From: a virus
Direction: 5' to 3' (one strand)
Virus record (IMG/VR): IMGVR_UViG_3300042397_000975
Span: 1 to 46,781 of that record
DNA length: 46,781 nt
The position numbers were made by a program, and so were the translations under genes. The notes under the pieces were generated by a model. That model did not search any database. It was given only the letters and a program-made list of their open reading frames with translations, and was not told where the DNA came from. Of this stretch, positions 1 to 46,781 are shown in pieces. How positions within the stretch are numbered: position 1 is the stretch's first letter; the number at the start of each line of letters is the position of its first letter.

Positions 1-126
1 GTCTGTATAAAGGTTTGCAGCAGCTAAAGTAGAAGCGTCTTTAGAATCCACATTGGCGATAGTCTCATACGCCGACAGATCCACTGAAGGGATTTCCGCA
101 ATGGCATTGTCTGTATAGAGATTTGC
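1..126. repeat. Left copy of 126-bp end redundancy
   Basis: Bases 1-126 are identical to 46646-46771. Both copies lie in the same reading frame of one tail-fibre gene, so joining them gives one continuous gene. This is best read as the overlap of a circular (or circularly permuted) assembly, not a true direct terminal repeat, because a packaging end inside a repetitive fibre gene would be unusual. Confidence 0.9.
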
Positions 127-633
127 TGCAGCTAAAGTAGCGTCATCACCTGCAATTCTCGCATTTTGTTCAACAACAACTTGAGCATCTGCATAAGCTT
201 GAGCCGAAGCTAAAGTAGCGTCATCGCCCGCAATTCTCGCATTCTGTTCAACGATAACTTGAGCATCAGTATATGACTGACTAGATGCAAGTGTAGCGTC
301 ATCACCTGCAATTCTTGCATTCTGCTCAGAAAGAACTTGAGCATCAGTATAGTCTTTAGCTTCTTGAAGATTATCAGTGTCGGCTTGTTCAAGAGCAGAC
401 ACCTCCGACTCTAATTGAGCAAGTCGAATAAGCTGATTAGGCTCAGTGGCATCAACTCCCGGCATCAAAGGGATTACTGGAAATTCCACCACGTCATCTG
501 CATTTACTTTAAGAATATTTACAAATCCGTTACCGGCAAAATTTTCCGCTTTTAAAAACTCATTGTTATCTAAAGCGATCTGATCGGCGCCGATGGCATT
601 GTTCTCAATATTCTTTCGTTTGTACTGTGCCAT
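1..633 (-). CDS. Tail fibre protein, N-terminal part (gene split by window ends)
   Basis: The frame is open from an ATG at 633 to the left edge and has no stop, so it runs off the window. It starts MAQYKRKNIENN and has an SD (GAGG) about 7 bases upstream. After the N-terminal 60-70 residues come three 26-residue repeats of the form TDAQVxxEQNARIAGDDATLA, then modules of the type NLYTDNAIAEIPSVDLSAYE. Through the circular join it continues in frame into 46645-45857, giving 473 residues in total. Repeats of this kind form the elongated trimeric shafts of phage fibres. The role as a fibre is inferred from composition, repeats and its neighbours; the receptor is unknown. It lies just upstream (in transcription order) of the 788-residue fibre gene and downstream of the beta-helix spike gene. 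Confidence 0.85.
   Translation of the reverse strand, partial: MAQYKRKNIENNAIGADQIALDNNEFLKAENFAGNGFVNILKVNADDVVEFPVIPLMPGVDATEPNQLIRLAQLESEVSALEQADTDNLQEAKDYTDAQVLSEQNARIAGDDATLASSQSYTDAQVIVEQNARIAGDDATLASAQAYADAQVVVEQNARIAGDDATLAAANLYTDNAIAEIPSVDLSAYETIANVDSKDASTLAAANLYTD
137..370 (-). repeat. Three tandem 78-bp repeats in tail-fibre gene
   Basis: Units begin at 137, 215 and 293, each opening with GTAGCGTCATC on the plus strand. The period is exactly 78 bp, or 26 codons, so the repeats keep the frame. The third copy decays at its end. In-frame repeats allow the fibre shaft to grow or shrink by recombination. Confidence 0.85.
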
Positions 634-645
634 TTAAGACCTCAA

Positions 646-2412
646 TTATTTTAAAGTAATATCATAGTTCGAGACATCTTCAATCTCTGATCTTTGTACG
701 GCCAGGAGAGTTCTATCTGAAGTTGACAAAATAACTTTATCTAGCTCATAGATCTCGCCAGACAATCCTTGTCTCACCTTCATTAACTTAGATGTTAGCT
801 GATTTTTAATCCCAACATAAAGTCTTTTTGAAGAAGTAGTGTGCTTAAAGATATAGCCTACAAGATACCAGTTAGCTTCACTTGAAAATGTAGGATCCCC
901 TGATACGCTTGGAATAGCTTTAAGCATTGCAGCATCATAGCTTAATTGAATCGGATCGCCTGCATTTTCTTGAAGAAGTTCTACAAGTGCGGCAAGTTCA
1001 TTTGTATTTGATCCAATAGTTTGTAAGCCAACACCATAAGTTCCTGAAGCATTAACCTGTTCGATAGTTATCTCAGACCAATGAAGTGCACCATCAACTC
1101 CAGTAGGCGCATTGGTTGCACTTGAGGTATGTTCAAGAATACAAACCCAATACTTCGAAGAGTTAAAAATCATTGTTCCTGCAGTAATTAAAAATCCTAC
1201 AGCATGATTAGGGAGAACATAAAATCCAGAATTTGGAGAGCCTAAATTTAGATTTCCACTAATCGAACTATTGATACCTCTTACGCGTAAACAATAACTA
1301 AACTCTCCGAATTCTCCATTGAAAGTGTTGCTCGTAATAGTGGATCCGGGGACATCACAAGTCACCGCTTGATTGTAAGAAATGCCTCCACCAGTAACAC
1401 CATTAATGATGTTATTTGTGAAAGTTACAGGTGAAGTGTTGTTAGGTTGAAACACAACTAGCTGTCTAGCTACGTTAGGAATATTGAATTGAATGTTTGT
1501 AAGAGTTACAGTCTGAGTTGATCCAACACCAGAAAGCAAAGCCTTATTTAGAGTCAAAACATTTCCAGAGATAGCAGAAACAGTTGTTCCTGATTGAGTA
1601 AATCCTGCAACAGTTAAGATTGGTGACCCAACTTTAACATCAACAAGATAATCGGATGATGGTAGTTCAACAGTGGTTGACGAAAGAATGTTACAAGAAA
1701 GTGCTAGTGAACTAAAGGCGTGAACTTGAGCAGGTTGTTCACCAACAAAAGTCTTTCCATTAATTACGCATCCTGTGACAGTTCCACCGCCAGGCCCAGT
1801 GTTGTCCGCTACAATTGCAAACTCTCCACGAGCTTCGATTTCACAATTCTCAATTAAGTAGTTTTGTGCAGCAACAGCACCAAGACCAGACGTTCTAAAA
1901 TAGATCGCTCCGTTGTCACTTGCTGCTCTCGTTTCTAATGCTTGAATGGCGGAAAGTTTAACATTCTTAAGAGTGTTACCATTCCCTCTCCATCTTATAG
2001 CAGAATCAATAAAGCCCATCGTGACAGATACGTTTGTTTTAGCTGCTGTTGTGTTAGCTGAAATTGTGAATGATGTTGCACCAACTGAAACAATTCTTGT
2101 GTTAGTCGCAATACCTGAAGCAGAAACAATGTGCCCTGCCTTGAGTCCGCTAGTGTCTGCTACATTTATCGTTGTAGATCCTAATGCCCAAGTACATCCA
2201 GCTTTTACAAAATTTGCTTGTTGCTGACCGATAATAAAAGTTTGATCCTTACCTGCACCTTGAATTGTAATCCCGTCTTTGTAGAGATCGATATTCTCCT
2301 CAAAAGCTGCTGCTTCGACTAGGATAGTATCTCCACTAGAGGCAAGAGGGATTGCACCTTGAATTGTAGTACTATTTCCAGATCCATCTTTTTTAACATA
2401 AATAGTTGCCAT
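646..2412 (-). CDS. Tail spike-like protein with right-handed beta-helix
   Basis: This 588-residue protein opens with MATIYVKKDGSGNSTTIQGA and shortly after has a GDTILVEAAAF segment and a GITIQGAGKDQT turn. That pattern is typical of pectate-lyase-like parallel beta-helix proteins, in which short strands alternate with Asn/Gly turns. Similar turns (NCEIEAR, NIINGVTGGGISYN, SNTFNG) continue to about residue 390, followed by a more globular C-terminus. Beta-helix spikes bind or cleave surface polysaccharide in many podoviruses. No catalytic residues can be assigned by eye, so enzymatic activity is unproven. The start has an SD (GAGG) 7 bases upstream. It lies directly between two fibre genes and is probably co-transcribed with them. 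Confidence 0.75.
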   Translation of the reverse strand: MATIYVKKDGSGNSTTIQGAIPLASSGDTILVEAAAFEENIDLYKDGITIQGAGKDQTFIIGQQQANFVKAGCTWALGSTTINVADTSGLKAGHIVSASGIATNTRIVSVGATSFTISANTTAAKTNVSVTMGFIDSAIRWRGNGNTLKNVKLSAIQALETRAASDNGAIYFRTSGLGAVAAQNYLIENCEIEARGEFAIVADNTGPGGGTVTGCVINGKTFVGEQPAQVHAFSSLALSCNILSSTTVELPSSDYLVDVKVGSPILTVAGFTQSGTTVSAISGNVLTLNKALLSGVGSTQTVTLTNIQFNIPNVARQLVVFQPNNTSPVTFTNNIINGVTGGGISYNQAVTCDVPGSTITSNTFNGEFGEFSYCLRVRGINSSISGNLNLGSPNSGFYVLPNHAVGFLITAGTMIFNSSKYWVCILEHTSSATNAPTGVDGALHWSEITIEQVNASGTYGVGLQTIGSNTNELAALVELLQENAGDPIQLSYDAAMLKAIPSVSGDPTFSSEANWYLVGYIFKHTTSSKRLYVGIKNQLTSKLMKVRQGLSGEIYELDKVILSTSDRTLLAVQRSEIEDVSNYDITLK

Positions 2413-2414
2413 AA

Positions 2415-4517
2415 TTATACCTCGTAGCTATATGAAATATATGCTGTTTCACCGATGGCAACTTCTTCAATTCCACCGATTGCAAAAGTGTTAATCCAAG
2501 TAATCACTGTTTTTCCGGCCACTACCGATAAGCTAAAGTCTCTTATATTGTGTGCCTTCATAGCGTCGACGTGGACATCTAAAGTCGCAGCCACCGCTAA
2601 GTGATCAAGCGTAATAGATATTTGTTCTGCCGAACTTGCTATAGGAACCTGCATTGCGTGAGCAACAAAATGCCCTTCAGCCTCAAGTGCTTGAACTCTA
2701 GTATCAATTGAAGATACAGAAGATTCTAATGCGGCAACAGAAGCGTTAAGCGCATCGATGTCCTCTGAGTTTCCACCAGAGAAAGCTTCAAGATCGTCAA
2801 CTTCACTTTGAATGCTGTCAGCATATGCCTCGAGATCAGTAATGTCCGATCCTAAGTTTACGATGTCGGACTGCGCTTGAGTCATGTCGCTTTGTAGCGA
2901 AGTGATATTTGATTCTGCAGTATCTAGTCGTCCATCAAGTGCAACATCTGCAGCACTAAGATCAACAAGTTTTTGCTCAATGCTCTTAACTTCAGATACC
3001 ATTAGAATATCAGAAGCATTAAGAACTACTACACCTGTTTTAGTATTTACTGAGTTTACTTCACTTGCACTAATTTCAATGTATTGAGAGCCAGACCACC
3101 GATAGCATTTGCTGTTATCAAGTGCTACGTAGATCTTGGCTGTTTCACCAATTGCCGGAAATCCTGCAAGGTTAGCAAATTCAAGAACATCATCGACGTA
3201 TGATGGTAGGTATTGTGCATCAATAAGAGAGGATCCGTTAAGAGGTACAAGACCTCCGGCCTGGCCAACTGAGTTTTCAATAGCAGCTACATCTGACTGA
3301 AGAGTAGATATACTAGATTGAGCAGCATCCATCTCACTTTCAAGTGTTGTAACTTTAGGCTCAACTGCATCAAGTCTTCCGTCGATAGATATTAAATCTG
3401 ACTGAGCAGCATCCATCTCGCTTTCAAGTGTTGTAACTTTAGGCTCAACGATGTCTAGTCTTCCATCAAGAAGTCCATCTGCTGAAGATCTATCAAGAAT
3501 CTCTTGAGCTAAAGAAGCCTCAACAGCATCGATGTCTGATCCAATAGCAGTATCAGCAGCTTGACGATCTAAAACTTCTTGATCAAGATCAGCTTGTGTA
3601 TTGTAGGCGTAAGCTTCAAGATCATCGAGATCCCCTCTTACGTCACCTTCAAGACCCTCTAAGTCATCAATTTGATCTTGGAGATTTTGATCTCCTAAAA
3701 TTCTAGCCGATTGTTCTGACGAGATAGCCGCTTCGACGGCATCAATTTCTAAGCCTTGAGCAGTGTGAAGTGAGTCAGCGTATCCTTGAGCGTCAGCTAA
3801 AGTTTGAGCATCTTCTAGTTCACGACTAGCAGCTTCTTGCGAAAGTGCTAATTCAACAGCGTCGATCTCTAACCCGATAGCAGTATCAGCAGCTTGACGA
3901 TTAATAACTTCTTGAGCAATTGAAGATTCAACAGCATCGATGTCTAAACCGATGGCAGTATCCGCGGCCTGGCGATCAAGGATCTCTTGAGCAACCGAAG
4001 CTTGAACAGCGTCAATCTCTAAACCAATGGCAGTATCTGCATCTTGGCGATCATCAATTTCTTGAGATACGGCATTTTGACGATCAAGAATTTCTTGAGC
4101 AAGTGCAGTTTGAATGTCTTGAACATCAACAGCAAAGTCCGATTCAACTCTCACAATCTCAGAACTTAAAGTATTGTCAGAAGCTTGTCGATCTAAGATC
4201 TCCTGAGCAATCGATGATTCTACCGCATCGATGTTTAAACCGATTGCAGTATCTGCTGATTGTCTATCGAGAATTTCTTGGTCTAAATTATTAGATACAG
4301 TGCTTAAAGCATTTTGTAGTGCAGCTACTTCGTCTGTACGATCTTGAATTTCTTGAGCAAGTTCACCACTGATAGATACTACTTGACCTTCGAGTGTTGT
4401 AACTCTATCGCCAATAGCATCAAGCTCAGGGATTTCACCTAATTGTAATTCTGCAATCTCTTCTTCAAGACGAGCAATGTCGTCCTGCCATGCGAGTCTA
4501 TTGTCCTGAAGTGCCAT
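2415..4517 (-). CDS. Repetitive coiled-coil tail fibre protein
   Basis: This is a 700-residue protein, mostly helical shaft. From about residue 85 to 330 it carries 25-residue repeats of the form AQEILDRQAADTAIGLDIDAVE. Around residues 430-520 there is a globular module (GLVPLNGSSLIDAQYLPSYV ... CYRWSGSQYIEIS ... VNTKTGVVVLNASDI). This module resembles one that recurs in phage tail fibres and often precedes another coiled coil. The last 70 residues look beta-rich and may be the tip. The shaft is acidic and Gln/Ala/Asp-rich. The SD (AGGGG) lies 6-7 bases before the ATG. The stop is only two bases from the start of the spike gene. Probably a fibre or fibre-connecting protein; the receptor is unknown. 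Confidence 0.8.
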   Translation of the reverse strand: MALQDNRLAWQDDIARLEEEIAELQLGEIPELDAIGDRVTTLEGQVVSISGELAQEIQDRTDEVAALQNALSTVSNNLDQEILDRQSADTAIGLNIDAVESSIAQEILDRQASDNTLSSEIVRVESDFAVDVQDIQTALAQEILDRQNAVSQEIDDRQDADTAIGLEIDAVQASVAQEILDRQAADTAIGLDIDAVESSIAQEVINRQAADTAIGLEIDAVELALSQEAASRELEDAQTLADAQGYADSLHTAQGLEIDAVEAAISSEQSARILGDQNLQDQIDDLEGLEGDVRGDLDDLEAYAYNTQADLDQEVLDRQAADTAIGSDIDAVEASLAQEILDRSSADGLLDGRLDIVEPKVTTLESEMDAAQSDLISIDGRLDAVEPKVTTLESEMDAAQSSISTLQSDVAAIENSVGQAGGLVPLNGSSLIDAQYLPSYVDDVLEFANLAGFPAIGETAKIYVALDNSKCYRWSGSQYIEISASEVNSVNTKTGVVVLNASDILMVSEVKSIEQKLVDLSAADVALDGRLDTAESNITSLQSDMTQAQSDIVNLGSDITDLEAYADSIQSEVDDLEAFSGGNSEDIDALNASVAALESSVSSIDTRVQALEAEGHFVAHAMQVPIASSAEQISITLDHLAVAATLDVHVDAMKAHNIRDFSLSVVAGKTVITWINTFAIGGIEEVAIGETAYISYSYEV
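3881..4105 (-). repeat. 75-bp tandem repeats in fibre shaft
   Basis: The phrase CAGTAT(C)(T/A)GC recurs at 3881, 3956 and 4031, a period of exactly 75 bp or 25 codons. Further diverged copies extend on both sides, for example near 3546 and 4246. The repeats encode the AQEILDRQAADTAIGL shaft unit. Confidence 0.8.
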
Positions 4518-4518
4518 G

Positions 4519-4881
4519 CTATGCCCCTCCGGTCTTAAGAATTACATAGCTACTTAGCGCTGCGCTTCCTGATACCCTCACAAATCTAATACGAAAAGAG
4601 ACTACAGGAACATTGGCATCAAGGATCATTTGTGATTGATCTGCAGTAGTGACAGGTATTTCGTTTTTAACTACCCAATTCTGTACGCCATCTGAATCAA
4701 CAGGATCGCAAGAATATTCAAGAAATAAAGTTCCTGTTACTGGTTGATCCCAGAACATGTGAACACCTAAATGTAGATTAGAACCAAACTGATATGACTT
4801 CGAAATGAAGCTAGACCCCATAGAAACGATTGGATCATTGTCTTCGTCGTGTAGTCCTTTGATTACTATTGTTTGACTCAT
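4519..4881 (-). CDS. Small tail-associated protein of unknown function
   Basis: This 120-residue protein has no cysteine pairs useful for classification other than a single Cys, no signal peptide and no membrane segment. Its composition suggests a single beta-sandwich domain: alternating hydrophobic strands (TIVIKGL, QFGSNLHLGVHMFW, GTLFLEYSC, VVSFRIRFVRV). It has a good SD (AGGAG, 6 bases before the ATG). It sits between the T7-type adaptor fibre and the coiled-coil fibre, so a role as a fibre connector or cap is likely but inferred only from position. I do not recognise the family. Confidence 0.7.
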   Translation of the reverse strand: MSQTIVIKGLHDEDNDPIVSMGSSFISKSYQFGSNLHLGVHMFWDQPVTGTLFLEYSCDPVDSDGVQNWVVKNEIPVTTADQSQMILDANVPVVSFRIRFVRVSGSAALSSYVILKTGGA

Positions 4882-4890
4882 GGAGCTCTC

Positions 4891-5991
4891 CTAAATTATG
4901 AACCAATCTACACCATCAGAAATGAGTGTAACCGATTCCTTCGCCGATGTTAAACTTTTATTAGATGCAACATCATCAATTTTTTCAGAACCGCTTCTTA
5001 CTAAAGTGACTAAATTGCTTCCTAGTTTCTTTATGTCTATGATTTTATTTGCGTCTGGTGGCGGTAATGTGACGGATAAATTATTAAGCTCAATAACTAA
5101 AGTCCATCCAACTTCAAGACCGCCGAAGCCTCCGTCGCTAATCCAAGCAAAAGGGCCACCTTGCAAATAAATATCAGTATCTAAAACATTATAATGGAGT
5201 GGAGACTCGAGGACAGTAACCACCGATAACGGCGATATAACCTTAACCTCAAGATCTGCAGAATTTACAAAAGCGAATGATATTGGGAATGCGCCCGTAA
5301 GCCCATCGCCAGGAATGCTTTGTGAACTATTTGATACCACATAAACTTTACCAAACTCGGCAGTAAAGTTTGCACTCTTAAGTTCTACATCAAATGATAC
5401 TGCCGGAGCACTCTCTAATGCTGCTATGCGAGATTCATGATCTAAACTTGTCACACCTAAAGCACTTGCCTGTGTTTCAAGGGCATCAATCTCTTGTTGC
5501 TGATCTACGTTTTCATCGACTAAATTCGATATGCTTTCCTCGAAAGTATCGACTTTATCCGATAGCACTTGAAACTCTGACGCAATTTCAGTAACTAACC
5601 CTCGAAGGGCAAGTACGTTCATTGTCAATCTATCAGCTACTTTTTCTAAGACCTCTGGCGCAAAGCGTCCAAGATCTCTTAGCTTGGCAGGTTGAAAGGC
5701 ATTAGTAGAAAACTTGATCTTTAAAGTATAGTCTTGCTTAAGACCATTAGGATTAGTCCACTCAAAGTCTGGGCTTACTTCTAAAATAAATGTTGCGTCA
5801 GTATTAGGAATTCCAATACTATCTAAAACATAGTGCGTATCTTTCACTAAAATGACAGATTCGCCCAATGGCGAAACTATTTCGGCTTCGATGTTTGCAT
5901 CTTCAAAAGTAGGAAAAGATACCGGAAAAATAATTTGTTCCGTACCATCGCCTACAAAACTTAGAATTACGGGCGTATTTAAAGGTATCAA
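4891..5991 (-). CDS. T7 gp17-type tail fibre (adaptor) protein
   Basis: This is a 366-residue protein. The first ~135 residues resemble the N-terminal attachment domain of T7 gp17-like fibres: a beta-rich stretch (VILSFVGDGTEQIIFPVSFP, then VILVKDTHYVL), followed by a helix equivalent containing LRDLGRFAPEVLEKVADRLTMNVLALRG. In T7 this domain docks the fibre to the tail nozzle. A coiled coil follows (about 135-200), then a beta domain. The last ~50 residues (KKLGSNLVTL ... SDGVDWFII) match the C-terminus of the split fibre at 45857. The start is TTG at 5991, chosen because AGGAG lies 6-7 bases upstream; no ATG fits as well. Probably the primary fibre on which the other fibres are mounted. Confidence 0.8.
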   Translation of the reverse strand: MIPLNTPVILSFVGDGTEQIIFPVSFPTFEDANIEAEIVSPLGESVILVKDTHYVLDSIGIPNTDATFILEVSPDFEWTNPNGLKQDYTLKIKFSTNAFQPAKLRDLGRFAPEVLEKVADRLTMNVLALRGLVTEIASEFQVLSDKVDTFEESISNLVDENVDQQQEIDALETQASALGVTSLDHESRIAALESAPAVSFDVELKSANFTAEFGKVYVVSNSSQSIPGDGLTGAFPISFAFVNSADLEVKVISPLSVVTVLESPLHYNVLDTDIYLQGGPFAWISDGGFGGLEVGWTLVIELNNLSVTLPPPDANKIIDIKKLGSNLVTLVRSGSEKIDDVASNKSLTSAKESVTLISDGVDWFII

Positions 5992-6064
5992 AAGCCACTC
6001 CTTAACTTTATTAATGATGCAGCCTTATAGGCATTTAAGTCAACATCAATTAGCTATTGCTAGT

Positions 6065-9000
6065 TTAATCTATTTCGTTCTGTAAATCTTCTAATTGATA
6101 GCGTCTTATTGCTCTTTCTTCCGCCATCTCCTCTTCTGTTTTGCCTAAGTTATAATACTGTAGTGCTCTGCCTGTCATAGTGAATACCCCCGATCCGGTT
6201 AGAAAGCTTGACATATCAAGTAGTGCTTTCTTCTCTCTGTCATTCAAACTGACGCCGCGATAAAGATTTTTAATGCCACTTCCTGCAGCCTCTCCTCGAC
6301 CTATGACGTTAGATACTGGGCCAGAACTAGCGGATCCATAAACGATATAGCTCTCTACGAATCTTCCAAGAACTGGAGCAGTCGTCGAGATTGTGGATCC
6401 TGTGATTTGCACTGCCATTCTTTTTTCTTTCTTAAACTCCTCATCCTCTTCCTCATCATCTGCACCAAAAATAGAATCAATTGCAGCTTGGAAGTAACCT
6501 TCAAAAAGTACAGGCCCGGCAACAAGAACAGTCAATGCGCCTGAAAGACCTTTAACTTTATTAAGATTATCTTTATTGTCTCTGATCTCTAGCCCAAGCT
6601 CATTTAAGTTAATTAAAGGAATACTTGTTGCAGTGAGAAATAGTTTCTTAAGATCTGTACCTGCTTGAAGATTGGAAAGTGCTGATGCCGCCATCGATCC
6701 CTGAGTTCTCATTACAACATCGTCTGCGACTGCTATGGCTTCCTGCTCAGATCTTCCTTCTTTTAACTGTCTAGTATATGCTGCACTCCAAGTGGCCAAG
6801 TCTACGCGTTGCTGAAAGTACTGAGCAAAGAAAGTAGCAAGTAGGTTAATTTTGTCATCTGTCCACGTAACCCAATCAAAATTAGTATTAAGAAGATCCA
6901 TCGATCTGTGCGCATCTTTAATAGACGTATCGTATCGCTCTTGCATAAATGGCGATTTACCAAGTACTTGAGATGCAACTGCTTTAGGCTTCAGGTACGA
7001 TTCGATGGATGCTGCCACTAGGTCACGCTTCTTTACCCGTCTTGTTGCTTGCAATAGCCCTAGATTCTGTCTAAGACCTGAAGCAATGTTAAGAGAATAG
7101 AGTACAGTGTTGACTCCCTTGCGTGCTACGCGCGCGTATCGATCCATTAGATCGTTTGAGTATTCTGTGTAAACCTGTCTTGTAGTTCTGTTAAACCATG
7201 GAAGAATTACGTTTCTGTATGCGCCCGGTGCTTTCTCTTCAACTGCATTTTTTGCCTGAGGAGTAAGCATAATATTTCTAAAATTAGAAAGTGCTTCGCG
7301 CATTTCAATAATATCAATTGCAGCATTTGTGTATGCTGTAAGAGTAGAAATATCTAGGTCAATTTTGTCCACCCCACCTGTACGCTCTTTGGTAAAGTTA
7401 GTTCTTTGAACAAACGTCGATGAAGGTACTCCGTTAGTATCTATAGGCATATAATCCGAATCACTCGTTGCTGATTTAAAATCTGCATTAACAGAGATCG
7501 GCGCGTATCCTCCCGTAAGTATAACATCCTTACCATCGACGTTTACTGTAATTGATCTAGCTTTAATCTTACCGATAGGTATGTTATCTGTTTTTCTCAT
7601 TGTACTTTCAAGCTCAGGATGGAGCTCTTCAAATACCTTCCAAATTTCATTAACAGCATTAATATGCCCGATGTTGACTTTACCTTCTTTGATCAATCGA
7701 TTCATGGCCTCTTGATATTTAGTTAAGTCCACATCACGAGTAGCTTCATTAGTATCGGGATCTAAAACATAGGAAATATCGATCTGGGCATTTCTTAGTA
7801 AAACTTCGACTGCACCAGAATTACTGCCCATAAGCGTCATGAACTTAATTAGCTCGCCATCGTTTTCAAAAGTAATTCCAAGCTCAGGCATTGCGATAGG
7901 CTTAGGTAAAATCCCTAAAGCTTTCTGTGCAAATTCTGGAAGTCTTTTTCCGATAGGATTAAAGACAGCCTCTAGGCCAGGATTGTTCTTATAGATAGGC
8001 TTTAAAACATCTTGGATTCTGATCTTAGTCTTTTTCTTTCTTACCGAAGACTTACTCTCAGATGTAGTGACGTCAGAAATAATTTTAAACATCTGGCTCT
8101 TATAGTAATCTTTTCTTCCGATAAGAGATTCCATGAGCCATCGAATGTTAAGTGTGTCTTTAAGTCTTCCTTCTTTAAGATCTAAAGTCCCTGCGTATTG
8201 AGATACTTCCGAAGCAACGGCGTCACCCATTTCGTTTCTATCTGCATCTTTTAGGTCTTTCTTAAGCCTGGCCGCCGCCGATGATGCTTTTAATATCCCG
8301 TTCATTAAGTTTCCAAACGATAGCGCTGCCGCTACGTTGTTCTTTATTCTTGGCCCACCATAGCTTAAGTCATTGTATCTGTTGATAAGATCGTTAATCA
8401 TCTTAACCATCGACGGGTCAATTGCACTCGCATCGCTAATAAAGTCTATAGCAATCGGAGAAATCTTTCCTGATTCAGACTCCATGATTATCCGCTTGCC
8501 TTGATTCAGTAGATCAAGATCATAGCGATTAGCTGCTGCTTTCTTACCTGCATACTTAACAATCTTTCTAAGATCTTTATCCATCTTAACAAAAACAGAA
8601 TAAACTTTTTCAGCAGTTTCAAATGCTTTGAAATTTACCATCTGCTGATATTTGTCCTCAAGTGCTGATACAATATCGTTTGATTTAAAGTTCTTAGCTG
8701 CCGACTTTCCTTTTCTATCTGAATCAATAAGAAATCTTTTTGGTGAAAACTTATAAGCTGCCGACTGCATAATCTTCGATGTTGCCAATCTTTCGATCTG
8801 CTCTTTAGAATCTTTACCTGTATATCTGGCAGGATTAATTAACTTTGATGCTACACCTTTTAGAGTAGGCAAATATTTCTCAGCCAGGATTTTCATCTCA
8901 AGCTGCATTAGTTTTTCTTTGCCCTTATTCTGTACGGCTTTCTCAGCTATTTTGTGAATTTCATCGTCTGTCTTAAGTAGTGGGATCTCGGCATCGATCT

Positions 9001-12000
9001 GTTGATTTACTAAGTCATTGATGAGTTCATCTCTCTGACTCATTTCAATCATTGCAGTCATTAGCTCTGTGTAGTCGTTTATGTTGTTATCTGCCATAAA
9101 CTGATCGACTTCGATTCCACCTTTGCCTTTAGATGCCATGACCTGAAAAGGTACGCGTTGCCTAAAAGCTGATGCGCCTTCCACGTCGCCGCCAAAAAAT
9201 ACTCTAGCGATCGAATTAAAACTAAGTCGTGGATCCGTTCCTTGCTTTCCGCCTTCAACATACTGAGCATAATTGTCTTTAAAATATTTAAGAACAAGGA
9301 ATGTCGGTTGTGCATCAACTTCGTTTTCTGCCTTAACTCTAAACTCTTCAAGACGTGCAAGTGCTTCAGTCTCGCGCTCTTTTTCAGATTTGATAAATGC
9401 TTTAGTATAGGTGTCCCCGATTGCTCTACTTCTTGCCTCTTGTTGAGTTTCAAGATATTTAGCGCCATCGGCCCCAAGCATATTTGCGTCGAACATAGGC
9501 TCAGGGAACATCGGGTACAATGTATTTTCTATCTTGTCCGATGCGCCTAAGATAGTTTCAAAGATCCTTTCAATCTTAGGATTGATCTTAAATGGAGGAT
9601 ATTGCTTATAGGCATTACCAATTGACATGGCGATGCGTTTTAAGAATTGTCTAAAATGTTCTAGTACTTGTCTGAATTTATTATTTTCAAACTTACCTTC
9701 GTAGAAATATTTTTCTGCAGTCTGAGCGAATGTTTCGTGAATTCTTGTTTGCTGCTCTTTAGGAAGGTTAAGAATATCCGATATGTTACCTAGTTCAAAT
9801 AGTTCAGCAGTATCTTGCATTGCAGTTTTGTACTCTCGCTGCCTATCAGTTAATTGCTCTTCTGGGATAGCGAATATGAATTCACTGTCTCTGGCCATGT
9901 CATGTAACCACGAGTGGCCAAGCTCATGTGTGACAGTACTTAGATCTGCGTTCGGATCAATAAGGAGTTTAGTTAGCCCGTAAGGTAATCTTTCTGTAGT
10001 AATGTCGTAAGTAAATACACCTATCGTATTTTCTTTAAGTTTTTTTCTTGCCTTTTCTGCGGCAGTTAAAACTCCAAACTGCATAGTCATAAGTTCTTCA
10101 GGGCGCATGCCTAAAACTTCTGCCCTAAATCTTAGATGAGAATATTGAATCTCAGCAATAGCATCTAAAGATTCTTTAGGTATTTCGCCTGTCAGCTTTG
10201 TTGCTCTCTTTAGACCTGCTAAAATCTGAGTCATTAATCTTTGCTCTTTTTTATTTCTAAACTTCGATAGTAGCTGAACAGGACGCATTACAATATTACC
10301 TTCAGCTTGTGAAGGTTCAATAATTTGCATAGGTTCAATAGGCTCTGCTACGACGTCACTAGGCTCTTGGCCAGGAACAGGAGGTGGTAGATCCTCTTCT
10401 GATGTTTGATAGAATGATCTTACGATTTCAACATCTCTATCCTCGAAGATTACAAAATTTTTCTTATCGCTCTTTCCGCCTTGAGCAGAATATTGAATTC
10501 CGAAAATTCCTTTGCTTTTTAAAAAGTTAGAAGCTTTCTTATCGCTACCTAATTGATTAGATATAGCTTTGTAAAAACTTTTTCCTGATTTCCATTTTAC
10601 TTCAGGATCAGTTTTGTATATTTGTTTCATTACTGAATCTAATCTGTCTTTTACATATTCAGATTGCTTAGAGTATGTTTCTTCCCAATCAAGCATCTGC
10701 TCTTTCTCAGGAATTTCAACTTCGTAGGTTTGACCTTTATCAGTTTGCCATCCTCTTGATTCCATGACTTTTTTAAATGTTCTAGAATCTGGAGTGGTAA
10801 AATGTGTGCGAGGTCTTTCTCCCGGAATTTCATTTCCTTGTGCGTCTACAGAAATTGTTTCTACATACCATCCTTCTTCATCCCCATCAATAAACTGAAG
10901 AACTTTTTGATTTGAGGCATAGCCTGGAACAATTTGGCCAGGAGTATAATACTCTTTTAAAGCTTCAATAGGTAGCGCAAGACCTCCAGTATTGAGAGTC
11001 TTTCCATCTTTTGTAAATGTTTTTGAATATTCAGTTAGCTTTTCTCTATACCATTCAGCGATGTCTCTATCTTCTGTAAAGTAAAGGCCGTATCCAAATG
11101 CCTGAGCACCTTCACCTGTACCTATGGCTGCAGTAGAAAACTTATCAAAACGATAAGGACTTCCATGGTATGCCGATTGCAGGAACGACATAGGATTAGT
11201 AAAGACATCATCGGCAATTTCTGCCGCTTCCTTTGCATTGATTCCAATGTCAGGGAAACGAGCAATATCGTCGATGCCTTCGATTGCATCATCTGTTTGA
11301 AATGTAAGCCATTCGTCAATAGTTACTGAAACACTTGAGTCAGATTCTTTATTCTTAATATATTGGTCTTGTACTTCTGGGCTAAGATTTTGAATGACTA
11401 TCTGAGGATCAAAACCCTTCGATGTGACAAACTCATTAAACTCAGATGGAGTAAATAGTACAATCCCTTCCTGATCGATCTTTTCTTTTTCCGCAATTTC
11501 TTTATCACTTACTGTATCTGTTTCGTCGTTATAGATTTCAGGAGATCGAGATTTATCGGATCCTGCTTCGACAATAAGATCTTGTACAATTGTTTTGTTT
11601 TGTTTAGCGTCATCACTTTTTAAGATTTCTTGTCTGATGCCTTTAAGAGTCTCTGCGCGATCTTTGGCCGCTGCAGATTTCTTAATGTTAGATAGCATCT
11701 TATTAGCGCCCTTCTTAGCATACTCTGCGGTAAGGACTGATCCGTTTGCAATTGCTGATCCTGTAGCAATAAAGCCCGGAGATACTGTTGCTTCTCTTAC
11801 TGCTGCAGTTATATTCTTTGGAAGATTCTCAATGCCTTTTCCTACATAAGCATCTGCTGCCGTCGATGCTGTGAACTCGGATCCACCCTCTTCAATGACA
11901 GAAGCAGTGGCAATCTTTTGTATTTTAGGAATTACACCTGCACCTTTAGCTGCAATCTTACCTGCGACTCCTCCAAGTAAAAAGTCTGAAACAGACATTG

Positions 12001-13579
12001 CACCTGAATATATGGCCGACTGTGCTCTCCAAGTAGCCACTCTTTCTGGATCACTAAACGCTCTATCATAATCTATGCTACCGTCCGGACGTCTAAACTC
12101 TTGAAGCTGTTCATCCATTCTGGATCCAAAAGATAATAAAAGAGATAGCCCTGTACCTCCGACTACTAATGTTGCCCCTGCAGTTGCGCCTGCACCTGTA
12201 GATGCCAAAATTCCACCTGTAATAGTTAATGCAGATGGTGCAAAAGATGATGCACTGGATACAATCTCCTCCATATACTCATCAGGATCCCCTGCGTATG
12301 AGGCAATCGCAGATAGATAATTGCTTAGAGATTCGTATGCCCCTTGAAGCACTTCCCCTTGCATGATTTTACGAACGCCTTGCTCACCGCTATTCCAGTA
12401 TGTTTCGATCTTTTTTCTAGCTGCAAAATCTTTTACTGGTCTAAATTCTTTGGCTTTCTGATCAAGCTCAAATAGCGCCCTCTTTCCTGAATTAGTATCC
12501 AATCCCCCATACAGCATTTGAAAATGCGTAGCATATCGTTTTAGCGTAATCTCATTAGATCGAAGTGCTTTTACAAAATTACTATCAGTATTTAAGGCTT
12601 TAGTTTTTAATTCAATACGATGAGGAAGCTCACCTGTCTTTTTCATCATGACATAGTTATCAGGATTCTTTGCCCATTGAGATACTGCAGGAAAGTATTG
12701 TGCAGTAAGTCCATTAGCATTTCTGGCGAGAATATCCTCTGCGCTACTATCGGCTAGAAGATCCCTGGCCTCGAGTAATCCTATGCCAAGCTTCTTCGAT
12801 ATTCTTTCTGCCTCTGACCTGCGCATTAACCATTGAGAAGAACTTTCTCTAAATGTTGCATCCGATGCAGCATCAAGTACGCTTTTAGTATCTTGAGGCT
12901 TTGCAGATTCTGCAGGCTGATCTTTGTTTGTCAGTACATCATTAACGACATCATCCATTTCAGCGATGAAGTAGTCATCTACTACCGGAGCGTTAGACGG
13001 CTGCGCTTGTTGTGGCGCGACTTCATTGACAATGCTATCCAGATCAATATCAAAATCATCTCCGGCAACAAAAGCTCCGGGTGCTGAATCAGCTTGAGTG
13101 CTTGGCCTATCGAAGGGATTAGGAGAGATTACCTCTGCGCTATTCCATAGTTGCGCTCGATATGCTGCTCTTTTCTTTAGTGAATCTAGTTGAAACTTCT
13201 TACCTGTGGCCGCATCTGTAGTATTCACATACTCAAGAATAGCTTTGCCTACGCCTTCATCATCACCAGAATTTACTCTGTCGATGATTCCTTTCATGCC
13301 TGTGAGCCCTAAGTTATAGTGCATATCAATAAGAACATCCTGCCTGTTTTGAGGAAGATCTTGTCTTTTGATGACTGAGCCTAGTTCTTGCTCTGCAGTC
13401 TGCATCCACTTTCTTAATCTAAGGTCGGCATCCTTTTTTGTTACAGGAGTGGCAGAGTCTTTTGTATCCCCGTACCCAACTGCATACTTACCTGTTTTTG
13501 CATCTAGGTAAGGCGTTGCACTAAACCCTTCGAATTCTTTAATCTTGTTAATGATTTGTTCTGAAGCTTTGATTCCCAC
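6065..13579 (-). CDS. Giant polyvalent virion protein (lysozyme, ART-like, metallopeptidase-like)
   Basis: This is a 2,504-residue protein with a GTG start and an AGGGG SD. Residues 1-150 form a phage lysozyme (GH24-like) domain with E17-G18 and D26; the T4 Thr26 position is Ala33. Around 804-840 lies YHGSP followed by GTGEGAQAFGYGLYFTE, the signature of the ADP-ribosyltransferase-like domain of large polyvalent proteins. At 1218-1222 HELGH is a zincin-type metal-binding motif. Hydrophobic stretches occur near 440-620 and 2330-2360. Long helical regions fill the rest. In place and size it corresponds to T7 gp16, the internal core protein that is ejected, degrades peptidoglycan and helps DNA enter the cell. 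The ART and peptidase motifs suggest it also acts on host proteins, which is inference. It is about twice the length of T7 gp16. Confidence 0.85.
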   Translation of the reverse strand: MGIKASEQIINKIKEFEGFSATPYLDAKTGKYAVGYGDTKDSATPVTKKDADLRLRKWMQTAEQELGSVIKRQDLPQNRQDVLIDMHYNLGLTGMKGIIDRVNSGDDEGVGKAILEYVNTTDAATGKKFQLDSLKKRAAYRAQLWNSAEVISPNPFDRPSTQADSAPGAFVAGDDFDIDLDSIVNEVAPQQAQPSNAPVVDDYFIAEMDDVVNDVLTNKDQPAESAKPQDTKSVLDAASDATFRESSSQWLMRRSEAERISKKLGIGLLEARDLLADSSAEDILARNANGLTAQYFPAVSQWAKNPDNYVMMKKTGELPHRIELKTKALNTDSNFVKALRSNEITLKRYATHFQMLYGGLDTNSGKRALFELDQKAKEFRPVKDFAARKKIETYWNSGEQGVRKIMQGEVLQGAYESLSNYLSAIASYAGDPDEYMEEIVSSASSFAPSALTITGGILASTGAGATAGATLVVGGTGLSLLLSFGSRMDEQLQEFRRPDGSIDYDRAFSDPERVATWRAQSAIYSGAMSVSDFLLGGVAGKIAAKGAGVIPKIQKIATASVIEEGGSEFTASTAADAYVGKGIENLPKNITAAVREATVSPGFIATGSAIANGSVLTAEYAKKGANKMLSNIKKSAAAKDRAETLKGIRQEILKSDDAKQNKTIVQDLIVEAGSDKSRSPEIYNDETDTVSDKEIAEKEKIDQEGIVLFTPSEFNEFVTSKGFDPQIVIQNLSPEVQDQYIKNKESDSSVSVTIDEWLTFQTDDAIEGIDDIARFPDIGINAKEAAEIADDVFTNPMSFLQSAYHGSPYRFDKFSTAAIGTGEGAQAFGYGLYFTEDRDIAEWYREKLTEYSKTFTKDGKTLNTGGLALPIEALKEYYTPGQIVPGYASNQKVLQFIDGDEEGWYVETISVDAQGNEIPGERPRTHFTTPDSRTFKKVMESRGWQTDKGQTYEVEIPEKEQMLDWEETYSKQSEYVKDRLDSVMKQIYKTDPEVKWKSGKSFYKAISNQLGSDKKASNFLKSKGIFGIQYSAQGGKSDKKNFVIFEDRDVEIVRSFYQTSEEDLPPPVPGQEPSDVVAEPIEPMQIIEPSQAEGNIVMRPVQLLSKFRNKKEQRLMTQILAGLKRATKLTGEIPKESLDAIAEIQYSHLRFRAEVLGMRPEELMTMQFGVLTAAEKARKKLKENTIGVFTYDITTERLPYGLTKLLIDPNADLSTVTHELGHSWLHDMARDSEFIFAIPEEQLTDRQREYKTAMQDTAELFELGNISDILNLPKEQQTRIHETFAQTAEKYFYEGKFENNKFRQVLEHFRQFLKRIAMSIGNAYKQYPPFKINPKIERIFETILGASDKIENTLYPMFPEPMFDANMLGADGAKYLETQQEARSRAIGDTYTKAFIKSEKERETEALARLEEFRVKAENEVDAQPTFLVLKYFKDNYAQYVEGGKQGTDPRLSFNSIARVFFGGDVEGASAFRQRVPFQVMASKGKGGIEVDQFMADNNINDYTELMTAMIEMSQRDELINDLVNQQIDAEIPLLKTDDEIHKIAEKAVQNKGKEKLMQLEMKILAEKYLPTLKGVASKLINPARYTGKDSKEQIERLATSKIMQSAAYKFSPKRFLIDSDRKGKSAAKNFKSNDIVSALEDKYQQMVNFKAFETAEKVYSVFVKMDKDLRKIVKYAGKKAAANRYDLDLLNQGKRIIMESESGKISPIAIDFISDASAIDPSMVKMINDLINRYNDLSYGGPRIKNNVAAALSFGNLMNGILKASSAAARLKKDLKDADRNEMGDAVASEVSQYAGTLDLKEGRLKDTLNIRWLMESLIGRKDYYKSQMFKIISDVTTSESKSSVRKKKTKIRIQDVLKPIYKNNPGLEAVFNPIGKRLPEFAQKALGILPKPIAMPELGITFENDGELIKFMTLMGSNSGAVEVLLRNAQIDISYVLDPDTNEATRDVDLTKYQEAMNRLIKEGKVNIGHINAVNEIWKVFEELHPELESTMRKTDNIPIGKIKARSITVNVDGKDVILTGGYAPISVNADFKSATSDSDYMPIDTNGVPSSTFVQRTNFTKERTGGVDKIDLDISTLTAYTNAAIDIIEMREALSNFRNIMLTPQAKNAVEEKAPGAYRNVILPWFNRTTRQVYTEYSNDLMDRYARVARKGVNTVLYSLNIASGLRQNLGLLQATRRVKKRDLVAASIESYLKPKAVASQVLGKSPFMQERYDTSIKDAHRSMDLLNTNFDWVTWTDDKINLLATFFAQYFQQRVDLATWSAAYTRQLKEGRSEQEAIAVADDVVMRTQGSMAASALSNLQAGTDLKKLFLTATSIPLINLNELGLEIRDNKDNLNKVKGLSGALTVLVAGPVLFEGYFQAAIDSIFGADDEEEDEEFKKEKRMAVQITGSTISTTAPVLGRFVESYIVYGSASSGPVSNVIGRGEAAGSGIKNLYRGVSLNDREKKALLDMSSFLTGSGVFTMTGRALQYYNLGKTEEEMAEERAIRRYQLEDLQNEID

Positions 13580-13588
13580 AATTCCCCT

Positions 13589-15238
13589 CTATCTTTTAGC
13601 AAACGGTTTCTTAAGTGTGTCTTCTCCATGAAGCTCAATTAGTCTTAATAAAACTTTAGCTTCATCATCTTCGTTAAGTCTATCGCCGTAAGATTTTCTT
13701 ATATAATTTAACCACGACGAGTGGACTTGTTTGCCGCCTAGAGGATCTAGTGTTTTGGCAACATCGGTAGACTTGGATTTAAAAAGCCCAAACATGCTGC
13801 TTTTTTCTGTAGTTATTAATCCGTCGCGATATAGTCTACCCATTACAGACTTTTTAATATCTGCAATGTCGTAGTTAGGATTAGTATCGCGAACTCGTTC
13901 ATATTCTTTCATAGCAATGGTAGCTAGTTTTTCTCTTTTGCCTCTATCAAGACCACGACTGAACTGATTTACTAGCCCACGAATCTCTCTAAAGTCACTG
14001 CCTCTTGCTTTGTATCTGCCGTTAGCATCTTTCTTTGCTAAATCAATTTTTAACTTTTCAAGCATAGTGTAATCTTCTGCACCAAGTTCAAGCTTGTAGG
14101 CTTTTAGATTAACTGCTTCAGCCTCTTCAGGAGTAGCATTTGATAGTTGATCTAGTAGCTGATCACGCACTTGCTGATTAGTTATAACCCCTAAAGTTCC
14201 TTTGCTTTTATTTACAGAGCTAATGAACTTAGTTCTTTTTTCATAATCTTTAATGTTGTTAAACTCAGAAGCGGAAGGCATATCCCCACGAGCTAGTCTT
14301 TCTGTAAGACGAGACATTGTGTCTAGGTCTGCTCTTTCACTTTGATCTTTTTCAATTTTAAATTGTGTTCTAATGACATCTCTAACATCTTTATAGACTT
14401 TAGTATTTGGCGCCAGTTTCCTGGCCATATTTTCTGCAGCGACGAGATCATCTCCTGTCTCTTGCATAATCATTGTAGCTAAATCAAGTGGCTCTCTTGT
14501 TGCTTGATCTTGCTCTGCTGATCTTAAAGCTTTATTGATTTTGTCGCGATCAGATGGAATCACTTTGTCATTGTGATTCTGCATGATCTCAGATGCCACT
14601 GCCATGTTTCCGGCCTTAAGCTGCTGCTCTACCGAACGTCTGACAGTTTCTGAAATACCTTTTTGAACAATGTATTGCTCTACTTCTGGAGCGTTTCCAT
14701 ACTTTCGACGTGCCTTTTCTGACAACGATTGTGCCACTTCTGCGAGTGCTTGGTTGGAAAATAGTTCCTGATCCCCTGAGCTCTCAATAGCAAAGTTCAT
14801 CTTGTTGGAGAGTTGAACATCGAATGTCTTGTCTACAACTTGATTCACTTGTCCTGAGACATAAGGGACTTGGAATGCTCTAAATTTATTTAGATTACTT
14901 GCTGCCTGTGCTTTAAGAATTGGTTGAAATCTTGTTGGATATTTTTGAATTGTCTTTTCGTAATCCTCAGATAGCTTTCTTTCAAGCGCCTGAGATTTTT
15001 CAACCGCATCCATACCTTTAGATACGGCAAGTTCGCCTTGTGCACTGATACGCTTCTCTTCTTGTTCGTTATCAGCATTGGCCTGGGCTAATTTTAACTG
15101 CTGTTCATCGACTTGCTGAACTCGTTTAATTAATGGATCTACATTTATCTGTGGTGCTTGAGCGCCCTGAAATCTTACAGATGCCTGAGGTTGAAGTCTG
15201 CTCGGTCTTAATAAGTCTTGCGGTGATCTTAGTCCCAT
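13589..15238 (-). CDS. Internal virion protein (T7 gp15-like position)
   Basis: This 549-residue protein is highly charged and almost entirely helical, with long coiled-coil-prone stretches (for example residues 40-110, rich in Q, E and K). No membrane segment or enzymatic motif is visible. Gene order (gp14-like, this gene, then the giant gp16-like protein) matches the internal core cassette of podoviruses, where the middle protein forms part of the ejected DNA channel. T7 gp15 is longer (747 residues). The ATG overlaps the stop of the upstream gene by one base (TAATG), so translation is probably coupled. It begins MGLRS, the same five residues as the upstream 274-residue protein. Assignment rests on position and composition, not on a diagnostic motif. 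Confidence 0.7.
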   Translation of the reverse strand: MGLRSPQDLLRPSRLQPQASVRFQGAQAPQINVDPLIKRVQQVDEQQLKLAQANADNEQEEKRISAQGELAVSKGMDAVEKSQALERKLSEDYEKTIQKYPTRFQPILKAQAASNLNKFRAFQVPYVSGQVNQVVDKTFDVQLSNKMNFAIESSGDQELFSNQALAEVAQSLSEKARRKYGNAPEVEQYIVQKGISETVRRSVEQQLKAGNMAVASEIMQNHNDKVIPSDRDKINKALRSAEQDQATREPLDLATMIMQETGDDLVAAENMARKLAPNTKVYKDVRDVIRTQFKIEKDQSERADLDTMSRLTERLARGDMPSASEFNNIKDYEKRTKFISSVNKSKGTLGVITNQQVRDQLLDQLSNATPEEAEAVNLKAYKLELGAEDYTMLEKLKIDLAKKDANGRYKARGSDFREIRGLVNQFSRGLDRGKREKLATIAMKEYERVRDTNPNYDIADIKKSVMGRLYRDGLITTEKSSMFGLFKSKSTDVAKTLDPLGGKQVHSSWLNYIRKSYGDRLNEDDEAKVLLRLIELHGEDTLKKPFAKR

Positions 15239-16062
15239 TATAATGTCCCTATGCCACTTGCGCCAAAGTTAATAGCTGATCCAATGATCGCCGACTGTCT
15301 TGCAATCCCTGCATTTCTGATCTGATAGTCATAGGCAACTTCTTCAAGTTTATATCCTAGTGCTTCTCTTACAGCGTTGATCTCTTCTCTCATTCCGTTA
15401 AATACTCCCATCGCTTCGTAGGATCCCTGTATTTTCTGAACTGCAGATCCGCTTACGTCTTGACCTTGTACGGCCATGGCAAGTAGTGCACTTTCGCCTG
15501 CTCTTCTTCCTTCTGATTGTGCCTCCATTTGCGCCTGACGTCCACGATAAAGCGCATCTGCAGCTTGATTTCTAGCTTGCATGATGTTTAATTGCGCCTG
15601 ACCTGATGCAGCAGCATATGCAGCATTGGCATTAAATACGTCAGAAAATAGTTGAGCTCCTGCTAACATAAAAGCAAGTTCTCTATTCTTAACTCCTTGC
15701 TCTTCAATTACATCTGCGGTCGTTCTAGCTTCTCCTGTAGGCATAGATAGATCTGCGCCCGGGTCAAATACTGAAGGCGTTTTTTCTAGCGTTTCTTTTT
15801 GAATTCTTACTATTTTGCTTGGTGAAGATGCAGGTGTTATTACGCCTTTAGTGGAGTCAGTTACGGGAGCGCCCGTATCGACGTTTATAGATCCGCCGCC
15901 CATGGATATTTGTTTTCCGCTTTTAGTAACTCCTGTCACCATATTTTTTACAGAGTCTACGCCCGTAACGGTAACATATTCTTCTCTTTGAAAAGGGTCA
16001 GCAATTCGCCGCCCCACCATACTGCTTAGATCCATTGGGTTTGTACTGCTTCTGAGTCCCAT
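15238..16062 (-). CDS. Internal virion protein, T7 gp14-like
   Basis: This is a 274-residue protein. The C-terminal half (about 125-274) is Ala/Gln-rich and helical. It contains QADALYRGRQAQMEAQSEGR, then ALLAMAVQGQDVSGSAVQ, a pattern typical of the podovirus gp14 internal core family in which the helices form the outer-membrane part of the ejectosome. The N-terminal 125 residues are less conserved in appearance and contain a short beta-rich section (EYVTVTGVDS to QISMGGGSINV). It has a good SD (GGAG, 8 bases before the ATG). It sits right after the tail nozzle gene and before two further internal proteins, as expected for this role. Confidence 0.75.
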   Translation of the reverse strand: MGLRSSTNPMDLSSMVGRRIADPFQREEYVTVTGVDSVKNMVTGVTKSGKQISMGGGSINVDTGAPVTDSTKGVITPASSPSKIVRIQKETLEKTPSVFDPGADLSMPTGEARTTADVIEEQGVKNRELAFMLAGAQLFSDVFNANAAYAAASGQAQLNIMQARNQAADALYRGRQAQMEAQSEGRRAGESALLAMAVQGQDVSGSAVQKIQGSYEAMGVFNGMREEINAVREALGYKLEEVAYDYQIRNAGIARQSAIIGSAINFGASGIGTL

Positions 16063-16063
16063 A

Positions 16064-18721
16064 TTAATCTCCTGCTATGCCTTTAGGATACACTGACAAT
16101 ATGGAAATAGGTGAAGGATCCACATGTTTAATTGTGACTCGTCCTGGCTCATTCCATTCTGTCGGTATGTGAACTACGATATGTCCGTTAAAGTTTTTGG
16201 TTTGATTATTAAGTGACTCATCTTCTCGGGTAACAATCGGAGTCATGTTTTCTAATGTTTGCTCTGGTATTCCTGCGAATCCGCCACGAGTTTCCATAAG
16301 CCCCAGGCCAACAGCATTGATAAGCTTCTTGGCATCTGTGACTGTTCTTTCTCCGCTTGTTTCAAGATCAAGAGTTTCAAACTCACAATCATAGGGTATT
16401 CCAAAATATCCGTATGAAAAATAATCTTGAAGATTTAAAGTCGTATTTGCCCCTACCTTTTCAATATATAGAATAGGAAGGTTCAAAGAGTTTGGAGATG
16501 ATATTACTTCTCCGTCGCCTACGACTGAAAGAGGATATTGCTCTTCCTGCCCACCTAAGACTTCGTACATAGTTTCTATAGAAAATAGATTTTCAAGTTT
16601 ATTTATTGCAGGTGCAAATCTTGAATGCCTTGATAACTTTTCCTTGTCAGATATACTCTGATTTTTAACATCTCTTAAAGATTCTGGAACTGTAGAAAGA
16701 AAGTATCCTGAATGCTCATGTGTCCAAGTAGGATCGCCTGTAGTTACTTCTGAAGAAAAGTTAGGTATAAATCTAAGCGTTTGTGTATTTCCTTGAGCAT
16801 CGTCATAAAAGAAATGAAACTGGAATTCTTGAGAATGCCCTAGAAGTACTGGCCCGTTAGTTCTTATTTTGATCACTTCCCCTTCTGTCCAAACACCGGA
16901 AGAAGGAACCTCAATGTTTGCTAGAATATCAAATCCTAAAGGGAAAACAGGTGTGACATGCTCAAGTCTTGTATATCTGCCATCAGGTAGTTTAGAAAGC
17001 GTAAATCCAAATCTTACCGAGGAATCGGAAAAAATTTCTCTGTCTCTTATTTTATCGTATCTGTCTTCAAACTGCTCAACTATCTTGACACCATTTCGGT
17101 GAACGACTGCACGTAATACGTCGCCAAACTTAAATATGTGCTTAATTTCGCCTTGAGTTTCTACCCTTGAAAATCCATGAATCCCATCATCTGTACATGT
17201 AACACGTACAATTTTTCCTGAGTCTGTAAGAAGATACACTGTGTCTTCAATCCCGCCAACAACTTCAAGCTCTTTTATGTTTTCATCAATTAAGTGATCC
17301 GAGAATAGTGATGCCTCAAACACATTTAGGTTTCCGTCATCTCCGAACTGGATCGCCATTAATTTTGTTTTTCTGCTATTAATGAAGTAGCCTCTGCGTC
17401 CACTCATTTTAGGCTGAACTAATGGATCACATCCTTCTAAAGATATTCTTAACGGATTAATAGTCGTAGGGGTGAGTGCGCCTTGCTCTCCTCCTCTGAT
17501 TACATATGTGCCTTTTAAAGTAAGTACAATAAGCCTATCCATTGATAGCCATCCGACTATGGGACTGCCATCTTGAATAGGTACGCTAAAAGTAAATGCA
17601 CCTATTTCATTAAATATAAGAGGAGCAATCATTTGCTTTGGCGCCCCAATCTTCGATGCTGCTGCCTCTCCCGGTTTGATATTCTGAAAGTATGGGCTAA
17701 AAGACATTATTAATCTTTGCTGATAATAGACAGAGTTTATCGCGCTATCTAAAAATGTTTGCCCATATATGCTATTGTCTAGTGGAGGAGTTTCGGCCGC
17801 AAAGTCTGCCCCATAATCACTTGTAGATACAATTAGGGAAGATCCATCATAAGGTATTTTTGCTGCCAGTTTATAAAAATTATTTGTTTCTGACGTACCT
17901 GCTGATCGGTATATGTTAAAAAATTTAACCTGTGCGAGTCTTGAAAGGTACGTACTTGTAAACTCTATTTTAAGGTATGCCGACACTGATGATGACGGAT
18001 ATACTATTTTTCCAGTCAGGTCATTTTCATCCCACGTCGATGGATCATATCCTATATTACTTTGAGATGTTACTTTAACTTCTGTCCCATCTTTTAGAAT
18101 TGCTGTTACTAAATATGAGGCAGGTAAAAAAGGTGGTATGCCCACTGCTTTTACTGTGGATGTTCCTTCTGCATGTAGTTGTGGATCTTTGTGAAATAGG
18201 ATCGCCTTTCCTTGAAAATCTACCATGATGTTGCCGCTATCTATTTCAAGATCATTTCCTTCAAATGAGCATGAGGGCGTTATAAATACGCCATCTTTTG
18301 TGTAGGTAAACTTTATGGCTTCAGGACTTGGAGCGTTAATTAAGGTCGATGCTGTCACGTTTTGAAATGATACTTCATCTATTAAGTTGTCATTAAAATA
18401 TAATCTATTGGGTAAAATTTCTGATGTTGTTTGAATGCAAGAAATTGTATTCAATCCCCCTGTCGGAGAATAAAAACTGAAATACTTTACATCTAATATT
18501 TCTTCGGGAGTGTAATATTCAAGGCCATCAGGTTTTAAAAATTTTTCTTCTAAAGTATAAACAATAGTAGTACCTGCACGATTGCTTACGCCACCTGCAC
18601 GCCGAACGTACATGTTCTTAAGCTTTGATAGTCCTGAACTATACGATACAGCATCCGATCTAAATCGAAGCGATGGGGATACTTCACCAAATTGGAACGA
18701 CGTTTGTTTTCCTGATGCCAT
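16064..18721 (-). CDS. Tail tubular protein B (nozzle), T7 gp12-like
   Basis: This 885-residue protein starts MASGKQTSFQFGEVSPSLR and soon has LKNMYVRRAGGVSNRAGTT. This is the hallmark N-terminus of podovirus nozzle (gp12 or stabilisation) proteins: an F-x-GE-SP-LR motif, then GG/G-x-x-R-GT. The body is beta-rich, consistent with a propeller fold. T7 gp12 is 794 residues, so the size fits. It forms the hexameric lower tail tube to which fibres attach. The start lies two bases after the upstream stop, with only a weak SD, suggesting coupling to the tubular protein A gene. No truncation or missing part is apparent. Confidence 0.85.
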   Translation of the reverse strand: MASGKQTSFQFGEVSPSLRFRSDAVSYSSGLSKLKNMYVRRAGGVSNRAGTTIVYTLEEKFLKPDGLEYYTPEEILDVKYFSFYSPTGGLNTISCIQTTSEILPNRLYFNDNLIDEVSFQNVTASTLINAPSPEAIKFTYTKDGVFITPSCSFEGNDLEIDSGNIMVDFQGKAILFHKDPQLHAEGTSTVKAVGIPPFLPASYLVTAILKDGTEVKVTSQSNIGYDPSTWDENDLTGKIVYPSSSVSAYLKIEFTSTYLSRLAQVKFFNIYRSAGTSETNNFYKLAAKIPYDGSSLIVSTSDYGADFAAETPPLDNSIYGQTFLDSAINSVYYQQRLIMSFSPYFQNIKPGEAAASKIGAPKQMIAPLIFNEIGAFTFSVPIQDGSPIVGWLSMDRLIVLTLKGTYVIRGGEQGALTPTTINPLRISLEGCDPLVQPKMSGRRGYFINSRKTKLMAIQFGDDGNLNVFEASLFSDHLIDENIKELEVVGGIEDTVYLLTDSGKIVRVTCTDDGIHGFSRVETQGEIKHIFKFGDVLRAVVHRNGVKIVEQFEDRYDKIRDREIFSDSSVRFGFTLSKLPDGRYTRLEHVTPVFPLGFDILANIEVPSSGVWTEGEVIKIRTNGPVLLGHSQEFQFHFFYDDAQGNTQTLRFIPNFSSEVTTGDPTWTHEHSGYFLSTVPESLRDVKNQSISDKEKLSRHSRFAPAINKLENLFSIETMYEVLGGQEEQYPLSVVGDGEVISSPNSLNLPILYIEKVGANTTLNLQDYFSYGYFGIPYDCEFETLDLETSGERTVTDAKKLINAVGLGLMETRGGFAGIPEQTLENMTPIVTREDESLNNQTKNFNGHIVVHIPTEWNEPGRVTIKHVDPSPISILSVYPKGIAGD

Positions 18722-18723
18722 AG

Positions 18724-19344
18724 CTATTTATGCCTAGCTCGAATAAACGGACTAAGCGAATCCTCCATCTGTGGTTGTCTGCCTAGATCGTCTGCAATTC
18801 CCATCGATATATCAATTCTAGCATCTGCGTTTATCGTGTCTCTAACCTTTCCAAAGTTATTGGTAATTAGTGAAGGTGCAATGTCCATCGATAGCTGTGC
18901 CGCCAATGCTCTTCCGAAGTGGTTAGGCATGGAGATATTATCTGGAATTCTTACTGTATATTTTGCATGTGCATCTGGAGTATTGCTGTAAATCAATTGA
19001 CCGCTAGAGGAATAGACTTGATGCCATTTCTCTTTCTCGTCATTGTATTGATTTCTATTAGCGAAGAAACCTTCTCTTGCAATCTCTCTAATTACTAAAG
19101 CATCTGAAGGTACTACATACGAATACTTATACATCGGAGTAGGATCTTCTTGCTGAAGTACTAAAGGAAGATACTTTGTTGCAAAATTCCAATCGTGCAT
19201 CTCTAGCAGACTATCAAGCGCCATCCGAAAATGACGCCTAATTATTTTAGCTTGTTGTGAATTTTCTGTTTCAAGATCAACGACTGATAGGGATACGCCT
19301 AGACGTCCAAGAGCAAGATTAGCAATATCCGTTTTATAAAGCAT
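18724..19344 (-). CDS. Tail tubular protein A (adaptor), T7 gp11-like
   Basis: This 206-residue protein has the typical N-terminal pattern of the family: DIANLALGRLGVSLS, then EN-QQAKIIRRHFRMALDSLLEMHDWNFA. The Trp-containing DWNFA segment ends the conserved helix pair. T7 gp11 is 196 residues. The family forms a 12-mer ring between portal and nozzle. It has an SD (GGGG) 5 bases before the ATG. Gene order (adaptor then nozzle) is as in other podoviruses. Confidence 0.9.
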   Translation of the reverse strand: MLYKTDIANLALGRLGVSLSVVDLETENSQQAKIIRRHFRMALDSLLEMHDWNFATKYLPLVLQQEDPTPMYKYSYVVPSDALVIREIAREGFFANRNQYNDEKEKWHQVYSSSGQLIYSNTPDAHAKYTVRIPDNISMPNHFGRALAAQLSMDIAPSLITNNFGKVRDTINADARIDISMGIADDLGRQPQMEDSLSPFIRARHK

Positions 19345-19359
19345 ATCTGCCCCTTACGA

Positions 19360-19575
19360 TTAAACGAGATCGTCGACCTCTTGTTGCTTTTCAGCTTTTT
19401 TAGAAGCTTTCTTTGCAGGCTTGTACTCTTCTGGAGTTTTAACCCATAATGGAAATCTACCATTGTTTAGCTTGCCTTCAAAGAGAAACTTCTCACCCTC
19501 GCGGATGACTCGTCCTTTGTAGTAGCCTGTTGCAATAGCTGTGACTTGAATTGATACTGATTCTTCTTTCGACAT
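19360..19575 (-). CDS. Small protein between capsid and tail genes, unknown
   Basis: This is a 71-residue protein beginning MSKEESVSIQVTAIATG. The start at 19575 is chosen because GAGGGAG lies 5 bases upstream. A longer in-frame start at 19602 lies inside the terminator hairpin and is unlikely. The N-terminal 45 residues look like a small beta domain (YYKGRVIREGEKFLFEG ... FPLWVKT), a form often seen in short phage proteins near capsid genes. The C-terminus is Lys-rich and ends EVDDLV, close to the LD(D/T)LI tails seen on replication proteins of this phage. Function unknown; a minor head protein or completion factor is possible by position. Confidence 0.7.
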   Translation of the reverse strand: MSKEESVSIQVTAIATGYYKGRVIREGEKFLFEGKLNNGRFPLWVKTPEEYKPAKKASKKAEKQQEVDDLV

Positions 19576-19591
19576 TGGAACTCCCTCATAC

Positions 19592-19618
19592 AAAAAAGCC
19601 ACGCTACGAGAGCGTGGC
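19592..19618 (-). terminator. Rho-independent terminator after cement protein gene
   Basis: On the minus strand, an 8-bp perfect stem (GCCACGCT / AGCGTGGC) with a 5-base loop is followed by six T residues. It lies 24 bases after the stop of the cement protein gene and immediately before the next gene's SD. It probably lowers tail-gene transcription relative to capsid genes. It is the clearest intrinsic terminator in the window. Confidence 0.9.
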
Positions 19619-19641
19619 CGTTAGTCTTTATACTATTTTAA

Positions 19642-20091
19642 TTACCCTTTGTAAGACTCGTCAACTGCTCCGACGATTCCTGCAGTAACTTTACCTGCAG
19701 AAGCCGGGCCGCCAACAACTTCAAAGAATACGCGGATAAAACGCTCTTTGATTTCGCCAGGAACTTTATCGATAGCTGAGATAAAGCCTGCTTTAAGATC
19801 AGAAAGAGGAACGTCTTGGCAAATCAAATCTTTTGGAGATGAAAAGCTAGAGTTATCGTCAGACTGAACTTTAAGCTTAAGAGATGTTAAACCTGAGAAA
19901 TCCTCAACAACTTGGATAAGAAGTGGGATATGAGCAGATTTAGGGAAGCTTCTTTTAAGCTGAGCCTTAGCGCCTGTGCCTGAGTTATAAGTAATGAATC
20001 CCGGTTCCCCGAGGTCATATACATTTTGAGATGCTGCAGAAGCAGTGATGGACTGAGCATCTGAGAGAAGTGATAGTTGATCGAGAATCAT
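19642..20091 (-). CDS. Capsid cement/decoration protein, Bbp16-like
   Basis: This 149-residue protein starts MILDQLSLLSDAQSITASAA and then has a Y-DLG motif. The body has LKVQSDDNSSFSSPKDL, IKERFIRVFFEVVGG and KVTAGIVGAVDES. This layout matches the Bbp16 family of Bordetella phage BPP-1, a cement protein that stabilises the capsid lattice. Length agrees with the family. It has an SD (AGAGG) about 6 bases upstream. It follows the major capsid gene directly and is followed by a terminator, so it is probably made in high amount with the capsid protein. Confidence 0.85.
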   Translation of the reverse strand: MILDQLSLLSDAQSITASAASQNVYDLGEPGFITYNSGTGAKAQLKRSFPKSAHIPLLIQVVEDFSGLTSLKLKVQSDDNSSFSSPKDLICQDVPLSDLKAGFISAIDKVPGEIKERFIRVFFEVVGGPASAGKVTAGIVGAVDESYKG

Positions 20092-20114
20092 ATTTACCTC
20101 TTTACTTTGTTATA

Positions 20115-21128
20115 TTAAACAACCCTGTCTTCGCTGTTAAGAATCGCATCACACTCACGGATAGGAATGCCTCTGAACATAAGAACTTCTTTAGCATTCG
20201 GGCCGTACTTGTCGAAAGTAAGGAAAAGGTTATTTCCTTGCTCAAGACGAGCTTGGTAATCCAAGAATTTAACAAGAGTAGTGTTCATGTAGAAACATGT
20301 CTTACCCATGCTAGTTCTTCTGCCTTTATGAGCGTAGTACATTTCTGTCATAATATTAACAACGTTTGCACCTGTAGAAGCATTGATCTGAAGATCAGAT
20401 ACGTCGATGTTACAAGCACGAGCTAGGTATTGCCAGTTACGAACAGTTAAACCAAAGTGCATAGAGAACTCTTCGCGGTAAACCATATAACGGTCGCCGT
20501 TAGAATCTGTAGCAGGAATGATACCGCGATCTTTACGCTCAACACCTGCTTTATGACCTTTAGGGTAGATCAAGTGACAAGAGCGCTTGTCCCAAGTAAT
20601 CAACCAGATTGAAGTGTTATCATTTCCTGTACCGCCACCATCGATAATTTGAGAACCGTTTTCAGCGCTCAAAGAATTGAAACGTGGAGAAAGCCCCATA
20701 GGCTTAGAAGGATCAACTGAAGAATCGTGGTAGAAAATAGCTGTTGCCATTTCTTGTGCCATTGCTTCAAGGTGATCTGCAGCCATCTCCATACGAACAG
20801 AAGCTTTCTCTTCTGCTTTTTCGAAGATGTCAACATAACGAGTATCAACTTCAGCAGCAGAGTTTACGAAGCCAGTAGTATCTTTTACTGTCTGCATATT
20901 CCCTTTACCTGCAGGGATACCTTTATAAAGACGACCCCAAGTAACTTCAGGAAGACCTGTTTTTACTGTAGTTTCGTGAGATAAACCGCGGTTACACTCG
21001 AAGGCAGGAGCATCTTCAAGAATTGGGTTTTGTGCTGCAAGAAGATTAACAACATCTGCAACGTCTTTGTTCTCTGGCATAACTGCCAAATCAAGTAGTG
21101 TAGGATACTGTGCATTTAGTAGAGCCAT
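20115..21128 (-). CDS. Major capsid protein, BPP-1 (Bbp17) type
   Basis: This 337-residue protein has the features of the BPP-1-like major capsid family: an N-terminal TLLDLAV with a nearby acidic helix, GLPEVTWGRLYKGIPAG near residue 60, and a long helix rich in Glu and Met (VRMEMAADHLEAMAQEMA). A central segment carries WLITWDKRSCHLIYPKG, followed by a C-terminal HK97-fold region. It is not of the T7 gp10 type. Flanked by scaffold upstream and Bbp16-like cement downstream. An extended -10 promoter candidate lies in the 86-base leader, and the SD is GGA with an A-rich spacer, which fits strong expression. Confidence 0.9.
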   Translation of the reverse strand: MALLNAQYPTLLDLAVMPENKDVADVVNLLAAQNPILEDAPAFECNRGLSHETTVKTGLPEVTWGRLYKGIPAGKGNMQTVKDTTGFVNSAAEVDTRYVDIFEKAEEKASVRMEMAADHLEAMAQEMATAIFYHDSSVDPSKPMGLSPRFNSLSAENGSQIIDGGGTGNDNTSIWLITWDKRSCHLIYPKGHKAGVERKDRGIIPATDSNGDRYMVYREEFSMHFGLTVRNWQYLARACNIDVSDLQINASTGANVVNIMTEMYYAHKGRRTSMGKTCFYMNTTLVKFLDYQARLEQGNNLFLTFDKYGPNAKEVLMFRGIPIRECDAILNSEDRVV

Positions 21129-21167
21129 ATTATTTTTCCTTTTAAAAGCATCTAATTGCCTTCGACT

Positions 21168-21201
21168 ATTCTAGCATGATGCGAGATTAATTTAGAGTCA
21201 A
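21168..21201 (-). promoter_or_regulatory. Candidate promoter for capsid genes
   Basis: The minus strand has TGCTAGAAT (21176-21168), an extended -10 element with 5 of 6 matches in the hexamer. TTGACT lies upstream at 21201-21196 but 22 bases away, too far for a normal -35, so the extended -10 would have to suffice. It is placed in an unusually long gap before the major capsid gene, where an extra promoter is plausible. Confidence 0.4.
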
Positions 21202-21214
21202 CAAATTTTTAGCA

Positions 21215-21895
21215 CTATTTAAAAAATTCTGGATACCAACTCTGCAATGTCTCACTGTTTTTTGCTGCAGGCGCTGAAGAAACTCCCTTGCCCGGCAAAC
21301 TATCTGGAGCTATTGCGTCACCGATTCTCTTTAAAAATTTAGCTATTACGAGATTGTTTCCAACTTCCGGGGTGTTTAGTAGATTAATTAACTCAGGATC
21401 TCCAAACTCTTTTACTGCTCGGCTGATTGATGCAAAAGATTGCTCTTTCTTGTCGCCAATAAAATCCGGATCGTTTTCAATTTCTTTTCTCGCTTTCTCA
21501 ATTCTATCTGAGTATTCTTTCTCTTTTTGTGCCACTGCCTTTTTAAAAGCAGAGTCTTTTAGATGTAGAAGTTTCTCTGCATCTTCTTTAGTAAGGTTTA
21601 ATCTTGATGCTTCAGCAGCGATCTCATTAAGATCTTCTTCTGTAAGATTAGATCCTTCGAATAGGTTAAGTTCGTATTCTTCAAACTCGTCAGCAACAAC
21701 ATCAGTCGAAGGCTTTGCTTCTTCCTTTTTTGGTTCTGCACTTGCAGGTTGTGCAGATTGTGAAAGTGCTGTCGGCTCACTAGGCTTGGCTTCAGAAGAT
21801 ACCTTCGGATCCGCCTGAGATGGAGTCGATGCCTCCGATGATGTTGTCGATGGTGCTGACGTGCTTGGTGTTACTGTCTCTGTTGTTTCGCTCAT
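21215..21895 (-). CDS. Capsid scaffolding protein
   Basis: This is a 226-residue protein. Residues 1-60 are Ser/Thr/Pro/Ala-rich and disordered, followed by an acidic stretch (ADEFEEYELNLFEG) and a long charged helical part (DAEKLLHLKDSAFKKAVAQ and onward). This composition, and the position between portal and major capsid, are typical of podovirus scaffold proteins, which guide shell assembly and then leave. No motif proves it. The ATG at 21895 has AGGAG 10 bases upstream. Its first 104 bases overlap the end of the Bbp19-like gene in another frame, an unusually long overlap for structural genes. Confidence 0.75.
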   Translation of the reverse strand: MSETTETVTPSTSAPSTTSSEASTPSQADPKVSSEAKPSEPTALSQSAQPASAEPKKEEAKPSTDVVADEFEEYELNLFEGSNLTEEDLNEIAAEASRLNLTKEDAEKLLHLKDSAFKKAVAQKEKEYSDRIEKARKEIENDPDFIGDKKEQSFASISRAVKEFGDPELINLLNTPEVGNNLVIAKFLKRIGDAIAPDSLPGKGVSSAPAAKNSETLQSWYPEFFK

Positions 21896-22163
21896 AATCT
21901 ATTTTCTCCTCAATGGCCCTGTCTTTTGCTTCCCTCATCATATCAAAGATACGATCCTCAGAAGAATCCGATATTAATCCGAGAAGGTAAAGTCCTACCT
22001 GTCTTCTTCCTATTTGTTTAAGCATGTCGTTTCCGGAGCCTTCAATGTCTCGATAGACTCCGCAATAAGATAGTAGGCGCCACATTAGTCGACGCCCCTG
22101 TTCGGTAGATGTCACCCATTCGATGTCATCTCGATCGCGCTTGATAAGCTCTTTAGAATCCAT
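21792..22163 (-). CDS. Bbp19-like head protein
   Basis: This 123-residue helical protein has DIEWVTSTEQGRRLMWRLLS and then GRRQVGLYLLGLI, the two conserved blocks of the Bbp19 family found between portal and scaffold genes in BPP-1-like phages. The biochemical role of the family is not known to me. A good SD (GAGGG) lies 3-4 bases before the ATG. The C-terminal ~34 codons overlap the start of the scaffold gene; they are Gly/Ser/Ile-rich (IIGGIDSISGGSEGIF) and may be constrained mainly by the other frame. Confidence 0.8.
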   Translation of the reverse strand: MDSKELIKRDRDDIEWVTSTEQGRRLMWRLLSYCGVYRDIEGSGNDMLKQIGRRQVGLYLLGLISDSSEDRIFDMMREAKDRAIEEKIDYERNNRDSNTKHVSTIDNIIGGIDSISGGSEGIF

Positions 22164-22171
22164 TTACCCTC

Positions 22172-23929
22172 TTAAACCTTCGATGCTGTCAACATTGTAT
22201 CAAGCATCGAGCCCTCTCCAACTTTGGCTTGAGATAAATCTTTTGCCATCGTTGCGTTTTGCATTTGCTGTTGCGCCATTAACTGTTGCTGTTGTTGTGC
22301 CGCAATTCCTTGGCGAACGCTATTAAATTCATCTTCATCTAAAATTAACGTCGGGTCAATAGCTACATACTCTGCATACTTTCTTATTGCTGCTTCTGCA
22401 TTGAGTAATTTTAAAAGTGCCGGATCCTGTTGCACTTGTGACATGCTTGCAGTATAGTTCGCAAACCTTTCCAAAGAATTCATCATTGACACCTTGGCGG
22501 CTTGAGCAAGGATGGAGATGTACTCGGGTCTTAATTGCTCACCTTCTAGTTCAGGTGGTCTTTTTGGCATTCTTCCTGCATCTTCTAAAATGATCTGAGC
22601 ATTATAAATTATCTTAGATGATAGATCCTGATCCCATTGCCCTAGTACAGGAGCTAATGTCGCCATTCTTTCTGATGCTTTTTCTGTAATTTCTGCCGCA
22701 GTAATATGCGATTTTGATTCCTGTCCTGACATCATTAAGAATAGATCTTCATAGAATGCGGATCTAATTGCATTGGTATATTCCATCTGATCTGCAACGA
22801 GTTCAGATATTTTTGGATCCATTGTGAACGCAGGTTTAAATCCAGCGGCTGCGCCTTGATCGTCGACGTAAGTGATTCCTCCTGCAAGGATACTTGCTTG
22901 ATGGCGTCTTAAGCTTGCGTGTCCTACCATAGGCGGCTTAACTAATTTAGCAATTGCTTCTAGTCTGAATTTTTCCATCTCTTGCAGTGTCATAATATCT
23001 GACAATGCAATCTCTCCTGGCCCGTCTACACCATAGTTTTCCTCAGGTGCAACTTCCCATCTTGGAGTAATGACAGGGAAATAGTCGTATCCACTTGTCT
23101 TAATAAACTCTTTATCCCCTAAAGCTTTCTCATTTCTAAAACCTGACGACGATTGTGGAGGTAAGTTACCGCCAACAGATTGAACGTAGGTATAGGACTG
23201 ATACTTCTTATCAAGAGGATCTAAAGATTTCTTGTTAGGATTGTATGTCGGATTAGGTAGGATGACCGTTGTTAGTACAACAGTTTCTAAGTACTTTGCA
23301 TTTTCCCAATTAGTTCTTACCCACGTAGGGATATTAGACCAATCGATCTGCCCTGATGGATTTAACTTTGCGTATTGCTCTACGACCTGACGAGTAGTTA
23401 AAGAGAAATCTCTATAAAACATATTCGTATTGCCTTCTGCGTCACAGGCAAACCCGTAAGTTCCAATGGCAAAAGGGTAGAAGTAGAATCCGTATCTAGG
23501 ATGCGGAAGCATGGCGAAGGCAGAATTTGAAAAGATACCTACGTCTTTGTATGCTAAAGGTAGGATTCTGTAGAGGTTTGATACTTGGAAGTGTGAGTTT
23601 AATATAGACTCAGATTCAGCAAAGTATCTTTTGGCCGCAGCAGAATTTGCTTTCTTTGTATTGTTTACTGTTAGGTTAAACCATGGACGAGATCTCGGCG
23701 TTGCTCCGTTCATCATGCCCGATACAAATGTTCTTAAGCTTCGTCCTGCTTGGTTCTTAATGATATGTCTATCTTTACGATAGCTATTATGCTTATCATC
23801 CGGATTCATCTTGAATCTCTCAGGAGAAATGTAGTCTGCTAGTAATTGCCAAGTAGGCAGTTTCTTTGCAAGCTCGTTCTTAAGAGATGATCTAATGCCA
23901 TCAACTTCCGAGTATGTAAGCTTTTTCAT
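22172..23929 (-). CDS. Portal (head-tail connector) protein
   Basis: This 585-residue protein matches the podovirus head-to-tail connector family. The N-terminal LPTWQLLADYISPERF is followed by AGRSLRTFVSGMMNGATPRSR with the typical PWF, then TWRWE-like PRWEVAPEENYGVDGPGEIAL, and a helical stem. The C-terminus has a Gln-rich barrel helix (AAQQQQQLMAQQQMQ), common in this family. The family forms the 12-mer through which DNA is packaged and ejected. Length is normal. Its start is 3 bases after the upstream stop, with a weak SD, so translation is probably coupled. Confidence 0.9.
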   Translation of the reverse strand: MKKLTYSEVDGIRSSLKNELAKKLPTWQLLADYISPERFKMNPDDKHNSYRKDRHIIKNQAGRSLRTFVSGMMNGATPRSRPWFNLTVNNTKKANSAAAKRYFAESESILNSHFQVSNLYRILPLAYKDVGIFSNSAFAMLPHPRYGFYFYPFAIGTYGFACDAEGNTNMFYRDFSLTTRQVVEQYAKLNPSGQIDWSNIPTWVRTNWENAKYLETVVLTTVILPNPTYNPNKKSLDPLDKKYQSYTYVQSVGGNLPPQSSSGFRNEKALGDKEFIKTSGYDYFPVITPRWEVAPEENYGVDGPGEIALSDIMTLQEMEKFRLEAIAKLVKPPMVGHASLRRHQASILAGGITYVDDQGAAAGFKPAFTMDPKISELVADQMEYTNAIRSAFYEDLFLMMSGQESKSHITAAEITEKASERMATLAPVLGQWDQDLSSKIIYNAQIILEDAGRMPKRPPELEGEQLRPEYISILAQAAKVSMMNSLERFANYTASMSQVQQDPALLKLLNAEAAIRKYAEYVAIDPTLILDEDEFNSVRQGIAAQQQQQLMAQQQMQNATMAKDLSQAKVGEGSMLDTMLTASKV

Positions 23930-23932
23930 ATA

Positions 23933-24346
23933 TTATTTCTTACCAGATTGTTTTTTAAATGCTGCTAGATATTCTGGATAATCTGCAGGATTGTTGCCGA
24001 TATTTGCCCATGTTTGTGGGCTCATTGGCTCAGACGGCATTACTGCCTGCTTCTTTTTTACTTTTACTTTTGTAGGACTAGCTTCAACTTTTGAAACTGG
24101 TTTTGCTGCAGGTGCTCCTTGGTTTCTCATTTCCATTGCTTCGATCTCTTGTGACAGACCTTCAGCTTTAAGCACTGGCATTTCTCCTGTCATGGCAGAA
24201 GGGATTGGCCCTCCGATTGGCCCCATCTTTGCAGATGGTACAGGTTGAGCACCCATGATATTTGCTCCAATCATTGATTGAGAAGCTGACATATCTGGTA
24301 GATTAGCTGTTAATTGTTTTTTCTTTTTTACTTTTACTTGAGCCAT
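23933..24346 (-). CDS. Lys-rich protein with duplicated KVKVKKK, unknown
   Basis: This 137-residue protein has very basic N-terminal and central segments that share the same phrase: KVKKKKQ at residues 4-11 and KVKVKKKQAVM around 92-102. The rest is Ala/Pro/Met-rich and probably disordered. The C-terminus (PQTWANIGNNPADYPEYLAAFKK) looks like a short helix. Basic, low-complexity proteins near the portal may bind DNA inside the head, but no family is recognised. It has a good SD (GGAG) 8 bases before the ATG and sits between a Gly-zipper protein and the portal. Confidence 0.7.
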   Translation of the reverse strand: MAQVKVKKKKQLTANLPDMSASQSMIGANIMGAQPVPSAKMGPIGGPIPSAMTGEMPVLKAEGLSQEIEAMEMRNQGAPAAKPVSKVEASPTKVKVKKKQAVMPSEPMSPQTWANIGNNPADYPEYLAAFKKQSGKK

Positions 24347-24355
24347 AATGATCTC

Positions 24356-24748
24356 CTAAAATGTTCCGGCAGTAGTAGGCATATTTTGCCCTATAAAGCC
24401 TTGAGGTGATGCTACACTACTTTCTGAAGATCTGCTACCTGTACGCAAAGCCCCGGCCATCGCTACATTTTCGGCTTGTTGTTTTGCGCCCATCTCACGC
24501 ACAGCAGCTTCTCTTCTTGCTTTCTCAGCTTCTTTCTCCGCTGCTTTTTGCGCCTCACGTTGGGATTGTGATTGCATATTTCCTAATAGGCCACCTGCAA
24601 TAAAGCCAATTGCAGCGCCTCCTAAAGCTCCACCTATAGTTCCTGCAGGGCCACCGAAGGATCCAACAGTTGCACCAATAGACGCACCAGTACCTGCTCC
24701 GGCCATACCACCTGTAAGAAATCCTTGCTCATTTTGTTTAATGGCCAT
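24356..24748 (-). CDS. Gly-zipper membrane-active protein, unknown
   Basis: This is a 130-residue protein. Residues 12-56 are a Gly/Ala-rich segment (GGMAGAGTGASIGATVGSFG, then GGALGGAAIGFIAGGLLG), a glycine-zipper pattern able to insert into membranes. Residues 60-90 form a charged helix (REAQKAAEKEAEKARREAA). The layout resembles small internal or ejected virion proteins and also some holin-like proteins, but no family is certain. It lies between the terminase and portal genes, which fits a virion protein better than a lysis protein. SD AGGAG is 6 bases before the ATG. Confidence 0.7.
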   Translation of the reverse strand: MAIKQNEQGFLTGGMAGAGTGASIGATVGSFGGPAGTIGGALGGAAIGFIAGGLLGNMQSQSQREAQKAAEKEAEKARREAAVREMGAKQQAENVAMAGALRTGSRSSESSVASPQGFIGQNMPTTAGTF

Positions 24749-24756
24749 AAAAACTC

Positions 24757-26328
24757 CTATGCCTTATAATTAGGCGATGGTCTGTAATATTTGTCAATAT
24801 GAGATTGATCCGATACATAATTGGACTTATTCCTTCGATTCCATTGCTCGACGAATTCCTCATCTGACATTCCTTGAGATCCTGCCGTTGCTCCGGAAAA
24901 GTCTGCGTAAAAGCTAGGCTGCTCTACATCCGCAAATGTTTGAGCTAATGCGTCTGCTTTATCCGGCGATCTTCCGAGCCTTGACTTGATCTGCTCTTTT
25001 TCTTCTAAGCGGAATACTCCACCATGGAAGATAAGCTTAGGCATCATGAGCTCTTCGGACAGTTGTGGATCTTTAGGTAGGCATCCACCCTTTCTGATCC
25101 AGTCCCTCATTCTAACCCACATCTCAGTTCTTTTGTTGAAATATCTTTTATCGTTTGCTTTCGCATTATAAACGATTGGAGTAATATCGAGGTTTGGAAA
25201 TAGCCCTAGACTGTCTATTACTGATGACCCGTATCCTCCGGTGTTATCAACAAAGACTCGCTCGATTCCTTGGTCTTGTTGCATGAATGCGATTTTGCTT
25301 GCAAGCTCTGGGCCATATATGTCAGACGAAATAGATTCAAGAGGATAACACTTAAGGCCCCGACGGCGAGCAAAAACAGTCCTGTCAATACCGCCGCGAG
25401 CGACATCAACCCCCAAGCGATGCTGAGAGTTCTTAACAAGTTTTTCTGCAATATCCCTGTTTTGCGATTCATGGATCTCTGCCTCCGTAATTAGCATATC
25501 ACTAGATACGTTAGGATATTTACCAAATACGTTTACCATTACCCATGGATCTTCTTTTCCGTATGTCTCGATCTGCTCACGCGCCCAATCCTTACTTACC
25601 CTTGGTGCACGTTTAGGATCATCGGGATCCCCTGATATAGTATAGACTGCCCACTTCTGAACAGATCTTCCCATGTAGGCGCGATAGATAATACCTTTCG
25701 GAACCTCTGGGTTGGCCGTCACTAATAGTTTAGCTGTCTTAGTATCGGAGTCACCTGTTGATAGTGCTGCATCTGCGGTTGCAAGTACGGCATCTGGGAT
25801 TGTACCTGCTTCATCGATAAGAAATGCTACGTTGTCGGAGTGAAGACCTGCTAGTGCTGACGCCTGCTGAGATTCATCTGCTTGTTTTGGAAATGACCTT
25901 GCATCGATAAACGAGTAACCTTCATGTCCTTTCATTGTGATCTTACTAAAACCTTCGTTTGTAGATTGAGTAAGTAATGGAGAACGAGCGCGCCACTTTA
26001 AAAGTTCCGCCCAAAGGTTTGCCATTAAGTGATCTTTCGTTACGGAGAGTGCTGCCATCTTAGGTTGATAGCGTGTGGCAAAGAAGTGCCATCCGAGCAT
26101 AGCGAGTGTAAATGTCTTTCCTGGCCCTTTAGATGCCACAAGTGCAATACGCTGATTATTAACGTACAGATCTACTACATCTTCCTGCCAAGCATCGAGT
26201 GTCACATCGAAGGCATCTTTAAAAAAGATCTTCGGTCTGTGCCTCCAAAGTTTAGCAACATCAGATGGTTGTAGTGATATTGGTTTACCCAAGCTTCTTC
26301 GTGTGTTTGGAAATCCTATATCATTCAT
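24757..26328 (-). CDS. Terminase large subunit
   Basis: This 523-residue protein has an ATPase domain with a Walker A variant SKGPGKT (66-72; K71, T72), the Walker B pair D172-E173 in AFLIDEAG and a coupling TANPE motif near 205. The RNase-H-like nuclease domain has acidic residues D308 (GVDVARGG), D361 (FVDNTGG) and D456/D459 (SPDKADAL). All expected catalytic positions are present. The enzyme pumps DNA into the prohead and cuts it. It has an SD (GGGGA) about 7 bases before the ATG. A 261-base gap to the small terminase holds a possible plus-strand gene. Confidence 0.95.
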   Translation of the reverse strand: MNDIGFPNTRRSLGKPISLQPSDVAKLWRHRPKIFFKDAFDVTLDAWQEDVVDLYVNNQRIALVASKGPGKTFTLAMLGWHFFATRYQPKMAALSVTKDHLMANLWAELLKWRARSPLLTQSTNEGFSKITMKGHEGYSFIDARSFPKQADESQQASALAGLHSDNVAFLIDEAGTIPDAVLATADAALSTGDSDTKTAKLLVTANPEVPKGIIYRAYMGRSVQKWAVYTISGDPDDPKRAPRVSKDWAREQIETYGKEDPWVMVNVFGKYPNVSSDMLITEAEIHESQNRDIAEKLVKNSQHRLGVDVARGGIDRTVFARRRGLKCYPLESISSDIYGPELASKIAFMQQDQGIERVFVDNTGGYGSSVIDSLGLFPNLDITPIVYNAKANDKRYFNKRTEMWVRMRDWIRKGGCLPKDPQLSEELMMPKLIFHGGVFRLEEKEQIKSRLGRSPDKADALAQTFADVEQPSFYADFSGATAGSQGMSDEEFVEQWNRRNKSNYVSDQSHIDKYYRPSPNYKA

Positions 26329-26355
26329 TGTGTCATCCCCGGTTTGTATGTACCA

Positions 26356-26364
26356 TGTTATAAT
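26356..26364 (+). promoter_or_regulatory. Extended -10 promoter element, plus strand
   Basis: TGTTATAAT has a perfect -10 hexamer with the TGn extension. No -35 is seen at normal distance. It would start transcription near 26371 toward the plus-strand open frame ending at 26593. Extended -10 sequences also arise by chance in AT-rich DNA. Confidence 0.35.
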
Positions 26365-26593
26365 GAAGTTAATACAGTTTATGTTTTTCCTTCAATTTAC
26401 TCTCTACCAATTTGACCCTCTGTGGCAGTCAATGTATCAACCTGCACCCACTGAATCGCAACGGGTGCAAGAAGTTTCAACGGAACCTGAAGATCAAAGC
26501 TATTCGGAATTATCAAACAACTCGGAAGCTGAACATTATTCCTGGGAGCTCGGAACTCCTGACAACATTCCTGAAACAGAAATAATCTATTAG
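26363..26593 (+). CDS. Possible isolated plus-strand gene between terminase genes
   Basis: The open frame gives 76 residues from ATG 26363 (alternative ATG 26381). The N-terminal ~20 residues are hydrophobic (LIQFMFFLQFTLYQF), followed by an acidic, disordered tail rich in Glu, Ser and Pro. Its stop overlaps the stop of the oppositely oriented small terminase gene by two bases, as in tightly packed convergent genes. A perfect extended -10 lies just upstream. Against it: no SD is visible, and everything else for 27 kb is on the minus strand. No family recognised. It may be a small membrane-anchored accessory gene or an accident of a non-coding gap. Confidence 0.35.
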   Translation: MKLIQFMFFLQFTLYQFDPLWQSMYQPAPTESQRVQEVSTEPEDQSYSELSNNSEAEHYSWELGTPDNIPETEIIY

Positions 26594-27120
26594 ATAAGAT
26601 CATCTATTTTATCCGGCGCTTCGAGATTACGCTTCTCTTCGAGTTCGTAATACTCAGCTTCTATATCCTCTAAAGATTTTCCTGAATCTTTGTCGTAAGA
26701 CTTCAAGATAATATCGGATAGAGTAACATTGTGATTCACATCTAGCTTTTCTATAAAGTCAGCTTCGGACTTACCAAGAAGTTCTGAAGCTTTAAGTCTA
26801 ATCGGTAGCGGTATGTTACCTTCTGGTATTGGAACACCATTAGGATCTAGTTCTTCTTTTCTATATGGATCATCGTTTTTCATAATCTGTGACCAAAGTG
26901 CCTGACGTTCTTCGCGCGTCGCTATGACTTCTTTAAGATTGGCAACATACTTTCTTCGATCTTCGATTGCTTTCTTAATAAGTGGAAGTGATAGTAGCTC
27001 TTCACCTTTTTGTTTAAGGTAGACGTCTGTGCCGTTGTACCCTGCAACTCTCATTGCTTGAAGTAAATCGCCATCGTAAGCTTCTACAAATACTCTATGC
27101 TTCTGAGATAATTTCAACAT
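26590..27120 (-). CDS. Terminase small subunit
   Basis: This is a 176-residue protein. The N-terminus (LKLSQKHRVFVEAYDGDLLQ, then AMRVAGY) is the helix-turn-helix pattern of terminase small subunits, which bind phage DNA and recruit the large subunit. The C-terminal half is helical (ASELLGKSEADFIEKLDV). The start at 27120 is chosen over an in-frame ATG at 27159 because AAGGAGG lies 9 bases upstream. It overlaps the end of the csrA-like gene by 26 bases. It ends DKIDDLI, one of the shared C-terminal tails of this phage. It precedes the large subunit gene. Confidence 0.85.
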   Translation of the reverse strand: MLKLSQKHRVFVEAYDGDLLQAMRVAGYNGTDVYLKQKGEELLSLPLIKKAIEDRRKYVANLKEVIATREERQALWSQIMKNDDPYRKEELDPNGVPIPEGNIPLPIRLKASELLGKSEADFIEKLDVNHNVTLSDIILKSYDKDSGKSLEDIEAEYYELEEKRNLEAPDKIDDLI

Positions 27121-27316
27121 TTGATTTTGCCTCCTTACGCCTTTTCTCAAAGTATTCATGTATCTCTGCGCGATCTACGATGTAGTTCTTCGATGGTAGA
27201 TCAAGCACCACTTGGCATTGTGATGGAGATAACTTTGCTATGTGAATTGTAATCTTTTCGTTGTTGGGTAGTGTGATGATTAGCGATTGGTTTTTACGTC
27301 GAGTGAGTGACAGCAT
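27095..27316 (-). CDS. csrA: CsrA-like RNA-binding translational regulator
   Basis: This 73-residue protein starts MLSLTRR and has LPSKNYIVDRAEIHEYF, the two halves of the CsrA RNA-binding surface. L4, R6-R7 and R49 correspond to E. coli L4, R6-R7 and R44. The strand pattern and length (E. coli CsrA has 61 residues) also fit. CsrA dimers bind GGA motifs in mRNA leaders and usually block ribosomes. It is the first gene of the late leftward block, with a strong SD (GGAGGA) 4 bases from the ATG that itself contains GGA motifs, so autoregulation is possible. It could silence host mRNAs, mimic or compete with host CsrA, or time phage expression; which of these is unknown. Confidence 0.85.
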   Translation of the reverse strand: MLSLTRRKNQSLIITLPNNEKITIHIAKLSPSQCQVVLDLPSKNYIVDRAEIHEYFEKRRKEAKSNVEIISEA

Positions 27317-27347
27317 ATCTTCCTCCGATGATAGATATATTAAAAGC

Positions 27348-27377
27348 AGGATACGGCCGTAACATCCTTGTAGTCAA
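27348..27377 (-). promoter_or_regulatory. Candidate promoter of leftward (late) block
   Basis: On the minus strand, TTGACT (27377-27372), an 18-base spacer, and TATCCT (27353-27348) lie about 35 bases before the csrA-like ATG. This gives 5/6 and 4/6 matches to the sigma70 consensus. It is the best-placed promoter for the 32-kb leftward block. Confidence 0.5.
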
Positions 27378-27434
27378 CCGCACCTATAATTATTTTGGGC
27401 AGGGGTGACATGGTATGTCTATAAATATTTTAGA

Positions 27435-27454
27435 GGGTGGGGGAGGGGTATGGG
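27435..27454 (+). other. G-quadruplex motif 1
   Basis: Four G-runs of 3, 5, 4 and 3 bases are separated by loops of 1, 1 and 3 bases (GGG T GGGGG A GGGG TAT GGG). Short loops favour a stable quadruplex. It is on the strand that is the template for the leftward block. Confidence 0.8.
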
Positions 27455-27482
27455 ATATTATAATAATAAGTATGTGAGTCTA

Positions 27483-27504
27483 GGGGCAGTTGGGCCGGGG
27501 TGGG
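27483..27504 (+). other. G-quadruplex motif 2
   Basis: G-runs of 4, 3, 4 and 3 are separated by loops of 5, 2 and 1 bases. It lies 28 bp after motif 1 on the same strand, within a general G-rich stretch (27397-27535). Confidence 0.75.
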
Positions 27505-27636
27505 TATATACACGCGCGGTCACAACGAAAGGGGGTCGACAAGTTCACAAAGACGAAAAGTTTGATTGAACAAAAAATCTAATAGGCTCTGAGACGATCA
27601 GAAACCTAGCTAGGCGACGTTTAGACCTGCATGCCT

Positions 27637-27658
27637 TGGCGTACCTAGCGACTCTCCA
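27637..27658. repeat. Inverted partner of the 65-bp repeat arms
   Basis: Reading TGGCGTA-CCTA-GCGACTCTCCA, this is the reverse complement of TGGAGAGTCGCTACGCCA (27737-27754 and 27802-27819), apart from a four-base insertion. It can pair with either arm to form a large hairpin that encloses the 17-bp repeats. Confidence 0.75.
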
Positions 27659-27681
27659 AAATAAATGCACTATGAGGCGAG

Positions 27682-27819
27682 CAATGCCACCACGTCCACA
27701 ATGCCACCACGACCGCAATGCCACCACGTCGATCAGTGGAGAGTCGCTACGCCACGACGTCCACAATGCCACCACGACCGCAATGCCACCACGTCGATCA
27801 GTGGAGAGTCGCTACGCCA
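27682..27819. repeat. 65-bp tandem repeat with 17-bp iteron-like units
   Basis: Two 65-bp units begin at 27692 and 27757. Each contains 17-bp sub-units of the form CAATGCCACCACGNCCN: copies at 27682, 27699, 27716, 27764 and 27781. Between the sub-unit groups lies TGGAGAGTCGCTACGCC. Iterons of this length bind replication initiators in many plasmids and phages. Confidence 0.85.
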
Positions 27820-27934
27820 TTGAGTCGCATTGCCCTTGCAACCCACGTCGACGTTAAAAGATTGTGTTTGGATTATTATGGTATCAAATAACGCTATGTT
27901 TATAGATTGTAATTATCCGACTATATTTCAGCTA

Positions 27935-27970
27935 TTAGGCTAGGGGTCATTTTAGACTAATATAGCCTAA
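27935..27970. repeat. 36-bp module A (left arm of large dyad)
   Basis: The module starts TTAGGCTA, has an 8-base variable part, and then 20 bases ending TAGCCTAA. Compared with the reverse complement of 28182-28217, it has 28 identical bases outside the variable part. The two modules are exactly equidistant from 28076. Confidence 0.85.
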
Positions 27971-28169
27971 CGATAAGCCACTGCGATTCGACGAAATTTA
28001 TGCCCTTTTTTGCCTCGAGGGCGTAATAGTCTATTTTTTTCCGACATTCACCTTTATATATAAATAGATATAATGCATAGCGTCATTTATATTTATCTAC
28101 GTCGATTCATAAATTTTATAGACTATATTAAAAAAAGATAAAAAAAGCACACGTAAAGACTTTACTCTC

Positions 28170-28198
28170 TTGACGTTACAATTAGGCTATATTAGTCT
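28170..28198 (+). promoter_or_regulatory. Candidate promoter of rightward (early) block
   Basis: TTGACG (28170-28175) is followed 17 bases later by TAGTCT (28193-28198), a weak -10 that lies inside a TAGNCTA site. The weak -10 under an operator-like site would fit regulated early transcription. A perfect TATAAT at 28069-28074 has no good -35. Confidence 0.35.
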
Positions 28199-28217
28199 AA
28201 AACAGGTCATAGCCTAA
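28182..28217. repeat. 36-bp module B (right arm of large dyad)
   Basis: This is the inverted counterpart of 27935-27970. The stretch 28182-28202 is a perfect 21-bp inverted repeat of 27950-27970, and the outer TAGCCTAA (28210-28217) mirrors TTAGGCTA (27935-27942). The internal 8 bases differ between arms. Confidence 0.85.
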
Positions 28218-28268
28218 TGACCTAAAACAATTAGTCTATGAACACTTAAGAAACAAGGCGTCAACCTT

Positions 28269-28652
28269 ATGACAAAATTCAACGGTTCTAAGCGCTTCCC
28301 TAACATCAAAAAGATCAATACTAAAATATTGCAATCAATTGTCGACGGCAACGACGGGCGCACCGAGACAGGAAGCGACTACGGTGCGCTATTGCCCGAG
28401 ATTATAGACGAACTACATAAGCGCCAGAACGCCAATGCGATCAAAGAGCAAAAAGAGATGGATAAGCAGATGCACCTTCAAGAACTCGCAACAAAAGGCA
28501 AGCAATGCCCTAAGTGCGAGCGCTACTATTCACTCGATTCAGTCGACGCCAATTTCTACAAAGTCGCAGGATCGACAACACGCTATCGTCCACGCTGCAA
28601 ATCTTGCCACGTCGAGGCGTCCAGAATTAACCGAACACAAGCGCCATTCTAA
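28269..28652 (+). CDS. Early zinc-ribbon protein, unknown
   Basis: This 127-residue protein has a four-cysteine zinc site: C80-P-K-C83 and C110-K-S-C113, 26 residues apart. His114 is an extra possible ligand. The N-terminal half is helical and charged (EIIDELHKRQNANAIKEQKE). Zinc ribbons of this size often bind DNA or RNA polymerase, so as the first gene of the early block it may act on host or phage transcription; that is inference. The SD is weak (AAGG about 12 bases before ATG). It is the gene nearest the TAGNCTA array and is a candidate for binding it. Confidence 0.75.
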   Translation: MTKFNGSKRFPNIKKINTKILQSIVDGNDGRTETGSDYGALLPEIIDELHKRQNANAIKEQKEMDKQMHLQELATKGKQCPKCERYYSLDSVDANFYKVAGSTTRYRPRCKSCHVEASRINRTQAPF

Positions 28653-28696
28653 TAACAACCGAGGCAATCACGCCTCTTTATATCTTCGGAGGATAT

Positions 28697-29014
28697 ATGA
28701 GAAACCAAGAGCAAGTGAACTTTTTAACAATCGGCCAGGCCGGTGACCTAGTGGACAGGATAGCCGACAGAGCAGAAAATTTTAACTACACTATGAGCGA
28801 ATCAGAAAAGGAAGCCATGGCGCAGTTATTGTCAGACATCGGAGTAAGAACATCAGACCTCATCGACGTGGCAAATCTTGCCGATAACTATGCAATCAAT
28901 GCAGAGATTATCAGACCAGACGACCGCAAGCACTACGACATGAAACGAGTCAAAGAGGACAGCCTATTCCAATGGAAAGAAGACGGCGAAACTCTTTATT
29001 GTCTTCAGTGGTAA
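28697..29014 (+). CDS. Early protein of unknown function
   Basis: This is a 105-residue acidic protein. Predicted helices (AGDLVDRIADRAENF, ESEKEAMAQLLSDIG) are followed by a C-terminal segment with FQWKEDGETLYCLQW that looks like a beta hairpin. No family recognised. Strong SD CGGAGGA five bases before the ATG. Position in the early block suggests a host-directed or regulatory role, but nothing in the protein proves it. Confidence 0.75.
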   Translation: MRNQEQVNFLTIGQAGDLVDRIADRAENFNYTMSESEKEAMAQLLSDIGVRTSDLIDVANLADNYAINAEIIRPDDRKHYDMKRVKEDSLFQWKEDGETLYCLQW

Positions 29015-29018
29015 GACC

Positions 29019-29099
29019 ATGGAAGCGACAACACATCAAACATTAATCCTATTGGGCGTCTTCTGGACGCTCTCACTATTAACTTTAAGAAAAGGATAA
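29019..29099 (+). CDS. 26-residue membrane peptide
   Basis: This is a short open frame from ATG 29019, ending three bases before the next ATG. It encodes one hydrophobic helix (LILLGVFWTLSLLTL) flanked by a polar N-terminus and a basic C-terminus (RKG). The SD is poor. The tight packing against both neighbours and the clear membrane helix support it; the small size counts against. Confidence 0.4.
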   Translation: MEATTHQTLILLGVFWTLSLLTLRKG

Positions 29100-29102
29100 T
29101 TT

Positions 29103-29225
29103 ATGAATGATTACATAATTCAGTACACCAAGCGAAAAACGTGGTCAGTCTTTCACATCGACTTCGGATTCATCGGAGAGTTTCCGACATTCGACGACGT
29201 GGAAAGATTCATTAATTTAAACTAA
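29103..29225 (+). CDS. 40-residue early protein, unknown
   Basis: The frame begins MNDYIIQYTKRKTWSVFHID and ends with an amphipathic helix (FDDVERFINL). It looks like a compact beta-beta-alpha unit. AGGA lies 7 bases before the ATG, inside the end of the preceding peptide gene. No family recognised. Confidence 0.6.
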   Translation: MNDYIIQYTKRKTWSVFHIDFGFIGEFPTFDDVERFINLN

Positions 29226-29238
29226 CAGGAGCAAGATT

Positions 29239-29481
29239 ATGGGTAATAGATATTTGATAAACGTACTAGATTATATTCTCACACATGAGCACGAAGACTT
29301 TATGGAAAACCTGCCAGATATGAATATTTCAGAACAGCAGAAAAAATTAATTTCCTACTTGTATCACGACAACGTAAGCATGACGGACGAAGTTAAACAG
29401 GCGTTCAGAGATATTGCAAAAGATGGAAACGGGCACATATACGCTTCGGCCATTTGCCTTCAATACAACATAAAGGATTAA
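29239..29481 (+). CDS. 80-residue early protein, unknown
   Basis: An all-helical, acidic protein (DYILTHEHEDFMENLPDM, QQKKLISYLYHD). No metal site or membrane segment seen. Good SD (AGGAG, 8 bases before ATG). It is part of a run of tightly spaced small early genes. No family recognised. Confidence 0.7.
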   Translation: MGNRYLINVLDYILTHEHEDFMENLPDMNISEQQKKLISYLYHDNVSMTDEVKQAFRDIAKDGNGHIYASAICLQYNIKD

Positions 29482-29485
29482 AACC

Positions 29486-29722
29486 ATGCGCATGAAATGG
29501 AAATACCACACCAAGAACAATAGAACTTTTCTACGCCCAGACTTGGCGACTTGCCCCTACACAATCGAAGTCAACCTATCAGGCGGAAAGCATATTATCT
29601 TCGACGTTCGCATGTATTCCAATGGTGGAAGCACAAACTACCAGAAAGTCGGAGAGTCGTACAACATGACACAAGCGCAACACATACTTAGAAACGCACT
29701 AAAACAGGAGCAAACAAAATGA
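29486..29722 (+). CDS. 78-residue early protein, unknown
   Basis: Basic N-terminus (MRMKWKYHTKNNRTFLRPD), then alternating strands (YTIEVNLSGGKHIIFDVRMY) and a C-terminal helix (TQAQHILRNALKQ), so an alpha/beta mini-domain. SD AAGGA 8 bases before ATG. The stop overlaps the next ATG by four bases (ATGA), implying coupled translation. No family recognised. Confidence 0.7.
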   Translation: MRMKWKYHTKNNRTFLRPDLATCPYTIEVNLSGGKHIIFDVRMYSNGGSTNYQKVGESYNMTQAQHILRNALKQEQTK

Positions 29723-30135
29723 CATTCAAAGAATCAACACACCCACAAATTAAAGAACTTTTGACCCTTCTAAACCATTCACGTCGACGTGTCCGCATAT
29801 GGTACGGAGACACAGAGACAGGAAGATCATGGAATGAGGAGTATCACGTTATGGGCGAGATAGGCAGATCAAGCGGCCTGGCCAAAATCCCATTGATGAT
29901 AGGCAACCGACGAAGCTTAGGAGGCCCATCGGTACTAGATCACTGTATTATTAGAATTGACGACACCAATGCACGAAGAACACTTTACACTCACCCAAAC
30001 TTTCACACCAATTTAAAAGTCGTAGGCGTGGAAGTCGTCAACACCCAAGACAATACAACACGAGCGAGATTTGATCACCCACTTAAAGCCCAAAAATATT
30101 TTGAGTTTATGGAAGGTAAAAGGTATTCAAAATGA
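29719..30135 (+). CDS. 138-residue early protein, unknown
   Basis: This 138-residue protein has a beta-rich centre (RVRIWYGDTETGRSWNEEYH, then GLAKIPLMIGN), with a hydrophobic VLDHCIIRID strand. It ends in a helical basic tail (HPLKAQKYFEFMEGKR). The pattern suggests a small beta-barrel, but I recognise no family. SD AGGAG about 8 bases upstream. It overlaps genes on both sides by four bases. Confidence 0.7.
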   Translation: MTFKESTHPQIKELLTLLNHSRRRVRIWYGDTETGRSWNEEYHVMGEIGRSSGLAKIPLMIGNRRSLGGPSVLDHCIIRIDDTNARRTLYTHPNFHTNLKVVGVEVVNTQDNTTRARFDHPLKAQKYFEFMEGKRYSK

Positions 30136-30206
30136 AACCACGAAAATTCGGAAAGACTTGCTATCTAACCAAACGTAGGGAAATTTTAAACAGGACTAGA
30201 AAATGA
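30132..30206 (+). CDS. 24-residue basic peptide, coupled on both sides
   Basis: The frame starts in the stop of the previous gene (ATGA) and its own stop overlaps the next start (ATGA). It encodes MKPRKFGKTCYLTKRREILN followed by RTRK, strongly basic. An SD-like AAAGG lies about 8 bases upstream. The double coupling suggests real translation, even if only to carry ribosomes to the next gene. Confidence 0.5.
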   Translation: MKPRKFGKTCYLTKRREILNRTRK

Positions 30207-30385
30207 AATACTACACTTTTATAAATTTAAACAACACAGCACAAATTAAAGCATGCTATGACTACGCCTTCGGATGGAAAGAAACCCACCCAGAAGAGGA
30301 CTTAACTTTTAGCGAAGTTTACGACATTCTACTACAGAACACAGAAGACATTTATTATAAAGACGGATCACTATCAGAGGAATAG
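30203..30385 (+). CDS. 60-residue acidic early protein, unknown
   Basis: Begins MKYYTFINLNNTAQIKACYD and ends in acidic residues. Mostly helical and strongly negative, a common feature of small phage proteins that bind host enzymes or mimic DNA. That role is only a possibility. SD AGGA 7-8 bases before the ATG. Two bases separate its stop from the next start. Confidence 0.7.
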   Translation: MKYYTFINLNNTAQIKACYDYAFGWKETHPEEDLTFSEVYDILLQNTEDIYYKDGSLSEE

Positions 30386-30387
30386 AA

Positions 30388-30597
30388 ATGAGTTACATTG
30401 ACGGATCAGGAAGCCTTAACGTGGCAAAGATAGCAAGACAAATCAGACAAGTGGCAAAGAGCGTGGACGACACGCTCTACGCCTCTTTTGAACACATCGA
30501 TGGCGAGCGTAGACTTATGACCCTTGAAGCGATCAAAAGTCTTCGCATGTTAGCGGATGAAATAGAAAGACAGGAAGATGAATTTTTTAATTCTTGA
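30388..30597 (+). CDS. 69-residue helical early protein, unknown
   Basis: The protein starts MSYIDGSGSLNVAKIARQIR and is almost entirely helical (VDDTLYASFEHIDGERRLM, then ALEAIKS-like LEAIKSLRMLADEIERQEDE). It ends with an acidic helix. SD AGAGGA is 5-6 bases before the ATG. No family recognised. Confidence 0.7.
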   Translation: MSYIDGSGSLNVAKIARQIRQVAKSVDDTLYASFEHIDGERRLMTLEAIKSLRMLADEIERQEDEFFNS

Positions 30598-30642
30598 CGA
30601 TCACAAAATGTCACCGATAGCATTTAATCATCGGAGGACATT

Positions 30643-30780
30643 ATGATCGTTGAGTGGGAATTTATAAAAGTGGCATTCTTATCGTCATACATCACATGGT
30701 TTATATACAGACAGTGGATAAGGTACAACACTTGTAAAACGTACCAGATTAAATCTTTTCTCAAACGGAGGGTAAAATGA
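30643..30780 (+). CDS. 45-residue single-pass membrane protein
   Basis: The frame encodes a short acidic N-terminus, one membrane helix (FIKVAFLSSYITWFIY) and a basic tail ending LKRRVK, so the tail is probably in the cytoplasm. SD TCGGAGGA with the same flanks as the csrA-like leader lies 5 bases before ATG. The stop overlaps the start of the next gene (a lipoprotein) by four bases, so the two envelope proteins are probably made together. Function unknown; superinfection exclusion is one option. Confidence 0.7.
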   Translation: MIVEWEFIKVAFLSSYITWFIYRQWIRYNTCKTYQIKSFLKRRVK

Positions 30781-30959
30781 GAACAGGACTAATTTTTATT
30801 ATGCTATTGATTGCATCGTGCGGACGTTACGACGACAATGAATGCAGATCAAGGGAGCACATGCGCATTCAATGCCAAGCAGAGCAAATTCCTACTTACG
30901 GGCGACCTTACGCAGTCGAAGCATGCAACCGAAGCTATGAAGCAGAGAGATGCTACTAA
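30777..30959 (+). CDS. Small Cys-rich lipoprotein
   Basis: This 60-residue protein has a lipoprotein signal: MRTGLIFIMLLIASC with lipobox I-A-S-C15. The mature part (~46 residues) has four more cysteines (C23, C33, C49, C59), enough for two disulfides in the periplasm. Early phage lipoproteins often block the receptor or DNA entry of later phages (as Llp of T5 does), which fits here but is inferred. SD CGGAGG about 7 bases upstream. Coupled to the membrane protein before it. Confidence 0.75.
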   Translation: MRTGLIFIMLLIASCGRYDDNECRSREHMRIQCQAEQIPTYGRPYAVEACNRSYEAERCY

Positions 30960-31426
30960 TGAAAGTCAAAGTAAACGTCGATGACCCTATCATTAGGGCA
31001 TCGGCACGACTTTTAGAAGATCACTGCCAAGACAGAGCATTTATGAAGAAAATTGCGGAAGTAAAGCAATACAACCACACATCACTATCACCAGTGGAAG
31101 TGGCGCAAGGACTTTACTTAGATGCACATTACGCTGAAATAACCATCGAGGGATATAAATCTTTTCTACCTTGGAGTAAGTCGATAGGGCATGCAGAGGG
31201 TACGACTATTTTTATAAACTTGAGAAAGACGAAGCTAGATGTCTATCAAAGAGCAGGAAATCTTTACCATGAATTTTGTCACCTGGCCGGATTCAGTCAC
31301 GACGGAAACAAAGTGACCCCATACAATCTAGGGAGCGTTCCGTACAAGGCAGGGCAAATCTTTGAAGACTATCTAAGGGATCTTATCAACACCAAGTCCA
31401 TCAATAGTGAAGGACTAAAATCATAG
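30959..31426 (+). CDS. Zinc metalloprotease-like protein (HExxHxxGxxH)
   Basis: From ATG 30959 the product has 155 residues. [12 protein letters not shown] at 104-115 is a full HExxHxxGxxH(D) motif: zinc ligands H104, H108, H114 and catalytic E105, as in metzincin-type peptidases. No signal peptide, so it would act in the cytoplasm. Length is short for a protease, comparable to minimal peptidase domains. An alternative start at 30950 would add MLL. The start overlaps the lipoprotein stop by one base. It may cut a host regulator during takeover, but substrates are unknown. Confidence 0.75.
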
Positions 31427-31434
31427 GAGGCGTT

Positions 31435-31593
31435 ATGCCATTGAAGAAAGGAACATCTAAGAAAACCGTATCTGCTAACATCAAAAAAGAAATGAAAGCA
31501 GGGAAGCCACAAAAGCAGGCGATTGCTATCGCTCTAAGTTCAGCAGGCAAGTCAAAGAAACTCGTAAGCAAGAAAACTTCTAAGAAGAAGTAA
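31435..31593 (+). CDS. Short Lys-rich protein (DUF6496-like)
   Basis: This 52-residue protein begins [20 protein letters not shown], then [16 protein letters not shown], with a basic tail. The pattern matches a widespread family of short phage and bacterial proteins (DUF6496-like) whose function is not known to me. SD AGGAGG lies 4-5 bases before the ATG. A 15-bp perfect hairpin begins seven bases after its stop. Confidence 0.8.
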
Positions 31594-31599
31594 CACATT

Positions 31600-31637
31600 T
31601 TTCGTGATCGTAACGATTTAATGTTACGATCACGAAA
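31600..31637. other. Perfect 15-bp inverted repeat (hairpin)
   Basis: Arms 31600-31614 and 31623-31637 are perfectly complementary, with an 8-base loop GATTTAAT. There is no T-run after the hairpin on the plus strand, so it is not a standard terminator. It separates the small early genes from the replication genes. Possible roles: RNase III-type processing site, mRNA stabiliser or operator. Confidence 0.8.
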
Positions 31638-31652
31638 TCTATTGAGGGATAT

Positions 31653-32159
31653 ATGAGACAAGAAATATTGCAAAAATTGCACAGCCTAGAAAGCAACGAG
31701 ATCAAAGATAAATTATTAAAAATGACATCAAAAGCTACTTTAAAAGAGCTAAGAAATATTAAAGACATGTTAGGATTCATTGAAGATTCAAACGTATCAG
31801 TCGGAGATGTATCAGTACGTAAAGCATACTTGATTAGAGTCTTAAACTCTCCAATATTCAGCAAGGCGTTTGACATAGTAGACGTGGCGTCAAAGCATCA
31901 TCCTATCAGTACAACAGACGTCATACTTAGAGCAGGATTAAAGAATGCTACAAGAAAGACTAAGCTACAAGTCGGACATTTACTTGCATTAGCAGGATTC
32001 AAAAGAGTATCAGTACATAGGACAGGATTAACACCGGCCAAATTGTGGCAACCGATGGATAAGACAGTCGACGACGAATATCGTGCCGAATATTTCTTTT
32101 CTTTACTAAAGGATCATGTAACACTTGCCGATACTCAAGCATTAGATGATTTAATCTGA
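31653..32159 (+). CDS. Winged-helix-like protein with LDDLI tail
   Basis: This 168-residue protein has an N-terminal helical part (~1-80) and a C-terminal domain with STTDVILRAGLKNATRKTKL, then QVGHLLALAGFKRV and a Trp-containing strand (KLWQPM). This resembles a winged-helix fold like that ending the primase-helicase of this phage, so DNA binding is likely. It ends TQALDDLI. It is first in the replication cluster, just upstream of the SNF2-type helicase. SD GAGGGA about 5 bases before ATG. No named family. Confidence 0.7.
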   Translation: MRQEILQKLHSLESNEIKDKLLKMTSKATLKELRNIKDMLGFIEDSNVSVGDVSVRKAYLIRVLNSPIFSKAFDIVDVASKHHPISTTDVILRAGLKNATRKTKLQVGHLLALAGFKRVSVHRTGLTPAKLWQPMDKTVDDEYRAEYFFSLLKDHVTLADTQALDDLI

Positions 32160-32167
32160 GGGGATTA

Positions 32168-33502
32168 ATGATTATAAAACCAAGACAGCATCAATCGGAT
32201 CTGATGCAATTTCACAAGACCTCTAAGATGATAGGGACACTGGCCTGGCATGGCATGGGACTAGGAAAAACCCTATCAACACTATGGTTAGCTAGAGAGC
32301 ACATAGCAAATCTTAGAAAACAAGGCGTTAAGGCGCCTAAGTTTATGGTCATAGTCCCTAAGTCGGCAGTCCCTACTTGGAAAGTAGAATGCCATACCAA
32401 CACACCTGACATTCTATCCTCAATGGTAATTTATCCATACTCACAACTACACAATGCAGTGAAGTCATTGAAGTATATGGATATTAGAATGCTGATCTTC
32501 GATGAATCACATTATCTAAAATCACCAGAGACTAACAGGATCAGAGCACTATCAGACTTTCTATCTGAGATGACTAAAGTAACAGGGCAGTTTAAAGATG
32601 GACGCATAATGCTTCTAACAGGAACGCCAATGCCAAACGCAGCGACAGAGCTCTATACCTCATGGGTACTATGCACTAGCCCAACCATCGAAGAGGCAAG
32701 TAAGCGCCTACTAGACACAGTTAGGTTTGAGAATTGGAAGCGCACATTTTCTAAGAAAAAAGAAATTGCATGGACTAAAGGCAGAAACGGGCGCAAGAAA
32801 TCAATGAAGGCGAACAAGTGGGAAGGCGTAGCAAACGAGGATAAACTTCAACAGTTACTCTCTCCATTTGTACATTATAGAAGAGTCGAAGATTGTATTG
32901 ACCTTCCTGATAAACAGGAGATTGCAATTGATCTAGGACTTCCAGACGATAAGCTACTTGCCGATGCTAACATCGAAGAGCCCGAGGCATACATGGCGTT
33001 ACTTGAACGCCTGGCCAGGGCAAAGACCCCATATATGATGGAATGGGTAGATGACTACCTAGATGCAGGCGATCAGCAGTTACTTGTTTTCGCTAACTAT
33101 AGATTCCCACTAGAAGAGATGAGAGAGAAGTTTCCTAAACATGTGAGACTTATCACTGGTGCAGAGACAGCAGCAGACAGAGCAAAGAATTTAAAAGACT
33201 TTAAAGATGGATTGTTTCGAGTACTTGGTATGACTTTTAAATGCGGATCAGAATCATTAAACCTGCAGAATGCTTTTGTATCTTTGTACCATGGGTATCC
33301 ATGGACAGACGGAGCAGTAAAGCAGGCTATGGCACGTACCCATCGAAGTGGCCAGGCCAGGAAGACACTGCACTACTTCCTGACGTCTGGCCTTAATGAC
33401 CAGAGGATCTTAAGTTTAGTACGGGCCAAAGAAGAGGCGACGACCAAAGTGGAAGACATGCTATCGCAAGAAGTTAAATTAACTTTGGATACTTTAATAT
33501 GA
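32168..33502 (+). CDS. SNF2/DEAH-type DNA helicase or translocase
   Basis: This is a 444-residue superfamily 2 ATPase. Motif I is HGMGLGKT (28-35, K34), motif II DESH (112-115), and LLTGTPMPN near 155 is motif III. Motif VI is near 386-396 (QAMARTHRSGQ). The typical MGLGKT and HRSGQ signatures point to the SWI2/SNF2 group rather than a replicative helicase. In phages such proteins accompany polymerase and nuclease genes and may drive recombination or fork remodelling. It ends KLTLDTLI. SD GAGGGG 5 bases before ATG; ATGA overlap with an in-frame upstream start of the next gene. Confidence 0.9.
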   Translation: MIIKPRQHQSDLMQFHKTSKMIGTLAWHGMGLGKTLSTLWLAREHIANLRKQGVKAPKFMVIVPKSAVPTWKVECHTNTPDILSSMVIYPYSQLHNAVKSLKYMDIRMLIFDESHYLKSPETNRIRALSDFLSEMTKVTGQFKDGRIMLLTGTPMPNAATELYTSWVLCTSPTIEEASKRLLDTVRFENWKRTFSKKKEIAWTKGRNGRKKSMKANKWEGVANEDKLQQLLSPFVHYRRVEDCIDLPDKQEIAIDLGLPDDKLLADANIEEPEAYMALLERLARAKTPYMMEWVDDYLDAGDQQLLVFANYRFPLEEMREKFPKHVRLITGAETAADRAKNLKDFKDGLFRVLGMTFKCGSESLNLQNAFVSLYHGYPWTDGAVKQAMARTHRSGQARKTLHYFLTSGLNDQRILSLVRAKEEATTKVEDMLSQEVKLTLDTLI

Positions 33503-33555
33503 ATATCCGTATAAACGAAAAGTATAACCCAATCAGTATGAAAGAGAGGAGGATT

Positions 33556-33762
33556 ATGAGTTCAAGAAAGAATGCCTACGGGCCAGATGCGTTTGAGTAC
33601 TTAGTGGAAACAAATCAAGACATGCAGACGTTAAGAAAACAGATTGAAGAACTAGACAAGACAATCGAAGACCTAGAAGATCAAGTTGATAAACTTAATA
33701 AAATCAACGAGACACTAAGACAAGAAGTAATGAAGGCCCATGGCTTGACAGACGGAATTTAA
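33556..33762 (+). CDS. Short coiled-coil protein
   Basis: This 68-residue protein starts MSSRKNAYGPDAFEYLVETN and continues as a heptad-rich coiled coil (MQTLRKQIEELDKTIEDLED, then DKLNKINETLRQEVM). The start at 33556 has AGGAGG just upstream; an in-frame ATG at 33499 overlaps the helicase stop (ATGA), would give 87 residues and remains possible. Probably a dimer and perhaps an accessory to the helicase, but no family is known to me. Confidence 0.65.
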   Translation: MSSRKNAYGPDAFEYLVETNQDMQTLRKQIEELDKTIEDLEDQVDKLNKINETLRQEVMKAHGLTDGI

Positions 33763-33791
33763 CAGTTACTATAATATCTGAGGGGATAATC

Positions 33792-35057
33792 ATGAAAAAA
33801 ATTTTGGGGAAGTTAGAGATCCATAACGATCTTTTAAACTTTGTCCGTCCAACGCCACACTCTAAGTTTAGTCCAAGTGCTGCAGAGAGATGGATGGTAT
33901 GTCACTATTCAGTCGGAGCAAGCAAAGACATTCCTGAAGAGACTTCTGTCTATGCAGAGGAAGGCACACTTGCCCATTCAGTATGCGAAGCAGTCTTTAG
34001 ACAGCAATACTTTGACGTGCCATTTCCTAATGATCTACAGATGCAGTTGATTGGATACGATGGCGACGAGATCATGGCATGCGCTCAAGGATACGTCGAT
34101 GTCATTACCTTTTGGTTAAACAATAAGGACATGATCGGCAATGTAATTTCTTACGGCATTGAGAAAGGTGTTCCTATATTTCCAGAGGAAGGCTGCTTTG
34201 GTACGGCAGATTGTCTTATCATCGGAGACAAAGGTGCGGCAGTCATAGACTATAAGCATGGCAAGGGTAAAAATGTTGCGGCAAATTCATTACAGTTAAG
34301 AGTCTACGCTGCAGGCATAGCAAGATACCTGGCCAACGTACCTGAAGATTATAAGATTAGTTGCATAGTGTACCAACCACGTACAGACATGGCGCCTAAA
34401 GAAATTACATACACTATGCCAGAGTTAAACCAAACACTTGGGGATATATGGAAGTCAATTCAGGCGACTAAAGAAACTAATTTAGAACCATGTGAAGGTA
34501 ATCATTGTTACTGGTGTCCGGCCAATAGAACTAAAGACATCGATAAAAAGTGTAAGCTAATGAGAGACAAACCCTTGAAGCTTGCTCAAGAAAACTTTGG
34601 TAAGTTCTTAGCAGATATGAATGCACCAATAGAAAAGTTTAATGCACCTAATCCTAATAGAGATGCAGCGATCGTAAAGATCCACGCTTTATTTCCATTG
34701 ATGAAGAAGATCGTAGAGGATACGACTGAAGAACTAATGATGAGGATCGAGGCAGGAGAATACGTCGAAGGCGTCAGGATTATTGAAGAGCTAGGCAACA
34801 GGCAGTTAAACTTTGAGACTGATGAGCAAGCTGCGGCTGCACTTAAGACTCAATTTAATATAGATCCATTTAAGATAATTCCAGAGACTAAGAAACTAAA
34901 AACAATTACCGAGATAGAAAAAGTCGTAGGTAAAAACAAACTAGATTCTCTTTGCGTCCGTAAAGTCAAAAAGAAAGTAGACATTATTGATGGAAAGATA
35001 CGTGACATTTTAGGTGAGATGGCCACGTACAGAGAGATGATTAACCAAGGGGAATAA
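33792..35057 (+). CDS. Cas4/RecB-like nuclease (DUF2800-type)
   Basis: This 421-residue protein has SPSAAERWMVC near residues 30-40 and EEGTLAHSVCEAVF, then a PD-(D/E)XK nuclease core: D140 (GTADC), D153-Y-K155 (VIDYKHGKG), with a following QLRVYAAG helix (motif QxxxY-like). A Cys cluster (HCYWCPA, with a later Cys) may bind an iron-sulfur cluster or zinc, as in Cas4/AddB-type nucleases. This is the pattern of the DUF2800 family, which commonly sits next to a DUF2815 single-strand-binding protein and a polymerase. A role in recombination or DNA degradation is likely. SD GAGGGG about 6 bases upstream. Confidence 0.85.
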   Translation: MKKILGKLEIHNDLLNFVRPTPHSKFSPSAAERWMVCHYSVGASKDIPEETSVYAEEGTLAHSVCEAVFRQQYFDVPFPNDLQMQLIGYDGDEIMACAQGYVDVITFWLNNKDMIGNVISYGIEKGVPIFPEEGCFGTADCLIIGDKGAAVIDYKHGKGKNVAANSLQLRVYAAGIARYLANVPEDYKISCIVYQPRTDMAPKEITYTMPELNQTLGDIWKSIQATKETNLEPCEGNHCYWCPANRTKDIDKKCKLMRDKPLKLAQENFGKFLADMNAPIEKFNAPNPNRDAAIVKIHALFPLMKKIVEDTTEELMMRIEAGEYVEGVRIIEELGNRQLNFETDEQAAAALKTQFNIDPFKIIPETKKLKTITEIEKVVGKNKLDSLCVRKVKKKVDIIDGKIRDILGEMATYREMINQGE

Positions 35058-35058
35058 T

Positions 35059-35697
35059 ATGACACCTGAACAACAAAAAGAATTCTTTAAGCAAACATTC
35101 ACACTTCAAGGTAGGATCTTCCATCCGAATCTTTTGAAGGCAGTTGCTAGAGAAGAAGGCAAACGTGAAACTTTTAACACAATGTTTTCATGGGATCAGA
35201 CATCTAATACTCAAGTGATGCAAGCACTAAATGCTTTCTTAGGTAAAGCTAAAGAATTGTTTCACCCATCTGTACCGATGCAGGCATTTGTTAATCCAAT
35301 TAAGAAGTATGAAACCTACTTAAGACAAGATGGCAAACCGAATCCAGAGTATCTTAAAGGATGCTATTGGCTTAATGCTCAATCAGGTAAAGACTTCCCA
35401 CCACCAGTTGTGGATAAGACAAGACAGCCTATCATCAACGAGGCTGAGGTTTACTCAGGTCGTAACGCTGTAATCAATGTTTCTTTCTACAACATCGATG
35501 GCGCTAAAGGCGGCAAGCGTGGACTAGGCTGTAATGTAAACGCAGTCATGTTACTTGATGGCGGAGAGAAAGTAGGATCCACAGGCGCAGGAGTGAACAT
35601 CGATAAGATCTTCGGAGGCTTTGCTCAAGACATGGGTATCGCTTCGACTGAATCAGCACCGGCCTGGCCACCACAAAACCTTAATAGCTTTGTTTAA
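35059..35697 (+). CDS. Single-stranded DNA-binding-like protein (DUF2815-type)
   Basis: This 212-residue protein has GCYWLNAQSGKDFPPPVVD, then EVYSGRNAVINVSFYNIDG and KRGLGCNVNAVMLLDGGEK. These blocks typify the DUF2815 family, thought to be OB-fold single-strand-binding proteins like T7 gp2.5. It follows the DUF2800-type nuclease by one base, as is usual. The C-terminus (PPQNLNSFV) is hydrophobic but lacks a strong acidic tail. SD AGGGGAAT lies just upstream. Confidence 0.85.
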   Translation: MTPEQQKEFFKQTFTLQGRIFHPNLLKAVAREEGKRETFNTMFSWDQTSNTQVMQALNAFLGKAKELFHPSVPMQAFVNPIKKYETYLRQDGKPNPEYLKGCYWLNAQSGKDFPPPVVDKTRQPIINEAEVYSGRNAVINVSFYNIDGAKGGKRGLGCNVNAVMLLDGGEKVGSTGAGVNIDKIFGGFAQDMGIASTESAPAWPPQNLNSFV

Positions 35698-35708
35698 TAG
35701 GAGGAACA

Positions 35709-36206
35709 ATGTTTAAATTGACAGTTAGTTTTGAAACAATCGAAGACCTTAATCATTACGTGCAAGAGTTACGTGGCAAGCAAACACAAACTCAATCTCA
35801 AGTGGAGTTCCCTAAAGATATTCCACCTGTAATTGAAGAGAAGAAACCTGCTAAGAAATCTGCACCTAAAAAATCAGCGCCAGTTGAAGTAAAGCAAGAA
35901 GTCGAAGCAGAGTTTGAAGAGGTCGAGTCACCATTTGTTGAGCCACAGAAACCACCATTTGATCGTGATGGCGCAATCGCTAACGCTCAGAAACTTGTGG
36001 CACAATTAAAAGGTACAGGCATTGCAGACGATAAGTTAATGCCTGCTATCCACGAAGTCTATGCTCAAGCAGGATGTCCGATCAATCTTAAGATCTCTCA
36101 GTTGAGTGATGAGCAGTTATCTGTTTTCATTCCATTGTTTGAGCTACAAGTTAAATCGATTGTATCAAAAACTAAAGCTGCACAAACTACAGCATCATTC
36201 ATTTAG
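35709..36206 (+). CDS. Replication-cluster protein, unknown
   Basis: This is a 165-residue protein. A short N-terminal domain (MFKLTVSFETIEDLNHYVQE) is followed by a disordered Lys/Ala/Pro linker (EKKPAKKSAPKKSAPVEVKQ), an acidic patch, and a C-terminal helical domain (DDKLMPAIHEVYAQAG ... LSDEQLSVFIPLFELQVKS). The linker joins two domains much as in histone-like tails. No family recognised. It sits between the SSB-like protein and polymerase, so a part in replication is probable. SD AGGAGG about 5 bases upstream. Confidence 0.7.
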   Translation: MFKLTVSFETIEDLNHYVQELRGKQTQTQSQVEFPKDIPPVIEEKKPAKKSAPKKSAPVEVKQEVEAEFEEVESPFVEPQKPPFDRDGAIANAQKLVAQLKGTGIADDKLMPAIHEVYAQAGCPINLKISQLSDEQLSVFIPLFELQVKSIVSKTKAAQTTASFI

Positions 36207-36214
36207 GAGGAAAG

Positions 36215-36463
36215 ATGGAAGTATTAACAGAGGAAACTAAAGTAGAATTGATAGGCACAATAAACTCAGCGATTGATTTACTCGAAGCTATTCATGGTAA
36301 AGTTGATTACGCTTTAAGTCTTTATAAGTGCAGACAATTGCAGATGGTGGCAGTTGATTTAAGTTCAATAGCAGATCATATTCAAGACTTAGCAACCAAT
36401 GGCCCTACCGAGCCATGGTCAGAAATACCGTTAGAACAGTCTGAAACTGCAGAGGCTTTATAA
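36215..36463 (+). CDS. 82-residue helical protein, unknown
   Basis: Helical, mildly acidic protein (INSAIDLLEAIHGKVDYALS ... DLSSIADHIQDLA). Its stop overlaps the start of the polymerase by one base (TAATG), so they are translationally coupled and it may be a polymerase partner. No family recognised. SD AGGAGG 5-6 bases upstream. Confidence 0.7.
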   Translation: MEVLTEETKVELIGTINSAIDLLEAIHGKVDYALSLYKCRQLQMVAVDLSSIADHIQDLATNGPTEPWSEIPLEQSETAEAL

Positions 36464-38406
36464 TGTCACACCTGATTGACTTTCACTTTGACTTTGAAAC
36501 TCGAAGCAGAATTGATCTCAAAGTTGCAGGCACAGTCAGGTATGCTACAGATCCATCGACTGAAGCAACACTATTAACGTGGTGCTTTGGTCGAACAGGA
36601 TCCATTAAGTACTGGAAGTATGGCCAGCAAATACCTGCAGAGTTACTTGATGTCGCACACAACCCAGATAAGTACAAGTTCAATGCCTTCAACATAGGCT
36701 TCGACTATCTTATCTGGACTTTAGTTTTTTCCAAAGTTGTTCCTGGCCTTGTCCGTCCGAAGATAGAAAACTTAGAAGATACCATGGCGCTTAGTTGTCA
36801 CTTTAGAATGGGCGCATCATTAGATGCAGCATCACGCATGATGAACTTACCATTTAATAAAGACAAAGATGGCAGACGCATCATGCTCAAGCAATGTAAG
36901 CCTAACGCTAAAGGTGAATTCCCTACGCTCACAGAAGAGGAGTGGGATAAGTTTGTTCACTATGGACTTATGGATACTAAGATCTTACGTGACGTATACT
37001 ACAGTATACCTGCCCTACCTGCACCAGAACGATGGGCATGGGAGTGGACGTTTAAAAGAAACCTTCGAGGTATTAAGATCGATCAGGATCTTGTTAATGA
37101 GATGGCATCAATTATCTCAGAGGCAGCGCCAAAGTTAGTTAATGAGTTTGATATGCTAGTGGGCGGCAAGGTAAAGATTAACTCTCCAAAGTGTAAGGAT
37201 TTCTTTAAGCAGTATTATCCTTGGATTGAAAACATGCAGGCGGATACTGTTAGAGACATGCTTGCCTCTGATCTTCAAGTTCACCCAACAGTTAGACGTG
37301 CGCTTGAGATCAAGGATCTAGCAGGCTCGACGTCTATTGCTAAAGTTAAGTGCGCAGTTGAGCAAAGTTATAGTAGCAGAATCTACGGAGTACTTAGTTA
37401 TCATTATGCGCATACAAAACGATGGGCCGGACGTGGAATTCAAATCCAAAACTTCCCACGAGTGGATGACAACAAGGCGGATCCTATTGACTTTGATCTT
37501 GATGTTGAAGACTTAACTACAACTATTAGATCAAGACGGGTAGCACTTAAAGATCCTATTGGCTTCGTTAAGAATCTACTTCGACGTATCTGGATCCCAG
37601 ACACAGGACTAATGTTTTACTGCGGTGACTTCTCACGAGTTGAACCATCAGTATTGTATTGGTTACTTGGCCAGGGGGATATACCTTCCAAGTGGTATGA
37701 AGAGATGGCAGCAGAGATCTATAACAAACCTGTAAGTGAGATCGCCAAGGACTCTGAGGAAAGAACAGTCGGTAAGTCAGCTAACCTTGGATGCGGTTAC
37801 GGCATGGGGCCAGATAAATTTAAAGCTGATACAGCTAAGAAGACAGGCATCATTCTATCCGACGAGATGGCAAGACAAGTTGTGTTCACATATCGGCGTA
37901 AGAACAAAGCAATCGTAGACTTCTGGAAAGAAACTGAGTGGGCATTTAGACGTGCAGTATTAGGTGAACCTAGTATCCTATGCAATGGCAAGGTGCACTT
38001 CATGCCAATGCAAAGACCACACAAGGGAGTTCAGATTAGACTTCCATCTGGATCCCATCTCTATTACCACCACGCTCAGATCGATGCTGAACAAACGGAT
38101 AAAGGTATCAGAGAGATCCTTACCTACGCCACCGATGAAGGTGGTATCTTAGGAAGATCTAAACTCTATGGTGGTTTACTTACCGAGCATATCGTATCAG
38201 CGACGGCCAGGGATATTCTTGTACCTGCAATGTATCGCCTAGAGAATGCAGGCTTTGATGTATTAAACGTGGTTCACGATGAGATCTGGGCGCAGGCACA
38301 AGACGGAAGAGATCAAGAATTCAAACGTATCATGTGTATCAATCCATCATGGTGCAACATGAAGATTGACGCAGATCTTAAATGCGGAGTGAGGTATTTA
38401 AAATGA
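36463..38406 (+). CDS. DNA polymerase, family A, with 3'-5' exonuclease
   Basis: This 647-residue protein has an exonuclease domain beginning with D10 and E12 (FDFETR). The polymerase domain has motif A CGDFSRVEPS (D389, E394), motif B RTVGKSANLGCGYG (R434, K438, Y446) and motif C VVHDEI (H605, D606, E607). All catalytic residues are present. Short and compact compared with E. coli PolI; no 5'-3' exonuclease domain, so it is a replicative phage polymerase of the same broad class as T7's. Partners here are the primase-helicase, SSB-like protein and nucleases. The stop overlaps the next gene start (ATGA). Confidence 0.95.
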   Translation: MSHLIDFHFDFETRSRIDLKVAGTVRYATDPSTEATLLTWCFGRTGSIKYWKYGQQIPAELLDVAHNPDKYKFNAFNIGFDYLIWTLVFSKVVPGLVRPKIENLEDTMALSCHFRMGASLDAASRMMNLPFNKDKDGRRIMLKQCKPNAKGEFPTLTEEEWDKFVHYGLMDTKILRDVYYSIPALPAPERWAWEWTFKRNLRGIKIDQDLVNEMASIISEAAPKLVNEFDMLVGGKVKINSPKCKDFFKQYYPWIENMQADTVRDMLASDLQVHPTVRRALEIKDLAGSTSIAKVKCAVEQSYSSRIYGVLSYHYAHTKRWAGRGIQIQNFPRVDDNKADPIDFDLDVEDLTTTIRSRRVALKDPIGFVKNLLRRIWIPDTGLMFYCGDFSRVEPSVLYWLLGQGDIPSKWYEEMAAEIYNKPVSEIAKDSEERTVGKSANLGCGYGMGPDKFKADTAKKTGIILSDEMARQVVFTYRRKNKAIVDFWKETEWAFRRAVLGEPSILCNGKVHFMPMQRPHKGVQIRLPSGSHLYYHHAQIDAEQTDKGIREILTYATDEGGILGRSKLYGGLLTEHIVSATARDILVPAMYRLENAGFDVLNVVHDEIWAQAQDGRDQEFKRIMCINPSWCNMKIDADLKCGVRYLK

Positions 38407-38681
38407 TTAAGAAAGATCAAGAAACATTCTACGAGGTCGTCGGCAAGGCATTGACTTCATCGAGGCTGCGTAGGAACATGAGTATTGCGGAGCTTGCAAA
38501 GCTTTCGGGAGAACAAAACAAAACTATAAGGTTTATTGAAAAAGGGAATTGCTGTTCCTTGCACCATATAGTCTGGATGACTGAAATATTCGGGATGAAT
38601 TTTAATAAGATAATCAAGGAATTTGAGGGGAAATATGAGCAAGAAAGCAGGGAAGTCTTCGGACTCAGTGACATCGTCTAA
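38403..38681 (+). CDS. Small HTH (XRE-like) DNA-binding protein
   Basis: From ATG 38403 the product has 92 residues. RLRRNMSIAELAKLSGEQNK followed by TIRFIEKGN is a Cro/CI-type helix-turn-helix. The start is set by ATGA overlap with the polymerase stop and GAGG 8 bases upstream; an earlier in-frame start at 38382 would add seven residues inside the polymerase gene. It may regulate phage promoters (the TAGNCTA array is a candidate target). The last residues read GLSDIV, loosely like the shared C-terminal tail. It overlaps the next gene by 47 bases. Confidence 0.8.
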   Translation: MIKKDQETFYEVVGKALTSSRLRRNMSIAELAKLSGEQNKTIRFIEKGNCCSLHHIVWMTEIFGMNFNKIIKEFEGKYEQESREVFGLSDIV

Positions 38682-39123
38682 ACGTAAAGTATCACATAGA
38701 GGCGCACTTCAAAAAGGTAAACAGTTTGAACGTGAGATCGCCAATAGATTAGGGCATATCTTTCCGGAAGCTGAACGCATGCTTGAGTATCAGGCATCGA
38801 AGGTTATCGGAGTAGACATTGAGGGAACTGATCGCATTAAAATTCAATGCAAAAACCATCAGAACTATTGCTCTATCGGAACAATACATGAAATAAGATC
38901 GACAAATCCAAACGATATTCCTGTTCTTGTTACTAAAGGTAACAGACTAGAAGCCATGGCCGTACTGCCGTTTGAAAAGTTTGTCACCCTTTTAGAAATA
39001 GCGTACGGCCTTGAGCTTCCTTTTAGAACATTCGATCTGCCCGAGACTAAGCAACTAAGCTACGTCGAACACGAGCAGATCGACTGTCCTAAAGAATGCA
39101 ACGCACTAGATACTTTAATATAA
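38635..39123 (+). CDS. PD-(D/E)XK nuclease, resolvase-like
   Basis: This is a 162-residue protein from ATG 38635 (GAGGGG 4 bases upstream; a TTG at 38623 is in frame but unlikely). KGKQFEREIANRLG is the conserved first helix, then GVDIEG (D61) and IQCKNH (Q71-x-K73). This is the layout of RecB-like and Holliday-junction resolvase-like enzymes, with Gln in place of the usual Glu/Asp before the Lys. The substitution occurs in related phage proteins but activity is not assured. It ends CNALDTLI. It overlaps the HTH gene in another frame. Confidence 0.8.
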   Translation: MSKKAGKSSDSVTSSKRKVSHRGALQKGKQFEREIANRLGHIFPEAERMLEYQASKVIGVDIEGTDRIKIQCKNHQNYCSIGTIHEIRSTNPNDIPVLVTKGNRLEAMAVLPFEKFVTLLEIAYGLELPFRTFDLPETKQLSYVEHEQIDCPKECNALDTLI

Positions 39124-39144
39124 ACACTAAGCAGAGGTGACACT

Positions 39145-41214
39145 GTGCAAGATTTAAAAGCAATTAGATTCATGCCGGGTACGAAAGTATCCCATGATTA
39201 CATAGGCGACGCGGTAAAAACATTTAGCTATCGAGAGCTAGTCGAATTAAGATCCCCAGGTATCGGTATCCCTTGCAGACAGAATGGTTTGATCATCATT
39301 GACGTCGACGTAGAAGGGACATCACACAAGAATGATGGTCGAGAGTTCTGGGCAAACTTCTGTGAACAATACGCAATACCTAAAACATATACTGTCAGGA
39401 CGCCATCCGGGGGCTATCACTTCTATTACAAACTGCCTGAATCTATTAACCCCGATACATTCTCACCTCCATCCACACTCTCCCCCGGAGTTGACGTAAA
39501 ATGGAATGGTTGGGTGGGAGCGCCACCATCGCAGGGCTACGACATTCACTTCGGTAATGTTGCTATGATTCAGTATGCGCCTGAACCTTTACTCAACTAC
39601 ATCTCTTCACTCATTAAAGGCAAAGCGGTTAAGACCTTTGACTCTATGAATCCGGAAGCTGCTTTAGAATTACATCGCCCATTCTCAGATGGACAGATTA
39701 AGGAATTAAAACAAAAGATCGAGTGGCTACAAACTAATGGAAGCTTAAGCAGATCTGAATGGCGTGACGGATTGTTTGCTCTTAAGGCAGGCGTAGAGGA
39801 TCCTGTACTTCTTGATGAGCTCGCAGAGAAGTGGACTATGAATAGAAGTTACTCGCCCGGCGATGAAGAGCAGGCAAGGGCAATCGTGGCGAGAGCAAAT
39901 AAGCAAGGGCCAATCGGGCCAGGAACAATCTTTGCCATCCTTAAACAAGTAGCAATCAGAGAAGGCGCACCCGTCGTCGATACTCCATTCACAACACAAG
40001 AGATCTTTGACCGAGCTAAGATTCAGTTAGGCTTTCACAAAGATGGATCGATCAAAGTAGAAGCATCAGAATCAAACGCGGCTGCATTAGTCGGAGCTCT
40101 ATTTGATGACAAGACTCTATACCATGATTCAAGAACAGACCTTTATATCTATAAAGGTAAATCATATTCAGATGCGGATCTCGTCAACATGTTCCTGCCT
40201 ATTATCCAATCACCTACCTTTGGATTAGGACTAGAGAAATTTAGAAGACAGACTGTTGCATCGGGCATCGATGTTCTTATGGCATCAAGACGAAAGGATC
40301 CGCATCTTGAATATCTTAAATCTCTCGAATGGGATGGCACACCTAGAGTTGAGAAGTTCTTTATTGATTACGTCGGCGTACCTGACAGTGAGTATCATCG
40401 TCTAGTAGGCAAAAATTTCTGGGTATCTATTGCGGCCAGGGGAATTCAGCCCGGCTGTAAGTTTGACTCCATGGTAGTTCTTGAAGGTCATGAAGGTATT
40501 ATGAAGTCATCTCTAGTTGAAGCAATCGGAGGAGAATATACCTTCGCACCTTCAAGACGTGACGCATTAGATAACGTCGATGAATTGAGGAAGATGCACC
40601 AGTCAGTTATCGTCGAGCTCCCTGAGTTAATGGGATTAGTTAATGAATCGCCTGAGAAAGTGAAGGCATTCCTGGCCAAACCTTTTGACCACATCAGAGC
40701 GCTCTTTGCACGTAAGGCCGTAAAGAATCTTAGAGGCTTTGTGTTTGTTGGAACTACAAACTCTGACAAGTACTTATCTGCCGCCATGGGTGTAAGAAGA
40801 TTCTGGCCAGTGAGGATCCCAAGATCTGTTAAGGCAATTAAGATGTCACAGATTAAAGCAGATAGAGATCAGCTATTTGCAGAAGCAATTCATATGTTTA
40901 GAGATGGCTATCAATATTGGAACATGCCGTCTGAACACCTCGTTGCTCTAGTTGAAGACCGAGTAATTGATGAGCCGTTGATCCAACCAATAAAAGAAAT
41001 GCTGCCTATCCTTGGCGAACAATGGACTTCGACGGATGTGTACAGAAGACTCGAGGGGCTAGGGTACATAACTAAAGGATTATCTTCTGCTGTTGTGCAA
41101 CGAATTGATAGTAGTCTTGCCAAGCTTGGCTGCATCAGTAGACGCGACTCCTCCCAAAGAATTGTTTTTTGGCAGGCCAGTACGGGAGGAAGTAGATTGG
41201 ATGATCTTATTTAG
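39145..41214 (+). CDS. Primase-polymerase/helicase fusion (VapE/VirE-type)
   Basis: This 689-residue protein has a GTG start with an AGAGGTG SD. The N-terminal domain has I-DVDVEG (D53, D55), TPSGGYHFYYK and GVDVKWNGWVGAPPS, the motifs of the bifunctional primase-polymerase (Prim-Pol) family. Residues ~190-270 look like a primase C-terminal helical domain. The helicase/ATPase part (from ~420) has Walker A GHEGIMKSS (K454), an ELPELMGL acidic motif and GTTNSDKYLSAAMGVRRFWP, as in virulence-associated E (VapE) proteins. A winged-helix domain ends it. It primes and unwinds at the fork. It ends SRLDDLI. Confidence 0.9.
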   Translation: MQDLKAIRFMPGTKVSHDYIGDAVKTFSYRELVELRSPGIGIPCRQNGLIIIDVDVEGTSHKNDGREFWANFCEQYAIPKTYTVRTPSGGYHFYYKLPESINPDTFSPPSTLSPGVDVKWNGWVGAPPSQGYDIHFGNVAMIQYAPEPLLNYISSLIKGKAVKTFDSMNPEAALELHRPFSDGQIKELKQKIEWLQTNGSLSRSEWRDGLFALKAGVEDPVLLDELAEKWTMNRSYSPGDEEQARAIVARANKQGPIGPGTIFAILKQVAIREGAPVVDTPFTTQEIFDRAKIQLGFHKDGSIKVEASESNAAALVGALFDDKTLYHDSRTDLYIYKGKSYSDADLVNMFLPIIQSPTFGLGLEKFRRQTVASGIDVLMASRRKDPHLEYLKSLEWDGTPRVEKFFIDYVGVPDSEYHRLVGKNFWVSIAARGIQPGCKFDSMVVLEGHEGIMKSSLVEAIGGEYTFAPSRRDALDNVDELRKMHQSVIVELPELMGLVNESPEKVKAFLAKPFDHIRALFARKAVKNLRGFVFVGTTNSDKYLSAAMGVRRFWPVRIPRSVKAIKMSQIKADRDQLFAEAIHMFRDGYQYWNMPSEHLVALVEDRVIDEPLIQPIKEMLPILGEQWTSTDVYRRLEGLGYITKGLSSAVVQRIDSSLAKLGCISRRDSSQRIVFWQASTGGSRLDDLI

Positions 41215-41253
41215 AGATGCCCACAAGCTTTCGGAAGAGTCGTCATTGAGGGG

Positions 41254-41310
41254 ATGATGGTAGTCTTGATCGCTTATGGACATCCAATTTCATATTACTT
41301 ACTTACTTGA
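41254..41310 (+). CDS. Possible 18-residue micro-ORF
   Basis: After GAGGGG there are two in-frame ATGs (41254 and 41257) and a stop at 41308-41310, encoding a hydrophobic peptide (VVLIAYGHPISYYLLT). The SD resembles those of neighbouring plus-strand genes, but the spacing is short. It may be a remnant. It lies in the 107-base convergent gap, in which I see no clear terminator. Confidence 0.25.
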   Translation: MMVVLIAYGHPISYYLLT

Positions 41311-41321
41311 CAGTAGACAAA

Positions 41322-41738
41322 CTATTTTATGTACTTTCCTTCCAGAATGATTGCAGATAGTTCAAGCGCCCTGTCGCCGACTTGCTTTGCCCAAGTAGAA
41401 TTCATCATCTCAGTCGCAGCACCTTCCCAATCTTTAGCTTGAAGATAGGCAATAGTCTTTTTGAATTTAAGAAAGCGAGGAAGTCCAATGTTAAAGACTA
41501 GGTTAATGATTGCATCTTGCCTGGCCAGGTTGAGCTCAGTGAACCATTTGTATTTTAAGAGTGGAGTCTTTGCTGCCTCAATGTCATACCTAAGCATCAT
41601 GCGCGCCTCCGCCTCTGTGATCCCATTGTCTTCGATGTTCCTACCTATACCTATCGTAAGCTTACCTGCAGTACATCGATATGGTTTAAGCTTCATACCT
41701 TCGTGTCGTATTAACATGTTCTCTAACTTATCGCTCAT
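41322..41738 (-). CDS. Endolysin (GH24 lysozyme, E/C/T type)
   Basis: This 138-residue protein has RHEGMKLKPYRCTAGKLTIG with catalytic E13, C22 and T28 at the exact spacing of T4 lysozyme E11, D20, T26. Asp is replaced by Cys, a known variant among phage lysozymes. Size is close to T4 lysozyme (164). It cleaves peptidoglycan in late infection. No signal peptide, so it needs a holin; a candidate lies at 43072. It is the last gene of the leftward block and overlaps the phosphoesterase by four bases. Confidence 0.9.
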   Translation of the reverse strand: MSDKLENMLIRHEGMKLKPYRCTAGKLTIGIGRNIEDNGITEAEARMMLRYDIEAAKTPLLKYKWFTELNLARQDAIINLVFNIGLPRFLKFKKTIAYLQAKDWEGAATEMMNSTWAKQVGDRALELSAIILEGKYIK

Positions 41739-42445
41739 AGAATCTTCCCTATCCAGTTGCCATCCTTATCTAAGATCATTGGCAATAGCTTTGGCTGTCC
41801 ATCTAAAATTACACCGCATCCCACAATAGGACGTTTCATCTGAAGCTTATTGTATGCAAACGCTAAGGACTTGTCGTCTATTAAACATCCGACAATCATT
41901 GACCAGAATATATTTGTAGGGTTAGCGTGATATTGAATATCGAAGACTGAGTGATGATGCCCTTGCACTGTATTCATGGACATCGACTGTCCTAGTCTAA
42001 GTCCATTGGACGATTTGCCATGGTGAAAATAACAGTCTCTCCCGTCTGACAATTTAATAGTAAGATCAGAGTGCCACTTCCATCCCTTTGGTGCATTAAG
42101 TATTTCTCTATAATCCTTGAATACGAATCTTGGAATTCCTCCATGTTTTCCACGACGATATACAAGTGATCCATGGTTAGACTCCAGTACGTCTGCCTTA
42201 GGAAATAATTCATATAGCGGTTCTAAGTACTCAATCGCCTTCTCTAGCTCAGAAGAAGGAGAAAAAGGAAGATCAGGATCTTTGTCGTGAAATGAGATAC
42301 AATGCCCATCGATTTCATCTCCTGTTAGAATTATTCTATCAGGTTTAAAAAATTCTTTAATAGCGGAAAGGAATGGAATTGTATCTTTATGATAGTAGGG
42401 CGAGTGAAGATCTGATATTACAAGTACTGTATGATTCTTTGCCAT
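41735..42445 (-). CDS. Calcineurin-like metallophosphoesterase
   Basis: From ATG 42445 there are 236 residues. The start is selected over 42451 because AAGGA falls 5-6 bases before it. All metal-binding motifs are in place: D12-L-H14, G-D43-E-I-D, N90-H91 (ESNHG), H141-H142 and G-H163-H-H165. These enzymes act on nucleotides, nucleic acids or phosphoproteins. Substrate unknown. Placement inside the lysis cassette is unusual. ATGA overlap with the endolysin gene implies coupled translation. Confidence 0.85.
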   Translation of the reverse strand: MAKNHTVLVISDLHSPYYHKDTIPFLSAIKEFFKPDRIILTGDEIDGHCISFHDKDPDLPFSPSSELEKAIEYLEPLYELFPKADVLESNHGSLVYRRGKHGGIPRFVFKDYREILNAPKGWKWHSDLTIKLSDGRDCYFHHGKSSNGLRLGQSMSMNTVQGHHHSVFDIQYHANPTNIFWSMIVGCLIDDKSLAFAYNKLQMKRPIVGCGVILDGQPKLLPMILDKDGNWIGKIL

Positions 42446-42478
42446 CGCCATCCTTGGTTACATGCAAATAAATTGTAT

Positions 42479-42628
42479 CTATAGTTTTGGAATTTTGCCA
42501 CCTAGTTTTATTATGATGTCCTTACAGATACTTGCAAGCTTTGTGTTGCCAGATGTTTTGGCCTGGAGGTATTGCTGTATCCAATGCTCAAGCTGTTGCT
42601 GCTTTGTCATTGCGACTTTTGGCTTCAT
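42479..42628 (-). CDS. 49-residue protein in lysis cassette
   Basis: The frame starts in the stop of the lipoprotein gene (ATGA) and encodes MKPKVAMTKQQQLEHWIQQY, then LASICKDIIIKLGGKI. It is helical and basic, similar in feel to a small helix-turn-helix. It has no good SD of its own; the overlap suggests coupling. No family recognised. It fills the gap between lipoprotein and phosphoesterase genes. Confidence 0.55.
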   Translation of the reverse strand: MKPKVAMTKQQQLEHWIQQYLQAKTSGNTKLASICKDIIIKLGGKIPKL

Positions 42629-42960
42629 CGAGATGGTCTTTTAGAAAGTCCGTACTCACCAGAGTAGAACCACTCGAGGTCTTCGAAATAGACTATCTTC
42701 TGTTTCCACTTAAGGCATACAACGAATCGGCTGACGCATTCATCCCATGAATAGCTAGGGACTATTTTGCCTTTAGGACTTACACGTAATGGAAAGAATG
42801 CCTTATCAAGGGCCATGGGAATTTCAGGCTTACTGCCCTGACTGACTTCTATTTTTTCCTGGGAACATGACGAATGATCTGGAGATGATGGTAAGCTCGT
42901 GCATGATTGAATCAAGCTTGTAATCAGAGCGAGAGTCAAGAGGTTTACTAAGTTCTTCAT
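42625..42960 (-). CDS. Lipoprotein, candidate outer-membrane spanin
   Basis: From ATG 42960 (AAGGA 5 bases upstream) there are 111 residues. The signal LVNLLTLALITSLIQSC ends in a lipobox with C20. The mature part has three more Cys and a segment with YSWDECVSRFVVC. It sits in the lysis cassette and its first 131 bases overlap the preceding gene in another frame, recalling Rz/Rz1 overlap. It is not Pro-rich like classic Rz1. A role as o-spanin is likely but unproven. An upstream in-frame TTG at 42975 is a poor start. Confidence 0.65.
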   Translation of the reverse strand: MKNLVNLLTLALITSLIQSCTSLPSSPDHSSCSQEKIEVSQGSKPEIPMALDKAFFPLRVSPKGKIVPSYSWDECVSRFVVCLKWKQKIVYFEDLEWFYSGEYGLSKRPSR

Positions 42961-43069
42961 AATAATCCTTCTCAAGTTTAATGACTCGGTCTAGGTATTT
43001 CGTAGACTCCTTGCTATTCCACAAAGTAAGTCCTTCCTTCAAAATACCTAGAGCGAGATTGAGATCCAT
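42830..43069 (-). CDS. Small helical protein in lysis cassette, unknown
   Basis: This 79-residue protein begins MDLNLALGILKEGLTLWNSK, then YLDRVIKLEKDYYEELSKPL and SDYKLDSIMHELTII. Proteins with this LWNSKE/YLDRVIKLEK pattern occur beside holin and spanin genes in other phages. No membrane segment, so it is not itself a normal i-spanin. It starts two bases after the holin-like stop and its last 131 bases are shared with the lipoprotein gene in another frame. Function unknown. Confidence 0.65.
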   Translation of the reverse strand: MDLNLALGILKEGLTLWNSKESTKYLDRVIKLEKDYYEELSKPLDSRSDYKLDSIMHELTIISRSFVMFPGKNRSQSGQ

Positions 43070-43071
43070 GA

Positions 43072-43290
43072 TTACTTAAGCTTCTGAGGTAATACTTTGT
43101 CTGAGAGCTCTGCGATCTTGGCAAGAATCTCTGAAAGCTTTTTAGCTACAAAAGAGATTAAGTGTAGAACCGACTTAGGTTTCTCTGAAGGTACGAGCCT
43201 CCAAACAAATTCTAAAACGATTGCAATAGTTGCCGACGATCCGAGCGCCGATGATAAGAATGCTGATACCTGATCTAATACTTGTTCCAT
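43072..43290 (-). CDS. Candidate holin
   Basis: This 72-residue protein has one clear membrane helix (SSATIAIVLEFVWRLVP, ~18-34), an amphipathic helix (SVLHLISFVAKKLSEI) and a Lys-rich C-terminus (KVLPQKLK). Size and layout fit a small holin that makes holes to release the endolysin. Single-helix holins exist (T4-like T is longer), but the pattern is not diagnostic. SD AGGAG is 6 bases before the ATG. Confidence 0.55.
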   Translation of the reverse strand: MEQVLDQVSAFLSSALGSSATIAIVLEFVWRLVPSEKPKSVLHLISFVAKKLSEILAKIAELSDKVLPQKLK

Positions 43291-43293
43291 TTG

Positions 43294-43479
43294 TTACTCC
43301 TGTTTTGAGAGAGCATTCCGTATCTCTCTGATGTCTAGTTTAATCTCACGTATGTCTTCACGATATGCCACGACTTCATTCTTCAATACTTGCACATCGA
43401 CGTAAGCCTTCGCTGCAGCAGCTAGTACGCTGAACATTGCTGTGATAAGTGCTGCGAGTAATGGCTTACTAATATTCAT
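43294..43479 (-). CDS. Membrane-anchored coiled-coil protein, i-spanin-like
   Basis: This 61-residue protein has an N-terminal membrane helix (PLLAALITAMFSVLAAAAKA) and a charged heptad helix (VLKNEVVAYREDIREIKL onward to the end). The topology fits a short inner-membrane spanin or a holin-associated protein. It could pair with the lipoprotein at 42625, though the two are separated by two other genes. The gene starts two bases after the fibre gene stop; SD weak. Confidence 0.55.
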   Translation of the reverse strand: MNISKPLLAALITAMFSVLAAAAKAYVDVQVLKNEVVAYREDIREIKLDIREIRNALSKQE

Positions 43480-43480
43480 A

Positions 43481-45847
43481 TCAGTTTACTTTCAAATAGT
43501 ACTTTAAGTTAGTTGCTAATGCTGTCAATGTAGGTAGCTGTACTTTACTAAAAATAACTAAGAGTCTTCCTGCACTTGAACTAAAAGTAAAATCTCTATC
43601 AATCATCCCCCTAACCTGAAATAGCGCGGCTCCAAAACTTGCCGTAAACGTATGTGCTTCAATAAAAGTTTTTGATAGTATTCCTGAAGAGTTTACAGAT
43701 ATGCTATATGCTCCTAGTTTTTTATTAACATTAAAATTTACCATAATTAAACTATTTTGTTCGGAAACCCCATATGCAGTTTTCAGATTATTAAAAAATG
43801 AATCTTTTAAAAAAAATGTTTTTAAAGATCTGGCAGGAATACTAAGTCCTCCTGTCTCTGCATATTCTGTAAAATTCAAACTACTTACAACTGTTGCAGA
43901 TGCTCCATTAACTGTTACAATTGATAGCCGATTTGTATAATCCGTACTATTGTATTTTTGAACCGCAACTCCGTCGAAGCCTTGTAAATCAATGTCTGGG
44001 ACTATAGCGCCTCCGCCATTCAACCATGCAGGATAGAAAGTGTCTACAGTGCTTTCGTCTATAAACTTGGCGATATGCAATTGATAGGAGGTGGTTGCAG
44101 CTACATAGGTTGTTACAGCTATGTAGGAGTTATGTATTGAAAAAGTAGGAATATTAGTTGAAAGAGAACTTGGAATATTTATAGATATAGGTGTAAGAGT
44201 CCATACTCCTGAAATATTTTTATAAAGTTTAACTGAAGTTACTTTTGGCCCGGTATTCGGGGATACAGTGTGATACACAAATATAAACTTTTCTCCATTA
44301 TACATATAAGGTACGCACTCTAAATAATGACTATTTAGTGATACTGTACCTACTGTAAATGTAGTGTCTATTGTATCGGTCGATACATAGTTTCCAGAGA
44401 CATCAAAATTTATAATCTTTATAAGTCCTGAAATATATGCATTAACTGCGCTTGATGCAGTTATTAGCACAATAGTATCTTCAAATTTCCCGGCGTATGT
44501 ATAGTTCCTTCCATCATTTGTAGTGTTTAAGCCCCACGCACTATTAACTAAAGTATTTGTTCCAAATTGTTTTGTTAATGGATTGTAGTCAAACACGTAA
44601 TATCTTACATGTCTTGGGTTAGTAGCTAAAGTGGCTGCAGATGTTAGGAATTTAGTGCTAGTGATCCACGTAACCGCTAAGAATCCACCATTGGCAACGG
44701 GTGCAGGGTTACTAACTGTTTGAGTCGATACAGAGTTTAAAGGAAGTATGTTGTTAATTGCATACCCAGATTCAGGATATACGTATTGACCATTGCACTC
44801 CAAGAATCCTGGCTTCTGAACATAAGATGCGACTGCATCTCCTGTGCTAAACCCAGAACTATTTGCAGCAGCAATTGCAGCAGCATCGGCGTAAGATTTA
44901 GTTGCCATTGATGAAGATGCGGCTAATTGGTTTGATCCATTTACGACCACTGTTGTCCCGTCGACTTTAACATCAAACTCTGTGTCTGTTAGTTGTAAGG
45001 CATCCCCTGCACTATATGCAGATCCGCCGCTAAACTGAGTAAAGCTAATTGAGTCGTATCCTATTTCAAAGTTATTGGCATCTGATCCTGCAGATACTCC
45101 AACCAATGCAACAAAACCTTTACCTGCATTTGCAGTTCCGAATTGAACGAACATGTATGAGGCAGGCATTTCATCTGATTGATCGCATGTAGTGCATCGA
45201 GTTAATACCCAATCTACAGTTTCGCTACCAACTTGCGACACAAAGTATCTTCCGTTTTGTAGAGAAGGTGTTTGGTTTTTTACAAGAATCCCATTGAATT
45301 GCGCCCATGACGTAATGCCATCGATGTCTAATGTAGCTAGAGGGCCAAGGTTTAATGTAGCACCAACTCCATCGTCGGCTACGCCATTAACATAAACGCC
45401 TCCAAGACTTGCAGTAGTTGCAGCTTTAACAGCAGGACGAGTAACCACACCGCCCGAAATAGAATCAGCATATTGCTTGTTGACCCCATCAGTCGATAAA
45501 GTAGGAGTAGATACGTTAAGAAGTTTATGTCCATTAAGATCTAAGTTTGCTGTCAATACTCGGGATCCATCTGATTTTAGAAAAAGTAAATCTTCTGCTT
45601 CTAGTGCGTCAACCGCATCTTCAAGATTTCCCTGAACTACCGCAGATGAAGCGTCTGCATAAGCAGTCGATGCCACAGCGTTTGAGTTATCTCCGACTGG
45701 CTTAGTGGCCACAGTGACAATTCCCGTTCCATTAGGGATAAGCTCAATGTTTCCGTTTTCGTCAGTGCTAGAAATTATGTTCCCGTCCACTTTAATATTG
45801 TCACCCTCGACGCTATCAAACTTTGGAGTAGTTCCTGTGTATGACAT
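43481..45847 (-). CDS. Large tail fibre / receptor-binding protein
   Basis: This is a 788-residue protein. Residues 1-130 look like a shaft with VASTAYADASSAVV and LNLNGHKL-like repeats (LDLNGHKLLNVSTPTLSTDG). Residues ~150-270 form a fibre module with ALDID-, NGILVKNQT- and LTRCTTCDQSDEMP-type phrases, widespread in phage fibres. The remainder (from ~335) is beta-rich and unlike other proteins in the window, with long strand-turn repeats typical of a propeller or globular receptor-binding head. SD GAGG about 6 bases before ATG. Probably determines host range. Confidence 0.8.
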   Translation of the reverse strand: MSYTGTTPKFDSVEGDNIKVDGNIISSTDENGNIELIPNGTGIVTVATKPVGDNSNAVASTAYADASSAVVQGNLEDAVDALEAEDLLFLKSDGSRVLTANLDLNGHKLLNVSTPTLSTDGVNKQYADSISGGVVTRPAVKAATTASLGGVYVNGVADDGVGATLNLGPLATLDIDGITSWAQFNGILVKNQTPSLQNGRYFVSQVGSETVDWVLTRCTTCDQSDEMPASYMFVQFGTANAGKGFVALVGVSAGSDANNFEIGYDSISFTQFSGGSAYSAGDALQLTDTEFDVKVDGTTVVVNGSNQLAASSSMATKSYADAAAIAAANSSGFSTGDAVASYVQKPGFLECNGQYVYPESGYAINNILPLNSVSTQTVSNPAPVANGGFLAVTWITSTKFLTSAATLATNPRHVRYYVFDYNPLTKQFGTNTLVNSAWGLNTTNDGRNYTYAGKFEDTIVLITASSAVNAYISGLIKIINFDVSGNYVSTDTIDTTFTVGTVSLNSHYLECVPYMYNGEKFIFVYHTVSPNTGPKVTSVKLYKNISGVWTLTPISINIPSSLSTNIPTFSIHNSYIAVTTYVAATTSYQLHIAKFIDESTVDTFYPAWLNGGGAIVPDIDLQGFDGVAVQKYNSTDYTNRLSIVTVNGASATVVSSLNFTEYAETGGLSIPARSLKTFFLKDSFFNNLKTAYGVSEQNSLIMVNFNVNKKLGAYSISVNSSGILSKTFIEAHTFTASFGAALFQVRGMIDRDFTFSSSAGRLLVIFSKVQLPTLTALATNLKYYLKVN

Positions 45848-45856
45848 ACTTACCTC

Positions 45857-46771
45857 TTAAATGATAAACCAATCAGTTCCGTCACTAACAAGTGTAGCGG
45901 ATTGACGAGTAGAAGTTAATAAATAATTTGCGGCTGCGCCTTCAATTTGTTCCCCGTTGTGAGGTTCAAGAGTTACAAGATCAGATCCTGTTTTCTTGAC
46001 CACTAATGTCTTGTTTATCGCAGGAGAAGGAAGCTTAACTACCGACACGCCAGATAGTAAATATATTTTATATGGCGCTGCATTAAGATCTCCTGTGTGA
46101 ACATGAATGTTCATCACTAGACCCTCGAGGGTATCGACACGTCCATCAAGACTTACGATGTCTGATTGTGCTTGAGTCATGTCAGATTCTAAAGTTCCGA
46201 CTCTAAGCTCAACAGCATCAACTTCTAATTGCGCTTGACTAGCTTCAACATGAACAGCCTCGAGTCTTAGATCAAAATCACTATCAAAGCTTTGACGATC
46301 TAAAACTTCCTGAGCGATTGATAATTCAACTTGCTCCATGTCTAATTGTAATTGAGCCACTTCACCTTGAATCACTGAGAGATCAACAGGAGGAATTGCA
46401 GCGATCGCATTGTCTGTGTATAGATTAGCCGCAGATAAAGTATCCGCGTCTTTAGAATCTACTTCAGTTTTATTGTAGTAGTCTGTAGGATCCACTGTCG
46501 GTATGGCAGCGATAGCATCATCGACGTATTGCTCTGTTGCGTATGCTGATAAATCCACTGGAGGAATCGCAGCGATCGCGTCGTCTACGTATTGCTCAGT
46601 TGCGTATGAAGATAAATCAACAGGAGGGATTGCTGCGATAGCATTGTCTGTATAAAGGTTTGCAGCAGCTAAAGTAGAAGCGTCTTTAGAATCCACATTG
46701 GCGATAGTCTCATACGCCGACAGATCCACTGAAGGGATTTCCGCAATGGCATTGTCTGTATAGAGATTTGC
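45857..46771 (-). CDS. Tail fibre protein, C-terminal part (continues at 1-633)
   Basis: The frame carries on from the N-terminal part at 633-1 through the circular join. It has repeats NLYTDNAIAAIPPVDLS and ATEQYVDDAIAAIPPVDLS, then a coiled coil (QLQLDMEQVELSIAQEVLDR) and a C-terminal beta domain. The last ~50 residues (VKKTGSDLVTL ... SDGTDWFII) match the tip of the adaptor fibre at 4891, implying a duplicated tip. The apparent TTG start at 46774 is an artefact of the window end. It ends 10 bases before the 788-residue fibre gene. Confidence 0.85.
   Translation of the reverse strand, partial: ANLYTDNAIAEIPSVDLSAYETIANVDSKDASTLAAANLYTDNAIAAIPPVDLSSYATEQYVDDAIAAIPPVDLSAYATEQYVDDAIAAIPTVDPTDYYNKTEVDSKDADTLSAANLYTDNAIAAIPPVDLSVIQGEVAQLQLDMEQVELSIAQEVLDRQSFDSDFDLRLEAVHVEASQAQLEVDAVELRVGTLESDMTQAQSDIVSLDGRVDTLEGLVMNIHVHTGDLNAAPYKIYLLSGVSVVKLPSPAINKTLVVKKTGSDLVTLEPHNGEQIEGAAANYLLTSTRQSATLVSDGTDWFII
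46646..46771. repeat. Right copy of 126-bp end redundancy
   Basis: This stretch is identical to 1-126. The match stops at 46771; the final ten bases (46772-46781) do not continue the genome. Confidence 0.9.
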
Positions 46772-46781
46772 CAATGTGGAT
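46770..46781. other. Inverted 12-base end artefact
   Basis: GCCAATGTGGAT is the reverse complement of 46-57 (and of 46691-46702). A fold-back at the contig end is typical of amplification chimeras or assembler graph ends, not biology. Confidence 0.75.

Follow-up and report, generated by a model that had tools for sequence, protein, structure and literature searches.

A diverged CsrA-family gene directly before the terminase genes of an uncultivated podovirus-like phage

Genes of the csrA family are known from a number of phages. One survey reported csrA in 30 phages among 2517 (PMC7366521), and phage CsrA was also surveyed in PMC8450108, which puts forward the idea that phage CsrA/RsmA manipulates the host, including its CRISPR-Cas systems. 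So far, phage CsrA proteins are mostly bioinformatic matches, with a role against CRISPR-Cas as the proposed function. Tailed phages with such a gene include the Pseudomonas phages F116, YMC11/07/P54 and AUS531phi and the Vibrio phages D65, D279 and VvAW1, whose CsrA proteins have about 60-75 aa (123 aa in some Pseudomonas phages). In eight annotated phage regions, csrA lies amid repressor, recombination or unknown small genes, and the eight proteins are 57-81% identical to E. coli CsrA. The Lessievirus phages JC1, DC1, BcepIL02, BcepMigl and CSP3 are podoviruses with Burkholderia as hosts; their late structural block includes a diverged csrA, flanked by portal-linked genes on one side and by the major capsid gene on the other. 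In JC1, a temperate phage, this protein (gp47) is viewed as a 'moron' (PMC9144972). A search of INPHARED with E. coli CsrA matched 85 records, of which at least those of Salmonella and Acinetobacter MD-2021a look like bacterial sequence. Record CAKLQH020000034.1 (L060), labelled as an Acinetobacter phage, carries alaS, thrA, csrA and rnhB and is chromosomal sequence in a phage collection.

We examined a csrA-like gene in the window, the whole stretch of 46,781 nt analysed here (IMG/VR record IMGVR_UViG_3300042397_000975; features in Table 1). The reading frame that the first-pass annotation had called a phage CsrA homologue is present exactly as described there. It starts with ATG behind the Shine-Dalgarno sequence and encodes 73 aa (MLSLTRRKNQ...ISEA). 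Like bacterial CsrA/RsmA (E. coli CsrA, Pseudomonas RsmA/RsmE), the product has the Pfam CsrA domain PF02599, with about 28-28.8 bits at a curated cut-off of 27, and it matches PHROG 9500 'CsrA-like regulator' (E 2e-4) and PHROG 5527 (E 2e-3). Against the NCBIfam equivalogs TIGR00202 and NF002469 it scored 19.5 and 24.4 bits, below the cut-offs of 70.1 and 73. Judged by these scores, it is a CsrA family member at the superfamily level and not a like-for-like CsrA. The eight phage CsrAs above resemble E. coli CsrA more closely. The window protein had no match in INPHARED at E 0.01 (tblastn), and a phmmer search of the PDB with this protein alone gave 0 matches; it is therefore strongly diverged. 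Taken alone, its match to CsrA is marginal. The homologues in the same slot of two related contigs, L006 and G008, also pass the Pfam cut-off (30.5 and 49.2 bits), and a profile built from the three lineages matched only CsrA/RsmA chains in the PDB at E<=0.1, nine in number and with a best E of 1e-4. These scores bear out the family assignment of the first-pass annotation. A chance reading frame could be ruled out, since homologues occupy the same slot in diverged phages.

The annotation had further claimed that the key RNA-binding residues are kept, which holds in part. In an alignment with E. coli CsrA (28% identity), L4, T5, R6 and R7 are kept and R49 corresponds to R44, whereas H43 and E45 are replaced by D48 and A50 and five residues are inserted: four follow the first strand, and one precedes the last strand. 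A review names L4 and R44 as especially critical to RNA binding (PMC7652899), and by the alignment the window protein has kept both residues. Across the three csrA lineages, M1, L2, L4, R6, P41, R49 and E51 are invariant. The structure prediction lends weak support to the CsrA identity. The CsrA fold is a five-stranded chain that forms an intertwined dimer and has a C-terminal helix. An AlphaFold monomer of middling confidence, predicted from a four-row alignment (pLDDT 75.4, pTM 0.48), was assigned three strands and the helix. The top 15 PDB rows in Foldseek were all CsrA/RsmA (best E 0.011, none below 0.001), the VIA Z was at most 4.6, and five of the first eight viral Foldseek rows were annotated phage CsrA.

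Table 1. Positions of the csrA-like gene, its neighbours and nearby sequence elements in the window
Feature	Position	Strand	Basis or remark
csrA-like gene, 73 aa	27095..27316	-	PF02599 score, PHROG 9500, same-place relatives in L006 and G008
Shine-Dalgarno GGAGGA of csrA	27321..27326	-	sequence; holds two GGA triplets
Small terminase gene (terS)	26590..27120	-	PHROG 51, E 8e-13; start chosen from sequence similarity with L006, G008 and L010
Large terminase gene (terL)	24757..26328	-	PHROG 2, E 3e-23; 38 related loci
Sigma70-like promoter TTGACT-N18-TATCCT, directly before csrA	27348..27377	-	consensus match; counterparts in relatives
Palindrome TACGGCCGTA, sole copy in window	27352..27361	.	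between -35 and -10, within 18-nt block identical in L006
CTACAAGGATGT, 11/12 to SELEX consensus RUACARGGAUGU	27362..27373	-	in promoter spacer
Conserved upstream element CGACCCCCTTT...TATACCCACCCCG...TTATTATAATA	27420..27545	-	common to csrA-plus and csrA-less relatives
Tandem array, 65-bp unit (GCCACCACGTC...), 2.1 copies	27682-27819		98% matches; in the intergenic region that separates leftward and rightward blocks

In agreement with the first-pass annotation, csrA opens the leftward late block and precedes the terminase genes; the gene order is csrA-terS-terL. This slot differs from the surroundings of csrA both in the eight annotated phage regions and in the Lessievirus phages. The novelty of a phage-encoded CsrA as such is low, because phage CsrA has been surveyed and one in a late structural block, that of JC1, has been published. 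What is new is a diverged CsrA in the unusual slot next to the terminase; in the open-access literature we found no paper on csrA beside the terminase or on a self-regulated phage csrA.

When IMG/VR was searched with a profile, four contigs with the protein were recovered: two whose protein is identical to that of the window (L001/L046 and L002), L006 (59% identity to the window protein) and G008 (38-40%). Related terminases occur in 38 IMG/VR records, four of which carry a CsrA above the cut-off. Many of the 38 records are fragments, and the near relatives L007 and L008 end before the csrA slot. The gene order csrA-terS-terL is found in the window, L001, L002/L003, L006 and G008, which represent three lineages. 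In G008, the contig ends share 55 bp, so csrA and terL, which lie at opposite contig ends, become neighbours on the circle. The genes csrA and terS share an overlap that is 26 nt long in the window and L006 and 23 nt long in G008. L010, which is the sister of G008 in the TerL tree (support 100/99), lacks csrA, and there the common upstream leader runs straight into terS. In its distribution, csrA is like a gene that phages acquire or lose at one fixed slot. A label test on the TerL tree gave three changes for csrA when L007 and L008 were counted as csrA-less; with these two set aside, one gain and one loss (in L010) are enough by our reading of the tree. The gene evolves faster than its terminase neighbours: between the window and L006 or G008, identity is 59 or 38% for csrA, 73 or 69% for terS and 92 or 84% for terL.

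The sigma70-like sequence upstream of csrA has counterparts in G008 (TTGACT-N18-TAAAAT) and in the csrA-less L010 (TTGACG-N18-TACAAT). The three lie at nearly the same distance (-61 in the window, -52 in G008, -56 in L010), and we read the element in the window as the late promoter. All promoter calls are consensus pattern matches, and the pattern TTGAC-N16-18-TANNNT occurs nine times in the whole window, counting both strands. In the window, G008, L010, L013, L015, L020/L023 and L024, it precedes the first late gene by no more than 65 nt. Of ten stretches scanned at terS starts, four (L012, L016, L019 and L021) lack it. The palindrome TACGGCCGTA inside the csrA promoter is a possible operator for some DNA-binding regulator. 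It lies in the block GGATGTTACGGCCGTATC, which matches L006 at 18 of 18 positions between diverged flanks; the first 17 bases of this block occur in only three IMG/VR contigs, always at csrA.

Farther upstream, TTATTATAATA follows CGACCCCCTTT...TATACCCACCCCG ahead of the late block in the window, G008 and L010. The core of this element, TATACCCACCC, is present in the window/L002, G008, L010, L020/L023 and L021, thus with and without csrA, and the element may be a promoter, a packaging site or a replication site. The csrA leader itself folds no better than its shuffles (z 0.03).

The explanation that we consider likely is that the phage protein is an RNA-binding protein of the CsrA/RsmA family that has diverged and evolves fast, is expressed late, is translationally coupled to terS and represses GGA-containing transcripts. 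In this explanation, csrA would be a cargo-like gene that a single small clade of uncultivated podovirus-like phages carries behind the late promoter and in front of terS. A sigma70-type promoter lying 25-60 nt upstream would make it the first gene transcribed in the late operon, and the overlap of 23-26 nt would couple its translation to that of terS. By analogy with CsrA, the product would dimerise, bind RNA that contains GGA and repress or alter translation; its most likely targets would be host transcripts late in infection. It is the late position of csrA that argues for a role at this stage. Both functions suggested by the first-pass annotation, a rewiring of host mRNAs or a timing of phage translation, are plausible for a protein of this family. 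A csrA that heads the late block, overlaps terS and is gained or lost among close relatives offers a natural test of whether host or phage late messages are the target.

Other roles can be conceived for the protein. It might repress host cas or other defence transcripts as host RsmA does. Campa et al. described RsmA control of CRISPR-Cas in Serratia, and the same role has been proposed for copies on mobile elements (PMC8450108); a product of the late operon, however, would come late for blocking the CRISPR targeting of incoming DNA, and we consider counter-defence improbable. An equally small probability falls to a regulator that is made late, packaged into the virion and delivered at the next infection. 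The CsrA of the podovirus JC1, encoded in the structural block, was represented by one unique peptide in purified virions, but its authors regard a single peptide as not definitive (PMC9144972). Moreover, the homologue of the related phage DC1 shares only 17% identity with the window protein, whose gene adjoins terS, not the portal and capsid genes that flank csrA of the JC1 type. It is very improbable that the protein is a regulator no longer, that is, a CsrA-fold remnant or neutral passenger. Its low conservation relative to TerS and TerL and the lack of the gene in L010 would fit such a decay, but none of the three lineages has a broken frame, and the seven invariant residues named above have been kept.

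Self-regulation of the late block deserves separate consideration. The phage CsrA might bind GGA hairpins in its own leader, and coupling would then limit the translation of terS and tune the late block; we rate this as unlikely. That CsrA throttles its own late operon, with the leader hairpins and the csrA-terS overlap setting the terS dose and the timing of packaging, seems quite unlikely; if true, the throttle would be a late gene switch that acts through translation of the first late message. The case is built on CTACAAGGATGT at -57, which differs at one position from the CsrA SELEX consensus (PMC7652899). It is the only site in the window with at least 11 of 12 matches (shuffles had a mean of 0.52 such sites, and 22 of 60 had at least one) and the top score among the 48 gene starts examined. 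In the MFE fold, ACA-AGGA-UGU at this site forms a hairpin with GGA in the loop, and the identity of GGATGTTACGGCCGTATC with L006 despite diverged flanks points in the same direction. In G008, GCA-GGGA-UGC spans the start codon, and both altered stem positions compensate. A score of at least 9 together with a stem of at least 3 pairs was reached by 2 of 500 shuffles each for the window and G008 leaders, and by none of the leaders of eight other phage csrA genes, but this combination was devised only after CTACAAGGATGT was known, and 3 of the 48 gene starts in the window show it as well. Nor was it reached by the leader of a chromosomal csrA of Acinetobacter, taken from a record wrongly labelled as phage.

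Self-regulation through the -57 site looked strong at first and was downgraded after the promoter had been read. CTACAAGGATGT is located between the -35 and -10 elements of a promoter that has a counterpart in a csrA-less relative, and the match is therefore probably promoter DNA and not mRNA. The Shine-Dalgarno sequence with its GGA triplets would be in any csrA transcript, whereas transcription probably starts downstream of the 11/12 site. In addition, the stability of the leader fold equals that of shuffles, as given above, the start-codon hairpin of G008 is rivalled by a stronger fold (GGA unpaired probability 0.00-0.64), and the DC1 csrA leader has no such site by eye. A second candidate site, AACCAAGGATGG at the start of a metallophosphoesterase gene (41735-42451), was dropped; G008 has CAAGGACG there, in which GGATG is not kept.

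The TerL matches in INPHARED do not point to a host: all are below 60% identity, and the best among the matches listed was 42%, to Xanthomonas phages. The CsrA profile hit one bacterial CsrA in genome contigs, that of Candidatus Muiribacterium halophilum (34%), which is uninformative on the host, and a plasmid search with the G008 CsrA protein gave two weak matches. Scans of the window for tRNAs and Rfam families returned no match. Both contig ends lie in repeat-rich reading frames (1-392 and 45857-46774, minus strand), and we found no exact terminal repeat at the window ends; a break within a single repetitive gene may therefore have produced these ends. At the place matching the tandem array between the two blocks, G008 has other short repeats. 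On the minus strand at 41322-42451, an endolysin-like gene is preceded by the metallophosphoesterase gene (PHROG 221) whose start carries AACCAAGGATGG. The structural block contains a single reading frame of 2504 aa (6065-13579, minus strand).

Follow-up and report, generated by a model that had tools for sequence, protein, structure and literature searches.

A mirror-symmetric array of TAGNCTA sites between the late and early genes of an uncultured phage, a candidate bidirectional replication origin

The gap between the divergent late and early genes of an uncultured phage contains an array of TAGNCTA sites arranged with long-range mirror symmetry. The array and its symmetry are real and form an unusual element. 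To judge from sequence comparisons, this element is probably a bidirectional replication origin, with inverted arms that would be read by the phage's own Prim-Pol/VapE-like initiator. What recurs in the same gap of related phages is the architecture, i.e., inverted arms and an AT-rich core, and not the TAGNCTA motif.

Genome context

The window (the whole stretch of DNA analyzed here) is a single virus record of 46,781 bases, IMGVR_UViG_3300042397_000975, and its DNA shows no similarity to that of cultured phages. The late genes, which encode head, tail, and terminase proteins, are directed leftward, the early and replication genes are directed rightward, from 28269 to 41214, and the lysis genes, located beyond 41214, are directed leftward again. 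The mirror element sits in the 1015-bp gap from which the late and early blocks diverge (Table 1). An Rfam search of positions 27000 to 28700 returned no match. An open reading frame (ORF) resembling the CsrA-like protein encoded at the start of the late block is found at the equivalent position in the related phage G001 (L055).

Table 1. Features of the late/early gap, of the genes discussed in the text, and of the corresponding gaps in related phages
Feature	Position	Strand	Remarks
Small terminase subunit	26590-27159	leftward	Late block
CsrA-like protein (PF02599)	27095-27316	-	Start of late block
Late-side conserved block	27455-27540	.	ATATTATAATAATAA + GGGGTGGGTATA + AAAGGGGG; separate from mirror element
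Left (late-side) inverted arm	27926-27970	.	TAGNCTA first bases 27936, 27953, 27963; inverted alignment P ~5e-8
Core between arms	27971-28181	.	GC 0.31; candidate unwinding element
Inner left site, TAGTCTA	28027-28033	.	46 bp from axis; mirrors 28119
Inner right site, TAGACTA	28119-28125	.	46 bp from axis 28076
Putative early promoter, TTGACG-17-TAGTCT	28170-28198	+	Consensus match; -10 hexamer inside site 28193
Right (early-side) inverted arm	28182-28227	.	TAGNCTA first bases 28183, 28193, 28210
Ninth site, TAGTCTA	28232-28238	.	No mirror partner
Zinc-ribbon-like protein	28269-28652	+	First early gene
HTH_3 protein	38382-38681	+	Small; kept among relatives
Prim-Pol + VapE-like helicase with predicted C-terminal winged helix (~residues 610-680)	39145-41214	+	Pfam, PDB, AF2, fold search
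Inverted arms in relatives' gap			L016, 125 bp; L105, 103 bp; L109, 84 bp; L114, 119 bp; L020, 101 bp (P 5e-4)

The TAGNCTA array and its symmetry

As reported in the first-pass annotation of this sequence, nine TAGNCTA heptamers are found within 303 bp between the late and early blocks. Only 0.28 such sites would be expected in the 1015-bp gap; the rest of the 46.8 kb contains 5 more, and shuffled sequences yield a total of ~12 for the whole window. Eight of the nine sites are paired to the base about an axis at 28076.0. These include the two single sites between the modules (28027 and 28119), correctly described as mirror images, but the statement that all of the sites are equidistant from this axis does not extend to the one at 28232. 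The outer 36-bp modules are indeed inverted copies of each other about the same axis, with 30 of 36 identical bases instead of the 28 originally counted.

Gapped inverted local alignment delineates inverted arms of 45 bp, with a score of 45 versus 19.3 +/- 2.0 for dinucleotide shuffles. These arms outscore every other inverted pair of the window, and no other 700-bp segment of the genome contains a pair scoring above 29. The probability that four pairs from nine randomly placed sites share one center is 2.5e-5; when the modules are counted as a single inverted duplication, the inner pair would share their center by chance with a probability of 0.005. The 60 bp of the core with the lowest GC content (15%) are centered at ~28115, displaced from the axis by 39 bp toward the early genes.

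Loss of the motif and recurrence of the layout in related phages

The array is identical in contigs of the same phage (L021 and L044/L075). Sought in relatives, as suggested in the first-pass annotation, it was not found in the gaps of L011 and G001, whose large terminases are 78% and 84% identical, respectively, and which are the nearest relatives with a covered gap, while L017 (66%) has five clustered TAGNCTA sites that lack mirror symmetry. Thus, the motif is not conserved; inverted arms, in contrast, are seen again in other relatives, where their sequences differ. A search of viral contigs with the module pattern retrieved only near-identical contigs of the same phage and two unrelated matches, in L073 and L074, which consisted of a dense palindrome patch and a terminator-like hairpin. 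In bacterial genomes, the same pattern was found 3 times in 257 Gb, at or below the chance level that we estimated ourselves for 18 fixed bases.

Significant inverted arms are present in the same gap in five independent relatives (L016, L105, L109, L114, and L020), whose large or small terminase subunits (TerL or TerS) are 46 to 66% identical to those of the window. The respective P values, from a Gumbel fit to shuffles, range from 5e-4 to <1e-12, the smallest of them being orders of magnitude only, because they were extrapolated from a tail fitted to 60 shuffles. The arm sequences of these five phages are related neither to those of the window nor to one another. In the scanned contig DNA of L085/L109, L105, L016, and L114, the arms in the gap far outscore every other inverted pair. 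Some of the arms contain short repeats of their own: those of L109 include six copies of the 9-bp repeat TGTATAGTT, two pairs of which are exactly mirrored about the L109 axis, and those of L114 include four copies of another 9-bp repeat, ATGGTATTA. No 7-mers repeated at least 4 times were found in L105 or L020. In the window and all five of these relatives (6/6), the lowest-GC 60 bp are shifted from the axis toward the early genes, by 9 to 73 bp.

This layout is not universal, as inverted alignment of the gaps revealed no significant arms in seven relatives (L017, L025, L057, L062, L064, L110, and L014) and borderline ones in six more (L011, L013, L026, L037, L055, and L101), so that more than half of the tested relatives are without clear arms. 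L060 was left out of this count, its inverted match being built from low-complexity repeats. The cultured phages CP2 and phiM5 have no comparable inverted pair, and in a multiple alignment of the relatives' gaps, no sequence-conserved element stands out.

The proposed initiator

The best candidate for a protein that reads the arms combines in a single chain a Prim-Pol domain (Pfam ID PF09250; E value of 3.9e-13) and a VapE-like helicase domain (PF05272; E value of 1.6e-59), the best PDB match of the latter being the VapE helicase 7pds. In the AF2 model, its C-terminal domain has pLDDT values of ~86 to 92, and the helices and strands follow one another as in a winged helix. Fold searches with this domain produced winged-helix DNA binders as the best matches (Z of ~8), while a comparison of the C-terminal sequence profile with PDB found no relative. 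Residues 641 to 680 are the least conserved ones, with 12 to 50% identity to the relatives versus 45 to 95% for residues 401 to 560. A diverged C terminus is how a fast-changing DNA-recognition domain would be expected to look, although other causes are common for C termini. The initiator gene is separated from the element (27926 to 28238) by 11 kb, and around 41.2 kb, on the 3' side of this gene, the whole-window scan for inverted pairs detected none that is strong.

Two other proteins had been put forward as potential binders of the array, and the relatives argue against both. The recognition helix of the HTH protein is nearly identical in G001, whose gap has no TAGNCTA, and the zinc-ribbon protein encoded at 28269 is also present in L013 and L037, whose gaps likewise have none.

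Early promoter and alternative explanations

The first-pass annotation suggested either an origin or a looping operator. The relatives favor the origin, and the operator, which we consider less likely, is its main rival. Under that explanation, a dimeric repressor from the phage or its host would bridge the arms over ~210 bp and repress the early promoter, perhaps together with leftward transcription. The putative early promoter of the window overlaps the right arm, having its -10 hexamer within a site and more sites just downstream; in L011, a single TTAGACTAATAT overlaps the early -10 hexamer. Short odd palindromes are what dimeric regulators would bind, and the unmirrored cluster in L017 would also suit an operator. 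In L011, L055, and L064, a TTGAC[AG]-N17/18 element with a TATAAT-like hexamer is found ~70 to 100 bp ahead of the first early gene. However, the early promoter-like site of L016 and L114 lies outside the arms, indicating that the arms are not simply promoters, and the promoter matches within the arms are inconsistent in direction, so that mirrored promoters do not account for the symmetry. Furthermore, an operator would not be expected to have arms as long as 84 to 125 bp, and matched sites without entire mirrored arms would be enough for looping. In the looping operators of the temperate phages lambda (OL/OR) and 186 (CI), too, an early promoter is surrounded by a number of short palindromic sites, and the repressors are known. 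Those sites are not known to form exact mirror arms. Among the candidates examined here, the HTH and zinc-ribbon proteins, none co-occurs with TAGNCTA and no repressor for these sites was identified. The origin and the operator are not mutually exclusive, because the early promoter would be covered by an initiator bound to the right arm.

Two further explanations do without an initiator or a repressor. The arms are alike within each genome and unrelated between genomes, as might be seen if an inverted duplication had decayed or a miniature inverted-repeat element were present, in either case without function today and with arms homogenized by gene conversion. We regard this as improbable, given that six phages carry unrelated sequences at the same location, that the sites of the window were kept while much of the intervening sequence diverged, and that the module pattern occurs elsewhere only at about the chance level. 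The position of the element, ~0.8 to 1.1 kb upstream of the small terminase gene, and the presence of other repeats in the gap are compatible with a packaging (pac/cos) or recombination site, but such a role appears highly improbable: the conserved late-side block at 27455 to 27540 is the better terminase-linked candidate, given its conserved sequence and its shorter distance from the gene, and there is no recombinase among the proteins searched.

Other repeats in the gap and probable insertions in the relatives

The late-side block is wholly or partly kept in L011, L055, L060, L062, and L101 and may act as a late promoter or as a site linked to the terminase. Positions 27681 to 27810 consist of two 65-bp tandem direct repeats, each with GTGGAGAGTC at its end; together with positions 27646 to 27658, these repeats form 13-bp inverted repeats, TAGCGACTCTCCA. 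The heptamer GGAGAGT/ACTCTCC is overrepresented in the window (13 copies versus 4.7 expected), and many relatives also have it in the corresponding gap. A second family of palindromes, TTAYTNNARTAA, is found in the gaps of L011, L020, and L060 (3 copies each), L062 (5 copies), and L055 (1 copy), against no more than 0.05 expected per gap. In phages with a known HTH protein, the presence of these palindromes roughly tracks recognition helices of the form EQ[NYF][KN]TI.

The DNA polymerase gene of G003 (L054, 10001 to 12730) is interrupted by ~790 bp, and the large terminase gene of L023/L037 (L037, 8783 to 11356) is interrupted by ~1 kb; introns or homing insertions are the probable cause in both cases. 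In L021 (2955 to 4518), the large terminase gene is matched in two pieces, with a break at ~3898 in an otherwise identical contig, which is probably an assembly error.

Comparison with known origins

Plasmid pRN1 and its relatives encode a single protein that combines Prim-Pol, helicase, and winged helix; they need a stem-loop for replication, and this stem-loop has the least conserved sequence of the region while its structure is kept (PMC4234260). The authors of that study propose the same for Bordetella phage BIP-1 and deduce a bidirectional start from the symmetry (PMC4234260). The phage described here resembles these replicons in having a protein that joins an archaeo-eukaryotic primase to a ring helicase and carries, in the model, a winged helix at its C terminus, and a symmetric element that keeps its form and not its sequence. 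However, the pRN1/BIP-1 element is a single stem-loop of ~100 bp, without iterons, located directly 3' of the initiator gene, and no such stem-loop is present at that place here. Instead, the arms are 36 to 214 bp apart, contain short repeats in some phages, and occupy the late/early gap, 11 kb from the initiator gene. The pRN1/BIP-1 helicase belongs to SF3, and the helicase domain described here is VapE-like by Pfam.

The SaPI Rep helicases read iterons through their C-terminal domain, apparently as two hexamers (PMC7581432). A self-loading initiator helicase that reads iterons in this way, as in the SaPI/P4 systems (PMC7581432), is what is proposed here; the PDB match to VapE is a further likeness, and the nine TAGNCTA repeats would correspond to the multiple short iterons of those systems if the initiator binds them as we propose. 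In SaPIs, the iterons adjoin the rep gene, unlike the distant element of this phage, and the cited literature describes no long mirrored arms (PMC7581432), which are present here. In place of Prim-Pol, the initiator of P4 has a Toprim primase. Because the element is not next to the initiator gene, it is assigned to neither the pRN1/BIP-1 nor the SaPI/P4 family.

In the herpes simplex virus OriS, inverted boxes flank an AT-rich spacer, which initiator dimers are thought to destabilize (PMC12543377). The likeness to the inverted sites around the AT-rich core is one of layout only, since OriS has single boxes, a far shorter spacer, and an unrelated initiator, the SF2 helicase UL9.

Proposed mechanism and implications

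An origin is favored, at the level of sequence and predicted structure, by an architecture that persists without sequence conservation, by the AT-rich core, and by a primase-helicase with a variable winged helix. Its distance from the initiator gene, in contrast to the pRN1, BIP-1, and SaPI origins, each located just 3' of its initiator gene, and the overlap of the right arm with a promoter-like site in the window phage argue against it. The cumulative GC skew has its minimum at ~28.5 to 30 kb, which is confounded by gene direction, and the third-codon skew shows no replication signal.

In the proposed mechanism, the origin would occupy the gap where the late and early blocks diverge, and the short repeats of its arms (TAGNCTA in this phage) would be bound by the Prim-Pol/VapE-like helicase via its C-terminal winged helix. 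Loading on arms that face each other would place two helicase rings in opposite orientations; the rings would melt the AT-rich core and then depart in opposite directions, with the primase domain laying primers for the family A polymerase of the phage. The initiator bound to the right arm might also shut the early promoter, a form of autoregulation. Binding of the arms by the primase-helicase, the start of replication at this site, its bidirectionality, and the autoregulation are all inferred.

More tentatively, the elements in these phages may represent a class of origins that is defined by mirror symmetry, in which the recognition sequence is swapped wholesale and the initiator's winged helix changes with it, which would give each phage a private replication address. 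If so, the origins of a group of uncultured Prim-Pol/VapE phages could be found from sequence by their mirror arms and not by a motif, and the fast-changing winged helix, together with the repeats, would offer a direct route to the joint change of initiator and origin specificity. The idea of a structure that is kept while its sequence is not, put forward for pRN1, would thereby be extended to phages, with several independent examples.
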